From assembly GCA_019096065.1 (NCBI GenBank), contig JAGUCH010000001.1, positions 11,718,001-11,782,000 of the forward strand: 64,000 nt of DNA. Reading direction: 5' to 3'. The DNA comes from Paracyclopina nana. Its lineage: Eukaryota; Arthropoda; Copepoda; Cyclopoida; Cyclopettidae. The notes under the pieces are model-generated. The model did not search any database. It saw nothing but the letters and a program-made list of their open reading frames with translations, and was not told the DNA's origin. Both the position numbers and the translations under genes were made by a program. Below, piece after piece: positions 1 to 64,000 of the stretch (the stretch's first letter is position 1; every line of letters starts with the position of its first letter).

Positions 1-1025
1 GCGAGAAAATCCGCGCCAAATTATCATTATAGGGCCGATATTTAGTTTTTGATTTGTATGGCTTCTACGCTATCGAATTTGATTGAAAATCAATCACTTA
101 AAATAGGCACGAAAGTTACGGAATAAGGATATTTGATAGTCTGCGTTTAGCTTACGGTAATACGGCTGAGACAATGCAGAAAAATATGCTACGTCAATTT
201 CGCGTCTTTTTTGGGGATGAGCGTGAAAGCGGTATTTTTAGTCACTGCACTGTGCATAAGTAAAATCCGCCTTATTAGAGTTATTGAAGCACATACCTCT
301 TCCACGAGTCCCTGAGAACAAGGCCTGAAGTCGCGGGCTTTTTCTCCTCGTTAGGCTTGTCTGTCGTTGCAAAGTTAAATTCAATGGGTAAAAGTGGGGA
401 TCGTGACCTCATTTGTGCCTCACTCGATTTGAGGTCGTTTGAGGAGCCCACGAACATGGAGTTTTCCTGATTCTCACTCTGCAAAAGCACACATGTGTAG
501 CATGGGATAGGAAAAGCTTAGCAATTGATGAAAAATTACCATGAATGTCTTTGGGTTTGACTTGCGCTTCCTGTTCAAGATGCTAGGTATGGATTTTCCA
601 CTGGAGGCCGGTGGATAGTCAAAGATCTGGAATGCGTCCGCCATTCTTTGACATTTATTTTTGCGGCTTTTTTCTGTTGTCAATTATTATAAAGGCGCCA
701 GATGAGAGCTCGAATCGTTACCAGATTACCAACTCTGCTAAAGTGCCATTTTGACCACATTCCGTAAGGTGGAATATTTTTTCGCCTCTTTCACGAATTT
801 TAATTTTGTTCGCTAAATCGCAAAAGGTCAACGAGAAACGTGCATTAAAATGATCCGAATAGCATTTTCAAGCTTTTCACACGTTTTTCTTGCAAAAGCT
901 CCGACTCTGGTAGCGCTTGATTCAAAATTCAGCGGTTCACCAGCTGGCCAGTAACTACAAACTTGCAACTGCGGCAGTGCTGAAAAAAGAAGAAAAGCGG
1001 ATCACAGAGAGCCGATTCGAAAACA
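1..1025. other. Upstream flank of TPX2, no gene seen
   Basis: No ORF here has a recognisable protein, splice pattern or domain; the short minus-strand frames look like chance. The last few hundred bases presumably hold the TPX2 promoter and 5' leader, but I see no clear TATA box or initiator. Confidence 0.5.
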
Positions 1026-2715
1026 ATGGCGTTCGACTGTGATTTCAACGCACCCATGTTTGTGGACTTTGAGAACAACGTGGACCACGATGATGCAGAC
1101 AACTTTTTTGGTGAGCCTTGAAACAACGACAATTGACGGTTAATGAATGTTTTAATGTGATTTCCTTACAGATGTGCATGGAGAGGATGCTCCGTCGAGT
1201 TCCCTGAAGGCGAATTTAACTGAGGATCTTCCTCCAGCATTGCCTCCAAAGCCCCAAAGAGAAGCGCGATCGACCGGTCGTCCATTAAAACGTAATGGTC
1301 TCAGTTGCTTTTTTGCCCAGAAATAATCCAATTCTTCACTGTTTCAGCCGTCAACAGACAAGTTGCCAACACTAGTGTTGATCATCTTCGGCCAAAGTCG
1401 TCTTGCTCGTCTTCCCTGAAGACGATCAATAAAAGTGCTACTAAATCCACCCAGCAGCAACGCTATGTAAGCCTTAGTAGGAAAAGCTTGATTGAACAGA
1501 TCCAATAATGTTCTTTTTCAGATCACTAAGGAAAAGGCGGCTCAGATAGTCGATCGATTGTGCCCCTCCAAGGCCACCGGGAGCGTCAAAAGCAAGTTTA
1601 TCTCTCTAGCTGAGGAGTCGAAAAAGTTCTTTGCCACTCCAGATCGCTTTCGCTCGAGATCAACTGTCAAGCCCAGATCTTCTTCTGTGGATGCTCTTTT
1701 CAAGAGGAAGCGATCGCCCTCTCCTGCTGTCAAACGTGCCATTTTCGCCACAGAGCCTCAATCGCCACGGTTGTTGACAAGAGAACGATCCAGGTCCAAG
1801 GATGTTCATCATGCCGAGCCCGAACCTCCAAAGTACTTTGCTTATCTAGCTTTAGTCAAAGATATATTTCTAAAATAGCCTTTTTCAGAATCAAATCTGC
1901 AGAAACCAGACTAGCTTCGTTGAAGAAAAGAGTAGCATTGACAACTCAACAGCCTATAAAGCAGACCTTAACGTCCAGGGCCAGGATGGAAAAAGAAAAG
2001 GGACCTACCGGCCCTGTTATGCCCTTGAAAGCTCACGTGCCTGGTAAGCATACAGGAGTACCAGTGATCCGCTCAAAATTTCACAAGAAGGAACCAGTAT
2101 CTGAAGTGAAGCCCAAAGCGCAGCCATCGAACAATCCGGTTTTCGAGAAGGTATGGCAAACTTGCTCATTTCAATGGATTTGCTTATTACCTAAAAAGCT
2201 TCTATTTGTAGCTGTACAACCAGTTTAAAGTTCAAGATGCTAAGTTAGCCAAGGAGCGGGAAAAAGAAATCGAACGAGAAAAACAGCTGGCCCTCTTCAA
2301 GGCTTCGGAGCCCAAAGTTTTGACCAAGAGGCCTTTTATGCTGAAGGAGTGTGACAAATCTCCTGTGAAGCCAATCGAATTGACCTTGCATACAGAATCT
2401 AGGGCAGAAGATCGGAGGCAATTCGAGAAGTTCATGAGGCAGAAAGAGGCTGAGATGCAATCAATTAAACTCCAAGTATAGCATCTGGCTCAAGTGTCTG
2501 TTAGTCCCACTAATTGTATTTAATGCTTTAAGGAAATGGAACAACGTGAACGACAAGAGCGATTGGAGAGTCTCCGCTCAAGGATTGCCACTGTGCACAA
2601 AGCTAATCCTATCCGCCATTATCCTGCAATTGAAATTCGACCTTCGGACAAGCCCGTGACTCAACCGATGACTCCTAGGTTCTCTAACCGCCGTCGTAGG
2701 CAACTTAGTGAATAA
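1026..2715 (+). CDS. TPX2: TPX2 spindle assembly factor, seven exons
   Basis: Exons 1026-1110, 1172-1291, 1348-1466, 1522-1832, 1889-2150, 2212-2475 and 2533-2715 join in frame to 447 residues. TPX2 is the Ran-regulated microtubule nucleation factor and Aurora A activator of the mitotic spindle. The C-terminus is diagnostic: 'VHKANPIRHYP' followed by 'IEIRPSDKPVTQP' and a Pro-Arg-Phe-Ser end matches the conserved TPX2 tail. The N-terminus has an acidic 'NAPMFVDFENN' stretch in the place of the family's Aurora-binding start. The middle is basic and Ser/Arg-rich, and exon 6 carries an 'LFKASEPKVL' block like the FKARP-type TPX2 repeats. Introns are 55-62 nt. It is shorter than vertebrate TPX2 (about 750 residues), as usual in arthropods (mei-38 in flies). 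The start is the first ATG, in AACAATGG context. Confidence 0.93.
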
Positions 2716-3206
2716 CTGTTTTTGAGCGTGTCGCATTGACTTAGTATACATATTTGCTACTACTATTTTGCATCGTCTGCTTAAAAGGTTTATCACCAAC
2801 GACTGGTAAATGAGCCTTGCGAGATTGAATTAAATCCCCATATCAATGGGATGATAATCACAAATTTCTTTCATGCAACCCTTCTAACAAAGGTCTGATT
2901 CATAATCCAAATTAAAATTTCTTTACAGATATCCTATATTAGTGTTATAAGAGTTAATTTGTCGTAAATGCAGTGATATTTGCCAACCCCATCAAAATAT
3001 CTAGCTTCTTGTTCGTAATATTGTGAAATTGCTAAGACGAGTAGGAAAATAGATTCAGACTAGCAATAAGTCGCTTGAGAAGTGGAACTTTTTTAAGTCA
3101 AGCCCCAAAGAGCCAGCTGAACCTTTTGTGAGTCGAAAGGTATGAGCTACTTTAGCTGGAAAAACCCTATACAGGATATAAAGTACTTTGTAAGCATTTA
3201 GCTATC
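2716..3206. other. 3' flank of TPX2
   Basis: AT-rich sequence between the TPX2 stop codon and the retrotransposon. It should include the TPX2 3' UTR; no canonical AATAAA is obvious. No ORF of note. It ends with the TGAG target-site duplication at 3207-3210. Confidence 0.5.
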
Positions 3207-3210
3207 TGAG
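3207..3210. repeat. Target-site duplication TGAG (partner at 16810-16813)
   Basis: TGAG directly precedes the 5' LTR and directly follows the 3' LTR. A 4-6 bp duplication is normal for BEL/Pao integrases. Confidence 0.8.
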
Positions 3211-3444
3211 TGTTATGGTCTGGTCGACCCTAGCACAGTATATAAGTTTGGTCTACCCTAGTCTCTCAATGCTGAAACTTCAGCTCAGCTCAGCCACATC
3301 ACCCGATTTCTAGTCAGTGTACCCTGAGATTTACAATGAATTAAACACGTGTTTCTTTACCCACGAGTAGTGGACCCATTTTCATATACATTAACCTTGT
3401 CATTTTACCATAATTTCACCATGTTGGCTACGCTGGCCATAACA
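3211..3444 (+). repeat. 5' LTR, 234 bp
   Basis: Begins TGTTATGG and ends CATAACA, so it has the usual TG...CA ends. A TATA box (TATATAA, 3239-3245) lies early in the LTR, and an ATTAAA that could serve as a polyadenylation signal lies in its second half. Identical by eye to the copies at 16576-16809 and 26840-27073. Confidence 0.95.
3239..3245 (+). promoter_or_regulatory. LTR TATA box
   Basis: TATATAA within the U3/R part of the LTR, 28 bases from the LTR start. It is repeated at the same place in both downstream LTRs. Confidence 0.6.
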
Positions 3445-3446
3445 AC

Positions 3447-3464
3447 TGGCGCCCAACGTGGGGC
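3447..3464 (+). promoter_or_regulatory. Primer-binding site, tRNA-Lys(CTT) type
   Basis: TGGCGCCCAACGTGGGGC begins two bases after the 5' LTR. Its reverse complement, ending GGGCGCCA, matches the T-arm and acceptor 3' end of animal tRNA-Lys(CTT), including the added CCA. This would prime minus-strand DNA synthesis. Confidence 0.85.
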
Positions 3465-3498
3465 CCTTGAATCCACCCTAGAAAAAGAGTCTCTTCCT

Positions 3499-6400
3499 AT
3501 GCCACGTAATCGCAAGGCCAACTCTGGAGGGAAGAAGAAAGTTGCAACTGAACCCACCAGGAAAAGCCGACGCAACCAAGGGCAAAGTCCATATGATTAT
3601 CAGGGTAAAATCAATCTAGAAATATCCCCTTATCATCAAGCCCTTAGGGATCTTCGTCAAGAAAGCGCCAAAGAATCCGATTCTGACGCGAGAGCTGCAC
3701 TGTTTCAAGACGTGGCCGCTGAAGTCTCTGATCCGGATTACGTGGAAGAAATTGTCTCCCTAATCCAGTCTCCTCAAGCTCAACGTTCTAGTCCATCTTT
3801 TGAGTCCACTCCACTCCCCTTTAAGGCTAAGAAGACGAAGATGCCTGTTCAACATACACCTCCTAATACAGGAGGAGCAGGTTACAATCCGGATCAATCG
3901 GTCTTTCCTGATACCCCCATGCCAGTAGGAAGCAGAAGATCTCATCCCATTCCAGGTGTTAATCCTGGAGGCACAGGAGCTTCTGCCTCAGGCTTTCAGG
4001 CTCCTCAGTTGCCCCCTGTTGCGCAAGGCGCACTACCCCCAAGCTCTACTCCCCATCGGGGAACTACAGGCATTGCCGGTTCATCGAAGACCACGCCTTC
4101 CAATACCACCTCTACGACTGTCATTGCAAATCCTGGATTGACTGCTGGAAAAAACACTGGAGGTTCTGTCCCAGGTCGCAATACTTCGGGAAGAGTTCTA
4201 GGCATGCAAGCAGGTAACCCTATTCCACCCCCTTCAATGGGTCCAACGATGTCATCACAAGACGAAATGGGATCTCAGTCGTCATTGGCGGCCTCCGCTT
4301 CTGCAATGCAGCCGAGAGATTCTCATGTTCCTGCTGGAGGCAAAAGAAAAGCCACAGGGGCAGGCAAGAAATCCACCACGTCAAAAGCAGCCTCTGATCT
4401 TGAATACACTCCACGGGGCTCTCGATCAAGACCCAACGCTGCCAAGAAAACGACCAAACAAATTCAAGATGCCAAGAGGGCAGAGGTAGAGGCTTTTGCT
4501 CACACTGAATCTCTGCAGAATTTGTTTCAGATCACCAATCCCTTTGTGAGGAAACATAGGGCAGCTTTCCTTGACGAGAAGACAAAGACCACCAAGGCTG
4601 ATGCAAATGAAGCTCTACAGCACTTGAGGTATTATGTCAAAGAGTATGATAGACTTTACAAGCTTTACGAAGAAGCAGTTCGCATTGCGAATTTGGAACC
4701 TTCTTCCACTCTGAAGGAAGCTTATGTCAAAAACTATCGCGCCTGCCAAACTCTGCTTCATGCCGCAAATGAGATCCTGAGAACATACAAGAGCCCCACT
4801 TCAAATGCACCCAATTCTGCAGAAGAGGATCCTCTTGCCGACTACTATCAACAATTGGAGCGTGAAGCTCAACAGACCGATCAAGAATCCAATTCCATGC
4901 AACCGGATGAGGGAAGTGGAGCTCGTGATCAACACGAAGCGAGAGTGGAGGTTGATGAAACTACGGGAGGCTGCCATGTCATCATGAATGATGGTAACTA
5001 CTATTATCTCGATGCACAGCAGGTCAACAATGCAGCCACCGCCGATTGGCTCAACAAGCAGCTGCAAGTGAGGCCAGGCACCTTTTCCCGGGAAGCTGCA
5101 ATGCAGCCGAGGCAGTCTCAGCAAGGTCAGCCCACGGCTGAACCAGAAGCTGCCGCTGGAGTGGGAAATGAGAGCCAGCAAGCGGGCTCTCGTGGAATTT
5201 CCACCTCAACGCACAACTCAGCTATGCTGGAAAGTGCGAACGGCACTTCGCGACGCGAAATGCCCATCGGAAATGTTGCCTCAAATCAACCCTCGCAAAC
5301 TAAACCTCCCGACCCTGGAGTTCTAATACGGGCAGCGAGGGATTTTGGGGGTGCAATCTCACATTTCAGGGCGTGTCATAGCGCAATGCAAAATGAGATC
5401 GAATATGGGACACCCGCTGTTGACGTTCTTGCTGACTACGGAAGTTATGCACAATCTTTGATGTCTGCGCAGGAATCTGCACAACGTTTTGAGGCTGCTG
5501 GAGGTCAATTGGATGACGCTGATCGACGCGCACTTGTACAGGGCGACCGCATGATTGAAACTCTCAGAGGAATGGCTAAAGAGTTGCCCGCAGGAGCTGT
5601 GGCATCTCGACAACCACAGGATCTTTACATGGCTAGCCAACCTCCATCTAATTCAGCCCCTCCCAATCCAACGGCACAAAGCTCGGCCCCACCCATGCAG
5701 CCACCACCTGTGAGAGGTATTGTGAGTGGAAGTGTGTATGTGCCAAGTAGACAGAACACTACAATGTCGCAAGCCGTGGTCAGTCAAGCTTCAAGCGCAT
5801 TGCGCTATCGTCCAGGATTACCAGGGGGAGCTCCACCAACTACCACAAGCACGCCCCATTTTTGGCCAACGCATTTCACGGCCCCGCCACCAACTCGTGG
5901 TAATCACCCTCATGCAATGAGTGCTGCTCCGCCACAGGTGCAACCTCCCTGCCAACCTCCGCCAAGATTTAACCAGGCGCCCATTTACAGCAATGCTGTT
6001 TCTGCCTCTATGAACCCCCTGTTTCTTCCTCACTATAGTGCGCCACCTTCACAAGGTAACAATTTTCCGGCTCCCATCCTAAGCCATGGAACCGCGTACT
6101 CTCATCCAAACCCAATTATGTCGAGTTCTCGTGAAGCAGGAGGTTATTCAGTGAGCCAACAACCCAATTTGATTCCCGGTTTCAATAACCTTGGAGGTCA
6201 GCAGCCTCCTTACTTTCAACCTAACTTGGTTCCCGCTGGACAGTATGCAAGCATGCAAAATGTAGCTCAACCTCCGCATGTGCCTTTTCAGTCTGCATTG
6301 CAGCCTCCCATGCTAAATCAACATGGGTACCCCATGAACAATCAACAATCGCAAAATGCAGCTGGAACAAATCCATTTGCCACGCCCTTTGCTGCCGCCC

Positions 6401-7815
6401 CGCCTCCGATTGGTCAGCCTGCATTGCAGGCTGGTAACCAGAGTTTTGGCCATTATCAGGCGCCTCATCTTCAAGCTGCAATGCAGCATTATGGGCAATA
6501 TGGCTATCAACCTCAACAACCAAATCGATACAAGGCTAAACTTCCTCCAGTCAACATGTACAAATTCACTGGTCATGACATCTCTGAATTTTACGCATTT
6601 AGAGATCAATTCCGTTCGTTCATACATGAAGATCCCACCATGCCCTGGCCCGAGAAATACTCGAGACTCATGGAGCTGACTCAAGGCGGACCAGCGGGAG
6701 ATTTCGTCTCGAGGCAGCCTCAAACCGAGGCTGGATATCTGTATTGCTTGGAGGCTCTGCAAGCAGATTATGGATGTCCCAAACTGCAGATGGATTGTTT
6801 GATCAGTAAATTGATGAATATGTCACCACTCGATCATGAAAACGCGTCCTCAGTCATGACAGCCAAATTGGCTGTCGGCGACATCTATCGTCATGTCACA
6901 GCTCATTGGGGCTATCCCGGCATTGCCGCCTCTATGGATTTGCATGACTCTTATATTTTCAGATCGCTTCCAATGACACTAGGAACCAGAAACGACATTG
7001 ATCAGTTCGTCAACGGAAGAAATGACGACTCCAATTCCTATCTGAACGGTCCCTTGTTCGAAAAGTGGTGTAACAAGAAATTGCATCGTCTCAGGTCTCA
7101 ATCCATTAAAGCCACCATCAACAATCCCACACCAAAGCCCAAAGCTGCAAGACCTGTTCCCGGTGCATTGCACCACTTCGAAGCAACTTCAGAGGACCTA
7201 ACAAAAGAGGAATACTTGCCTGCATACTACCCAGAGGAAGAAGCTCGTGCCTCGTCCAACGTTATGCAATTTTCCTCCAGTACGGCGTCAACTTGCAATG
7301 AAACCGAAGAAATACTAATGCCCGATGAAAGTGGTCAAGGCTTCACAATCCTAACGGTAACAAAAAATGACCAAAAATACTATGTAAAGTGCCCTGAGTG
7401 CAGCTCAACTGAGCATCGGTTTTTCAATTGTCCCAACATCTTGGCATTGCCACCCAGAGGACAGGCTCTCAAGTGTTTCAAATACAAGGCTTGTCTTCGC
7501 TGCATGGCAGGAGCCCACAACACCAGAGAATGCATCAGGAGCTGGAAATGTGAAAAATGCCAATCTGACAGTCACCACACAAGACTCCATGGAGCCTGGG
7601 ACCACAAGGACAAGAAAAATGAAACCACAGAGGGGCCAAAAAACCAAGGCAACCCGCAAAAGAACTCGAATGAGAACCTGGTTGCACAATTGGCGGAAGC
7701 TTTGCAACAATTGAACAAGAAAAATGACCCCACTGAAGACGCTTTCGAATTCTATCAAAGAAGAGGTAAGAAAGAGCAATGCTCATCTTCACTTCACTTC
7801 TGTTTCCGCCAGTGA
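3499..7815 (+). CDS. BEL/Pao gag polyprotein
   Basis: The frame is open from 3349, but upstream codons lie in the LTR and primer site, so the ATG at 3499 ('MPRNRKAN') is the likelier start, giving 1438 residues. The first two thirds are low-complexity and Pro/Gln/Ser-rich, with a basic stretch near the start. A conserved block around residues 1015-1150 ('KLPPVNMYKFTGHD', 'EKYSRLMEL') is the gag-like DUF1759 region of BEL/Pao elements. The C-terminus has three Cys/His clusters near residues 1297-1360 (CPEC...FNC, CLRC...C, CEKC...H), which are zinc knuckles for RNA binding. It overlaps pol by 92 nt in another frame. The N-terminal extension makes it much larger than a typical BEL gag. Confidence 0.9.
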   Translation: MPRNRKANSGGKKKVATEPTRKSRRNQGQSPYDYQGKINLEISPYHQALRDLRQESAKESDSDARAALFQDVAAEVSDPDYVEEIVSLIQSPQAQRSSPSFESTPLPFKAKKTKMPVQHTPPNTGGAGYNPDQSVFPDTPMPVGSRRSHPIPGVNPGGTGASASGFQAPQLPPVAQGALPPSSTPHRGTTGIAGSSKTTPSNTTSTTVIANPGLTAGKNTGGSVPGRNTSGRVLGMQAGNPIPPPSMGPTMSSQDEMGSQSSLAASASAMQPRDSHVPAGGKRKATGAGKKSTTSKAASDLEYTPRGSRSRPNAAKKTTKQIQDAKRAEVEAFAHTESLQNLFQITNPFVRKHRAAFLDEKTKTTKADANEALQHLRYYVKEYDRLYKLYEEAVRIANLEPSSTLKEAYVKNYRACQTLLHAANEILRTYKSPTSNAPNSAEEDPLADYYQQLEREAQQTDQESNSMQPDEGSGARDQHEARVEVDETTGGCHVIMNDGNYYYLDAQQVNNAATADWLNKQLQVRPGTFSREAAMQPRQSQQGQPTAEPEAAAGVGNESQQAGSRGISTSTHNSAMLESANGTSRREMPIGNVASNQPSQTKPPDPGVLIRAARDFGGAISHFRACHSAMQNEIEYGTPAVDVLADYGSYAQSLMSAQESAQRFEAAGGQLDDADRRALVQGDRMIETLRGMAKELPAGAVASRQPQDLYMASQPPSNSAPPNPTAQSSAPPMQPPPVRGIVSGSVYVPSRQNTTMSQAVVSQASSALRYRPGLPGGAPPTTTSTPHFWPTHFTAPPPTRGNHPHAMSAAPPQVQPPCQPPPRFNQAPIYSNAVSASMNPLFLPHYSAPPSQGNNFPAPILSHGTAYSHPNPIMSSSREAGGYSVSQQPNLIPGFNNLGGQQPPYFQPNLVPAGQYASMQNVAQPPHVPFQSALQPPMLNQHGYPMNNQQSQNAAGTNPFATPFAAAPPPIGQPALQAGNQSFGHYQAPHLQAAMQHYGQYGYQPQQPNRYKAKLPPVNMYKFTGHDISEFYAFRDQFRSFIHEDPTMPWPEKYSRLMELTQGGPAGDFVSRQPQTEAGYLYCLEALQADYGCPKLQMDCLISKLMNMSPLDHENASSVMTAKLAVGDIYRHVTAHWGYPGIAASMDLHDSYIFRSLPMTLGTRNDIDQFVNGRNDDSNSYLNGPLFEKWCNKKLHRLRSQSIKATINNPTPKPKAARPVPGALHHFEATSEDLTKEEYLPAYYPEEEARASSNVMQFSSSTASTCNETEEILMPDESGQGFTILTVTKNDQKYYVKCPECSSTEHRFFNCPNILALPPRGQALKCFKYKACLRCMAGAHNTRECIRSWKCEKCQSDSHHTRLHGAWDHKDKKNETTEGPKNQGNPQKNSNENLVAQLAEALQQLNKKNDPTEDAFEFYQRRGKKEQCSSSLHFCFRQ

Positions 7816-10800
7816 ATTTGATCAAAGCGAAAACCTTTCACAACTTAATGACAGTTGCAATGCAACTCTCGAGGATGTATTTGTTGACCCAAAAAATGAC
7901 GCGTCCTCGGTTTTGGATCACACAAATGGTGGGGGGGGTAACATAGATCAACAGGATAGTGCCATCATTGAGGCCAAGGTTTCCACAACCTCGTTGAAAA
8001 TCGCGAACTGCTCAAAAATCTCAGACGCAGCTGGCAAGTCTTCAAAGCAGAGCATTGCTCTAAACAACGCAACAAATAGGCCAGCTAGAAATTCTAGAGA
8101 GCTGTTGAGTTTTTGCGTCGTACCACTGTTAGTTGCCAACCCTTCGCATCCAGACGAGTATGTCAGGGTGAATGCCTTCTTGGACACGGGAGCTCAACTG
8201 TCACTTGTCTCTGAATCTCTGGCAGACAAGCTCAAGTTGGACGGTGTATCGGATGATCAGATCCTTAAGATGATTGCTACCACTGTCACCGTTACCAGCA
8301 ATGCTGTAACATTGAGGGTAAAGTCTCCCATGGGGGGACCTCATCATGATTTGGCTCTTCACACCATTGACAATCTGCCATCCACTGTGCACGTTCCACC
8401 GTTGGACAGACTCAAGAAAAAGTTCGAGTTTTTGTCCAGTCTGGAGCTGCCAACCTATGCCAGCCCTCCTCATCCTGATCTTCTTATTGGTATTGATTAC
8501 TATAATTTGATCATGCCTGAACACATCGTGCACAAGAAGGATGGAGAGCCATACATTTACGACTGTGCCTTGGGAAGAGTTGTCACCTATTATACTCCTG
8601 AGCAAGTAAAAGGGGCCTCTCAGTATGGTGTCATGTTGGGAAGCATTGCTTTGCCCACTGGAGATGAAGAAGAACCTCCTGTCCCTCCGTGCCAATTGTG
8701 TGAAGGTAAGGACATTCCGCCACCGAATGAATTGTTGAAGGCCCTTTGGGAATACGACGATCCGCTGGGACCACCGCCCCTCACAATGTTAAGTGTGAAT
8801 GACAAACGCGCACTCGACATCCTTACCACCACCATATCGCAAATTGATGGCAAACAATACCAGATGAGCCCAATGTGGAGGCCAGGAGAGCCTTATTTTC
8901 TCAATAACCGCCTTGCGGTCATGAAGGCCACCGCCGCTGTTGAAAGAAGGCTAAGATTGTTTGACATGCCCACATATGAAAAAGCCACCAAAGAGCTCAA
9001 GGAGTGGCTGGATTCAGGGTTTGTCAGGATCCTTGACCCTGAAACGGAAGACCTCGATGATGGTTATTATTTGGACTGGTTACTGGTGGAAAGAAAAGAC
9101 AAGCCTTCAATGCCCGTCAGGGTTGTGTTCGATGGATCAAGGAAACATCACGGTAAAAGCTTAAATGATGCCCTTTTGCCCGGCCCGAAGTTGCAACGCG
9201 ACGTTTTCGAGATTCTCGTCGGGGCTCGCGAAAAACCCATCATAATTGTCACGGATATAAGTAAAATGTTTCTGCGTTTTGCCTTGGATCCGGCCTCGAG
9301 AAAATTTCATAGGTTTGTGTGGCAGGGAGTTCACTATGAGGCTGTATCAGTGGTGTTTGGCACTGCAAGTGCCCCTTGCATGGCGAATTTCGCAGTCAAG
9401 CACCACATTTCAAAATATCAGGATACGCACCCATTGGGCTATCGCGTCCTCGATAACAGCCTCTACGTTGATGACGTTTTCGCCTCAGTGGAGGATGTGG
9501 CCGAAGGACGAGAGACTGTGAAGCAGATTCTTGATTTAGGGGAGTCAGGTGGGATGCCATTCAGGAAATGGGGCAGCAATGTTGCCTCAGTTCTGGATGG
9601 GATTGATGATGCCCTCAAGCTTCCTGGATTTGCCGTCAATGATGAGAAAGCTGAGGTCACTAAGGCTTTAGGCATGTATGTGGACTGCCAAGGAGATCAG
9701 ATCATATTTCAGCCACCGAGTTATGACACCATGCGCAATGCGCCACTGACTCTGAGGCTCATGGCTCAATATGTGCCAAGGCTCTTTGACCCGTTGGGAC
9801 TTCTGGCTCCAATCATTCTTCGGGGCAAACTTCTCATACAAAGAGTAATGGCGCTTCGTACCGTATTTGATGTTGATTGGGACACCGTATTTGACATGGT
9901 TGATTCAGAGGAGATTGATTTAATAACCAAAGAATGGGGCCACTATGTGGAGGAAATCTCAAAAATTGAATTAGTTCGAATTCCTCGCGCAATGCGCCAC
10001 AAACCCGCAAAGCGGATCTCCCTCCATGTGTTTTCTGATGCGAGCGAAGCGGCAAAGGGAGCTTGCGCTTATATTCGTGTGGAGTATGAAGAAGGAAACT
10101 ATGACTGCACCTTGCTCGCATCGCGACTTAAGATCACTCATCTGACTGAATCTCGCTCCATGCCAGAGCTTGAGCTTGATGGATGTGTTATGGGCTCTGA
10201 TCTTTGTGTGGATGCGATCAGATCTCTAGAGAGGGTTGATGAAGTGCATCTATGGACAGACTCGCAATGCGTTCTCACATGGATCTCCAAGCCCGCCTGC
10301 AAGTATAAAAAATATGTAGCTAGGAGAGTCACCTTGATTGTAGAAAAAACCATCAATTATAAGTGGCATCATGTTCCTGGAAAAGTCAATTCGGCCGATT
10401 TAATCACGAGAGGGACCAGCGTAGCTGATCTTGCAGATTCTGATCTCTGGATCCATGGACCAAGGTTTCTGAGGGCAAGTGACGAGCATTTTCCAAAGTG
10501 GACTCCCGAAGTAACTGATGATGAGAGAGCGGCATTGGAAAAGTATGAAAAGACTGGTCTGAGTGCAAGGCGTGCTAAGAAAGTCATAAAAAAGATTGTC
10601 TTGGTCAACCAATTTCAAAGAATGGGAGGGTGTGAGGTTCCCAGACACCTGAAGCCCACTGAAGCCATCAAAGCAAGCTGGGGTAACATGCGCAATGCGC
10701 ATTGCCATGTAGATCTCTCTCGTTTTAGCAACTGGACTCGAGCAGTCAGAGCACTGTGCTATGCCAGAAGATTTGGTTTGTTCGTGATCTACCGAGAGCC

Positions 10801-12412
10801 CGTGGACGAAAAGGGCGAAGACCTCACACCCGAAGAGCTCTATTTTGCAGAGGCTAGCATTGCTACCTGGCTGCAGCAAAAGGAATACTCAAAGGAGATT
10901 GATCACTTTCTTGAGAGAGCTATCTGGCCAAAAGGAAGTAGGCTCGCCCCCATGGATCCTGTACTTTACCCTGGTGGAGAACTGAGGACCAAAGGAAGGC
11001 TCGATGTCTCGCCAGTTCAGTGGATAGGAAGAAGACAATTGATCGTACCAGGTGCTGGGAGAAGGTTGATTCTGGAAGACTACCATAAGAAGCTCGGGCA
11101 CGGATTGGGGAGGCTGCGTTATGTAAGCGAAGCACTAATGAAATATTGTATTCCAGGCGCAAAGCGCATCATGACTGAAATCCTGAACAACTGTGCGAAA
11201 TGTGCGAGGCACAAATTGGTGGCATTGCCACCTCATATGGGCCAACTTCCCCCACACATGGTGCCCTTGACAGAATTTCTGCCCTTCAAATTTACAAGCT
11301 TCGATATGTGTGGTCCATTCGCAACCCAGTTCAACCGTTCGCAGTACAACATGTACGTGGTGGTCTTCATTTGTCTACACTCGAAAGCAATTCACTGCGA
11401 AGAGCTTTACGATATGACCACTGAAAATTTGATGCGAGCCTTGGAGATGTTTGTCGCCAGAAGAGGATGTCCCCACACCTTGAGAAGTGACAATGGAAGC
11501 AACTTCTTGGGCTGCAGAGAAGCCATCAGAACCAATCCCCGCTACCAAGAGCTGCTGGAAAAATTGCAAGTTATCGATTGGGAAAGATTAAGACAATATG
11601 GGGGGAGAATCGGGGTAGTCCAATGGACGCTTTCACCTCCTTTCTCGCCCAACTTCAATGGTTTGGCTGAATCAGCCATAAGGATCTTCAAGAGAGCCCT
11701 CTACCGGGAATTCTCTGGACGTGTCACGGATCTTGAAGACTTTCGCTACATTGTAATAAAATCTGAGGGTTTCGTCAATGGCAGGCCAATTGGAGAATTA
11801 GATGGTTATTTTCTCACCCCTAATCATTTTCTGACACGCGGACCACCAGGGGAAGTACTTCCGGTCATTGACCCTGAGCAACTCAAAACCCTTGAGGCAA
11901 GGTATCGCACAATTGAGGCTGCATTGCAGTCTCTATGGGATTTTTGGACCACTGAATGGGTGGAGCAATTGAAAAAGATGCCAATCTGGCAGCACCATAG
12001 AAAAACTTTGAAGACGGGGGATGTGGTGGCCGTGTTGGAGAAGCCTCAATTCCACAAGAGATTTTGCTGGCCTTTGGGGATTATACACAAGGCCATTCGC
12101 GATCAAGATGGAGAGTGCAGACGAGCCATTGTCAAGATCGTCCCGCCAGGAGAAGTCGAGCCAGTTTATTACGAAAAATCTGCGCAATTTCTCATTCCCC
12201 TCAACGTGTTCAGAGAATCAGATGAGTTAATGGTCTACAACAAGGTAGGTGAATCTATTTCACCCGACTTAGCACATTTGGCTGACGAAAAGGATTGGGA
12301 AAGTTTAGAGAGATACATGGCTGCAATGCAGGCTTCTCACAATACACAGGACGCTTATGATGTGCAGCCGCCCATACTCTCCAATCGCACTGTCACCAAA
12401 GGCAGTGTTTAA
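7724..12412 (+). CDS. BEL/Pao pol polyprotein, upstream copy
   Basis: An open frame of 1562 codons in the +1 frame relative to gag. Domains in order: aspartic protease with 'DTGAQLSLVS' near residue 154; reverse transcriptase around 440-680 with 'YVDDVF' near 581; RNase H with 'FSDASEAAKGACAY' near 767 and 'WTDSQCVLTW'; integrase with an HHCC zinc domain near 1120-1165 ('CAKCARHK') and DDE catalytic blocks at 'SFDMCGPF', 'LRSDNGSNF' and 'NGLAESAIR' (about 1193-1315); and a DUF5641-like C-terminus near 1427 ('LKTGDVVAVLEKP'). All catalytic motifs look intact. Expression from gag would need a +1 frameshift, or another route, within 7724-7815. Compared with the downstream copy it differs mainly by a 6 nt in-frame indel near 8805 and one substitution near 10505. 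Confidence 0.95.
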   Translation: MTPLKTLSNSIKEEVRKSNAHLHFTSVSASEFDQSENLSQLNDSCNATLEDVFVDPKNDASSVLDHTNGGGGNIDQQDSAIIEAKVSTTSLKIANCSKISDAAGKSSKQSIALNNATNRPARNSRELLSFCVVPLLVANPSHPDEYVRVNAFLDTGAQLSLVSESLADKLKLDGVSDDQILKMIATTVTVTSNAVTLRVKSPMGGPHHDLALHTIDNLPSTVHVPPLDRLKKKFEFLSSLELPTYASPPHPDLLIGIDYYNLIMPEHIVHKKDGEPYIYDCALGRVVTYYTPEQVKGASQYGVMLGSIALPTGDEEEPPVPPCQLCEGKDIPPPNELLKALWEYDDPLGPPPLTMLSVNDKRALDILTTTISQIDGKQYQMSPMWRPGEPYFLNNRLAVMKATAAVERRLRLFDMPTYEKATKELKEWLDSGFVRILDPETEDLDDGYYLDWLLVERKDKPSMPVRVVFDGSRKHHGKSLNDALLPGPKLQRDVFEILVGAREKPIIIVTDISKMFLRFALDPASRKFHRFVWQGVHYEAVSVVFGTASAPCMANFAVKHHISKYQDTHPLGYRVLDNSLYVDDVFASVEDVAEGRETVKQILDLGESGGMPFRKWGSNVASVLDGIDDALKLPGFAVNDEKAEVTKALGMYVDCQGDQIIFQPPSYDTMRNAPLTLRLMAQYVPRLFDPLGLLAPIILRGKLLIQRVMALRTVFDVDWDTVFDMVDSEEIDLITKEWGHYVEEISKIELVRIPRAMRHKPAKRISLHVFSDASEAAKGACAYIRVEYEEGNYDCTLLASRLKITHLTESRSMPELELDGCVMGSDLCVDAIRSLERVDEVHLWTDSQCVLTWISKPACKYKKYVARRVTLIVEKTINYKWHHVPGKVNSADLITRGTSVADLADSDLWIHGPRFLRASDEHFPKWTPEVTDDERAALEKYEKTGLSARRAKKVIKKIVLVNQFQRMGGCEVPRHLKPTEAIKASWGNMRNAHCHVDLSRFSNWTRAVRALCYARRFGLFVIYREPVDEKGEDLTPEELYFAEASIATWLQQKEYSKEIDHFLERAIWPKGSRLAPMDPVLYPGGELRTKGRLDVSPVQWIGRRQLIVPGAGRRLILEDYHKKLGHGLGRLRYVSEALMKYCIPGAKRIMTEILNNCAKCARHKLVALPPHMGQLPPHMVPLTEFLPFKFTSFDMCGPFATQFNRSQYNMYVVVFICLHSKAIHCEELYDMTTENLMRALEMFVARRGCPHTLRSDNGSNFLGCREAIRTNPRYQELLEKLQVIDWERLRQYGGRIGVVQWTLSPPFSPNFNGLAESAIRIFKRALYREFSGRVTDLEDFRYIVIKSEGFVNGRPIGELDGYFLTPNHFLTRGPPGEVLPVIDPEQLKTLEARYRTIEAALQSLWDFWTTEWVEQLKKMPIWQHHRKTLKTGDVVAVLEKPQFHKRFCWPLGIIHKAIRDQDGECRRAIVKIVPPGEVEPVYYEKSAQFLIPLNVFRESDELMVYNKVGESISPDLAHLADEKDWESLERYMAAMQASHNTQDAYDVQPPILSNRTVTKGSV

Positions 12413-12708
12413 ATCCAATCGACAAAACGTAAAAAATATGGCGCATTGCGCACAACACTCTAGTCAAAATATGTAAATGCATTGCTCGTTCATAAAATAA
12501 GTTGCGCATGACTCTGCTCTCATTTAGCATCTCAAAATTATTGTTATATGTTGCGTGATTTCGCATTGCGATGTTGCGCGAGGTTTCCGCGGAAAGTTTT
12601 CTTGCGTTGCAAAAATGAGAAACCAGTTTATTGACTTCCGTTTCTCACCACGCATTGTTCATCAACAAAAGCAAATAAAATTGCCATCGTCGGAAAAGTG
12701 AATTCCTT
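12413..12708. other. Spacer between pol and third ORF module
   Basis: About 300 bp without coding potential. It holds three GCATTGC motifs (12443, 12479, 12564), so the motif is not limited to coding DNA. The same stretch recurs at 22673-22967 with one base deleted. Confidence 0.6.
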
Positions 12709-13125
12709 ATGGAAAATAGTGTCCCAATTGGGGGGACCATACTGTCCCCCACCCCTTTGGAGGTTGAAGGCCAGCCTCCCGTGCAAGGCCCGTCGATTGA
12801 GGTCAACGAGTGCAAAGAAAATGCAGCGGTCATTGAAGAATTTGACAATCTCCGCGGTCAACACCGAGGCAGCATTGCTGTCCGATCAACAGGTAAAATT
12901 GAGTCTAGCATTGCTACTCATACTCCCTCCCCATCAACTGCCCCGCCCACAATAGAAGAAAAAATGGAAACTGATCAGCCGCAGCCTCAACAATCTTCTC
13001 CTGGTTACACCCCATCTGAAATGTCAGTCGGCTCACCATCGAGCGTGGTCCATGAAGGTAACAAGTATACTAGGGTCCGAAAGTGGAGACGAACTCAACC
13101 TTCACGCGGAGGCCAGCGAGGCTGA
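12709..13125 (+). CDS. Leader ORF of third module, upstream copy
   Basis: 138 codons opening 'MENSVPIGGTILSP', Pro/Ser/Thr-rich, with no recognised domain. It overlaps the next frame, which opens at the ATG at 13052. Identical in the downstream copy (22968-23384). It may be a separate small protein or the N-terminus of the following ORF joined by a +1 shift. The overlap contains AAGGTAAC, which resembles a splice donor. Confidence 0.5.
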   Translation: MENSVPIGGTILSPTPLEVEGQPPVQGPSIEVNECKENAAVIEEFDNLRGQHRGSIAVRSTGKIESSIATHTPSPSTAPPTIEEKMETDQPQPQQSSPGYTPSEMSVGSPSSVVHEGNKYTRVRKWRRTQPSRGGQRG

Positions 13126-16058
13126 TTTTGGGCTTCTCGAGGAGGACGAGGAGGATGGGGAGAAACAGAAGAAAGCTGGCTCTCCTGTCAAAAGCGCCCC
13201 GGCCTCCAGGAGCTCGTCGCATCGGCGCGACGATCACCAACGTGATCGAGAGCGCCATGGAAGAAGGTCGAGATCCTCTCCCACGCCATCTTCCTCCAGG
13301 TCTTCGTCCTCAAGAAGAGCACCGCTTGAAAGAACCAACCTCTCCACCTTCAAAATACCCCGTTTACCAAGACGTGATCGACGTGAAGATGCAAGGAGAG
13401 ATAGAGAGGTTGCCAGGAGCTCAGTATTCTCTCGGTTGGGCAGTCGACCACAAATCCCTGAAGAGGTGGAAGAAACTTCAGCGGGCGATCAGGAGATGGA
13501 AGTTGATTTTGGGAGGTTTTTCCCCTTGGGAGCGTGGTTTTTCAATCTTTAAAGATGAAACCGGAAAAGTATGGCCAAATAATCTGCATCGTTTGTTTTC
13601 AGGACTCGGTCTACCCTCAAAACACGAGGAGAGGAGAGCAATGCTCGCTGACCATCTACGAGTCCTTGGGATGGCCATGAAGGCCACCACCTTTGTCTTT
13701 GAGGATGAAATGGAACACCTCGCCGGGGATCAGCTGTTGAAGCATTATTGCGACCCCAGTTTGGCTTTTCTAGCCCATTCCTGGTCTTATGGGCCACCCG
13801 ACCCGGAGGACCCAAGGGACCACGCCTCCAGGATCGCTGACCCCGCCTATGCAGCCCGGACTGACCACACCCGCATTGCGGCACTTGTGGCCGGCACTCC
13901 ACCTGAAGTGGTGATGGAAGTCTGCCATCCAAAGGCTGCCAAGGTCTATGAGAGGTACGAGTTCAGCTGCATCTTTGCCACCCCACCCGTGCACCCGTTG
14001 AAGAGGGGCCCTCTGGATGGAGCTCAGCTCGAGGCCGCGAAGGTTGTCTGGGAAGCCAGGAAAAGGTTTGCCAAGATCATCGCTTTGGGCATGTTCAGAA
14101 GCATTCCCCCCAATGAGGACGAATGTTTGAGGCAAGTTTTGTCTCTGGCACCCTCTATGGCGGGTGAGGAGGTTCCTGAGTGGCTCACTCTTTATTGGCA
14201 CCACTTCAGCCAGAATCCATCTGTGGCTATTATGGCCGACCCATTTCATGAGCCAGATCTGCTCATCGCAGCGCTTCGCACCACTGCCATTGGTGCTCCC
14301 GCATTGCGGCCTCCACCACCAACTGGAGGAGATCCTCAGCCTACATGCCCTCGAGTGGAAGCAATGCTTCGAGATCCGCACTGCAATGCAGAATGCCCCG
14401 CCCTCAACTGTGCCATCCATCGTGTGCCAGAAGGGCCTCACGATGCACAAGTTCGAGGAGAAAAAGGAGAGCATTGCTACTCCACCTTCAGCCTCCGTGA
14501 GGCCATTGAGGCCATCAAACTGAAGGCTGGGCCCTTTGATTGCCGTGGATCTGGTGGCAAGAGGAATGTCCTCGTCCTTGAGAGGGACGACCAGTGGCCC
14601 GCCTTGGAAGCAATGCTTGAGGACAAGTACTCCTTCTTCAGCGACATCGATGCCTGGACGGCCATGACTAGTCACATGTACAGTTGGACTGTGCCAGCTC
14701 TGGAAAGGGAGAAGTTGACGACCAATGGCAAGCCCAATGAAGGATGCTTCACGCTGCTTGGAGTGGGGAGCCTCACTGGCACGCTTCTCATCATTCAGTG
14801 CAACTATGGCGGCACTTCGCAGCAATATTTTGGTGGTGCCAAAATCCCGAAGAAGATCATTGATCTTCTGGAGTCGCCTTCCATTCGGGTCACTGGCTTC
14901 AATATCGGCGAGGAGAAGCGATATGCTGATATTGGCATCGAAATTCGTGCCAAGTGCGAAGCCAATTTGGTGGGCATTGCCCTCTTTCCACAGGAAGGAG
15001 TCTCCCGCGGCCATGAAGACCAATGTCACCTTCATGGCTGACAAACTGGGCTCTGAGGCCGTGCCGGTCATGGTGACATCTTCCCGAGGTGGAGCCAAGG
15101 TTCAAGTTGAACCTCCGAGGAAGATCTTCCAATACAAGAGGGACGCCGATGACTACAGCGTCTCATACAAGAAATGGTCCTCCCAAATGCAAATGTATGT
15201 GTGGATCAATCACGCCATCGCTGCGGCCTCGGTCGTCACTCTCGCGGTCAGAGGAATGCTGAGACATGGACTTGGCTTGGATGCTGACGCATTGCGTCAC
15301 ATCCATTTCTACCTGGATCGGGTCAGGAACAAGCGAAGTTCTGGCCAACTTGCAAAAACGGAGGAGGAGATGCGACCATTCAATAAGAAAGAGTTGCCCA
15401 CTTCGTCCTCGCATTGCGAGGACGGGCAAGTTGCCCTCTGGATGTGGCTGCAGGAGAACAAGGCCACCTGCATCAATGGCATCGTGGCTACACGCACCTA
15501 CTTGCGTAAGGGTTCGCGGCGCTATGCGCTCGACCTACATGCGGTTTCCAAGAAGTTGGCGCAAGACTTTCTCGCCATCGTGCGGCGGAGCCCTGGCAAG
15601 CTCAATTGGAATGACGTCATTGACATTGTATTCCACATGGGGCGCATTGCGCCCCACTTTTGTCGACGCTGTGGATCCTTCGATCACGAGATTGGGGCCT
15701 GCAATGCAGGCCCAGTGCGCTGCATTTACCCGCTGTGCGGGTCTTCGGGCCACACTGTCATGGTGTGCGAGCTCCTCATGACCCGCTGCGAGCTCTGTCA
15801 AGAGCTAGGCATCGCCCCGAGCATCACAGCTATGAGGGCTCCCAAGGAAAGCCTTGGATGGTCCTCCTGGAGGAGGCCGCCCTATGCAGCCTACTCAACA
15901 TCAAAGGATTGCAGCTCCATGAAGGCTTCCAGCTGCGTCTCACTCGCGAAGAAGATCGAGTGCTCCTTCTGCCCTACAACCGGCTTGTGCAAGAAGGAAA
16001 TGCCACCCGTTTTGTGTTGGACACACGCCATGTGGCCTTCGCAGCCAAGTGGCCTTGA
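13052..16058 (+). pseudogene. Third ORF of the BEL element, broken copy
   Basis: This stretch matches the intact 1003-codon frame at 23311-26322, but is interrupted by three small length changes: two bases missing near 13512-13520 (shorter G and T runs), two missing near 15003, and one missing near 15808. Each shifts the frame, so the longest readable pieces are partial. One substitution (C here, T downstream) lies near 14083. Because the length changes sit in homopolymers or short repeats, consensus error is as likely as real decay. Other-frame ORFs of 440-650 codons over this stretch are shadows of the GC-rich codon usage. Confidence 0.75.
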
Positions 16059-16065
16059 AGACCTC

Positions 16066-16270
16066 AGCGTGGTCCAAGGGGGGACAACTGTTATGTTCTG
16101 GTCCGCCCGCCCCCGTTTCTCCCGCTCATGGACAACTACGCCTGCTCTGCTCAGTCTGCTGTTTTTGTGCCAACTCACCGCGTTTTCTTTAGTACTGAAC
16201 AAGAAGCCATTGAATAAACCCAAGTTTACTGCCAATTCTCTATATTTTATGTCACCATTTTGCTATTACA
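16066..16270 (+). other. PPT-like tract followed by diverged LTR-like sequence
   Basis: A purine run (AAGGGGGGACAA) just after the end of the third ORF is followed at 16089 by TGTTATGTTCTGGTC, which resembles the start of the element's own LTR (TGTTATGGTCTGGTC). The next 180 bp contain AATAAA and end near TTACA. This looks like the 3' end of a related element fused inside this one. It recurs at +10,264 in the downstream copy. Confidence 0.4.
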
Positions 16271-16575
16271 GTTATATGAGATGAACTTCTTGAGCATTGC
16301 TCATTTGCATCCTTCCTTGCCATTGCAAGAAGGCTGCTCCATTTAGGCCAGAAAGGAGGCCTTCCTCTCCACAAGCTTTGCTTGTCTTGTCTTTGGCATT
16401 GCCATCCTGGATTGAATCCTATCCTGGGCTGCCATCCTGCCTTGTTAGCTTGCCCCTTGCTGGAAAGTAAGAGTTAGGTTAGTTAGCATTGCTACTTGTC
16501 TTCGCATCGTATCGCGATCATTGTCATCTAACACCGGTTCAAGCCTCGTTGGGTTGCAGAACATATCAGTTTTTC
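16271..16575. other. Non-coding spacer before the 3' LTR
   Basis: About 300 bp without coding potential and with three GCATTGC motifs (16293, 16396, 16486). The bases directly before the LTR (ATCAGTTTTTC) are not purine-rich, so the usual polypurine tract is missing from its expected place. Confidence 0.55.
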
Positions 16576-16809
16576 TGTTATGGTCTGGTCGACCCTAGCA
16601 CAGTATATAAGTTTGGTCTACCCTAGTCTCTCAATGCTGAAACTTCAGCTCAGCTCAGCCACATCACCCGATTTCTAGTCAGTGTACCCTGAGATTTACA
16701 ATGAATTAAACACGTGTTTCTTTACCCACGAGTAGTGGACCCATTTTCATATACATTAACCTTGTCATTTTACCATAATTTCACCATGTTGGCTACGCTG
16801 GCCATAACA
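16576..16809 (+). repeat. 3' LTR of the full-length element
   Basis: 234 bp, identical by eye to the 5' LTR at 3211-3444, and followed by the TGAG target duplication. Confidence 0.95.
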
Positions 16810-18073
16810 TGAGAGCTTAGAAGCAAGCCGTTCGCGTTGGGCGGAATATTAGTCGATTTCCATGCTCCTATAGTTAAGTGCTGCTGAGTTAGTCTCTGGT
16901 TTGGTTGTATGTAGTGTTGCAGAAAAATAGGATTTGGTTCTAAAGTTTACTACTGCTAAACCAAATATTTGGCAGCTTTCTTGTTTTAACTATTGGAAAG
17001 CTTTCGTTTGTAGCTATCGTAATTGGTGTTGGGTTTGTACAGACGTATGTATGCCATCTCGTTCCAGAGATACTAGACAAAATAGCTGACTCTATTTCGA
17101 TTTTTTTTTGCTCTGAAAAATCCTTTTTAGTCTAGATAGGCAGTCCCCTTTTCCATCAATTTGGGTAATGTGTTGCTGAGCGAAACGCTTTACCCTATTT
17201 TGTATGATTTTGCTTTCCTAATAAAATTCAGGTGATTCGACTTTAAAATCCCTTTTCAATTCGGCTTTAAAATCCCCCCTAAATTCGATCTTAATACCGG
17301 TACCTGCTAACTTTATATAAAAAGTTAGCCCTTTTGATTTTAAGAGGGGTCTTTGAAGCTCTACTTAGCGAAAAAAGCACGCCGAGGAGGGATAGGCCAG
17401 GATTTTAAAACTACCATCAAACGAGCCCTTGGGACATAAGCTTTCAGAAAATACATAGGTTTAGGGGTGGTTGACGAAGTCTAGGTTAGGTTTTCTCTCA
17501 AGTCAATGTGGCGGCTTGATGGCCTTGGTCTCTTCACATGTGATTCTTAGGCATGTGAGTTGGTCCCTATTGGCGCCAACCTCTTGCGTTGACCATTATG
17601 CTTGCTTTTCTGCATTGTCTTGCGCAACTTTTTGCGCTATCGGCTTGCAATTCCATGGTAAGCTTCATTCGCTTTAAAATTTGGCTTCCGATTTTGCGGT
17701 CAAAACAAGAGAATTAATAAGTTATTTTTTTGCTTTTCCTTATTGCTTGTGTACTAATTTCCAACGATTCCGTTTGCCAGCACAGCTATTCGAGCTTAGT
17801 GATAAATATTTTGTAGGATATGGATCGTCAAGTAGCATGCGCAATTTTGTGCGCGCGCAGTTGATCTCAACCGGCCTTCAAAGGCCTGGTCACGCCCTCC
17901 TTGCGTATGATTTCTCTGAAAAGGCTCAAATACGATATTTAGCCATTGGGTTTGTTGTTTTGTGGCCTTGGAAGAAGGCTGCTCACATGTGATCCTCAGG
18001 CATGTGTGTGACTTGCGAGTCCCAATTTACGCGAATGAGCTGCTGTACGTGCAGTGTAAGGTCGGATCAATAC
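16810..18073. other. Host flank, first copy (sequence upstream of nervous wreck)
   Basis: 1.26 kb of non-element DNA that recurs at 27074-28337. It holds a short inverted repeat (GCTAACTTT...AAAGTTAGC, 17306-17329), three CTTTAAAATCCC- or GATTTTAA-like repeats near 17240-17345, and two imperfect 24 bp direct repeats (TCACATGTGAT..., 17534-17557 and 17983-18006). No supported gene; the short frames here look non-coding. In the unduplicated ancestor this was the upstream region of nwk. Confidence 0.6.
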
Positions 18074-21000
18074 GATCAAAGCGAAAACCTTTCACAACTT
18101 AATGACAGTTGCAATGCAACTCTCGAGGATGTATTTGTTGACCCAAAAAATGACGCGTCCTCGGTTTTGGATCACACAAATGGTGGGGGGGGTAACATAG
18201 ATCAACAGGATAGTGCCATCATTGAGGCCAAGGTTTCCACAACCTCGTTGAAAATCGCGAACTGCTCAAAAATCTCAGACGCAGCTGGCAAGTCTTCAAA
18301 GCAGAGCATTGCTCTAAACAACGCAACAAATAGGCCAGCTAGAAATTCTAGAGAGCTGTTGAGTTTTTGCGTCGTACCACTGTTAGTTGCCAACCCTTCG
18401 CATCCAGACGAGTATGTCAGGGTGAATGCCTTCTTGGACACGGGAGCTCAACTGTCACTTGTCTCTGAATCTCTGGCAGACAAGCTCAAGTTGGACGGTG
18501 TATCGGATGATCAGATCCTTAAGATGATTGCTACCACTGTCACCGTTACCAGCAATGCTGTAACATTGAGGGTAAAGTCTCCCATGGGGGGACCTCATCA
18601 TGATTTGGCTCTTCACACCATTGACAATCTGCCATCCACTGTGCACGTTCCACCGTTGGACAGACTCAAGAAAAAGTTCGAGTTTTTGTCCAGTCTGGAG
18701 CTGCCAACCTATGCCAGCCCTCCTCATCCTGATCTTCTTATTGGTATTGATTACTATAATTTGATCATGCCTGAACACATCGTGCACAAGAAGGATGGAG
18801 AGCCATACATTTACGACTGTGCCTTGGGAAGAGTTGTCACCTATTATACTCCTGAGCAAGTAAAAGGGGCCTCTCAGTATGGTGTCATGTTGGGAAGCAT
18901 TGCTTTGCCCACTGGAGATGAAGAAGAACCTCCTGTCCCTCCGTGCCAATTGTGTGAAGGTAAGGACATTCCGCCACCGAATGAATTGTTGAAGGCCCTT
19001 TGGGAATACGACGATCCGCTGGGACCACCGCCCCTCACAATGTTAAGTGTGAATGACAAAGCGCCAAGCACTTTCGACATCCTTACCACCACCATATCGC
19101 AAATTGATGGCAAACAATACCAGATGAGCCCAATGTGGAGGCCAGGAGAGCCTTATTTTCTCAATAACCGCCTTGCGGTCATGAAGGCCACCGCCGCTGT
19201 TGAAAGAAGGCTAAGATTGTTTGACATGCCCACATATGAAAAAGCCACCAAAGAGCTCAAGGAGTGGCTGGATTCAGGGTTTGTCAGGATCCTTGACCCT
19301 GAAACGGAAGACCTCGATGATGGTTATTATTTGGACTGGTTACTGGTGGAAAGAAAAGACAAGCCTTCAATGCCCGTCAGGGTTGTGTTCGATGGATCAA
19401 GGAAACATCACGGTAAAAGCTTAAATGATGCCCTTTTGCCCGGCCCGAAGTTGCAACGCGACGTTTTCGAGATTCTCGTCGGGGCTCGCGAAAAACCCAT
19501 CATAATTGTCACGGATATAAGTAAAATGTTTCTGCGTTTTGCCTTGGATCCGGCCTCGAGAAAATTTCATAGGTTTGTGTGGCAGGGAGTTCACTATGAG
19601 GCTGTATCAGTGGTGTTTGGCACTGCAAGTGCCCCTTGCATGGCGAATTTCGCAGTCAAGCACCACATTTCAAAATATCAGGATACGCACCCATTGGGCT
19701 ATCGCGTCCTCGATAACAGCCTCTACGTTGATGACGTTTTCGCCTCAGTGGAGGATGTGGCCGAAGGACGAGAGACTGTGAAGCAGATTCTTGATTTAGG
19801 GGAGTCAGGTGGGATGCCATTCAGGAAATGGGGCAGCAATGTTGCCTCAGTTCTGGATGGGATTGATGATGCCCTCAAGCTTCCTGGATTTGCCGTCAAT
19901 GATGAGAAAGCTGAGGTCACTAAGGCTTTAGGCATGTATGTGGACTGCCAAGGAGATCAGATCATATTTCAGCCACCGAGTTATGACACCATGCGCAATG
20001 CGCCACTGACTCTGAGGCTCATGGCTCAATATGTGCCAAGGCTCTTTGACCCGTTGGGACTTCTGGCTCCAATCATTCTTCGGGGCAAACTTCTCATACA
20101 AAGAGTAATGGCGCTTCGTACCGTATTTGATGTTGATTGGGACACCGTATTTGACATGGTTGATTCAGAGGAGATTGATTTAATAACCAAAGAATGGGGC
20201 CACTATGTGGAGGAAATCTCAAAAATTGAATTAGTTCGAATTCCTCGCGCAATGCGCCACAAACCCGCAAAGCGGATCTCCCTCCATGTGTTTTCTGATG
20301 CGAGCGAAGCGGCAAAGGGAGCTTGCGCTTATATTCGTGTGGAGTATGAAGAAGGAAACTATGACTGCACCTTGCTCGCATCGCGACTTAAGATCACTCA
20401 TCTGACTGAATCTCGCTCCATGCCAGAGCTTGAGCTTGATGGATGTGTTATGGGCTCTGATCTTTGTGTGGATGCGATCAGATCTCTAGAGAGGGTTGAT
20501 GAAGTGCATCTATGGACAGACTCGCAATGCGTTCTCACATGGATCTCCAAGCCCGCCTGCAAGTATAAAAAATATGTAGCTAGGAGAGTCACCTTGATTG
20601 TAGAAAAAACCATCAATTATAAGTGGCATCATGTTCCTGGAAAAGTCAATTCGGCCGATTTAATCACGAGAGGGACCAGCGTAGCTGATCTTGCAGATTC
20701 TGATCTCTGGATCCATGGACCAAGGTTTCTGAGGGCAAGTGACGAGCATTTTCCAAAGTGGACTCCAGAAGTAACTGATGATGAGAGAGCGGCATTGGAA
20801 AAGTATGAAAAGACTGGTCTGAGTGCAAGGCGTGCTAAGAAAGTCATAAAAAAGATTGTCTTGGTCAACCAATTTCAAAGAATGGGAGGGTGTGAGGTTC
20901 CCAGACACCTGAAGCCCACTGAAGCCATCAAAGCAAGCTGGGGTAACATGCGCAATGCGCATTGCCATGTAGATCTCTCTCGTTTTAGCAACTGGACTCG

Positions 21001-22672
21001 AGCAGTCAGAGCACTGTGCTATGCCAGAAGATTTGGTTTGTTCGTGATCTACCGAGAGCCCGTGGACGAAAAGGGCGAAGACCTCACACCCGAAGAGCTC
21101 TATTTTGCAGAGGCTAGCATTGCTACCTGGCTGCAGCAAAAGGAATACTCAAAGGAGATTGATCACTTTCTTGAGAGAGCTATCTGGCCAAAAGGAAGTA
21201 GGCTCGCCCCCATGGATCCTGTACTTTACCCTGGTGGAGAACTGAGGACCAAAGGAAGGCTCGATGTCTCGCCAGTTCAGTGGATAGGAAGAAGACAATT
21301 GATCGTACCAGGTGCTGGGAGAAGGTTGATTCTGGAAGACTACCATAAGAAGCTCGGGCACGGATTGGGGAGGCTGCGTTATGTAAGCGAAGCACTAATG
21401 AAATATTGTATTCCAGGCGCAAAGCGCATCATGACTGAAATCCTGAACAACTGTGCGAAATGTGCGAGGCACAAATTGGTGGCATTGCCACCTCATATGG
21501 GCCAACTTCCCCCACACATGGTGCCCTTGACAGAATTTCTGCCCTTCAAATTTACAAGCTTCGATATGTGTGGTCCATTCGCAACCCAGTTCAACCGTTC
21601 GCAGTACAACATGTACGTGGTGGTCTTCATTTGTCTACACTCGAAAGCAATTCACTGCGAAGAGCTTTACGATATGACCACTGAAAATTTGATGCGAGCC
21701 TTGGAGATGTTTGTCGCCAGAAGAGGATGTCCCCACACCTTGAGAAGTGACAATGGAAGCAACTTCTTGGGCTGCAGAGAAGCCATCAGAACCAATCCCC
21801 GCTACCAAGAGCTGCTGGAAAAATTGCAAGTTATCGATTGGGAAAGATTAAGACAATATGGGGGGAGAATCGGGGTAGTCCAATGGACGCTTTCACCTCC
21901 TTTCTCGCCCAACTTCAATGGTTTGGCTGAATCAGCCATAAGGATCTTCAAGAGAGCCCTCTACCGGGAATTCTCTGGACGTGTCACGGATCTTGAAGAC
22001 TTTCGCTACATTGTAATAAAATCTGAGGGTTTCGTCAATGGCAGGCCAATTGGAGAATTAGATGGTTATTTTCTCACCCCTAATCATTTTCTGACACGCG
22101 GACCACCAGGGGAAGTACTTCCGGTCATTGACCCTGAGCAACTCAAAACCCTTGAGGCAAGGTATCGCACAATTGAGGCTGCATTGCAGTCTCTATGGGA
22201 TTTTTGGACCACTGAATGGGTGGAGCAATTGAAAAAGATGCCAATCTGGCAGCACCATAGAAAAACTTTGAAGACGGGGGATGTGGTGGCCGTGTTGGAG
22301 AAGCCTCAATTCCACAAGAGATTTTGCTGGCCTTTGGGGATTATACACAAGGCCATTCGCGATCAAGATGGAGAGTGCAGACGAGCCATTGTCAAGATCG
22401 TCCCGCCAGGAGAAGTCGAGCCAGTTTATTACGAAAAATCTGCGCAATTTCTCATTCCCCTCAACGTGTTCAGAGAATCAGATGAGTTAATGGTCTACAA
22501 CAAGGTAGGTGAATCTATTTCACCCGACTTAGCACATTTGGCTGACGAAAAGGATTGGGAAAGTTTAGAGAGATACATGGCTGCAATGCAGGCTTCTCAC
22601 AATACACAGGACGCTTATGATGTGCAGCCGCCCATACTCTCCAATCGCACTGTCACCAAAGGCAGTGTTTAA
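18002..22672 (+). CDS. BEL/Pao pol polyprotein, downstream copy
   Basis: A 1556-codon frame whose first 24 codons come from host flank, fused in frame to pol at 18074. Protease (DTGA), reverse transcriptase (YVDD), RNase H and DDE integrase motifs are all intact and identical to the upstream copy, except near 19062 where two extra codons change the sequence to 'NDKAPSTFDIL'. With no LTR promoter or gag upstream, expression would depend on a host promoter or on read-through from the upstream copy. Confidence 0.85.
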   Translation: MCVTCESQFTRMSCCTCSVRSDQYDQSENLSQLNDSCNATLEDVFVDPKNDASSVLDHTNGGGGNIDQQDSAIIEAKVSTTSLKIANCSKISDAAGKSSKQSIALNNATNRPARNSRELLSFCVVPLLVANPSHPDEYVRVNAFLDTGAQLSLVSESLADKLKLDGVSDDQILKMIATTVTVTSNAVTLRVKSPMGGPHHDLALHTIDNLPSTVHVPPLDRLKKKFEFLSSLELPTYASPPHPDLLIGIDYYNLIMPEHIVHKKDGEPYIYDCALGRVVTYYTPEQVKGASQYGVMLGSIALPTGDEEEPPVPPCQLCEGKDIPPPNELLKALWEYDDPLGPPPLTMLSVNDKAPSTFDILTTTISQIDGKQYQMSPMWRPGEPYFLNNRLAVMKATAAVERRLRLFDMPTYEKATKELKEWLDSGFVRILDPETEDLDDGYYLDWLLVERKDKPSMPVRVVFDGSRKHHGKSLNDALLPGPKLQRDVFEILVGAREKPIIIVTDISKMFLRFALDPASRKFHRFVWQGVHYEAVSVVFGTASAPCMANFAVKHHISKYQDTHPLGYRVLDNSLYVDDVFASVEDVAEGRETVKQILDLGESGGMPFRKWGSNVASVLDGIDDALKLPGFAVNDEKAEVTKALGMYVDCQGDQIIFQPPSYDTMRNAPLTLRLMAQYVPRLFDPLGLLAPIILRGKLLIQRVMALRTVFDVDWDTVFDMVDSEEIDLITKEWGHYVEEISKIELVRIPRAMRHKPAKRISLHVFSDASEAAKGACAYIRVEYEEGNYDCTLLASRLKITHLTESRSMPELELDGCVMGSDLCVDAIRSLERVDEVHLWTDSQCVLTWISKPACKYKKYVARRVTLIVEKTINYKWHHVPGKVNSADLITRGTSVADLADSDLWIHGPRFLRASDEHFPKWTPEVTDDERAALEKYEKTGLSARRAKKVIKKIVLVNQFQRMGGCEVPRHLKPTEAIKASWGNMRNAHCHVDLSRFSNWTRAVRALCYARRFGLFVIYREPVDEKGEDLTPEELYFAEASIATWLQQKEYSKEIDHFLERAIWPKGSRLAPMDPVLYPGGELRTKGRLDVSPVQWIGRRQLIVPGAGRRLILEDYHKKLGHGLGRLRYVSEALMKYCIPGAKRIMTEILNNCAKCARHKLVALPPHMGQLPPHMVPLTEFLPFKFTSFDMCGPFATQFNRSQYNMYVVVFICLHSKAIHCEELYDMTTENLMRALEMFVARRGCPHTLRSDNGSNFLGCREAIRTNPRYQELLEKLQVIDWERLRQYGGRIGVVQWTLSPPFSPNFNGLAESAIRIFKRALYREFSGRVTDLEDFRYIVIKSEGFVNGRPIGELDGYFLTPNHFLTRGPPGEVLPVIDPEQLKTLEARYRTIEAALQSLWDFWTTEWVEQLKKMPIWQHHRKTLKTGDVVAVLEKPQFHKRFCWPLGIIHKAIRDQDGECRRAIVKIVPPGEVEPVYYEKSAQFLIPLNVFRESDELMVYNKVGESISPDLAHLADEKDWESLERYMAAMQASHNTQDAYDVQPPILSNRTVTKGSV

Positions 22673-22967
22673 ATCCAATCGACAAAACGTAAAAAATATG
22701 GCGCATTGCGCACAACACTCTAGTCAAAATATGTAAATGCATTGCTCGTTCATAAAATAAGTTGCGCATGACTCTGCTCTCATTTAGCATCTCAAAATTA
22801 TTGTTATATGTTGCGTGATTTCGCATTGCGATGTTGCGCGAGGTTTCGCGGAAAGTTTTCTTGCGTTGCAAAAATGAGAAACCAGTTTATTGACTTCCGT
22901 TTCTCACCACGCATTGTTCATCAACAAAAGCAAATAAAATTGCCATCGTCGGAAAAGTGAATTCCTT

Positions 22968-23384
22968 ATGGAAAATAGTGTCCCAATTGGGGGGACCATA
23001 CTGTCCCCCACCCCTTTGGAGGTTGAAGGCCAGCCTCCCGTGCAAGGCCCGTCGATTGAGGTCAACGAGTGCAAAGAAAATGCAGCGGTCATTGAAGAAT
23101 TTGACAATCTCCGCGGTCAACACCGAGGCAGCATTGCTGTCCGATCAACAGGTAAAATTGAGTCTAGCATTGCTACTCATACTCCCTCCCCATCAACTGC
23201 CCCGCCCACAATAGAAGAAAAAATGGAAACTGATCAGCCGCAGCCTCAACAATCTTCTCCTGGTTACACCCCATCTGAAATGTCAGTCGGCTCACCATCG
23301 AGCGTGGTCCATGAAGGTAACAAGTATACTAGGGTCCGAAAGTGGAGACGAACTCAACCTTCACGCGGAGGCCAGCGAGGCTGA
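22968..23384 (+). CDS. Leader ORF of third module, downstream copy
   Basis: Same 138-codon Pro/Ser-rich frame as at 12709-13125. It overlaps the third ORF, which opens at 23311 in the +1 frame. No recognised domain. Confidence 0.5.
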   Translation: MENSVPIGGTILSPTPLEVEGQPPVQGPSIEVNECKENAAVIEEFDNLRGQHRGSIAVRSTGKIESSIATHTPSPSTAPPTIEEKMETDQPQPQQSSPGYTPSEMSVGSPSSVVHEGNKYTRVRKWRRTQPSRGGQRG

Positions 23385-26322
23385 TTTTGGGCTTCTCGAG
23401 GAGGACGAGGAGGATGGGGAGAAACAGAAGAAAGCTGGCTCTCCTGTCAAAAGCGCCCCGGCCTCCAGGAGCTCGTCGCATCGGCGCGACGATCACCAAC
23501 GTGATCGAGAGCGCCATGGAAGAAGGTCGAGATCCTCTCCCACGCCATCTTCCTCCAGGTCTTCGTCCTCAAGAAGAGCACCGCTTGAAAGAACCAACCT
23601 CTCCACCTTCAAAATACCCCGTTTACCAAGACGTGATCGACGTGAAGATGCAAGGAGAGATAGAGAGGTTGCCAGGAGCTCAGTATTCTCTCGGTTGGGC
23701 AGTCGACCACAAATCCCTGAAGAGGTGGAAGAAACTTCAGCGGGCGATCAGGAGATGGAAGTTGATTTTGGGGAGGTTTTTTCCCCTTGGGAGCGTGGTT
23801 TTTCAATCTTTAAAGATGAAACCGGAAAAGTATGGCCAAATAATCTGCATCGTTTGTTTTCAGGACTCGGTCTACCCTCAAAACACGAGGAGAGGAGAGC
23901 AATGCTCGCTGACCATCTACGAGTCCTTGGGATGGCCATGAAGGCCACCACCTTTGTCTTTGAGGATGAAATGGAACACCTCGCCGGGGATCAGCTGTTG
24001 AAGCATTATTGCGACCCCAGTTTGGCTTTTCTAGCCCATTCCTGGTCTTATGGGCCACCCGACCCGGAGGACCCAAGGGACCACGCCTCCAGGATCGCTG
24101 ACCCCGCCTATGCAGCCCGGACTGACCACACCCGCATTGCGGCACTTGTGGCCGGCACTCCACCTGAAGTGGTGATGGAAGTCTGCCATCCAAAGGCTGC
24201 CAAGGTCTATGAGAGGTACGAGTTCAGCTGCATCTTTGCCACCCCACCCGTGCACCCGTTGAAGAGGGGCCCTCTGGATGGAGCTCAGCTCGAGGCCGCG
24301 AAGGTTGTCTGGGAAGCCAGGAAAAGGTTTGCCAAGATCATCGTTTTGGGCATGTTCAGAAGCATTCCCCCCAATGAGGACGAATGTTTGAGGCAAGTTT
24401 TGTCTCTGGCACCCTCTATGGCGGGTGAGGAGGTTCCTGAGTGGCTCACTCTTTATTGGCACCACTTCAGCCAGAATCCATCTGTGGCTATTATGGCCGA
24501 CCCATTTCATGAGCCAGATCTGCTCATCGCAGCGCTTCGCACCACTGCCATTGGTGCTCCCGCATTGCGGCCTCCACCACCAACTGGAGGAGATCCTCAG
24601 CCTACATGCCCTCGAGTGGAAGCAATGCTTCGAGATCCGCACTGCAATGCAGAATGCCCCGCCCTCAACTGTGCCATCCATCGTGTGCCAGAAGGGCCTC
24701 ACGATGCACAAGTTCGAGGAGAAAAAGGAGAGCATTGCTACTCCACCTTCAGCCTCCGTGAGGCCATTGAGGCCATCAAACTGAAGGCTGGGCCCTTTGA
24801 TTGCCGTGGATCTGGTGGCAAGAGGAATGTCCTCGTCCTTGAGAGGGACGACCAGTGGCCCGCCTTGGAAGCAATGCTTGAGGACAAGTACTCCTTCTTC
24901 AGCGACATCGATGCCTGGACGGCCATGACTAGTCACATGTACAGTTGGACTGTGCCAGCTCTGGAAAGGGAGAAGTTGACGACCAATGGCAAGCCCAATG
25001 AAGGATGCTTCACGCTGCTTGGAGTGGGGAGCCTCACTGGCACGCTTCTCATCATTCAGTGCAACTATGGCGGCACTTCGCAGCAATATTTTGGTGGTGC
25101 CAAAATCCCGAAGAAGATCATTGATCTTCTGGAGTCGCCTTCCATTCGGGTCACTGGCTTCAATATCGGCGAGGAGAAGCGATATGCTGATATTGGCATC
25201 GAAATTCGTGCCAAGTGCGAAGCCAATTTGGTGGGCATTGCCCTCTTTCCACAGGAAGGAGTCTCTCCCGCGGCCATGAAGACCAATGTCACCTTCATGG
25301 CTGACAAACTGGGCTCTGAGGCCGTGCCGGTCATGGTGACATCTTCCCGAGGTGGAGCCAAGGTTCAAGTTGAACCTCCGAGGAAGATCTTCCAATACAA
25401 GAGGGACGCCGATGACTACAGCGTCTCATACAAGAAATGGTCCTCCCAAATGCAAATGTATGTGTGGATCAATCACGCCATCGCTGCGGCCTCGGTCGTC
25501 ACTCTCGCGGTCAGAGGAATGCTGAGACATGGACTTGGCTTGGATGCTGACGCATTGCGTCACATCCATTTCTACCTGGATCGGGTCAGGAACAAGCGAA
25601 GTTCTGGCCAACTTGCAAAAACGGAGGAGGAGATGCGACCATTCAATAAGAAAGAGTTGCCCACTTCGTCCTCGCATTGCGAGGACGGGCAAGTTGCCCT
25701 CTGGATGTGGCTGCAGGAGAACAAGGCCACCTGCATCAATGGCATCGTGGCTACACGCACCTACTTGCGTAAGGGTTCGCGGCGCTATGCGCTCGACCTA
25801 CATGCGGTTTCCAAGAAGTTGGCGCAAGACTTTCTCGCCATCGTGCGGCGGAGCCCTGGCAAGCTCAATTGGAATGACGTCATTGACATTGTATTCCACA
25901 TGGGGCGCATTGCGCCCCACTTTTGTCGACGCTGTGGATCCTTCGATCACGAGATTGGGGCCTGCAATGCAGGCCCAGTGCGCTGCATTTACCCGCTGTG
26001 CGGGTCTTCGGGCCACACTGTCATGGTGTGCGAGCTCCTCATGACCCGCTGCGAGCTCTGTCAAGAGCTAGGGCATCGCCCCGAGCATCACAGCTATGAG
26101 GGCTCCCAAGGAAAGCCTTGGATGGTCCTCCTGGAGGAGGCCGCCCTATGCAGCCTACTCAACATCAAAGGATTGCAGCTCCATGAAGGCTTCCAGCTGC
26201 GTCTCACTCGCGAAGAAGATCGAGTGCTCCTTCTGCCCTACAACCGGCTTGTGCAAGAAGGAAATGCCACCCGTTTTGTGTTGGACACACGCCATGTGGC
26301 CTTCGCAGCCAAGTGGCCTTGA
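23311..26322 (+). CDS. Third ORF of the BEL element, RNase D-like and zinc-knuckle protein, intact
   Basis: 1003 codons from the ATG at 23311, located between pol and the 3' LTR where some elements carry env. There is no signal peptide or membrane segment, so it is not envelope-like. The N-terminus (1-140) is acidic, then Arg/Ser-rich. Residues about 530-640 resemble the RNase D/WRN 3'-5' exonuclease fold: 'GCFTLLGVGSLTGTLLII', then 'KKIIDLLESPSIRVTGFNIG' and 'YADIGIEI'. The acidic catalytic residues are poorly kept (GFNIGEE in place of the usual G-x-x-x-x-D), so it may be inactive. Residues about 870-920 hold several Cys/His clusters, 'CRRCGSFDHEIGAC' being a CCHC zinc knuckle. The function is unknown and the exonuclease call is by eye. 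The upstream copy is frameshifted. Confidence 0.65.
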   Translation: MKVTSILGSESGDELNLHAEASEADFGLLEEDEEDGEKQKKAGSPVKSAPASRSSSHRRDDHQRDRERHGRRSRSSPTPSSSRSSSSRRAPLERTNLSTFKIPRLPRRDRREDARRDREVARSSVFSRLGSRPQIPEEVEETSAGDQEMEVDFGEVFSPWERGFSIFKDETGKVWPNNLHRLFSGLGLPSKHEERRAMLADHLRVLGMAMKATTFVFEDEMEHLAGDQLLKHYCDPSLAFLAHSWSYGPPDPEDPRDHASRIADPAYAARTDHTRIAALVAGTPPEVVMEVCHPKAAKVYERYEFSCIFATPPVHPLKRGPLDGAQLEAAKVVWEARKRFAKIIVLGMFRSIPPNEDECLRQVLSLAPSMAGEEVPEWLTLYWHHFSQNPSVAIMADPFHEPDLLIAALRTTAIGAPALRPPPPTGGDPQPTCPRVEAMLRDPHCNAECPALNCAIHRVPEGPHDAQVRGEKGEHCYSTFSLREAIEAIKLKAGPFDCRGSGGKRNVLVLERDDQWPALEAMLEDKYSFFSDIDAWTAMTSHMYSWTVPALEREKLTTNGKPNEGCFTLLGVGSLTGTLLIIQCNYGGTSQQYFGGAKIPKKIIDLLESPSIRVTGFNIGEEKRYADIGIEIRAKCEANLVGIALFPQEGVSPAAMKTNVTFMADKLGSEAVPVMVTSSRGGAKVQVEPPRKIFQYKRDADDYSVSYKKWSSQMQMYVWINHAIAAASVVTLAVRGMLRHGLGLDADALRHIHFYLDRVRNKRSSGQLAKTEEEMRPFNKKELPTSSSHCEDGQVALWMWLQENKATCINGIVATRTYLRKGSRRYALDLHAVSKKLAQDFLAIVRRSPGKLNWNDVIDIVFHMGRIAPHFCRRCGSFDHEIGACNAGPVRCIYPLCGSSGHTVMVCELLMTRCELCQELGHRPEHHSYEGSQGKPWMVLLEEAALCSLLNIKGLQLHEGFQLRLTREEDRVLLLPYNRLVQEGNATRFVLDTRHVAFAAKWP

Positions 26323-26839
26323 AGACCTCAGCGTGGTCCAAGGGGGGACAACTGTTATGTTCTGGTCCGCCCGCCCCCGTTTCTCCCGCTCATGGACAAC
26401 TACGCCTGCTCTGCTCAGTCTGCTGTTTTTGTGCCAACTCACCGCGTTTTCTTTAGTACTGAACAAGAAGCCATTGAATAAACCCAAGTTTACTGCCAAT
26501 TCTCTATATTTTATGTCACCATTTTGCTATTACAGTTATATGAGATGAACTTCTTGAGCATTGCTCATTTGCATCCTTCCTTGCCATTGCAAGAAGGCTG
26601 CTCCATTTAGGCCAGAAAGGAGGCCTTCCTCTCCACAAGCTTTGCTTGTCTTGTCTTTGGCATTGCCATCCTGGATTGAATCCTATCCTGGGCTGCCATC
26701 CTGCCTTGTTAGCTTGCCCCTTGCTGGAAAGTAAGAGTTAGGTTAGTTAGCATTGCTACTTGTCTTCGCATCGTATCGCGATCATTGTCATCTAACACCG
26801 GTTCAAGCCTCGTTGGGTTGCAGAACATATCAGTTTTTC
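26323..26839. other. Non-coding 3' part of truncated element
   Basis: Repeat of 16059-16575, with the PPT-like tract and LTR-like start (TGTTATGTT at 26353) followed by a non-coding spacer. Confidence 0.6.
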
Positions 26840-27073
26840 TGTTATGGTCTGGTCGACCCTAGCACAGTATATAAGTTTGGTCTACCCTAGTCTCTCAATG
26901 CTGAAACTTCAGCTCAGCTCAGCCACATCACCCGATTTCTAGTCAGTGTACCCTGAGATTTACAATGAATTAAACACGTGTTTCTTTACCCACGAGTAGT
27001 GGACCCATTTTCATATACATTAACCTTGTCATTTTACCATAATTTCACCATGTTGGCTACGCTGGCCATAACA
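26840..27073 (+). repeat. 3' LTR of truncated copy
   Basis: 234 bp, identical by eye to the other two LTRs. It keeps the TATATAA box and ends CATAACA, followed by TGAG. As the LTR nearest to nwk, it could act as an alternative promoter. Confidence 0.95.
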
Positions 27074-28337
27074 TGAGAGCTTAGAAGCAAGCCGTTCGCG
27101 TTGGGCGGAATATTAGTCGATTTCCATGCTCCTATAGTTAAGTGCTGCTGAGTTAGTCTCTGGTTTGGTTGTATGTAGTGTTGCAGAAAAATAGGATTTG
27201 GTTCTAAAGTTTACTACTGCTAAACCAAATATTTGGCAGCTTTCTTGTTTTAACTATTGGAAAGCTTTCGTTTGTAGCTATCGTAATTGGTGTTGGGTTT
27301 GTACAGACGTATGTATGCCATCTCGTTCCAGAGATACTAGACAAAATAGCTGACTCTATTTCGATTTTTTTTTGCTCTGAAAAATCCTTTTTAGTCTAGA
27401 TAGGCAGTCCCCTTTTCCATCAATTTGGGTAATGTGTTGCTGAGCGAAACGCTTTACCCTATTTTGTATGATTTTGCTTTCCTAATAAAATTCAGGTGAT
27501 TCGACTTTAAAATCCCTTTTCAATTCGGCTTTAAAATCCCCCCTAAATTCGATCTTAATACCGGTACCTGCTAACTTTATATAAAAAGTTAGCCCTTTTG
27601 ATTTTAAGAGGGGTCTTTGAAGCTCTACTTAGCGAAAAAAGCACGCCGAGGAGGGATAGGCCAGGATTTTAAAACTACCATCAAACGAGCCCTTGGGACA
27701 TAAGCTTTCAGAAAATACATAGGTTTAGGGGTGGTTGACGAAGTCTAGGTTAGGTTTTCTCTCAAGTCAATGTGGCGGCTTGATGGCCTTGGTCTCTTCA
27801 CATGTGATTCTTAGGCATGTGAGTTGGTCCCTATTGGCGCCAACCTCTTGCGTTGACCATTATGCTTGCTTTTCTGCATTGTCTTGCGCAACTTTTTGCG
27901 CTATCGGCTTGCAATTCCATGGTAAGCTTCATTCGCTTTAAAATTTGGCTTCCGATTTTGCGGTCAAAACAAGAGAATTAATAAGTTATTTTTTTGCTTT
28001 TCCTTATTGCTTGTGTACTAATTTCCAACGATTCCGTTTGCCAGCACAGCTATTCGAGCTTAGTGATAAATATTTTGTAGGATATGGATCGTCAAGTAGC
28101 ATGCGCAATTTTGTGCGCGCGCAGTTGATCTCAACCGGCCTTCAAAGGCCTGGTCACGCCCTCCTTGCGTATGATTTCTCTGAAAAGGCTCAAATACGAT
28201 ATTTAGCCATTGGGTTTGTTGTTTTGTGGCCTTGGAAGAAGGCTGCTCACATGTGATCCTCAGGCATGTGTGTGACTTGCGAGTCCCAATTTACGCGAAT
28301 GAGCTGCTGTACGTGCAGTGTAAGGTCGGATCAATAC
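27074..28337. other. Host flank, second copy; upstream region of nervous wreck
   Basis: Repeats 16810-18073. It lies directly upstream of the nwk leader, so it probably holds nwk promoter or 5' UTR sequence. A donor-like CCATGGTAAGC occurs near 27921. No protein-coding gene is supported. Confidence 0.55.
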
Positions 28338-28536
28338 GCTCCACATGGGGAGAGTGGCTTGGGGAAAAGGTCGCCGAGGAAGGAGGGCTTCTACGCATTC
28401 CCAGTGTGCAGGATTGGTGAGAAAGCCACTGCTGCGAGAAAGCTGGAGCGGTTCACAATTTCGAAAGCCTCCATCATGTGACGTTAACAGCAGCGAACCA
28501 CAGTTGATTTTGCTTGAAAGTGTGTGCAGTGAAAAG

Positions 28537-31500
28537 ATGGGCACTCAGCCACCCCCCCGCAAAGGTGCTTATGTCAAGCACATCCAGGTGCTGCACAAGG
28601 ACCAGTACAGGTCTGTCCAAAGCAAGCACTCGCAAGAAATGATGCTTTTGGACAGCATCAAGAGTTTCTTCAAGCAAAGGTTCGCGCTTGAAAAGCAACA
28701 CTTCGAAGCTCTGTCCAAGATCTGCTCATCTCAGTTCAGGGCGTTTGAGTGCATCAAAAAAATGCCCACAAACGAGGGAGGCTCCGAGGTAAAATCGCCC
28801 TGATATATTGCTTACATTGCTTGCATACATTTTTTGCTCCATTCGCTTTCAGATGGTGGAAAATAACGTATTCAGTATTTGGATAGAAATGCTACAGTCA
28901 ATAGAGGAAAAAGCTAGCAATTATGCATCTAACTTGAGCAGCTTGGAGAAAGATATGCTTAAGGACATCAAGAAGCTGAAAGCGTGCAAGCAGCAACGAA
29001 TGAAAAAGTTCAACGATCGAGTCACGTACTTGCAAAAAGAGGTGGAGACCTCAGTTACAGAGGTAAGCTCCAACTAAACCAAGACCCACCCCAAAAAAGA
29101 GGCTAACTTTGTATAACTCAATTTCAGCTTGACAGAACGAAAAGGATCTACTTCAGCGAAGAATCCGAGGCTAGAGACGTAAAGGAGAAGGCTAAGGACG
29201 CTGATGAAAAGGCTCGTGGCAAGAAAAAGGACGTGAAAAGTTTCTTCCAGTCGACATCGACACTCAAGCGAGCGGCTGGCAAATTGTCTGTGAAGCAAGA
29301 AGAGGTCGACATTCGATCCACAGGTGCCAGAAATGACTACATTTTGAGTCTGGCCACTGCCAATGCTCACCAGCATCGTTATTTCAAGTTTGACCTCCCT
29401 GTAAGAAATGTCATTTGTATTATAAGGGTTTCCACTCTATTTGCCCTTTTTTCAATACGATAGGAAATCGTGGGACTGCTTGAAGCTCAGATCTACGACA
29501 AAGTGCAAGCCTACTACAAACGCTACATTGAGGCTGAGCTTGAGAGGCTGCGATCAACCAGTCAACTGTTTGAGAGCCTGGAGCAGAAATCTTCCAAAGC
29601 AGACAGAGCAAATAATTATGAGCTCTTCTGCCTCGCTTACCCTTCTCTCACTGAGCACGTGACGTAATAATAACATCTATATAGTTCCCACAATATATGC
29701 CATAACGGAGCCTCTTTAATATTTCGGCTAGGTATGCGTTTGAAAACTGCCAAGGCGATGATGTGGACAAAATCACAACTTCAGAGCATGACGGAGGCTA
29801 CAGCCTCAATTACGAGGCCAGGCAGAATGCGTCGAAGCTGAACCAGGCTGTAAAGACCATAAATGCCTTTGAGAAGAGAATCGAGTCTTGTCAGTACCAC
29901 AGGTCCAAAGGCCTCATTAGGGAGCCCAATGACACGGGTGGGCCTGACTTGGAGACCAAGATCATTGAGCTGCAAATTGCCATCAGTAATGCAAAAACTG
30001 ACAAAGCCAAGGCCGAGGCCAGACTGAACCGATTGAGGGAGGGAGGCATTGCGGTGGACGAATTTATTGATGCCTATGTGCTCGAAAGGAAAAGGCAACA
30101 GGAAGCTGCGGAGGCCCAGAGGGCCAAAGATGCTGCAGCAGCTGAGGAGCCTCAAGAGGACCCTGACGAGGAAAACTTTGACCTCCAGGAGGTAATTCAT
30201 AATGCATATAGTACATCAACAACTAAGATAAAAAATATTAAAGTTTAAAAAATATTTTGCCTTGTTACATATAGTTGGAAGAGGGCTCTAGTAAACTATT
30301 GGGGCTAGACTTGATATTTTCGAAAAAATTGTTGACCTTATAAGCTGTTGCTTGGCAATATCGATCCTATGTTCAGAGCTATAAATTGTACTGCTTTTAA
30401 CAGGCAAAGGCAGAAAGCTTTGAAGAAGATTACGGAGGTCAGCAAGCAGAGGTCCAAACTAATGTGACTCAGGCTCAAGTTGAGGACAACTGGGCCACGT
30501 GGGATGATGCCGCAGCCTCCGCAGAGGCCGAGCCTGCTGAAGAAAATTGGGCCTCCTTTCAAGATGATCAAGCTACTGCAGAAGCTCAAGAGGACACTAC
30601 TACAGCTCCAGAGGCTGTGCCCGAGGCTGTCGTCTCATTTGAGGGCCTCAAAACTGCCACAGTGAACTATAACTTCGAAGCTCAGAACTCTGACGAGCTG
30701 ACTATAACCGAAAACGAGCTGGTCTACATCAGCACTGAGGAGTGCGATGAAGAGGGCTGGGTCGTGGCCATCAACGCGCAAGGCCAAAAAGGCTACGTGC
30801 CTTTGAACTACCTAGAACAGACCGAGGATCAGGCCCAACATGACTACAACAACGATCAGCAAAATGAGCAACAACCATCGCAGGAAGTCCCATGGGAAAC
30901 CAGTTATCCACCCGCGCAACCTCCCGTGCAGAATAACTCGCAACCTCTACCGTGGCAAGCCAGTTTTACGGAACATTCCGCTCCTCCCGAGGCATCGCAA
31001 CCTTGGGAAAATGAGGAAAATTCCTCCTCAGAAGATGAGGACGATTCGGAGGCTACTGACACCATGCCCCCGCCCCCAGACATGCCGCCCCCGATTCCTG
31101 ATTGTCCTCCCCCCATCTACGAGTTTTCTAAAAGCCATTCCATCTCAATTGATGGCAGCCTTTCGACTTTTAGCACAGACTATTGCCTCGGCATGTATGA
31201 CTATGATGCTACAGGCTCCGATGAGATTTCCTTCAGGGCCGGTGATAAAATCAAGATCTTGAACAGGATCCCCAATGGAGTGGACGACGGATGGTGGAAG
31301 GGGATGGTAAAAAGTGGGGACAACTCTGGCCAAGTTGGCCTTTTCCCTTCGATTATTTGCGAGCCTCTGAGCGAAAGTGATACTGAAGATTCCATTGAAT
31401 CGCCTATGAGTTCCTGTGCGCCTCCTCAAATGAGCCCTCCGAGGACTCCAGCAGCTGTTAAAGACTCTCTAGCCATAGATGACATGGAAATCGTAGTTAC

Positions 31501-32224
31501 CGCTCCAACGCCCACAGTACAATCACCGACCAATGAGCATGACTCGATCAATGGCCAGCCACCCATCAACATAGTGAGACAGGCTAACATCGAAGACTTG
31601 GAAGAAGATGATTGTCCTCCAGCCCCTGGAGTACCTCAAGTGGTCATCCAGGAGTCGGAAGATCTACCCAATGACTCGTCAGAGGACGAAGAGCCACCTA
31701 AGGTCGTTCAGAATTCAGTGGAGAAGATTGTAGCCAAGGACTCATCTGACTCTGAAGCAGAAGAGCCGAAGGTGGCCAAAGACTCTTCAGATTCAGAGGA
31801 CGATAAGCCCATAGAAGCCAAGGGAGAAACCATCGACTCTTCAGATTCAGAGGCAGATGAGGCTAAAGCTATAAAAGACTCCTCTGCCGCTGATGGAGAG
31901 GAGCCTAAAATCATCAAGGACTCGTCAGACTCAGAGGCTGACGAGCCGGTCAAGGCTGAAAAAGCTGATTCCTCAGATTCTGAGGCTTTAGATTTCGCCG
32001 ATTTCGCCACTAGACGGCCTCCAGAGGCAGCGAGTAGTGGCCTTCAACGAGTGGATACCCTCGAGTCCACGTCTGAGTCGGAAGGACCGGAAAAGGATAA
32101 GCCAGACCATGTGGTTCCGGAGGACCACGTAGTTTCAGTCGATGAGGACGACCACGCAGTTCCGGATGATTTGCAAGTGAAACAGTTGAAAAAGCTGGAT
32201 ATGATCAAGGAGTCGTCAGCTTAG
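28537..32224 (+). CDS. nwk: Nervous wreck / FCHSD F-BAR and double-SH3 protein
   Basis: Exons 28537-28788, 28853-29062, 29128-29400, 29464-29663, 29732-30191 and 30404-32224 join to 1071 residues. Nwk is a membrane-curving adaptor at synapses that links endocytic traffic to WASp/actin. Residues about 10-290 form an F-BAR domain ('YVKHIQVLHKDQY' near the start), then coiled coil to about 460. SH3-1 is at about 545-606 ('TVNYNFEAQNSDELTI', 'GWVVAI') and SH3-2 at about 723-786 ('GMYDYDATGSDEISF', 'WWKGMV'). A Pro-rich linker contains 'PPPPDMPPPIPD'. The C-terminus has five Asp-Ser-Ser-Asp-Ser-Glu repeats between about 910 and 995, likely CK2-type phosphosites. The domain order is that of Nwk/FCHSD1/2. 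The start is the first in-frame ATG after an upstream leader. Confidence 0.95.
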
Positions 32225-32260
32225 TATTATTGCATAATCAGTGGGCGTCCTTATAAATTT

Positions 32261-33629
32261 TCATACTTGCGCCAAAGCCCTGCAAGAAAAGAAGATTGTT
32301 GTTAATGCAGTATAAATGCGGAAAAAAATAAACGTTGCAAGTTTCTTTCGTACATCTTTTGGCACCACGTAGCCCAGCATGGAGGCTTGCACTATATGGC
32401 AACTCCGGCATAGAAGCCTGTCGTTCAAAGGGTGGCAGCGCTTCCCTGGTTCATCGGTGAGTTGCATACCACAGCTCTAAACACAAATAGTCATTATGCT
32501 CAATTTTCCTTTTAATATTGTACGTACCTCGCAAACGTAGCAATCTACGTGAAAGTCTTTGCCCATGGCCACAACTCGCACAGTTTCTCCCGTTCCTTCA
32601 ATGGGAGTAATACTTTGACCACAGCTAGCACACAAAGGAGCAAAAATCCTATAGAAATCATTGACGCAGTAGATTTTGTTATCAAAGTCCACAGTGAAGG
32701 GGACGCCGTCAAGACACTCATTGCACACGCAGCATCTGAAGCAGCCAGGGTGGTAAAAATTGCCCATTGCTTGGAGGATCTGCAAAAAGAAAAATGCTTT
32801 ATCGTGATATCATTACTGTTATTTGTACAAGTTACCATTTCCATAATGAGGTGGCCACAAATGCCGCATTTTTCTGACGTTTGCTGAAAACCTGAATACT
32901 GTAAAAAGAAGGAAAATCAAATTGAGCGTACGCAAAATATGTAGTCGAACAAGTTTTTGTTACCAAGTAATCTTCTTCGCAGTAGATTCTGCCATTGACA
33001 TTATAGAAAGCTTTTTCTCGCAAGGATCGACCGCAGGAGCAACAGACAAAGCAGTCTGAGTGGTAAATCTTCTCCATAGCTTGGCATGCTTGACGACCTC
33101 CAACAACCTCCTTGCCACAAGCCACACAATCACCTAAACGTAGAAACGATTTGATCAAGCTGTGAAAATGGACAAGTATTGCAAGAAACCGTACCGAAAT
33201 ACTCCTGCTTCTCCTTTTCATCAAACTCCTTTTCTAGCTCTCGCGTGAGTTGTTCCAGCTTTTTTTCAGCCTCGCTGGGTCCATTCACTTTGGGCAGCTT
33301 GACATTGTAAGGCAACTTTGGTTTGCCATTACTCGAGGCCAACGAAGCTGGAAGAGCATGGAAAAAAGCTAGTTTGGTCGAAAAACACATGCACTAAAAA
33401 TATACGCTCTTACCCTCTTTAGGTGGCAGAACCCTGGGATCTTTCCGATAATCTAGAGGATTTCTAGGGGGAAGGGGACGAGATCTGGAAATCAAGTGGA
33501 TTAACATCCATTGGCACTCGATTGAAGTTGGGATCTGTACCTGATGGATTTTTGGTCTGACGCAATACTAAGGCCTCTTAGCGAGTCCAAAGTGTGTTGA
33601 ATTTGGTCTGGAGCAGCGTTTTTAGCCAT
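32261..33629 (-). CDS. jub: Ajuba/LIMD1-family protein with three LIM domains
   Basis: Exons in transcript order: 33629-33541, 33484-33414, 33347-33195, 33133-32964, 32898-32836, 32779-32528 and 32476-32261, giving 337 residues. Ajuba proteins are junction and nuclear adaptors that restrain Warts/LATS in Hippo signalling. LIM1 (about 107-168, '[18 protein letters not shown]'), LIM2 (about 172-233, '[16 protein letters not shown]', '[13 protein letters not shown]') and LIM3 (from about 230, '[13 protein letters not shown]') follow the Ajuba pattern closely, including the YSGFQQ linker. The pre-LIM region is only about 105 residues, far shorter than the usual 300 or more, so more 5' exons or isoforms are possible. 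The last 30 residues after '[11 protein letters not shown]' are hydrophobic and unlike the family, so the true end may differ. Confidence 0.88.
32327..32332 (+). terminator. nwk polyadenylation signal
   Basis: AATAAA 103 nt after the nwk stop. It lies inside the last coding exon of the convergent LIM gene (32261-32476), so nwk transcripts ending here overlap that gene antisense. Confidence 0.6.
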
Positions 33630-34229
33630 GTTATTCTCAAGTTACGCAGAGTTATGATCAGCAGCAGCAGCCGCCGCAGCTGAACATAATTGCTTAAGCA
33701 GCAGCAGCTCAACAGCTTCTAAAATCACCTGTGATCATGATGGTCTGGCTCGACTCTTTGGGTTCAAGAAACTCTAAATAGCTCGACGTTGCTGTACTAC
33801 CACTCAGAGGTTAGCAGCAACCCTTAGATTCTTCTACAGACTTCTAAATTGCCTATGGCAACTTTTTTACCTAGCAAATCTTGTTTATTGATCAGGTACC
33901 GTTCATAAATACAAGATGCGTCATCGTTATAAGCAGAATAAATGATAAGGATTGATTTTTGGTCATAGCATGTGACCACCAGCATGTGAAAATGGAAATT
34001 GACCGTATTGCAAATGACGGCGTAATAAATCAGCTTATCACTTGGCCTTTTTAGGCAGTGAGTCAGGAAAATTGAACCTAGGAACAGATGAGAAACATAA
34101 GAATTGTGAGGCCCTCCTTTTCCGTAGGAGGTTCTAGAAAATACCGTAGCACAAAGGTTTCCACATTGTATGATAGTAGTAGTGCGTACTACAGCCATTG
34201 CGGTAAGCCAACTGTCACTAAGTCGAAAC
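33630..34229. other. Intergenic, LIM gene promoter side
   Basis: 600 bp between the LIM gene start and the p53 stop, both on the minus strand. It holds CAG/CCG-rich repeats near 33660-33715. The minus-strand frame at 33824-34198 has no recognised protein and probably lies in the p53 3' UTR. Confidence 0.5.
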
Positions 34230-35791
34230 TTAATTGAGCAGTGAACTAATACCTAGCAAGCTAACGAATTGTTGCATGATGCGAGCTACTGAGCATCTTT
34301 CTATTTTTAGAGGCATATCCTACTCACCTGTGTATCACGTGGTTCCATTGTTGCACGTTGCCTCCGTCTTTTTTCTCCAAGGCTTCTCCGACGTTTTTGA
34401 GCACTTCGAAATTCTCAATGCCATACGCCTGTTTTTAATTCATACATATTCCATGCAGTACACAATTGGAAAAATGTAATGATGGTCGTTACCAGAACCC
34501 AATAGGCGCGTCGTTTTTCTCCTGGTAATGGTTGCGGCGGAGGTTTCAGGGTGGACAAAACGCACGATTTTAGCCGCTGCTTTTCTTCTTGCTCCATGTC
34601 TCTCTTGGGACAAGTACAAATGCGGAGCTGCAACACCCTCCTTCCCAAAACATTTCCGCTAGAATTGAAAACGTATGCATAAATACAAAATGGCAAACTT
34701 AAACATAAAAGAGCAGCCATTTCTCGCTATAATAACACATACATATATCTTCATTTTTTGCGTTAACACACTAAAGCTTTGAAGGCATCTTATGTAATTC
34801 TAGTTCTCGCTTCGAGTGCTCGTAACTATTGCTATACAACGCTATTGACTGCGTTTACCTAGCATCTTCAAGGGTGAACAGGAGGGCAGTTTCTCTGCGA
34901 TTGAGGCCACCACTGCAGCTCCCCAGATCCATGAATTTGTAAGCCAGTTGGACGTTATTGCTTCCTGTCTGGAGCTTTGGAAAAGGCACGACAACACTAT
35001 GTCTGCCAGACACTGATGATAAAAAACCAGGAATCGAGCAAGTTCGAGTTGAGTGATTAGAAAGCCTAGCTCTATCTTACCAGAATCTATTTGGTAAGAG
35101 GCCTCAGGGTTGGAGCACCTGATCAGGTGCTCAGCAATGTCTGACTTGAGTTGACCCTCGCTGTCTCGAGAGTGAGTGTAGCACACTTTCACTGGGTCTG
35201 GATAGTTGTCAGCGTCGACAAAAATGCACAAGGCCCGAATCACGAGGCCAGACTCTTTGCCTCCGGCATTTGGCGTGAGGCTGAATACCACCGTCACGAA
35301 GCGGTTTTGGTTCATAAAAAGCTTACCAAGAGCTTCGGAATACTGAAACGTCGCATTACTGTTCATTATCAGGTTCAAAGTCCCACAATAGTTTAGAACG
35401 TACTTGAGCATCTTTGGCCTTGTGACTCGGAGCTACTCGAAGGTCAAAGCCATAGGGTCCGGGGTACTCGTCAATGGCCGGATTAAGGCCAGTGGAGACA
35501 TTTTCTACCGAAATGACACTTTCCTTTGGAGGCTGCTCCTCTATCCAAGTTCTCCAATTTTGCACCACGAGCCTCGACGCCGCGCCGGGGTCACGCTTTT
35601 GTCTCGATAATTCCTGGCGAGCAATGTCGCTTAGCTCCCTGTATTGAAAAATCGATGTGATAAAAAAATGGCAGAAAAAGTGGCCTTTACCCATCGGATG
35701 AAATTTCGCCGCTGCGCAGCAAATCTTTGCAAAGTTTCTGGAAATCGTCTTGGCTAAGAAGGGGCGAGGGAATCGAGGCCTCGTCAGACAT
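34230..35791 (-). CDS. p53: p53-family tumour suppressor transcription factor
   Basis: Exons in transcript order: 35791-35691, 35638-35404, 35342-35081, 35012-34859, 34658-34493, 34428-34328 and 34296-34230, giving 361 residues. The DNA-binding domain runs from about 95 to 285: 'YPGPYGFDLRV', 'YSEALGKLF', 'CYTHSRD' (zinc ligands Cys and His), 'HLIRCSNPEASY', 'GSCSGGLNRRETALL' (the contact Arg and the last zinc Cys) and 'LQLRICTCPKRD' (contact Arg and Cys). At the place of human Cys238 there is Asp ('KFMDLGSC'), an unusual zinc-ligand change. The tetramerisation domain follows at about 300-330 ('WVLAYGIENFEVLKNVGEAL'). The N-terminus is acidic. The last acceptor (AAAG at 34297) is weak; an AG six bases upstream (at 34302-34303) would give a different short C-terminus. 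Confidence 0.93.
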
Positions 35792-37756
35792 TTTCTGAAT
35801 TAATGATAACTTCACAGCCGACTCAATTTCGGCTTGAGCGGCAACTCAGTTCACGATTATTATTGTTTTGGCACCATCGCGTTGACGCAACCTAAAACGC
35901 AACCTATGCGACATGGAAAAAAGTGCAACCTGAGCATGAGAGACGCAAGATATTTGTAAAAAAATATTTCAAAAGGAGAAAGAAAAATTTTCTCGAGTTA
36001 TCACTTGTGTACTGCATAAGAAGTCATTGTCATTTGGCTAGCGGTTATTGAGCGCTCTGAAAGAGGAAAGACACATGTCGAGTATGCGTGGCCTTTGGCC
36101 TTGTGTCGTTAGCAACGGGCGATCATGAATGCAGAGACTGATGTGACGGCAAAGTTTCAAGGCGTGGGCAAAAAAAGACGAAGAGCGTGTCGGGTCCATG
36201 GTCTGCTCAAGATGAGGCTCTGCGTCACGTCAGCCTGCCTTCCGGCCGCAGACTGGCTGGCGGTTGCGTAACGCCGGCCGCGGCAGCCGTAGCAGCCTTC
36301 CTCGAGGCCCTTTTTTGGCATCGATCGAGGCCGCGGCCTGAAATGCAGTCCGAGAAATGCATCTGGGCCTTGTTCCGTCCTCCGAGTCCTCCATGGTGCG
36401 GCGTTGGCGAAAGTCTGGCAATCGACAGGGAAGCCGCGGCGGCCTTTCCCGCATGCGGCTGCCGATATAGGTTGGGCCGGTCTGCTCTCCGCTTTGGTCC
36501 GTTTTGGCAGGCTGGCCTTTCTTGCTCTCGCGTCAGAAGCTCGCCAGCTTCAGCTGCAGTCAGCAGCTTTTAAGCAACGCTCAGTCACAGTCAGCTGGCC
36601 GACAGCCACGAGCTGCCAACCCGCTATCAGCGAACGCATTCCGACAGGGAGGCCACGACAACCCAGCCAAATCGTAAGTCCAACCAAAAGCCTTTCGAAA
36701 TTCGCCGTTCCTTCCATTACCACCGTTCGTCAGTGCGTTTTCATAGTGGAAAAAGCATGAAAAGTGTCGGCGGCCATGTTGCTCCGAGCCGCCTTTTAAG
36801 TGGGTGCAGCAGCAGCAGCAGCATTTGCGGCAGCATGAGCAGCATGTCGGTCGGTCCGGGCTGACGAGGCGTTTGAAATGTGGCCACCGATGCTCCAGGC
36901 CAACGACATCGTCGCGTTGGCCGTGGACAGCTTGTAACGTTGCCCACTTCTCACAGCTGGAGAGTAGAGCTAAACTCGAATCGGCTTCAATTTTGAAGAC
37001 GTGTGCGGCTTTCCGACTTTGAAGTCGCGTCACAGCGCGATCTTCCGGCTACGAAAAAAGGCCGTTCGGGGGTCATTTCTTTTTTGCTCGCATCTACCGT
37101 TCTTAAAAATGTCGTTTGTTTACTTTTTCATCCTCGCACATCTTTTTCCGTCAACGGAGTGTATTTTGTTCGCGAAATGGCAACGCGTTCGTTGCTGCAG
37201 CTGCATTTAATTCTCCAGCGTGGAACGTGATTTAAAACGATTTAAAAGGCGCGTTTCGCCATTCGTCGGCGGATGCCTAGCTTTTGCCGGGTCGTACGTT
37301 GTGACGCCATGATGGCCGCTCCGCTCGGGCTGGCTCTCGACTTATTGAGTGAATCGGCTCTCCTTGTGTCAATGGCCGACGACGTTGGAGGAGCGTCAGA
37401 GCAGCGCGGCGCGAAGCCAGACGTGGCCGAGGTGGCAGGCATTGCGGCGCTTTCTGAAATCTTTTGGCTGCTTTCCTCGGGCCGGCGGAGCTCTCCAGGT
37501 CTTCTTCCTCGGACGAGTCGGGTTGCGCAAGCCTGGAGGCCGCCGCCGTCAACGTTGCAGAAGCTGCTGGCAACGGTTACGTCGATCCGGCCCCGTCGTC
37601 AAAAACAGCAGCTTCGTTGTCGTCGTCCTACCGGAGCTTGAAGGAAGAAGAGCTACCGCACTCATGCTCCCGAAACGAGACTCGCTTCGGTTGCAACGTT
37701 GAAATTGCGAGAAAGAGTCCGCTAGCGAATCAATAGAGCGCTTCACTTGCATTCAG
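35792..37756 (+). promoter_or_regulatory. Divergent promoter region and long 5' leader of the BTB zinc-finger gene
   Basis: This stretch lies between the p53 start (minus) and the BTB gene (plus) and becomes GC-rich from about 36.1 kb. It has CAG/CTG repeats near 36800-36850 and several short ORFs that look non-coding. A strong donor, ATTCAG|GTAAGA, ends a leader exon at 37756, pairing with the acceptor TTTGCAG at 38441-38447. The transcription start is not evident. Confidence 0.5.
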
Positions 37757-38447
37757 GTAAGAACTCAGAGTGGAAATTTTTTTTGCGCGAGCTCTCCAAG
37801 GGCGTCAGCCTTTAAAAAAGGCCGTCTAAAAATAATGGCCGCCGTCGTGGTGTTGCGTATGTGCTAGCCCGTCGTTGTCGTCGTCGGCATCTTGCCATTG
37901 TTGCCTAGGCCGGCTGGGAGGCTTGCTTCGCCCGTTGCTGCTTGCGTGCGTGCGTGTACTGTAGCTCAGGTGATCATCATCATCATCCGTTGGCCTGCTG
38001 CATTGCAGTCGAGTGTGCGTCGCGAACGCAATCCAGTTGGGGCCAAGATTTAATGTGGAAGTGAACCCACGGTCGTTCAGTCCATTCTACAGAAACATTG
38101 ACATCGACCTCGCCGAGGTCGCTCCAAAATTCGCGTAAGTGAAGCAAGGTCCATTCGGAGGCCACTTTGCAGCTTATGCTTAATGAGCAACAACGAACGG
38201 TTCTCGTGGTACAGTCGTCACCTGTGTTGCCCTCGCGAGTATGTGTGTGTGTGTGTGTGTAAGGTAACAAAGAGCATGCTAGGCTTGGGCTAGCTTTAAA
38301 AAGGCATGCGTAGCTTTTTTAGGCCTTTCGGCAGTTTGCCAAAGCCGCCATTTTTTTACTGCTCCATCTGCTCGGGGCGTCATCGGTGATTTTCACGCCG
38401 CTGCCGCATGCCTACTTTCTTACAGCATGAATCACTTCTCTTTGCAG
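37757..38447 (+). other. 5' UTR intron of the BTB zinc-finger gene
   Basis: Bounded by GTAAGA at 37757 and TTTGCAG ending at 38447. It contains a (GT)9 microsatellite at 38243-38260. The downstream exon starts at 38448, and the ATG at 38515 follows. Confidence 0.6.
38243..38260. repeat. GT microsatellite
   Basis: Nine GT units within the leader intron. Confidence 0.9.
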
Positions 38448-38514
38448 TAAGCAACAGCACAGCAAAGTCGTCGGCGAGTTGAATCCACTTCAAAGTCGCT
38501 AGACTGTCGGCAGC

Positions 38515-41172
38515 ATGGGCAGCACGCAAAAGTACAGCCTCAAGTGGAATGACTTCACGGTCAACGTGGCCTCCACGTTTCGCGATCTCCACTCCAGGCA
38601 TGACTTTGTCGATGTCACCCTGGCTTGCTCGGATGGGTCCACCCTGGAGGCTCACAAAGTCATTCTCTCATCAGTCTCGTCCTACTTCAGGGACATCCTC
38701 AAGGTAAAAGCTTATGAATTGGGTATGGCAGTTAACGATAACTTTTGTTGCATTATTTAGACAACCCCGTGCAAGCATCCCATCATCATTTTGAAAGACA
38801 CTGGCAGGGATGAGGCCTCGGCCATGCTGGAGTTTGCCTACACCGGTGAAGTCAACGTGGCCCAGGAGCTCCTGCCTTCGCTGCTGCACACTGCACGCTC
38901 ATTCCGGATCAAAGGCTTGGACAAAGTGGAGAACCCCGTGGAGCCTCCGCCTCCGGTAATACAAATTGTTACGATTTTATCATATGCATAAAGTACACTG
39001 ATCTCATCAATTGGGCAAGCTGATGCTGCTTAACAATAAGCTGCGTCACTGCCTCAATGTGATTTACATGCAAATATTAAAACAGACACTGATGAAATAA
39101 TGCAGCTTTATTCTGCTACAACCTTTATAAGTTTAGATTATCGATTCTAGCATCGACGTTTGTGCGCTATACAATTCACATCAATTTTTCAGAGGCCAGA
39201 GGCTCAAACTCCTAGCTCGGAGCACTGGATGGAGTCGGCCCCGCCCACGAGGTCGCACACGCCCAGCAGCATCCACAGTCAGCACGATGTGAAGCCTCCC
39301 CACTTTTCCACAGATCATTTTCTGTCCATGTCTGCTGCTGCTGCTTCGGCCGCCGACAAAAGCAGCCTGGCCTCCACCACCCCTTTGGCCCATTGCAGCT
39401 CCAACGGGTTCAATGGCTTGCTCCGCAGTGCCGAACGAGAAAGGGAGCGAGAGCTCAACCATTTAGCGAGCCCACCTCCCAGCCTTCCCAATAGTCAACC
39501 CCCAACGAGAGAGGCCTCGCCTGCCCCGCTGGGTCATAATGCGAGGACCCCGCCGCCCAAAAGATGGAAGCGCTCTTTCGACATGGCCCACCCCATTCTG
39601 CGAAAGGATACCAACAACGGAACCTCAGACCAGCCCCTCTCTTTGGTACGCTTATGCACACAATTTATTGCTCTTGGTCAGTTGCCAACATTCGTCCCTT
39701 TTTTGCAGATTGCCGAAGACTATTCTCACAGTCGTCCCCCCAATGACTACAATGAGCCCGTCAAACGATTCTGTGAGCCCAACAGCACCACTGGCAATCA
39801 CCGGAATTTGAACTTGGCCAACGGATCTAGGACTTTACCCTACCCTCATTCAATGCCTACGAGCCCGACCATGTTTGACCGAGGAAATGAAGCTAGGTAA
39901 TTGTACCTGATAGTTCTCTGGAAAACCTCTGAAAATGAGCCTTTCTCCGAACTGGCTCTGTTAATGATAATCCACGAAGGCTTGTTACCAACCACTTTTC
40001 TTTTTTGTTACCAGGCTGGCTGGATTAATTAGGCACCACTTGGCGAACGAAAGCGGCATTAGAGGCACCCCAGAAAGGTATGCCACCAACGGCATTAAAA
40101 CGTCGACCCCAGACCACCATCGTTCGCCCAATAATTCCAATGGTCAAGATCAGGAACCGATGGATTACCGTTGCTATTCCCAATCCAAGGTTGAGCATCA
40201 CATTGACGTAAGCTCCATGAGGATCGCTAATTCTTTGGGCTTGTTTCATTCATGATTTTTCACAGGGCGAATATTCGAATGGAAGAGGGGGAGATCATAG
40301 GCGCGACCACGACGAAGAAGAGGACGACGAGTCCAACGATAGGTTTTCTCGGGGAAGGCCCATGGGGTTTAGGCCCGAATCAGCGCCGACAGTGTTAAAC
40401 ATGAGCCCCGAATGCTCTTTGTCAGGTCCTCCATCCGTGCGCAATGCAAACATCAGCGATGCTGGACAAAACGATGAAATTCACGGCCATATGATGCACA
40501 ACGGAGAAGAGCTGAGCGGTAAGTTGCACTGTAGTTCAGCAGTTGATGTTCAACCATCTACGCTGCAAGTTGTACCAAAATGGCGTCCAAACTTAAAGAG
40601 TGGCAAGAGGCTTTGAAATCCTACTTGATTGGGTTCATAGCCCTCACTATCTTTGGCGTTTTTTTCGTGCTTGGTGGCTATTTGAACAAGATCAAGTACA
40701 CTTACTTTGACCCCCCTGACCCCTCCCGTCGACATCGCCTCTGCGGTCGCCGCAATCATTAGCATCGAGAATAAAATGTCGTATCCTTGCAGACTCTGTG
40801 GCTAAAGCTTTCTCAATCGCCCCCGATGGAATGGGCAGGTACACGTGCGACGAGTGCGGCAAGATCTTTAAACATCCCGGCTCCTTGCAACACCATCGAC
40901 ACATCCACCGCGGGACACACCGGTGTCCTTCATGTGGCAAGGCCTTCAGTCGTCGATGGGACATGGAGAGGCACCTCAACAAGAGTAAATACGGGTGCCC
41001 GGCCAACAGGTTCAGCATTGGCTCGGCTGGCAGCAACAACTCCTCGAGCAACTCGAGCATCGTTTCTGTCGCCGCCATTGCCTCTGCGGCCTCAGCCGCC
41101 TCCAATGTTGCCGTCGTGGCCACGAACAACGAGCAGCCCATTGAGCTGACATCGCACAACACAACTGCCTAA
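38515..41172 (+). CDS. BTB (POZ) C2H2 zinc-finger transcription factor
   Basis: Exons 38515-38703, 38761-38955, 39193-39645, 39709-39896, 40015-40207, 40266-40518 and 40793-41172 join to 616 residues. The BTB domain at about 8-120 opens 'YSLKWNDFTVNVASTFRDL' and has 'DVTLACSDGSTLEAHKVIL' and 'YTGEVNVAQELLPSLL', the style of the arthropod tramtrack/lola/fruitless group. The middle is Ser/Pro-rich with 'PPPKRWKRSF', a possible nuclear signal. Two zinc fingers lie at about 504-555: 'CDECGKIFKHPGSLQHH' (C2H2) and 'CPSCGKAFSRRWDMERH', whose last ligand is probably a Cys ('SKYGCP'). An Ala-rich tail follows. It is nuclear and DNA-binding, and probably dimeric through BTB. I cannot assign it to a named fly gene. 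Retention of the last intron would end the protein at 40616 without zinc fingers. Confidence 0.9.
40580..40762 (+). CDS. Small membrane-protein ORF inside the BTB gene's last intron
   Basis: 60 codons, opening 'MASKLKEWQEALKSY' with one strong transmembrane stretch ('LIGFIALTIFGVFFVLGGYL') and a Lys-rich, then Pro/Arg-rich tail. It lies wholly within the 274 nt intron 40519-40792, on the same strand, with a good start context (ACCAAAATGG) and AATAAA eight bases after the stop (40771-40776). It looks like a compact nested gene for an inner-membrane or ER micropeptide. I recognise no family. It could also be an alternative terminal exon or chance. Confidence 0.45.
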   Translation: MASKLKEWQEALKSYLIGFIALTIFGVFFVLGGYLNKIKYTYFDPPDPSRRHRLCGRRNH

Positions 41173-42343
41173 GTTCATAGAATCTTTCCTTGTGGACAAG
41201 TTATTATTTTTAGCAATTTATGGTCCACAACACTTTTAAGGTCCTGCACTTTCTGTTACTCTGCAAAATTTCACTCCCTCCCTACACATACACACATATT
41301 ATTATGTAGTTTATTAAGTACAAAAGGTTACTACTAGCAATCTGATTAACAACATATACACAATATACTACTACTTCTCTTGACACCCACCCTACTACAA
41401 CTATTACTTCTACCATAACAACAAAATGATGATGTCCTCATTATTATGAAATTAGCGCCTTTATATTTGAAAAAACTCACATTGCAAAAAGCTGTGCTCT
41501 CTGGAGAGATAATTGGATGATGACCTCTGTGATGATGATCTTTTTGCTTTGATTCCCAAAAAGCAACAGTAATTTCTCTTCCTCCAAAAAATCAACTACA
41601 ACTAGTGAAGCTACATCAACATCGACTACTTTTGGTGGAATTTGCCACTTTGACAGTCAAAAGTTCCCTTACAAATGAGCGACAGACACAATACTTCAAC
41701 TTCTACACTTTATTGCAGCATGGGCAACACAATTCACTCTTATTAGGTTACAATTATTGTAAAAAAAAAAGCAGGTGACGAGCAATGTACGCGGATGCAG
41801 GCCACGTCGAAAGAAAAAATAATGTATTGCAGAAGCCCTCGGGTGGCCTGGATCGAGTCCTGCTCCAGTCAAATCGTGTACCAATTTACTCTCCTCCTCC
41901 TTATTAACAACTACAACCAAAAGTATGTACTAGATGCAGTAGCATCATCATTTTTCCTTCATTCTTGGCCGGTTGCAGATGCTCAGCTGGATGTAGGGCA
42001 AGGAAATAAAGACAGCATTATTCTCATTGATAATTAAAATCCCTCGTCTCTCTTTATTTATGAATACTGTGTTCATGGTTGCCTAACTTACGTTCGTATT
42101 AAAGAAGATTACCTAGCAACACGCAATGGTAAACAGGGAAAGTGCCGGCTCACAATCGTATTTCATACCTAGCTTGTGAACAAAACTTTTAGGGAAGAGC
42201 CTTCCATTAATGAAAAGTACGCAAGACTTGTTTCAAACGGGCAGAGAAAAAAATTGTCCACAGGAAATTGAACAAGCAGCACGTCACACCGAATTCTGAT
42301 AAGGAGTAGCAGCAATCCGAGCAGCTGCTGGCGAAATAACAGC
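41173..42343. other. 3' UTR of BTB gene and OST4 upstream region
   Basis: AT-rich DNA with no supported gene. AATAAA at 42005-42010 could end the BTB transcript about 840 nt after its stop. The short frames near 41700-42030 have no recognisable content. The last 300 bp should hold the OST4 promoter. Confidence 0.5.
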
Positions 42344-42442
42344 ATGGTGACAGACTTCCAACTAGCCGTGATTTGCAACCTGCTTGGCATGGGCCTCTTT
42401 TTTGCTATCATTATGTACCACTACATCAGTGTGAACAGTTGA
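42344..42442 (+). CDS. OST4: OST4, oligosaccharyltransferase 4 kDa subunit
   Basis: A single-exon 32-residue protein opening 'MVTDFQLAVICNLLG' and ending 'MYHYISVNS'. This is the pattern of animal OST4 (an M-I/V-T-D-x-Q-L-A start, one transmembrane helix, a YHY...VN end). OST4 is the smallest subunit of the ER oligosaccharyltransferase that transfers the N-glycan to nascent proteins; it stabilises STT3 in the complex. The length fits the family (about 36 residues). AATAAA lies 4 nt after the stop (42446-42451). Confidence 0.92.
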   Translation: MVTDFQLAVICNLLGMGLFFAIIMYHYISVNS

Positions 42443-42445
42443 ACC

Positions 42446-42451
42446 AATAAA
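42446..42451 (+). terminator. AATAAA after OST4
   Basis: A polyadenylation signal between the OST4 stop and the ATG of the next small ORF. If used about 15-25 nt downstream, the second ORF would be cut off. Confidence 0.5.
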
Positions 42452-42601
42452 ATGCCTTCACAAGCCTATACTTTAGTGCCCACAATGCATCAGAACATGC
42501 TGATGAATTACTTTTCGCAACTTGCAATGCCGGCCTGGATCGGAATTCTTTTAAGTATTTTCTGCTTTGGCAATTCCTATGTAAAATATGCTTGCCCCTA
42601 A
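42452..42601 (+). CDS. Small membrane ORF directly after OST4
   Basis: 49 codons starting 9 nt after the OST4 stop: 'MPSQAYTLVPTMHQ', then a hydrophobic stretch 'AMPAWIGILLSIFCFG' and an 'SYVKYACP' end. No known family. It could be translated from a dicistronic OST4 mRNA, as insect small proteins sometimes are, or be a chance frame in a 3' UTR. Confidence 0.3.
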   Translation: MPSQAYTLVPTMHQNMLMNYFSQLAMPAWIGILLSIFCFGNSYVKYACP

Positions 42602-42766
42602 CTGGTGGCTGATGTCAAGCGAGATTTCAGGAGAACCACCAATAGATCAACAGAGAGTTGTGACATGATACGAGTTATTATTCAATATTATATTCAAGTC
42701 ATCATGGCCGAAACTAAAAAATACTGCTTCACACTGCTTTCAAAAATATCGGTCTGGAATGAATTC

Positions 42767-45700
42767 TTAGAGCGTTTTTCTCGCTTTCTTTGACAAAGGC
42801 TGATTCTCCACAGAGTCTGCATCCTCCGAGGACCCTCCTTTCACTCTGGAGGCCGAGCTCGGCTCGTAGTTGTCGTTGATGATGCCCAACTTTTTGGCCT
42901 CTTTTAGAAAGTATTTCTCGAGGCGCACCGCGCACTGATACTCCTCAGCCTCTTCGCGGTTGTAGGTCCAGCAGTTCTCAAAGACTTGCCGGATATCGGC
43001 CAAGACTTCCTGGTTGCAGTTGTACTTCATGCACAAGAGAGATGTCCTCACGGTCCCGAGGTCAATTGGGCGGGCAATAATGTCAAAGTAGTCCGGTGCA
43101 TCTGCCTTTGTGATGGGACGGTCAAAAGGCCATCCGTCTTTGTGCTTCATCATGTTATTGAGCAGGTCCTCTAAGGCCGAGGGGTTGTACATGGTGAGTA
43201 GCTCCTCGTCCACGGCACGCCTTCGTTTGTTCCTAGCGCTCGAAAGGCTGCTTTCGACCGACAGTCGCGATGACTCCTTAGGCTTTTTCTCAACCTACGG
43301 CATAGCGGCGACGATAGAGAAAATAAGATAGAAGCATTATTAAGAAACTATTACCTCATAGGCAAAATCAGCTTTAAGATTGGATTTGGACGACCTTGCG
43401 CGGATCCTGCTCGACTGCCGCTCACCCGACAAACTATCCAACGCGTTGATACCGCTGTCCTTGGACTCGCTACCAGAGCTGTTGCCCGAGGCCGTTTCAT
43501 GCTGAGTCACTCGGGCTATCCTCTCACTAGCTTCAGCAGCCGACTTGCGCTTACCCAATAGCTGCGAAAGGCCACCCTTCTTGCCTGCAGTTTTCTTGGC
43601 CTTCTTAGGAGGGTCAACGCTTCGTTTGGACTTTTTGGTGCGCCGCGGAGGAGTCTCTTCCTTCTCGCAATTTTCCTCAGCCTCGCTATTATTCTGGAGG
43701 AAACACATATATTAGTCTATAAGATACAAGTTATTAGTCTGGGCCATACCTCATCTGATGAATTGGCAGCATGGTTTACATCCATAGCTTCTTCCTCATC
43801 CTCAGATTGAGTTTCTGCATCCTCCTCAGCAGCTTCTTCTTCCTCGTTACTAAACACTTGCCTCGACTTCTTTTTGGGCGTCTTGACCCGCTCCTTTGGC
43901 TTACAGTCATGGCAAAACCAGTCCCCTTGGGGAATAGATTTAAGCTTGGGCTTCAAGCAGTACATGTGGTGGCCACGATCACAGCCGTCGCAAAGCAGCA
44001 TTTTGTCGGGGTCCCCTTTACGACGACATATGCGGCACTTGGCATTCATGATAGATCTGAAAAATAGAACGAAACTTGATAGATGGAAGGTGAAAGAAAA
44101 ATAAGGTAAAATGCATACTTGGACCATATAATCGAGGAGTCCAAAGTTGTCAAATGAATGAAGAGCTGAGCATAGCTTGTTGAGCTCATCAGGGAGTTCT
44201 CCCATTCTTGTAATGGTGTCAAGATTTCTTTGGCAGTGGGAATTTCTTGGATTTCTCCATTCGCAGCCTCGTCTGCGGCCTCCTTCTTGCGTTTCTCTTC
44301 TTCCTTCAACCGTTTCTTTTTTTCCTTCTCGTCCTCGCCTAAGTGCATTCAAGTTACGAGTGAGATTTTTTTAAAGCACATGGCTTATTAGCATAATTAC
44401 CTAGAGGTGGCTTAAAGTACTTTAGGTCTGCCATTTGAGCCACCTGGAGTATGGCACTAGCCAATCCCTTCACCTTCTCATTTTGCCTTTTGACAAAAGA
44501 GCTTCCGGAATCGCGGTTGCTGTCACGATCTGGAGAGGCTGCCCGGCTCACGTCTCTACTTCCGGACGCAGATACAATTCGTGATTCGAAAGGGGTATTT
44601 AGAATTGACTTTCCACCCCACGCCAGCCCGTCACACTGCATGTCATAGCCGCCATTTTGGATGGCGGTCTGCCACGCACTACGGTCGCGAATCTTCAAGG
44701 TTCCGAGCGTTCCGAAGAAGATTCGCTCCTCTATTTCCAGAATTTGATCTCGTAGAGCCAAATCCAGGATGGCATTGACGTCTTTGACATCTGCTGCAAC
44801 TGGTTTTGAATCAGGTCTCGTGAGGGCTGATTGAAAAAGCTCGAACTTTTTCAAATTTTTGGCGATATTGTCACGCTCGTTCATGAGCTTTTCACGCAGT
44901 TCTCCTTCTCTGATGCCGCGAGGATTGAGAGCCTCAATGAGGTCATCAACCTCTTTAATGGTTCTTATGTGCGACCAGTGAGTTTTAGGAAGAATTGTCG
45001 AGTGTACAGTGCAGTTGTCCATGTCAGCCAAGCAAATGCCCCACATATTACAGCAAAGAGCAGGCTTCGAGTCCTCCATGGCTTCAACAGCCTCAGATTT
45101 GACTTCAGCGGCAACGGCAGCCGCATCTGAGGCCATGGTTGCCTCGACAATAGATGAAGACGCTTGATCTAATTGAACTGTGCCATTTTTGGTTGAAAGC
45201 ACTTTTTGTTGTGACTTCTTGGAGTACGTTTTCAGGTTGTTTTCTTTCACCTCTTCTTGATCATTCTCTTTGTCAGAGCCTTGGCCTTCGGATGATTTCT
45301 TATCCAGTATTTCTTTGACCCGTTCAAGTGCCGTTGCTTCATCGATTGGCTTAGAGTTGGGATTGATAGTCGTGGGCGTGGGTAAGCAAATACCCACGTG
45401 CTCATCATCATGCTCCACATACAATCCTGGGAGCGACTCTAGAATCCAGAAGCGACGATATGCCCTATCCCTGCCAAGGCAAACAGGACCTGTTTTTACT
45501 TGGAGCTCGGCAATTTTGGCCATGAGCTCTTTCTCCTTGGCAACGGCTTCGAGTTTCTTGCGATCCTCCCTCTTCTGTCTATCTTTTTCGTCCTTCTCTT
45601 TTTGTGCTAGAATGGCCTCTTTTTGCCTGTCCGTCAGGTGAGCATCATCAGGATTGGATGTTGCTTTTTTGTCCCCACCCTTGTCTTGGTCTTCTTTCTT

Positions 45701-47718
45701 TTGATTCCTTTCCTCACGCCGTTTGGCCTTTTCAGCTTCTTCAAATGCTTTTTGCCGCTTGTTCTCATTGATTTGGTGCGATCGGAGCTCCGCTTTAGCC
45801 TCGGAGAGCTCGTTGAATTTTTCATCAATTTCATCGCGAACAGTGGCAAAAGAGAGTACTTGGTTCATAAGGCACAAGAGTATTTTAATTTTTTCGTCAA
45901 CAGCCAGCTCGAAGACGGTTTTGGTGGTCAAGCTCTCGAGAATTTGAGTTTCTTCCATGCGAAACTGGAGGCCCGGGTCATCTGAGAGCTTGTAGCCTCC
46001 ACGCTGCTGGTACAGCCACAACAGCGACTTGTCCGATCGGAAGGCCCCAGAGGACTCCAAGTGTAGTCTAAGGATCTCGGAAATACTGTACTCGTCCATG
46101 TGGAGGTCTTTGATGGACTGGCCTTGGTGCTTAAGACACCATCTCACCATTTGAGTCGCAGAGCGAATTTGATTAGCTATCTCTTCATCCTTGCCCAAAA
46201 TGTTTTTGTCCAAATCATACACATTGACATTGGCTAAAGTGCGAGCATCCAGTTTGACCTCTTCGTCCTCTTCCTGTTGCAAATCAAAGAGTGCTTGAAG
46301 CATGAACTTGAGAATCTCAAACATCGGCCCACCCGGCGTCTCTGACTGGACCAAGGCCGTTTCAAGAAGCTTAAATGTAACACCCTCACTGAAAGTGTCT
46401 TTGGTTTCCAAAACTCCGGAAAAACTATGGAAAAATTCCAGAAGGGATAGAAAGTCTCCAAAGAGATTGTTGGGAACCCGACACTGAACTGAGCTTAGCT
46501 CAGGCAGCTCTTTGAGGTCATCGCATTCGAGGTCTTCGCGGGGTTTTTTCCATTCGCTTAGCAGCTCATTCACCAATCGCCGTTCCTCCTTCTTTCGTTC
46601 TTTTTCTTTAGCCTTCTCCTCCATCTTCCTCTTTCTGGCCTCTTCAGCGCGTTGTTTCATCTCCTCCTTGAATCTTTCATTTTGCTCCTTCATTCGCTTC
46701 ATTTCAGCAGCGATTTCCGCAGGAGTTTGCTTTTTCATCTTGGGCTTCTCTGCAGATTTGCTCACCCATCCATCCAGGGTACCCATGCCTCCCTTTTTGC
46801 CTCCCTTGACCCTTTTGGTAACTTCAAACACAGGCTCAGGTCCCGCAAAGATGTCTGTGAACTTTAATTCGTCCAACTTGTACCGCTTCCTAACGGACTC
46901 TTTGACTCTGAGGTTGTCGTTGCCCTCCTCGAGGTCGACCAGGTTCTTCAGGAACAGGAGATTCTTTTCGCGGGTATAGAGGCTCTTGTCTCGGCGTATG
47001 TCCTCAGCTTCAATCACTCGGACCTACAGATACGCAAATTGCATTCAATGCATAAAAAATTATCCCAGTCAACATGTAGACTTGATAATAATTACAAGGC
47101 AGCAAATCTTTTACTTACTGGGTTATCTTCCGGATCATCAGGGTCCTCTTCAAGGAGTTCATATTTGAATAAATGCTCAGGCGGGAAGAACGACTTCTTG
47201 GGCTTCTTTTTTGACGGGCTGCCTTCTTTGGCCTCTTCCTCCCTCTCATCCTCGGCATCCTTGTCAATCTCTTCTTGGCTTGGAGGGATGACTTTGAGGA
47301 CTTTGCACTCACACCAACGAGGCTGGCCGCTGGGATCATCGATGATCCCTTCCACGATTTCTCCAACAAAAAACCTGACACTGGAGAAAACATAGACATC
47401 ATCGACGAGGTCACTGAGACGACCCCTGCTCGTGTGATCAGCAACCCAAAGGAGTGCCTTCCTCAAAGGCTTAGGGATATCGCCGAGCCTTTTCTTGGCC
47501 TTCTTCTCACTCTCCACAGCCTCCTCATAGGTCAAGTTGCTTTTCCCAGTCACAGAGCAGGACCAGACGAGAGAATTGCACAAAATGGTCCTCTGGAAGA
47601 ATGACTCGTAGTCCCGAAACACTTCCTTGGTTGCCTCGCAGAAGAAAACCTCGTCTTCGGGGTTGAGTCCAGCCGGCGGATCTCGCCGTTGAAACGGCTT
47701 CTTTTTCAGCAGTGGCAT
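42767..47718 (-). CDS. BAZ1A: ACF1/BAZ1A chromatin-remodelling subunit
   Basis: Exons in transcript order: 47718-47119, 47023-44401, 44338-44119, 44056-43750, 43693-43355 and 43294-42767, giving 1538 residues, close to vertebrate BAZ1A. ACF1 partners the ISWI ATPase to space nucleosomes. The WAC domain is at about 20-125 ('TILCNSLVWSCSVTG'), a DDT domain near 385-445 ('FLSLLEFFHSFSGVL') and WHIM-type motifs through about 870, including 'LGRDRAYRRFWILESLPGLY'. The PHD finger is at about 1152-1200 ('CRICRRKGDPDKMLLCDGC', 'GDWFCHDC') and the C-terminal bromodomain at about 1400-1500 ('WPFDRPITKADAPDYFDII'). Long charged coiled coils lie between. The start is 'MPLLKKKPFQRRDPPA', the conserved BAZ1 opening. 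Exon 2 of 2.6 kb is unusually long here. Confidence 0.96.
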
Positions 47719-47816
47719 TTCTTTGTCTAGCAATGCATCTTTCTCACTTTAATCGGGGCAAGAATCAGGCGTAGAGCTATTAGAATTGTGGGGAGATGTA
47801 AGCGAACGTCAGGTCG

Positions 47817-48168
47817 ATGGGAGAGTTTGACTTTTCACAATGCGAACGAAGGAATAGGTTGGCAAAAAAGGACCCCGTGGTCGTCGTGGTAATGCCGGCA
47901 AAAGGTCAAGAGTGTGCGCACCTCAATCCGCTGATTCTCCTCAATGATCAGGCTATCGGTGAGTGCTCGAATTTTACTCTTGACTCATGTTATTACTCGT
48001 TTATTTACGTAAAGATCCCACGTATCTTGTTTGAAAATCACCAAATGAACGATCTATCATTAGACGCACATATTCTCGCGTGATTTTGCAGACATAACAT
48101 GTGATATTAGCTTTTTAAATGAATGCGTAAAGCAATATTTTGCCTTAAAAATAGTTTGCTTACTCTAA
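47817..48168 (+). CDS. Possible two-exon gene for a 72-residue protein
   Basis: Exons 47817-47958 and 48092-48168 join in frame across GTGAGT...TTTTGCAG, giving a protein that opens 'MGEFDFSQCERRNRLAKKD' and contains 'VVVVVMPAKGQECAHL'. AATAAA lies at 48312-48317. It starts 99 bp from the divergent ACF1 start, so a shared bidirectional promoter is plausible. No family is recognised. The orderly splice sites and polyadenylation signal favour a gene, but coding support is thin. Confidence 0.35.
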
Positions 48169-48582
48169 GCGCTCAGTGGAAAATTGGCAGCAAAGAGAAA
48201 TGGCTGAAGGATGATTGGGTGGAATTCGGCCGTTTGGGCCGAATTACCCAGGGCCTAGACTCCATCTCTACTAAGAATGACACAATTGAACACGATTTCT
48301 TCACACAATTCAATAAATGATGAGAGAGAAATAATTTAAAGCAAATGCGTTTACATTGCATAGACAGAGAAAGCATTGCAACAACTTTTAAAAAATTCGA
48401 TGAAGAAAATAGAATTTGGCATCAAGCCTCAAAAAATGATGCTCGGTTTCGAATTCGAAAAGCGGCATTTATTGCAGTAAACACACACAATAGAAATGGA
48501 GGGAACCTTCAAAAGTGAAATTCCCGCCAATTTTTCTAGAGCCGCACTCGTGGCTGAAAGTGACCTTAAGCACGTGCAATAA

Positions 48583-49565
48583 TTAGGATGCCTTAAGTTT
48601 GAAAAAGTCTTCAAGAATCTCGTCCACTTTGTCTCTGTTCTTCAGAGAGGTGAATTTCCCATTCAATCTTCGACCTTTGCCACCACCCTTCGCTTCCAAA
48701 GTTTCCATGATTTTTGGTCCTATGTGTTTGATGGTTTCCTCTGAGCTGCTCAGAACCAATTGGCAAGGGCCTTCCTTGTCGTTTCCGGAGCTCACAAATA
48801 GGGTTATGTCCTGATGAAATTATGCATTTAAACTACCTGACATCTTCACATTTTGTAGCAGTACTCACTTCATTTGATAGCTCATTAAGCAGAGTTGAGC
48901 AGAAGTCCATTTCATTCTCTTGTCTGTGGGTGGAATAAAACTTGGGCTTGGTATCTTTCAGCTCTTGAGCCGTGACCACCGCGAGCTCTTTGAGCAAACT
49001 TTGAGTGAACTTTTGGTACTTTTTTGCATTCTTGGCAGCCTTCTCTACCAACCCATAATGGTCTTCTGGGCCGCCGTTCAATAAAGATGTAAATTCGCGT
49101 TCCCGCTGATAGCACTGAGAAAAGTATTGACTGACTCGATTTCCAACCAGAAAGTACACGTTGCAATTTCCCTTCCGCTTTGATTTCTCACAGTGCAACA
49201 GCTTTATCATTTGTAGCTCTGACAAGTTGGATACATGTGTGCCACAACACATGTTGCTGTCAATATCTCCTATCTTGACTACACGAACGGGACCTTGGTG
49301 ATCTGCTGGTAATCCTCTTGTCTTGGCTGTTTTCAACTCCTCAGCATCCTTCTCAAAAACCTAAAAAAAAAAAAGAAACCGCTAAGTCAAGGATCGAACC
49401 GGGTCGCGTGTTAAACCACATTAGTAATTGTGGAAAAAACTTAATTAAAAACAACTTATGCTTCAAAAATAAATATAAAAATTGTAGCAAAATGTAGAGC
49501 TGGTTAATGCGGAAAAAAAATGTGGAACGCTTCACGATTTTGCGTGTCATCCTTGCGCAGGGGCC

Positions 49566-49607
<42 letters not shown>

Positions 49608-50221
49608 CGCCGAAGCGGACACAATAAACACAATTAGATAGCAGAGGTACTCTCTACCTGGCTCAATCTCACTTCTTCAGCGATCATGATTACAACCTAT
49701 TTATCTTTGAAACACAAAGCTTATGCAAAACCTGGCAAAATATAGCCATGGTACAGAAAATCATTATGTATCTTATCTTTGATTTAGCTAGTAAAAGTAG
49801 ACATTGCAGAAAAAGATGAAATCAGCATTTTGCCAATGCAATCAAAGGTGGCATAAAAATGAATGGTTGGAAATGAGCCGCCAGATGGCGACGCCTTTAG
49901 TTTAAAAAACTGCCATAAAAAAGGCTCCTTCGATCAAATGTCAAAAATGTGCTTGGTTAATTGATATTAGATATGGTTCTTTTGACAAGGTAAGCTTTAA
50001 AAAAGCAAAAGAAAAAACGAACATGAAAGAAACTGTGGTCTTCATGGCAGCAATGACAGCTAGTTTGCCTTTAAGAAAATGTCCAAGCCTTTTCTTTGGC
50101 TATAAAATGCACAGCATTAGTCCATATAAATGTTAATGTATACCAAAATGAAGAGCCGGTTAATGCGGACAAAAAATGTGGAACGCTTCACGATTTTGCG
50201 TGTCATCCTTGCGCAGGGGCC

Positions 50222-50263
<42 letters not shown>

Positions 50264-50877
50264 CGCCGAAGCGGACACAATAAACACAATTAGATAGCAG
50301 AGGTACTCTCTACCTGGCTCAATCTCACTTCTTCAGCGATCATGATTACAACCTATTTATCTTTGAAACACAAAGCTTATGCAAAACCTGGCAAAATATA
50401 GCCATGGTACAGAAAATCATTATGTATCTTATCTTTGATTTAGCTAGTAAAAGTAGACATTGCAGAAAAAGATGAAATCAGCATTTTGCCAATGCAATCA
50501 AAGGTGGCATAAAAATGAATGGTTGGAAATGAGCCGCCAGATGGCGACGCCTTTAGTTTAAAAAACTGCCATAAAAAAGGCTCCTTCGATCAAATGTCAA
50601 AAATGTGCTTGGTTAATTGATATTAGATATGGTTCTTTTGACAAGGTAAGCTTTAAAAAAGCAAAAGAAAAAACGAACATGAAAGAAACTGTGGTCTTCA
50701 TGGCAGCAATGACAGCTAGTTTGCCTTTAAGAAAATGTCCAAGCCTTTTCTTTGGCTATAAAATGCACAGCATTAGTCCATATAAATGTTAATGTATACC
50801 AAAATGAAGAGCCGGTTAATGCGGACAAAAAATGTGGAACGCTTCACGATTTTGCGTGTCATCCTTGCGCAGGGGCC

Positions 50878-50919
<42 letters not shown>

Positions 50920-51623
50920 CGCCGAAGCGGACACAATGATCAGCAATCAGTTTGATCGTGGAGTCTTACCTGTGTTACCATATCTAGATGCTGCCTGATC
51001 ATTTCATTACATATGTCCTCCACTTTTGCCAGGTTATCCTGGCTGACATTGTCGACTCCGAGTTCAATGAAGGAAATGCCAACTTTCTTGCCGTCATTTT
51101 CAGCCATCCACCATGACAAAGTGGGCATGTCGAGGTTATTTTCGAAAATGGCAGAAATCAAATGTTGCCCACTGTGCTGTTGCATATGATCGAATCTCCT
51201 CATCCAGTCAACTCTTTGCTCCACTTCATCACCTGGATTCAAAGGACTTCCCGATTCAATAAAATGGACCGCAGTTCCGTCCTTCCTAATCACTCTTCTC
51301 ACCGGCAAACCATTGACAGTTCCGTGGTCATCGTTCTTTCAGAGTATCACGATTACAAATTGAAAACGCCGCTCATTTCATACCGCTTACCTGCCCACCC
51401 CCTTCAGGAAAAAGGATGGTATCGGCGAAAGTGACATCGAAGCCTTTGACGGCCTTGATCGAGGCCGGTTTGCAACTGACAACTTGGGTTTTCAGCTAAA
51501 CAAAAAGGCGAAAAATCAAAGTATTTTCCAATAAGCTCATTCATGGTCTCCTAGAAAAGGGGCCTAATTTACCTCTTTTAGGTAACTGTCTCGCTGGCAA
51601 GCGAAAACACCGGAGTTGCTCAT
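48583..51623 (-). CDS. AARSD1: AARSD1, alanyl-tRNA editing protein (AlaX type)
   Basis: Exons in transcript order: 51623-51573, 51495-51391, 51335-50970, 49360-48869 and 48810-48583, giving 413 residues (human 412). It is a free-standing editing protein that removes wrongly attached serine from tRNA-Ala. The editing zinc site is complete: 'QQHSGQHLISAIF' (HxxxH, about residues 100-105) and 'CCGTHVSNL' (CxxxH, about 213-217). The N-terminal β-barrel part has 'EGGGQ' joined to 'NDDHGTVNGLPVRRV'. The C-terminal helix-rich part has 'KFTQSLLKELAVV' and 'LFVSSG'. The third intron is 1.6 kb and carries the U6 array; the others are about 55-80 nt. Confidence 0.95.
49516..49622 (-). ncRNA. U6: U6 spliceosomal snRNA, copy 1
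   Basis: A full-length 107 nt match to animal U6: a 5' hairpin with a UUCG loop (GTGTCCGCTTCGGCGGCAC), the ACAGAGA box ('GATACAGAGAAGATTAGC'), the AGC triad and a 3' T run. I see no TATA-like sequence about 25-30 nt upstream, so promoter strength is doubtful. Confidence 0.85.
50172..50278 (-). ncRNA. U6: U6 spliceosomal snRNA, copy 2
   Basis: Same sequence as copy 1 except near the 3' T run. Upstream flank identical to copy 1. Confidence 0.85.
50828..50934 (-). ncRNA. U6: U6 spliceosomal snRNA, copy 3, different 5' flank
   Basis: A full-length U6 body like copies 1 and 2, but its upstream sequence is unrelated to theirs: array homology stops within two bases of the 5' end, 35 bp before AARSD1 exon 3. 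It may be a retrocopy without promoter, or the founding insertion. Confidence 0.75.
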
Positions 51624-52311
51624 TTTTTTCGTTTTTGTTTACTTTAGTCTTTAGCAAGTTTTTGTTGTGCTGTCGGAACTTTTGGCTCTCGCAACATTTT
51701 TCATGCTGAGTCGCGGAACCTCGCGCCATATTTTCCTGCAGTACGTCTTCCCTCCTGTAAGCGCAACGTTGCGCCGTTAAAAGAAGACGCTCGATCGCGT
51801 TGATGGATTTATGACATCCGCTTTCGCTCCTCGAAAAAGTTTCTTTTGATCGCTCTCGCTCGGCAAAGTAACAAATGGTAGTCATTTTGCAGGAAAAAAG
51901 GGGGTTTATCGCGAATTTGCAGCGTTGATGGATGGCACTTTTTCGGCTTTTTCAACGTTTGTCGTTGTCCTCCAGGATCATTCATCAATTTCATCAAGTT
52001 TTCGGTCAGCACAACAACATTCCAAAGGAACAAAACACGAAAAACTTCATTATAGGAGCGTCATCAATCACGCCACATACATTAATTATCATTGCCGGGG
52101 ACTTTAAGTGTTCCAGCATTCATCAAACTCTCCGATTTGGCCGCCACGATTATTGGCAATCATCAATAAAACCGACCAGCCACTTTCGCCACTTTTCCCA
52201 AATCAACCAGAGGAAGGAGCAATAATTAAGAGACTCCGTGGCAAATCGCGACTCCAAACTTAAACCTCCGCCAATGCAAAGGTGCGGTTTCGAAGAACGC
52301 AAGCCACTGCA

Positions 52312-55300
52312 GCCATAAATCAGGTGAAAATGTCAAAGTCTCCTTTGTGGACCCAGCTGTCAGTCACTGTTCGGGCTTTATTTGAATACGTGTCAATCTT
52401 CGTCTCCGTCTCGCGGGCTGCATGACACGTCTTCTTCTGCTCCTTATGAATGAAAGACGTTGTGGTTCCCTTTTTTTAGTAGTCAATCGTGACTGACAGG
52501 GATCGGGAATGCTTTGCTGTCATTCAATTTCAGCTTTGATTTTTCCATACATGCACTCCGAAATGCAATTCTACATTATTTAAAGGCAACATTTTTGAGC
52601 ATGCAAAGTCAGCCAAGAGACTTGTTAATGCGGCTTTTTAATGCTTCGCACGATGACGCATGCAATGACACGACCCATGTTGTCAAGCAATCACAGAGGT
52701 TATCTTTTAATAACTATTTCATAATGGCCAGCGTGAAAATGCTTACAATATGCATCAATTTGATGGACAGCTTTGCAGATGCCAGCCACCCCTAAATTGC
52801 TTTCTCGCTTCTCGCCGTTTTTACGAGCTTAATTGTCCACAGTGCAATCTAGTTAAGAGCCGTTTGAATGCATCAGCCATGGCAATGTGTGCCACATCAA
52901 TCTGTCGAGGAGTCCTCCTGGCCTAAGACACGTTCCAAATGTACGAGGGAACTTTTCCAGTAGTGAGAAAAAGTCGCCCAGTCGCTATAGCCCCGAATAT
53001 TTATGAGCGCACTAACCCTTTCTTCCATTAAACTCCTTCTTCTGCTCCTAGGGTTGGATCAAAATCGACTGGATTATGGCGTGGAACCTATCACAGAAAC
53101 TATACTACTTTCGGTACGAGCAATGCCACGGGGCGGAGCTTCATATTTGATTATCGGCATTGCACATTGCCTCGCTTTTTCCCTAGCGTTTTTTGCTTGC
53201 GTAGAGCATGGTGGAAAAAAGAGATTTTAGGTCAAGTTTTTGCATAGTTGATGCTGCGCACGGTAGTAGAAGCTAAAAAAAATGCGAAATCAGTAGCGGA
53301 GTTGGGCAACTCGGTCCCGTCGGCAAAATCCTCGATCCAGTTTTTATCTATTTTTATGGGCTTCTGGAACTTTGGTCTCATCAAAGTTTGTCTGCCAACC
53401 CTAGAGTGTGTATGGCATATAGTCGTCGATCGAGCCGACTTTCTAATTGCTTCTTCAGTCCTCCTTCCACCAGTGCTGTACGTGTTCACAATTTGCCATA
53501 AATTGTGATCAAATCGAGCTGGAAGGGAACTCAGGAAATGTCATAACATTAGCATAGCAGATTTGGAGACAAAAATCCAATCCTCGATTAGTTCTAGTAC
53601 TATGGCTCTCGTATATGTACCTATGGTTATGGCATGATCATATAAATGGGCTCATTGCTGAGAAAAGATCAGGCTCGTAAATTCGTTGCCATATTTTTTT
53701 AATACAAAGCTCGATCCTCCTCCTTTGAAAAAGAGCTGCTGGGATGGATTTATGAGCGGATCGCACAATGTAGCATAAATAACTCTGGGTCTTCACTGAG
53801 CCGCTGCTGCTGCAAGCCATCATTTTCAAGAACCTTGATTGTTATGGACGAGTTTGGCAAGCACCATATCTAAAAATGCATGAAGCTCTTTTTTATCAGA
53901 TATCACATTTGCCTCTATGGGAAACTTGAAATCCATAACGTTGAAATGGTTTTTAATGTCTTTGATATTGAGGAGCCAATTCAGCTGCTCATAAAAGATG
54001 TCAGTCAAGAATGTTTGATGCAGGCGCATGCAAAAGAGCTGGGTGTGACTTAATGGGTGGACAGCTTCACCTGGTGCGACGCTCTTGATTATGGACGAGT
54101 TTGGCAAGGATGAAATCCGTGCGAGAATTATGACTGACATAATCAGAGTTATGGCCACCATGTCGTAGCACAAATGAACACTCCGTTCCCCATAATTCAT
54201 GCAAGAGCTCAGACTGAATACAGCTCTGAATATGACTTCCAAAGATTGGACTGCTTTTTCACACTCTGGGGCTTCGAGGAACGAAAATTGGTGGTGCTGC
54301 TGCTGAAATTGGCCGAAAATCGACATGGTGAAAAAGTGGCAATAAAGGGGCAAAAAAATGGTCCTCTGTGGCCAATATTTACACGCTTTTGTCTGAATTT
54401 CCCCGCAGCAGCAGCAGCAGTTTTGTACCACTTTTTGTGTTTGCAGATGCAGCCGTGACATCCACGGAAAACTGCTTCGAAGCACCGTATGCCCCAGTGT
54501 GCACTGCTAGAATTTATCACAGGAGCGTGCGACACGCTATTTAGTGGCTCGTCTAAGTGTAGATATGCAGCCTTAGTTGTATACTTCATGCTAATATGAA
54601 AAGCGAGAGAGAGATATGTGTAAACAGGTAAAAACGTGTGGCTAACTTTCAATCAAGCTGAAAGCGTCCCAGCAACGCATTGCTCATGGCATGGACGAGG
54701 ACAATAATGGGTGAAATGAGGCTAGAGCATGAAAGGTTGCTTGTAGCGCGCCCACCAAGCCACGCCCCTCCTAAACTTCTTTGATTTCTCGGGTGCAGTC
54801 GCAGTTTGCTGCTGCTGCTGCTGGGGCTTTGGTCCGTCATAAATTCCCAGATGAGAGAGTCGGGGATATCCACTTGATTTACGATTATAATGATCCTGGG
54901 GACTAAAAGTTTGCTGCTGCGCCGCGCATAGAGCTGCTTCAACCGAATGTGCACAGATTCCTGATTGGCATCGAATATTAGCGACGAGAAAGTGGATTAT
55001 TCGACTGAGAAAACGCCAAAATATAGTACATCTTTTACAACTTTAAAGTTTCATTGAAAGTGGTGCGCCAATGCTGGAAATTGTCAAATTAACCTGAAGT
55101 TAACATGTAAGGAAGAGACCAATTACACCTTTCAGCAGCAACTTTCAGATGGCCGCTAAAGTCCACCAGGCATTTTCCATCAATCAAAATTAGGGTCTAA
55201 TCAAGCTTCATGCGCGTGCGGTGGCATGGTGTATTTCCTGAAAAAGTTGCTTTAGCATAAAGCAGCCAGAAATGATGATGACGTTGGCTGGCTGATGATA

Positions 55301-58300
55301 TGGTCTCTCTGCGTGGCTCGTGTGTTCCCTTAGAAGCGGAGCCAGGATCTAATTAGCCATTTACAATGATTTATGCTGTTCGTCGCATGCAAATGGGTAT
55401 AGTGTGCTCTTGATGAGGGAAAACGGGGCCATAACCGAGATGTATGGGGCTCGGAAGGGCCGTTAGAGCAGCCTCTGAGGCTCTTATGTGTCATCGTAGA
55501 TCGACCTTTATTAAGTTGACTCTCTTTTCTTCTTGGCTGGGATGCGGCATTTGAATTTATTGTTGGCTGCCCGTCACAGATCGAGATGTGAAAAGTAAGT
55601 TATGATGACACACGCATCTTACATACATAGAGTGCTACAGCAAGAATTATGGGCTCGCGCGAGAGTCTACGCAGACCACCAGAAACAAGCATGGATCAAC
55701 TTGGCAGAGACTACTATTTTCTAATGGTTTCAAGTCCGAAGCATTTTAGCTGAGAACAAGCCGTCGTATTCTGTAGCGGCAGCGGCAGATTTGACGTGAT
55801 TCATAGTGACAGTTTTATGTCTATGACAGATTGGCTGCGTTGCCATGTCTGAGATGACTAGGGCGCAAATAATGTAAAAAGCGCCCATTTGGAGGGATGT
55901 GCTATAAATAAAATGGTGGGACATGCCATTACATTTTTTCGTCCATAGCATGAGCCGATGACACAAGATTTATTTGCCCAACAGTTACACACATTTTTTC
56001 CTGTCATCCAACTGTCGATCGATAGGATCCGTCAAAAGCCTTCGAAGTCATTAGAGTGTAATAAGAAATATGGCCGAGCGCGAAGAAATCATGACTGCTG
56101 CTGCTGCTCCTAGTTTTCCACCATACACCCGAGCCAGGATTTATTACCATGTCCTGAAACGTTTCACGTACTAACTACACTTACAGCATTGGATTGCAAC
56201 CGGAGGACATAAATCTGGACATAGCAATAGAATTGGATCTCCTCGCCAAAGGAAACCAGCATCAAAACTTTCAATTTCCACCCTGCGAATGAGCTTTTTT
56301 ACTCCTAGCATCTAGCGCGCGGTGAACTAAAAACCGGGTATATGGTAAAAAATTACCACCATTGCTCATCGGCTTAGCATAACATATAAACACAATGACG
56401 CGCTTTTTAAACGGTTGCTATGTCCTTTTTGTATGACAACCTTGTTAGCTTGATCATTCTCACTCTCGCTGATGATGGAAGCCGAAGGAATGGCGAAAAT
56501 ATCGCTTGGAAGTTTTTGGTAGTTGACAATTTTTCAAAACTGAAATCTGCTTGTCCACGATGAAAATCTTCTAAGGAACTTTGTCCACTTGAGACAGTCG
56601 GAGCGAAAAGAATTTGGGAAAAGCACAGCCGATAGTGCTTGTCACTTTAGCTAGGATGATTTGAAACAAATAACCTTACCCCCTTCGTTTTTGGCCAACT
56701 AACGACTAATAAAAAACAGCCTTGACTGACACGAAAGTCTCATCCGTCTTGGAAAATGATGCCAGGTTGCTTGAAAAATATCAGACAAATTCCTTAAGCA
56801 TGGCACAGTAGGAGTTTAAGCACAGACAAATCGCTGTAATTGCAGAATGAAGGATTTACGAGGTTTCACTTGGCAGAACCATGTTCTTCAACACCACAGG
56901 ATTTGAATTATAGCTGGCAGATATACCGAGATTCACTATACTTCTTTTAAAAAGCCTTTTCGGGCTAAAATGCATGTAAAAGTACGCTATGAACAACATG
57001 GATTAACCGATAAGCTATATTCCTCCTACCCATTTGATTTATTTGGAAAATTGCTCATTTCAGACAAAAGGTAAATTCCTCTCTGACTCTGTCCACACAC
57101 ATTTGTTCACACAAGAAAAAATGCTATGCATCTGTCACTTTGAAGCTGCTTTTAAAGGAACTTGTAGCAGCAGTTGTAGTTGCGCTGGCCTTTTTGTCAT
57201 GCTACTAAATTGCAATTTTTTTTCTTACTGCTTTAGAAAGTCACTCAGCTCGGCCCAAACTCCTTTGCCAGCTCAAATTAACCGGCGAATTGCTTCTCAC
57301 GTAAATATATACAGATCTGGCAACACTTTCCTTGCTAAAGCGCTACCCCAAAAGAGAAGCCTAGCAAAGAACTGATTCCTTTTTGGGGCAGAGCCCCGCT
57401 AAATTCTACTTAGCGGATCTCTTTTTCTGCTATATCTGTGTGAAATTCATCTGAAAGTCTTCAGTTCCTGGTGAATGCACTCAATGACAGCAGACTACTC
57501 GACTTGCTGCTACGATCTGCGTCTTCTTCACGCCTGTCCGAAAAACTTTCAACACGTCCATCTTTTTCCACCTCTCATCCGTCGTCCCGAGAAGCTTTTC
57601 TGGTTGTCAGCTTTCTTTCTAGCAGTCAATCTGGCCATAAATTCGAGCACGAAATGCTGCTGCACTGTAAACGCGCGATGACTGACGTATGCGCGAGAGA
57701 AAGCATTGCATCGGGTCAAAAGGGGTCGCATTCCAAGGGGGAAGGACAACTTTATGGCTTTGCATACTCTTTGCCAGGGCATGGGAACACATTCCGGGAA
57801 ATTGATGGATACACCTTTTAGGCAGCTGTGCATTTACGACGGCTAAGATTGAGCGTTTTGATGCGTTTTGCCTCATTGAGATGTCATGCGAGCAGCCAAA
57901 GAAACTAATAATGTGCCGCGCACTCAAATCAAACAAAGAAAGGCTGTTTCTAGCAGTAACTGGTTTTAACCCAGTGTGCACGCTAAATGTATGCCATGAA
58001 GATTGACACGTGCGAAGAAGACTACTGTAGAATAGCTCCTGGTTTTTCTATTGCCGGCCATAAAATGAGCTAGTAGTGCGCTGACAGGTTGACAAAACGG
58101 ACAGATTGTCTTCTTTCAGCACATTTAGACTTTATGGCCAGTCATAAATAGAGAGAGGAAGACTTTGAGGCACAAAAGCACTTTTGGCTGCTTTCTTAGA
58201 GATCTAAATGTGGAAAGACAGGCCTAAACTCTCCGTCTCGCCTCTCAGGAAGCAAAGTTAAAAGAGTGCTGCTGCGCCGTTTGTTTACAAAGTGACTTGA

Positions 58301-60847
58301 AGCGCGCCCGCAAATCGCAATGTCGTGGCCCGCGCGTCAGCCACACTGACCGGTGCGTCCGCGGGCGTGCATGAAAACAAATCTTCATATCCAAGTGTCA
58401 GCAGCACTTTTCTCGCGTCCTCGCATAGAGAGAGGCTATCTTGAAACTGCTTCTGACAAAAATTATTGGATGGCTTGATGAGGAGCAAGACAAAGCGGCA
58501 TTTGGCAGCTGTTGGCAACAGTTCCATTCATGCTGCTAGTGATGTGGGATTTGGCATGAGCTAGAAGCGAAGTTATGGCCTCCATAGCCGTGAGCTTTGC
58601 TTGTCATCGTATATAAGACCCTCGAAGTATAGTCTGAAAGAAAGCTTGCACATTCATGTCAGTCACATGCTTTCCAATCTAGAAGTCTGCTGACAAATTG
58701 GACGGTTATGAGAGCTCATCACTTCTTCAAGAAGCAATTGAATGCTGCTAGGGGTAACAAGATTTGCCAGCCCATGCCAACTTCTTGACACCCAGGTCGA
58801 TCTTGTCTTGGGAAATGACATGAGCACGTCTTCAAACCCTCTGGCTAATTAAGATTGAGACTTTTATTGAGGATGCGATGACATTCTCACCTCCTCTCTC
58901 TCGCTTTCTGCGGTGTGAGGCGCCATGGCTAAAAAGGGACCAGCAATTCTAGGCTGGATTATTTTAAAAAGTTCCTTTAACAAGCCTAATTAGCTTTTTT
59001 GTGGGAGGAAAGGTGATACACCCATTCAAGTTGGAAAAAGAACCCTGAATCATACTGAAGAATCTACTTTTGTGAATCGCAAAAACACTCGCGTACGTGC
59101 GACCTTAAAATTGTTGACTTTTTGGACTAACCCGAAGAATTCAAACTGTTATTGTTATGACCTAAAGCTGACTGGCTTTAAAACTCAATATTGCTGCAAT
59201 TAGCACTCGCCTCTTAGTTCTACGGTGGCCCTGAGCTTTTTTAGTCCCCATTCCGGCTGAATACTATTTCAATGAGCATCCACGCGCCAAGTGCCAATGG
59301 ACACCTTTGCCTGGATAAAAGTAGATTGACATCACGATTTTCAAGATGGATGAGGCGAATCTTGAGGGAAGCAATCATTCCAATCACTCAATCATTGTAG
59401 TACACATCCTGGCCCAATAATAATGCCTAGCTTTTAGCGGCCTCCATCAAGGCGCGTGATGGATAGCCTCACTCTTCACGCCATTTCACTATATACGAGG
59501 CGGAACCAATGAAAAAAGAATATCAATGCAACCAAGATTTTCATGAGAATTCGCTGGCTGCTGCCCCTCAATTGTAGTGCTTTAATTAATAGCTTGCCCT
59601 TGTATGATGGATGGATTATCGATAATGAAGTTTCGGACATTAATTGTGAAGCTACCACTATTTATGATTTCACTTCTTTGCTTTGCTGGGAACTGTGGAG
59701 GTCCGTGGATTTTATTTCGATTGCGGTCTTGTCAAAGAGCGTCTTCTTCATTGGTTTCACTTTTGGCTACTCTTGAGCCTGAGTTGTCATATTTGATGAA
59801 AAATGTGGGGAGATCATCAGCGAGAGAGTGATTGGACACATTCCAAGCTTAGCAACCCCGGCCAAGGCACATCCATCTTCCATCGCCAGTTTATTGTCCC
59901 GATGTAGGAGGCCAGCTCAATCATCCGCCCCCGAATCGCGCGTTTAAAAGCTTTGCAGCGCGACCAGATAAACCATTAATGAGAAGTTACCAACTATTAC
60001 AATACATTAGAGCAGCTTCATAAGTCCAGCAAAAGAGCTAGTACTCCATGAAATAATGCTTCGCGTCCATTTCTTCGGCTCGCGGCCCTTGCTCCTATAA
60101 CGTGTAATGGCCTCAATATTGATCTGGTCACCCTGGTAGGTTTCAAGTTGATGATCATCACAGGACAATCCATCACTGCCAGCAGAAATGCCGCTGCCAT
60201 TGGACACAGCTCTGCTGATGAGCAGACCCGATTTTTGATAAACATCCCAAAAGGCGACCATCATTTTTCATACACAACCATTCGTCTAGGGATGACAACT
60301 GAACGAGGCATGGGAAAGAGAGATCAGTTTACCAAGAGTTTTCCTTTTTCAAATCACCTGATTGCTTCAAAGAATGAGAATTCCTTTATTTTGCAATGGG
60401 GAGAGTAAGGCATGTCCATTGGTCGTGAAAGCAGCAGCATATAATATTATTATTATAGAATTCCTTGCTTTACAGCCTGTCCCACTTTTCAAGGATTAAT
60501 TGAGCCTATGTGGCTAAGGTATTCTATAACCACCCAATGGACTAAAAGCTGGCCACTGTTCAGGGCTCAAATTCACCCAGCTCGACCTGGAGCCCGATAC
60601 AACATGTCAAGTAAATATTTGCTCCGATAAATGTGGAACAATCTGTTGTATATCTTGAACATTGAGCATTTTCTGAGTAATGATGGCGCTGGGACAGCAT
60701 TGATGAGACCCAAAATATCCATCTAGCAAGCATGCACACTTCTCTGGCTGTTCTCGTCATATATCAAAGGGAATTGTGAAGGCAAGAGGAGCAGAGAAAG
60801 CAAAGCTCCCATCAAGCAATGACGGTTGTGCATCATGGTGTCATAAA
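52312..60847. promoter_or_regulatory. Cluster of posterior-Hox-type GYCATAAA motifs
   Basis: GCCATAAA or its complement TTTATGGC occurs at 52312, 53495, 57634, 57751, 58057 and 58131; GTCATAAA occurs at 54836, 58141 and 60840. These match the Abd-B/Hox9-13 and Caudal class of homeodomain sites. Four of the sites lie within 520 bp (57634-58148), suggesting a possible enhancer. Confidence 0.3.
53826..54485 (-). CDS. Unassigned 219-codon ORF
   Basis: The longest frame in the gene-poor region. Its last third reads like folded protein ('TDIFYEQLNWLLNIKDIKNH'), but the N-terminal part is Cys/Gln-rich from CAG repeats, and no family is recognised. Probably chance; kept for completeness. Confidence 0.15.
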   Translation of the reverse strand: MLRSSFPWMSRLHLQTQKVVQNCCCCCGEIQTKACKYWPQRTIFLPLYCHFFTMSIFGQFQQQHHQFSFLEAPECEKAVQSLEVIFRAVFSLSSCMNYGERSVHLCYDMVAITLIMSVIILARISSLPNSSIIKSVAPGEAVHPLSHTQLFCMRLHQTFLTDIFYEQLNWLLNIKDIKNHFNVMDFKFPIEANVISDKKELHAFLDMVLAKLVHNNQGS

Positions 60848-63800
60848 TCAAGGTGTCAGAAGGGCTCGATAGAAAGCAAGACAAAACAACTTTTCCCAAT
60901 GCTAAACAACCAACAAATGATTGCTGCTTCATCTCCTACTTTTTCCCTACAAGACGAACGAGACTGACGCCATGATGGATGAGCTCGTAAACCAGACCAG
61001 CAATATATACAAAAAGAAGCTAGGTTTGCATCCTTCATAGCCTTTGGCCACTATGGGAAAATGCCCATGCCATGTCCTATACAGTCTGTTTCAAAGAATA
61101 TTGCACACTCACAAAACTAACTATATTAGGAACGAAATATTTGTTAAAAAGCTTACGCCATGCATCAATGCTTTATGCTATTTAAAATTATTAATCGAAC
61201 CTGATTAGGAACAGGCTACAGAAATGTTTCAATGCTCTTTGTATTAATTGGAATTTCAAGTCCCTAATAATTTCCTAATATTTTGCCTAAATAATTCTCT
61301 AGCAAGATGAGAGAGCCTCGGAGGTTTTTTTTTCAAAATAAAATTGTTAGCATCTTTTTATCAAGAGAAAATTGAAAACTTATGTAACAGCATAAAAAAT
61401 AAGAAGTCACTTTGGAGTGTGGAAAGTTTTGAAAATTGCTGTGGCCAGACTGTAGTACTATGAATACAAGATTTTCATGTACCGATCTAATAAAAAGTTC
61501 CTCCATCAATATTGCGCAGAAAAATCAATGATTTGGCTCAGTTTTACGTACGTCAAAGCATGTTTGGAGAACCGAAAGCTTTGTGCAGCTGTATGTTTTT
61601 TGGCCAAACTCGACTGATGGATGATGGACGTCCATGATAGAAAATGATGATGATAGTAGCTAAGTTGAGAATCTGGGTAAAAAATAACCCAAGAAGTGAA
61701 TTGCCAGCAATGCAAATGAGAGGAGGCTTTTTTAGAAGGCCTAATCAGCGCTGCAGCTGACTGACTTCTTCTTCTCGGCACACTGTGATGGATTCGTGAC
61801 AGAAATGGATTGTTAACCGCCACCAATAGATCAGTCCCGTACAGCCATCCATAACATGACCTTCTTCAGTTTGACGCAGTCCAACGGCGAGCCATTTAAT
61901 TGCTCCAAAATAATAACCGAGCACCAAAGGTCGGGCAGGCTGATTTTGCACTTTTCGTGCATGCATGGGCTCGCTGTTGTGATCACACAAACCCTCATTG
62001 GAACCTGTCACTTTCATGATATTAATTACATGGGCCATATTATTGCGTTTGAGTGACAAGCCAACTTCATTAATGGGGACACGGCGCGAGTTATAATAAC
62101 GTGACGTAGTAGTAGTATGCCCACGTGAAGGTGACAAATGATGATGGTTGTCAATTGAGCCAGGTGCATGAGTGTGGTGCACTACCCTTTTTCCTCCCTA
62201 CATTACATGACTCTAATTAAGCTCACTTTTGAAATCTTAATTTTGTGCTGCTGCTGGCAGCTTTTTGGGGGAGGCTAGCTTGGAGTTTTTCAAAAGTGAG
62301 TGCAAAATGTTTGCTCAAGTCTGCTAGCTACTACGTACTACTTGCCGCGCTTGTAAAATGCACTTTGATGACATGTGCTTAATAACAGGAAGCATAGCAG
62401 GAGCGAATTTGCTGCTCTCACCTTTTGTGTGTCCATGTTTTGTTGTCATTCATCATTTGTCACACGTACGTTTTAGAACTTTAGCAAATTACCCGTGTAG
62501 TTAATCATCATCATGGGACTTCATGATGACAAAAGCAGCAAGCAGTCAACAGAGTGAATCAATCAAAAAAAGGCGTCAGGCTCAAAAAAGACTGCTGGAA
62601 ACTCATCAAGTTAAAAGCGGAGCAACGGCTGCAGCGCAACAGCGGCGTGCCGGATCGTGACTTGCGCACAAGTCAGCCCTCCGCGCATGCGCAGTGGTTA
62701 GCGTTTTTGGATAATTCAAGTGGCATAACAGTTTTTTTCTCTCGCTCTCTTCTGGCGCGTTAATGGATTTTTAATTTTACTGGCCACGCTGGTGAAGAAA
62801 TATTAGTGCGGCCAGTTGGTGGATCTTAGTGACTTTGAAGAATGTGAACAAACAACCATCAAAGAGTGACAGGGTGCCTTTGATTGATGAGCTCTTTCTG
62901 ATTACAAAAGCTCAGAGCGTATAGTGTGCTATGCTACGACGTACCTGCACGGCGCAAATTGCAATAATATCTGGATTTTTGGGAGACTTTTTCATGGCGT
63001 CCATTAGTGCCATCATCATTCGTCACGTCAAGCCAATACAAAGCAGTCGGTCCAGATCTGACGCCAATGAACAATTCGTCAAATTCTTAATGCGTTTCCG
63101 GGGCTTCTTCTTCCACTTTTATTGTTCAAGAACCTCATCATGAAGATGACGAATTTCTTGGCAGCCGACACAAAGACATTACTCATATGGGATAGAAAAT
63201 GGGCGAAAATAACTTGACTTTTTCTCTTTCGTCAGCTTATGGTGTCGCGTCATCTCGCGTGCATAGGCATCATTGGGTGCAGTGACTGCAGGCGTGCCGC
63301 GCCAACAACAGCTGACTGTGACCGGCCTAACAGAGTTCAGCTTTTATCATTACATACAGTTACTTTTCAGGCTGCGTAAGGCTACGTCGTTCCATCTAAA
63401 CCATCTTCTTGGAGCATGATGCAAGAAAGAAGCATTTGTCATTTGTCTGGTCATCATTGTTTTGTGTAATAATGACTCTTTTGATTGGAATGTTTCCATC
63501 CATGTTCTGACTACCTGCAGATGCTGCGCTGTCGGATGTCATTTGTCACCTCTATTGCCGCTACAGAGGGTCTGTAAAAACCTGATGACAGGATCATCCA
63601 AGATGGTAGATGGCACACTGGGAAAACGACATCAAAACTGAGCGAACGTCTCAATTTAATCCAGCATTTGAGAGCTCACACCACGGTGAGCCCGCGCGCG
63701 CTGTTGGTCCGCGCAGTGCGTGTTAACGACATGTCATTACGCACACTGAGTGAAATATTTACCGAATCTGTCATGAGCGAGAGAGGTGGCTGGGAGCGCC

Positions 63801-64000
63801 ATGATGTGTGCACATCATGCTTAAAACGCTGTAATCATGGACCTTCTGTGCTTGAAACGAAGCACCTAGTGTGATGGCTCAATTCGTGGATCTCCCTTTG
63901 TTTCCCATGATGATGCAGTCAAATTGGCTCATGCTCAACATTTACTGAAGATACGTAATAAGCCTTTGGCGTGACAGCTGAAATAGTGTGTCATGTCACA

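What the first reader, a model, noticed from the sequence alone, without database searches (positions are those of the whole stretch)
3211..16809. 47 dispersed GCA(A/T)TGC palindromes with compensating flanks inside one retrotransposon
By hand I count 47 GCATTGC or GCAATGC words inside the element, starting at 4070, 4303, 4682, 5098, 5383, 5797, 5990, 6295, 6421, 6478, 6920, 7164, 7444, 7776, 7857, 8052, 8298, 8643, 9735, 9989, 10264, 10692, 10699, 10857, 11222, 11921, 12323, 12443, 12479, 12564, 12872, 12908, 13638, 13873, 14301, 14361, 14383, 14471, 14610, 14974, 15289, 15411, 15644, 15701, 16293, 16396 and 16486. Chance predicts fewer than two in 13.6 kb. In 44 of them the outer bases are complementary although their identity varies (A..T, T..A, C..G, G..C), with up to 7 pairs at 15411 and 6 at 6421, 15644 and 15701. 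They occur in all codon frames of three ORFs and in non-coding spacers, but not in the LTRs or the host flank, so protein coding does not explain them. In conserved pol blocks (for example the RNase H 'DSQCVL') they are built by codon choice, not insertion. Conserved core plus compensating flanks suggests selection on a DNA palindrome (a dimeric protein site or cruciform) or on an RNA hairpin with a CAUUG/CAAUG loop. Both orientations occur, which favours DNA.
Basis: seen in the sequence. Interest (0 to 1): 0.93.

Follow-up and report, generated by a model that had tools for sequence, protein, structure and literature searches.

The report
Retrotransposon RNA studded with lineage-specific hairpins
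The repeated palindromes are small RNA hairpins scattered along a BEL/Pao retrotransposon, and related elements in the same genome carry their own versions of the loop, as if each RNA bore a private tag that its own proteins could read.

Summary
In detail: 47 GCAWTGC words (44 at the stated positions, 3 off by one), flanks paired in 44 of 47 against 1 of 13 elsewhere in the window. Codon-preserving shuffles never reach the counts. The preferred DNA-palindrome reading fails. The repeated unit is a hairpin of four Watson-Crick pairs closing an AAU/AUU loop: 51 in this element, about 2 expected. In related BEL/Pao lineages of the same genome it is replaced by other hairpins, mostly with loops that are not self-complementary and sit on the sense strand: CAG/CAU/CAA, CAC, CAA, GWC, GGC, and tetraloops GAAA and GCUA. 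Loop type follows the reverse-transcriptase tree. Sites turn over between lineages while density stays about 1-4 per kb. A third ORF (RS-rich, three zinc-knuckle-like motifs, no relatives found) lies downstream of pol in 31 of 33 close relatives and 7 of 10 of the next group, but was found in none of 28 elements of a clade whose three members read lack the hairpins; two hairpin lineages lack it too. Best explanation: many equivalent, lineage-specific sites by which an element protein (ORF3, or Gag) recognises its own full-length RNA, for export or packaging. Binding is inferred, not shown. Nine literature searches gave no precedent in retrotransposons.

The parts
3211..16809 (+). BEL/Pao LTR retrotransposon, copy 1 (LTR to LTR)
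   Evidence: LTRs by repeat search; Peptidase_A17, rve, DUF5641 and DUF1759 above their curated cut-offs, RVT_1 and Integrase_H2C2 slightly below
16576..27073 (+). Copy 2, sharing the middle LTR; shorter inside (LTR spacing 10,264 against 13,365); 37 AWU hairpins in its interior
3211..3444 (+). 5' LTR, 234 bp, identical to 16576-16809 and 26840-27073; TGAG stands at both outer edges of the whole array (possible 4-bp target duplication)
4301..16494 (+). Array of 51 hairpins: 4 Watson-Crick pairs + AUU (31) or AAU (20) loop. Loop starts run from 4305 to 16488 (full list); closing pair C-G in 44 of 51, second pair G-C in 45 of 51, pairs 3 and 4 variable
3340..7815 (+). ORF1 (Gag): DUF1759 at about 6577-6894 and three zinc motifs at about 7390-7590; 14 AWU hairpins
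7715..12412 (+). ORF2 (protease, RT, integrase); 19 AWU hairpins
12413..13073 (+). Spacer with 4 AWU hairpins (6.05 per kb)
13074..16284 (+). ORF3 region of copy 1, open in two overlapping frames (13074-15041 and 14719-16284), i.e. disrupted here
23215..26322 (+). ORF3 of copy 2, one open frame of 1035 codons: RS/R-rich N-terminal part (about 23392-23664), three zinc-knuckle-like motifs (residues 904-959, about 25924-26091); candidate hairpin-binding protein
   Evidence: no Pfam, no PDB, no relative in the protein search (limited: 7992 best candidates, words from the first 500 residues)

Best explanation
The palindromes are dispersed RNA hairpins (4-bp stem, 3-base loop AAU/AUU) in the sense transcript of a BEL/Pao retrotransposon. 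They are kept by selection, largely through synonymous codon choice, as many equivalent binding sites for an RNA-binding protein encoded by the element, most likely the ORF3 product (arginine/serine-rich N-terminal part, three zinc-knuckle-like motifs), with the zinc-motif part of Gag as the alternative. The protein would read the loop plus the closing pairs and need four stem pairs; many bound copies would mark the full-length RNA as self and promote its export or packaging. Related co-resident lineages have their own loop codes. Shown by sequence: the hairpins, the excess over codon shuffles, sense-strand specificity in sister lineages, loop type following the RT tree, turnover of sites with preferential retention of hairpins, co-occurrence with ORF3. 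Inferred: protein binding, which protein binds, and the step served.
For: Counts and shuffles. Strand-specific, non-self-complementary loops in sister lineages. Per-locus codon shuffles (37 loci, 300 shuffles each): in 25 of 37 loci no shuffle matched the commonest triloop. Stem length: with three inner pairs given, pair 4 is made in 57-100% of sites and pair 5 in 10-71%, by locus (26 loci). G-U enriched at stems with one non-Watson-Crick pair (57 of 247 against 15.6% background, p = 0.002) while A-C is not (47 of 247, p = 0.56), as expected for sense RNA rather than cDNA. Conservation: hairpin kept in the aligned lineage in 258 of 622 comparisons against 214 of 1154 for hairpins with other loops (c1; without the near-duplicate L036 193 of 490 against 113 of 821), 348 of 708 against 194 of 1044 (c2). 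Alternative Watson-Crick pairs among lineages that keep the hairpin: c1 8 in 24 sites against 4 in 40 sites with other loops. Predicted local formation 0.65 for the 51 AWU sites against 0.34 for 73 other triloop hairpins of the element. Loop type follows the RT tree. ORF3 within 9 kb downstream in 31 of 33 RT loci at 61% identity or more, 7 of 10 in the next group, 0 of 28 in the group represented by L061-L063, which lack enriched loops.
Against: No binding data. Hairpins and ORF3 mark largely the same clade, so their association may reflect one shared origin; the ORF3 search scored only the best candidates (44 of 240), so absences are not proof. L066 (CAG) and L067 (GCUA; L085 is 98.5% identical, not independent) have hairpins but no ORF3 match; L057 (weak loops) and L058 (34 of 300 shuffles reach it) have none either. 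A more sensitive search did not complete. Two 1.7-kb non-autonomous elements with LTRs 98.7-99.6% identical to this one have no AWU hairpins inside, so the sites seem not to be required for a short RNA. In c2 alternative pairs are no commoner than in the control (9 in 24 sites against 9 in 30), and the share of two-sided changes that stay paired is only slightly above control (0.51 against 0.40; 0.49 against 0.42). The G-U signal is absent in c1 alone (13 of 83). Folding prediction does not separate strands well (AWU sites 0.65 sense, 0.56 antisense; L056 0.45 and 0.49). Four-pair triloop hairpins are weak alone (mean -2.3 kcal/mol). The ORF3 structure prediction failed (mean pLDDT 33).
Confidence: 0.6

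Rival explanations
1. The hairpins are dispersed packaging signals read by Gag (capsid/nucleocapsid), as in packaging-signal-mediated assembly of single-stranded RNA viruses; ORF3 is incidental. (Overlaps the best explanation, where Gag is the second choice of reader.)
For: Dispersed stem-loops with a shared recognition motif and otherwise variable sequence are what is described for such signals (passages of PMC6281560 and PMC3662417). Gag has three zinc motifs. Lineage-specific loops fit self-packaging among co-resident elements. L066 and L067 have hairpins without a detected ORF3.
Against: Hairpin-poor L061 and L064 also have Gag zinc motifs (by eye), so these alone do not predict hairpins. 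Mini-elements with nearly the same LTR lack AWU hairpins. Confidence lowered from 0.3 in the draft only to agree with the split given in the full report.
Confidence: 0.2
2. The hairpins are distributed response sites for a Rev/CERV-like role of ORF3: nuclear export or splicing control of unspliced genomic RNA. (A specific form of the best explanation.)
For: ORF3 lies downstream of pol, is RS-rich and has zinc motifs; hairpins cover most of the transcript; mini-elements, which have lost gag-pol, lack them. The C. elegans Cer1 protein CERV, with a cysteine-rich region, is required for export of unspliced RNA (title, abstract start and passages of PMC10309623).
Against: No splice sites were mapped; no localisation data; the hairpins lie throughout, not in one response element; ORF3 is not shown to be related to CERV; L066 and L067 have hairpins without a detected ORF3.
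Confidence: 0.3
3. A host protein that reads hairpin shape (for example a LIN41/TRIM71-type NHL protein, which binds stem-loops with exactly three loop bases) selects the hairpins.
For: LIN41 recognises tri-loop stem-loops, found among 11-base structure motifs (passages of PMC5908797), the same size as here.
Against: Loop sequence and even loop length (GAAA, GCUA tetraloops) differ between lineages in one host; LIN41 needs three-base loops and represses its targets.
Confidence: 0.07
4. A DNA-level palindrome: binding site of a dimeric protein, or a cruciform.
For: In this lineage alone both orientations occur (29:18); the same holds for GAC/GUC in c4 (16 and 20).
Against: Sister lineages use loops that are not self-complementary, mostly on one strand; the outer pairs of each half vary as long as they pair.
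Confidence: 0.02
5. A mutational or codon-usage by-product without function (for example template-switch repair of near-palindromes).
For: Hairpins with odd loop lengths are generally commoner than even ones in this element (stem 4: 124, 93, 82 for loops 3, 5, 7 against 52, 49, 56 for 4, 6, 8), partly because one palindrome is counted at several loop lengths; compensated changes in c2 do not exceed control.
Against: Loop-specific, lineage-specific and (in most lineages) sense-strand-specific enrichment beyond codon shuffles; preferential retention.
Confidence: 0.03

Closest known systems
Dispersed RNA packaging signals of single-stranded RNA viruses (MS2, STNV; HBV pregenomic RNA; PMC6281560 and PMC3662417, passages read)
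   Same: Many small stem-loops across the genome with a shared recognition motif in variable sequence
   Different: Here in an LTR retrotransposon, about 50 sites in 13 kb, a 4-bp stem, and the loop switches in sequence and length between related lineages of one host; no coat-protein contact is shown
LIN41 response element (NHL-domain target; PMC5908797, passages read)
   Same: Small triloop stem-loop recognised largely by shape
   Different: Host regulator that represses mRNAs; strictly three-base loops; here loop codes differ by lineage and include tetraloops
CERV of C. elegans Cer1 (PMC10309623, passages read) and retroviral Rev-type accessory proteins (recalled, from no call)
   Same: Element-encoded accessory protein with cysteine-rich motif acting on full-length RNA
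   Different: No relationship of ORF3 to CERV is shown; no dispersed hairpin code appears in the passages read
VANDAL/VANC anti-silencing motifs of Arabidopsis (recalled, from no call)
   Same: Family-specific short motifs dispersed in a mobile element and read by the element's own protein, diverging between families
   Different: DNA motifs of a DNA transposon, not RNA hairpins
HIP1 palindromes of cyanobacteria (recalled, from no call)
   Same: Highly iterated short palindrome across coding sequence
   Different: DNA-level and genome-wide; here sense RNA of one element clade

Membership tests
BEL/Pao LTR retrotransposon (Belpaoviridae) | Pao-type peptidase A17, RT and integrase in one pol | tested here: met
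   Peptidase_A17 4.9e-33, rve 3.7e-8; RVT_1 3.9e-6 and Integrase_H2C2 2.4e-5 lie just below their curated cut-offs
BEL/Pao LTR retrotransposon (Belpaoviridae) | Flanking LTRs and short target duplication | tested here: met
   Three identical 234-bp LTRs; TGAG at both outer edges, read by eye
Packaging-signal-mediated RNA assembly | Multiple dispersed stem-loops with a shared loop motif | tested here: met
Packaging-signal-mediated RNA assembly | Stem-loops bind the coat/Gag protein and drive assembly | not testable with these tools
   No binding or assembly data
DNA palindrome / dimeric-protein site | No dependence on strand | tested here: not met
   Sister lineages: CAG 67 against CUG 10, CAA 19 against 0, CAC 11 against 0, GCUA 8 against 0; strand-symmetric only in c1 and most of c4
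LIN41 response element | Loop of exactly three bases | tested here: not met
   Met in this element, not in tetraloop lineages L049 (GAAA) and L067 (GCUA)
LIN41 response element | Binding by an NHL domain | not testable with these tools
   No binding data; no NHL protein was looked for in this genome
Rev/CERV-type export system | Accessory ORF beyond gag-pol with RNA-binding motif | tested here: inconclusive
   ORF3 has an RS-rich part and zinc motifs but no recognised family
Rev/CERV-type export system | Needed for nuclear export of unspliced RNA | not testable with these tools
   No expression or localisation data

The most novel reading that the evidence does not exclude
Co-resident retrotransposon lineages in one genome have evolved mutually distinct 'RNA barcodes': dozens of equivalent hairpins per transcript with a lineage-private loop, read by a co-diversifying ORF3 protein, so that each element handles only its own RNA; competition or parasitism between lineages drives the switching of loop sequence and loop length.
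Probability: 0.4. Interest if true: 0.95.

Novelty: new variant of a known kind. Interest (0 to 1): 0.87.

Why it matters
How a retroelement singles out its own RNA among related co-resident elements is an open question. Here a natural series of related lineages, with different loop codes on the same scaffold and most with a divergent ORF3, makes it directly testable: swap protein and loop in a binding assay and read specificity. It would also extend dispersed multi-site RNA recognition from RNA viruses to LTR retrotransposons, and offers a set of small hairpin-protein pairs that may be mutually orthogonal.

Tried and rejected
DNA palindrome/cruciform: rejected by strand-specific loops in sister lineages. 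Kissing loops: AAU with AUU and GAC with GUC could pair, but in the CAG, CAC, CAA, GAAA and GCUA lineages the complementary loop is rare or absent, so not general. Five-base loop: closing pairs other than C-G occur (7 of 51), so a triloop fits better. Hairpin on cDNA: G-U, not A-C, is enriched at near misses, a modest effect absent in c1 alone. A search for long repeats, Rfam and a tRNA scan of the window do not explain the sites. IMG/VR viral contigs: one scan, no relatives. ORF3: no relatives in the protein search (limited), Pfam or PDB; structure prediction from one sequence was useless (mean pLDDT 33), so no fold search was run. Nine answered literature searches of one open-access library gave no report of dispersed, lineage-specific hairpins in a retrotransposon; I saw listings only, except passages of four papers. 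Gypsy/Copia elements of this genome and BEL elements of other species were not tested.
Full report
WHAT IS THERE. The window (G000 contig C1, 11718001-11782000) holds a BEL/Pao retrotransposon as a tandem of two copies sharing an LTR: identical 234-bp LTRs at 3211, 16576 and 26840, with Peptidase_A17, RT and integrase in ORF2 and DUF1759 in ORF1. The host looks like a copepod: a host gene in the window encodes a BAZ1A-like protein whose best match that names an organism is from Lepeophtheirus salmonis (50% identity), after closer but unnamed, mostly environmental proteins. The species was not determined.

CHECK OF THE OBSERVATION. 47 GCAWTGC words were found in 3211-16809, 44 at the stated positions and 3 shifted by one. 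44 of 47 have a complementary flanking pair; of 13 words elsewhere in the window outside the two element copies, 1 has (p = 4e-9). Shuffling synonymous codons within each ORF (1000 times) never reached the observed counts. The host part of the window shows little excess of AWU hairpins (9 in 36.9 kb, 6.2 by simple expectation).

THE UNIT IS A HAIRPIN. Counting any 3-base loop closed by four Watson-Crick pairs, the element has 124 such hairpins (53 by simple expectation), of which AUU gives 31 and AAU 20, each with about 1 expected; no other loop exceeds 5. Ten of these 51 lack the GCAWTGC core and 6 of the 47 words are not complete 4-bp hairpins. The closing pair is C-G in 44 of 51 and the second G-C in 45 of 51; pairs 3 and 4 use all four types. 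Pairing drops after the fourth pair (26 loci). Density is 3.0 per kb in ORF1, 3.9 in ORF2, 6.1 in the spacer, 3.7 in the ORF3 region and 10.2 in the last 294 bases before the LTR (3 hairpins). Predicted local formation is better than for the other triloop hairpins of the same element (mean 0.65, n = 51, against 0.34, n = 73), but the antisense strand of the same sites scores 0.56, so folding alone does not tell the strand.

RELATIVES DECIDE RNA AGAINST DNA. The RT fragment has 111 matches in the genome (best candidates only). I read 4.1 kb around 30 of them and around 12 more, and 3.1 kb around a further 8. RT 72% identical or more (c1; 8 loci pooled): AUU 57 and AAU 42, with 2.6 and 2.3 expected. 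RT 64-68% (c2; 8 loci pooled): CAG 67, CAU 26, CAA 22 against 2.7, 2.3, 3.2 expected, while the antisense loops CUG, AUG, UUG number 10, 2, 3 (5 of the CUG are in L039). L043/47/48/53 pooled: CAA 19 and CAC 11, antisense 0 and 0. L056-L060 pooled: GUC 20, GAC 16, GGC 8. L066: CAG 7, CUG 2. Two groups use a longer loop: GAAA tetraloops (L049 7, L043 5, L044-46 4 each, L048 3, L047 1, L053 0; antisense 0; L044-46 have identical RT and count as one case) and GCUA tetraloops (L067 8, antisense 0; found again in L085, which is 98.5% identical and so no independent case). Loops that are not self-complementary and sit on the sense strand cannot be a DNA palindrome. L061-L064 show no clearly enriched loop. 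Of the other distant loci, L065 has a hint of five-base loops beginning GAA (6 against 0.75), L079, L080 and L084 have weak excesses reached by 27, 7 and 11 of 200 shuffles, and L081-L083 and L086 nothing notable; many tests were made, so these weak ones carry no weight.

STATISTICS PER LOCUS. Codon-preserving shuffles of 37 loci (300 each): the commonest triloop was matched by no shuffle in L026, L031-L034, L038, L039, L041-L043, L047, L048, L050-L056, L059, L060 and L066 (some of these are related copies); by 1 in L057, 4-10 in L035-L037, 34 in L058, and 47 or more in L044-L046, L049, L061-L065 and L067, of which L044-L046, L049 and L067 carry tetraloops instead.

EVOLUTION. On the RT tree (37 rows) loop type follows clades: AWU; CAG/CAU/CAA; CAC; CAA with GAAA; GAAA; GWC/GGC; long branches make the deepest joins unsure. 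Among lineages that are mostly 23-39% diverged in DNA (L035 and L036 5%), sites turn over: in c1 21 of 45 and in c2 16 of 40 site columns occur in one lineage only. Yet aligned hairpins are kept more than twice as often as hairpins with other loops. Alternative Watson-Crick pairs among lineages that keep the hairpin: 8 in c1 and 9 in c2; against hairpins with other loops this is an excess in c1 (8 in 24 sites against 4 in 40) but not in c2 (9 in 24 against 9 in 30). The share of two-sided changes that stay paired is modestly above control (0.51 against 0.40; 0.49 against 0.42). So covariation proper is weak evidence; loop specificity, codon shuffles and retention carry the case. Similar density with turnover of positions points to many equivalent sites rather than single fixed structures.

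A CANDIDATE READER. ORF3 (1035 codons, one open frame in copy 2 at 23215-26322) has no Pfam, PDB or database relatives in the searches made (one search was limited to 7992 candidates and words from the first 500 residues) but has an arginine/serine-rich N-terminal part and three zinc-knuckle-like motifs near the C-terminus. Searching the genome with it (49 matches, 44 of 240 candidates scored) and assigning matches to RT loci by position (109 of the 111 RT matches, two overlapping fragments dropped): 31 of 33 loci with RT identity of 61% or more have ORF3 within 9 kb downstream. In the next group (RT scores 390-428 bits, 48-53%, containing L056-L060 and L079) 7 of 10 have it. In the group of 28 that follows (343-381 bits, 43-49%) none has; only three of the 28 were read (L061-L063), the rest assigned by score alone. 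Below 48% overall 1 of 59 has a match, a degraded relic. One ORF3 match had no RT locus in the list. Against: L066 and L067 have hairpins but no ORF3 match; L057 and L058 have no match either. Because hairpins and ORF3 track one clade, the association amounts to few independent events. Zinc motifs in Gag are visible by eye in every lineage whose Gag end I could read, including hairpin-poor L061 and L064, so these alone do not explain who has hairpins.

MECHANISM. Best reading: an element-encoded RNA-binding protein, ORF3 more likely than Gag, binds dozens of loop-coded hairpins along the full-length sense RNA, marking it as self. Which step this serves is open. Packaging is supported by analogy with dispersed packaging signals (passages read). 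Export is supported by the position and composition of ORF3, by the precedent of CERV in Cer1 (passages read), and by two 1.7-kb non-autonomous elements with nearly the same LTR that lack the hairpins and have a tandem array of mostly 19-22-bp units inside: a short RNA apparently can be copied without them.

NOVELTY. Dispersed loop-coded hairpins are known as packaging signals in RNA viruses; I know of none in LTR retrotransposons, and none with loop codes that switch between co-resident lineages. Nine answered searches of one open-access library gave no such report, which is weak evidence of absence.

Noticed in passing
window 3211-27073: Two element copies in tandem share the middle LTR, with TGAG at both outer edges: LTR-LTR recombination or a tandem insertion. 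Copy 2 is about 3.1 kb shorter inside; ORF3 is one open frame only in copy 2.
   Followed up: partly
C1:14528985-14530676 (L010, L011) and C2:5917980-5919750 (L009, L014): Two 1.7-kb non-autonomous elements with LTRs 98.7-99.6% identical to this element and an unrelated interior made largely of 19-22-bp tandem repeats; no AWU hairpins.
   Followed up: partly
C1:4773412-4788425 (L012, L013, L036) against L028-L030: LTRs seem to be exchanged between lineages: an element with RT only 73% identical carries practically the same LTR, while no LTR match was listed near loci with identical RT (L028-L030).
   Followed up: no
window 23215-26322 and other matches in the genome (49 listed, including this one): ORF3: a large protein of unknown family, RS-rich with three zinc-knuckle-like motifs, downstream of pol in dozens of BEL elements of this genome; one limited search of a 5.8-billion-protein database found no relative.
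   Followed up: partly
window 49516-50934, minus strand: Three tandem U6 snRNA genes, spacing 656 bp.
   Followed up: no
L065: Possible further loop type: five-base loops beginning GAA (6 against 0.75 in codon shuffles).
   Followed up: no
L035-L037: A c1 subclade that may also accept CAU loops beside AAU/AUU, with CAU hairpins at two aligned positions where sisters have AAU.
   Followed up: no
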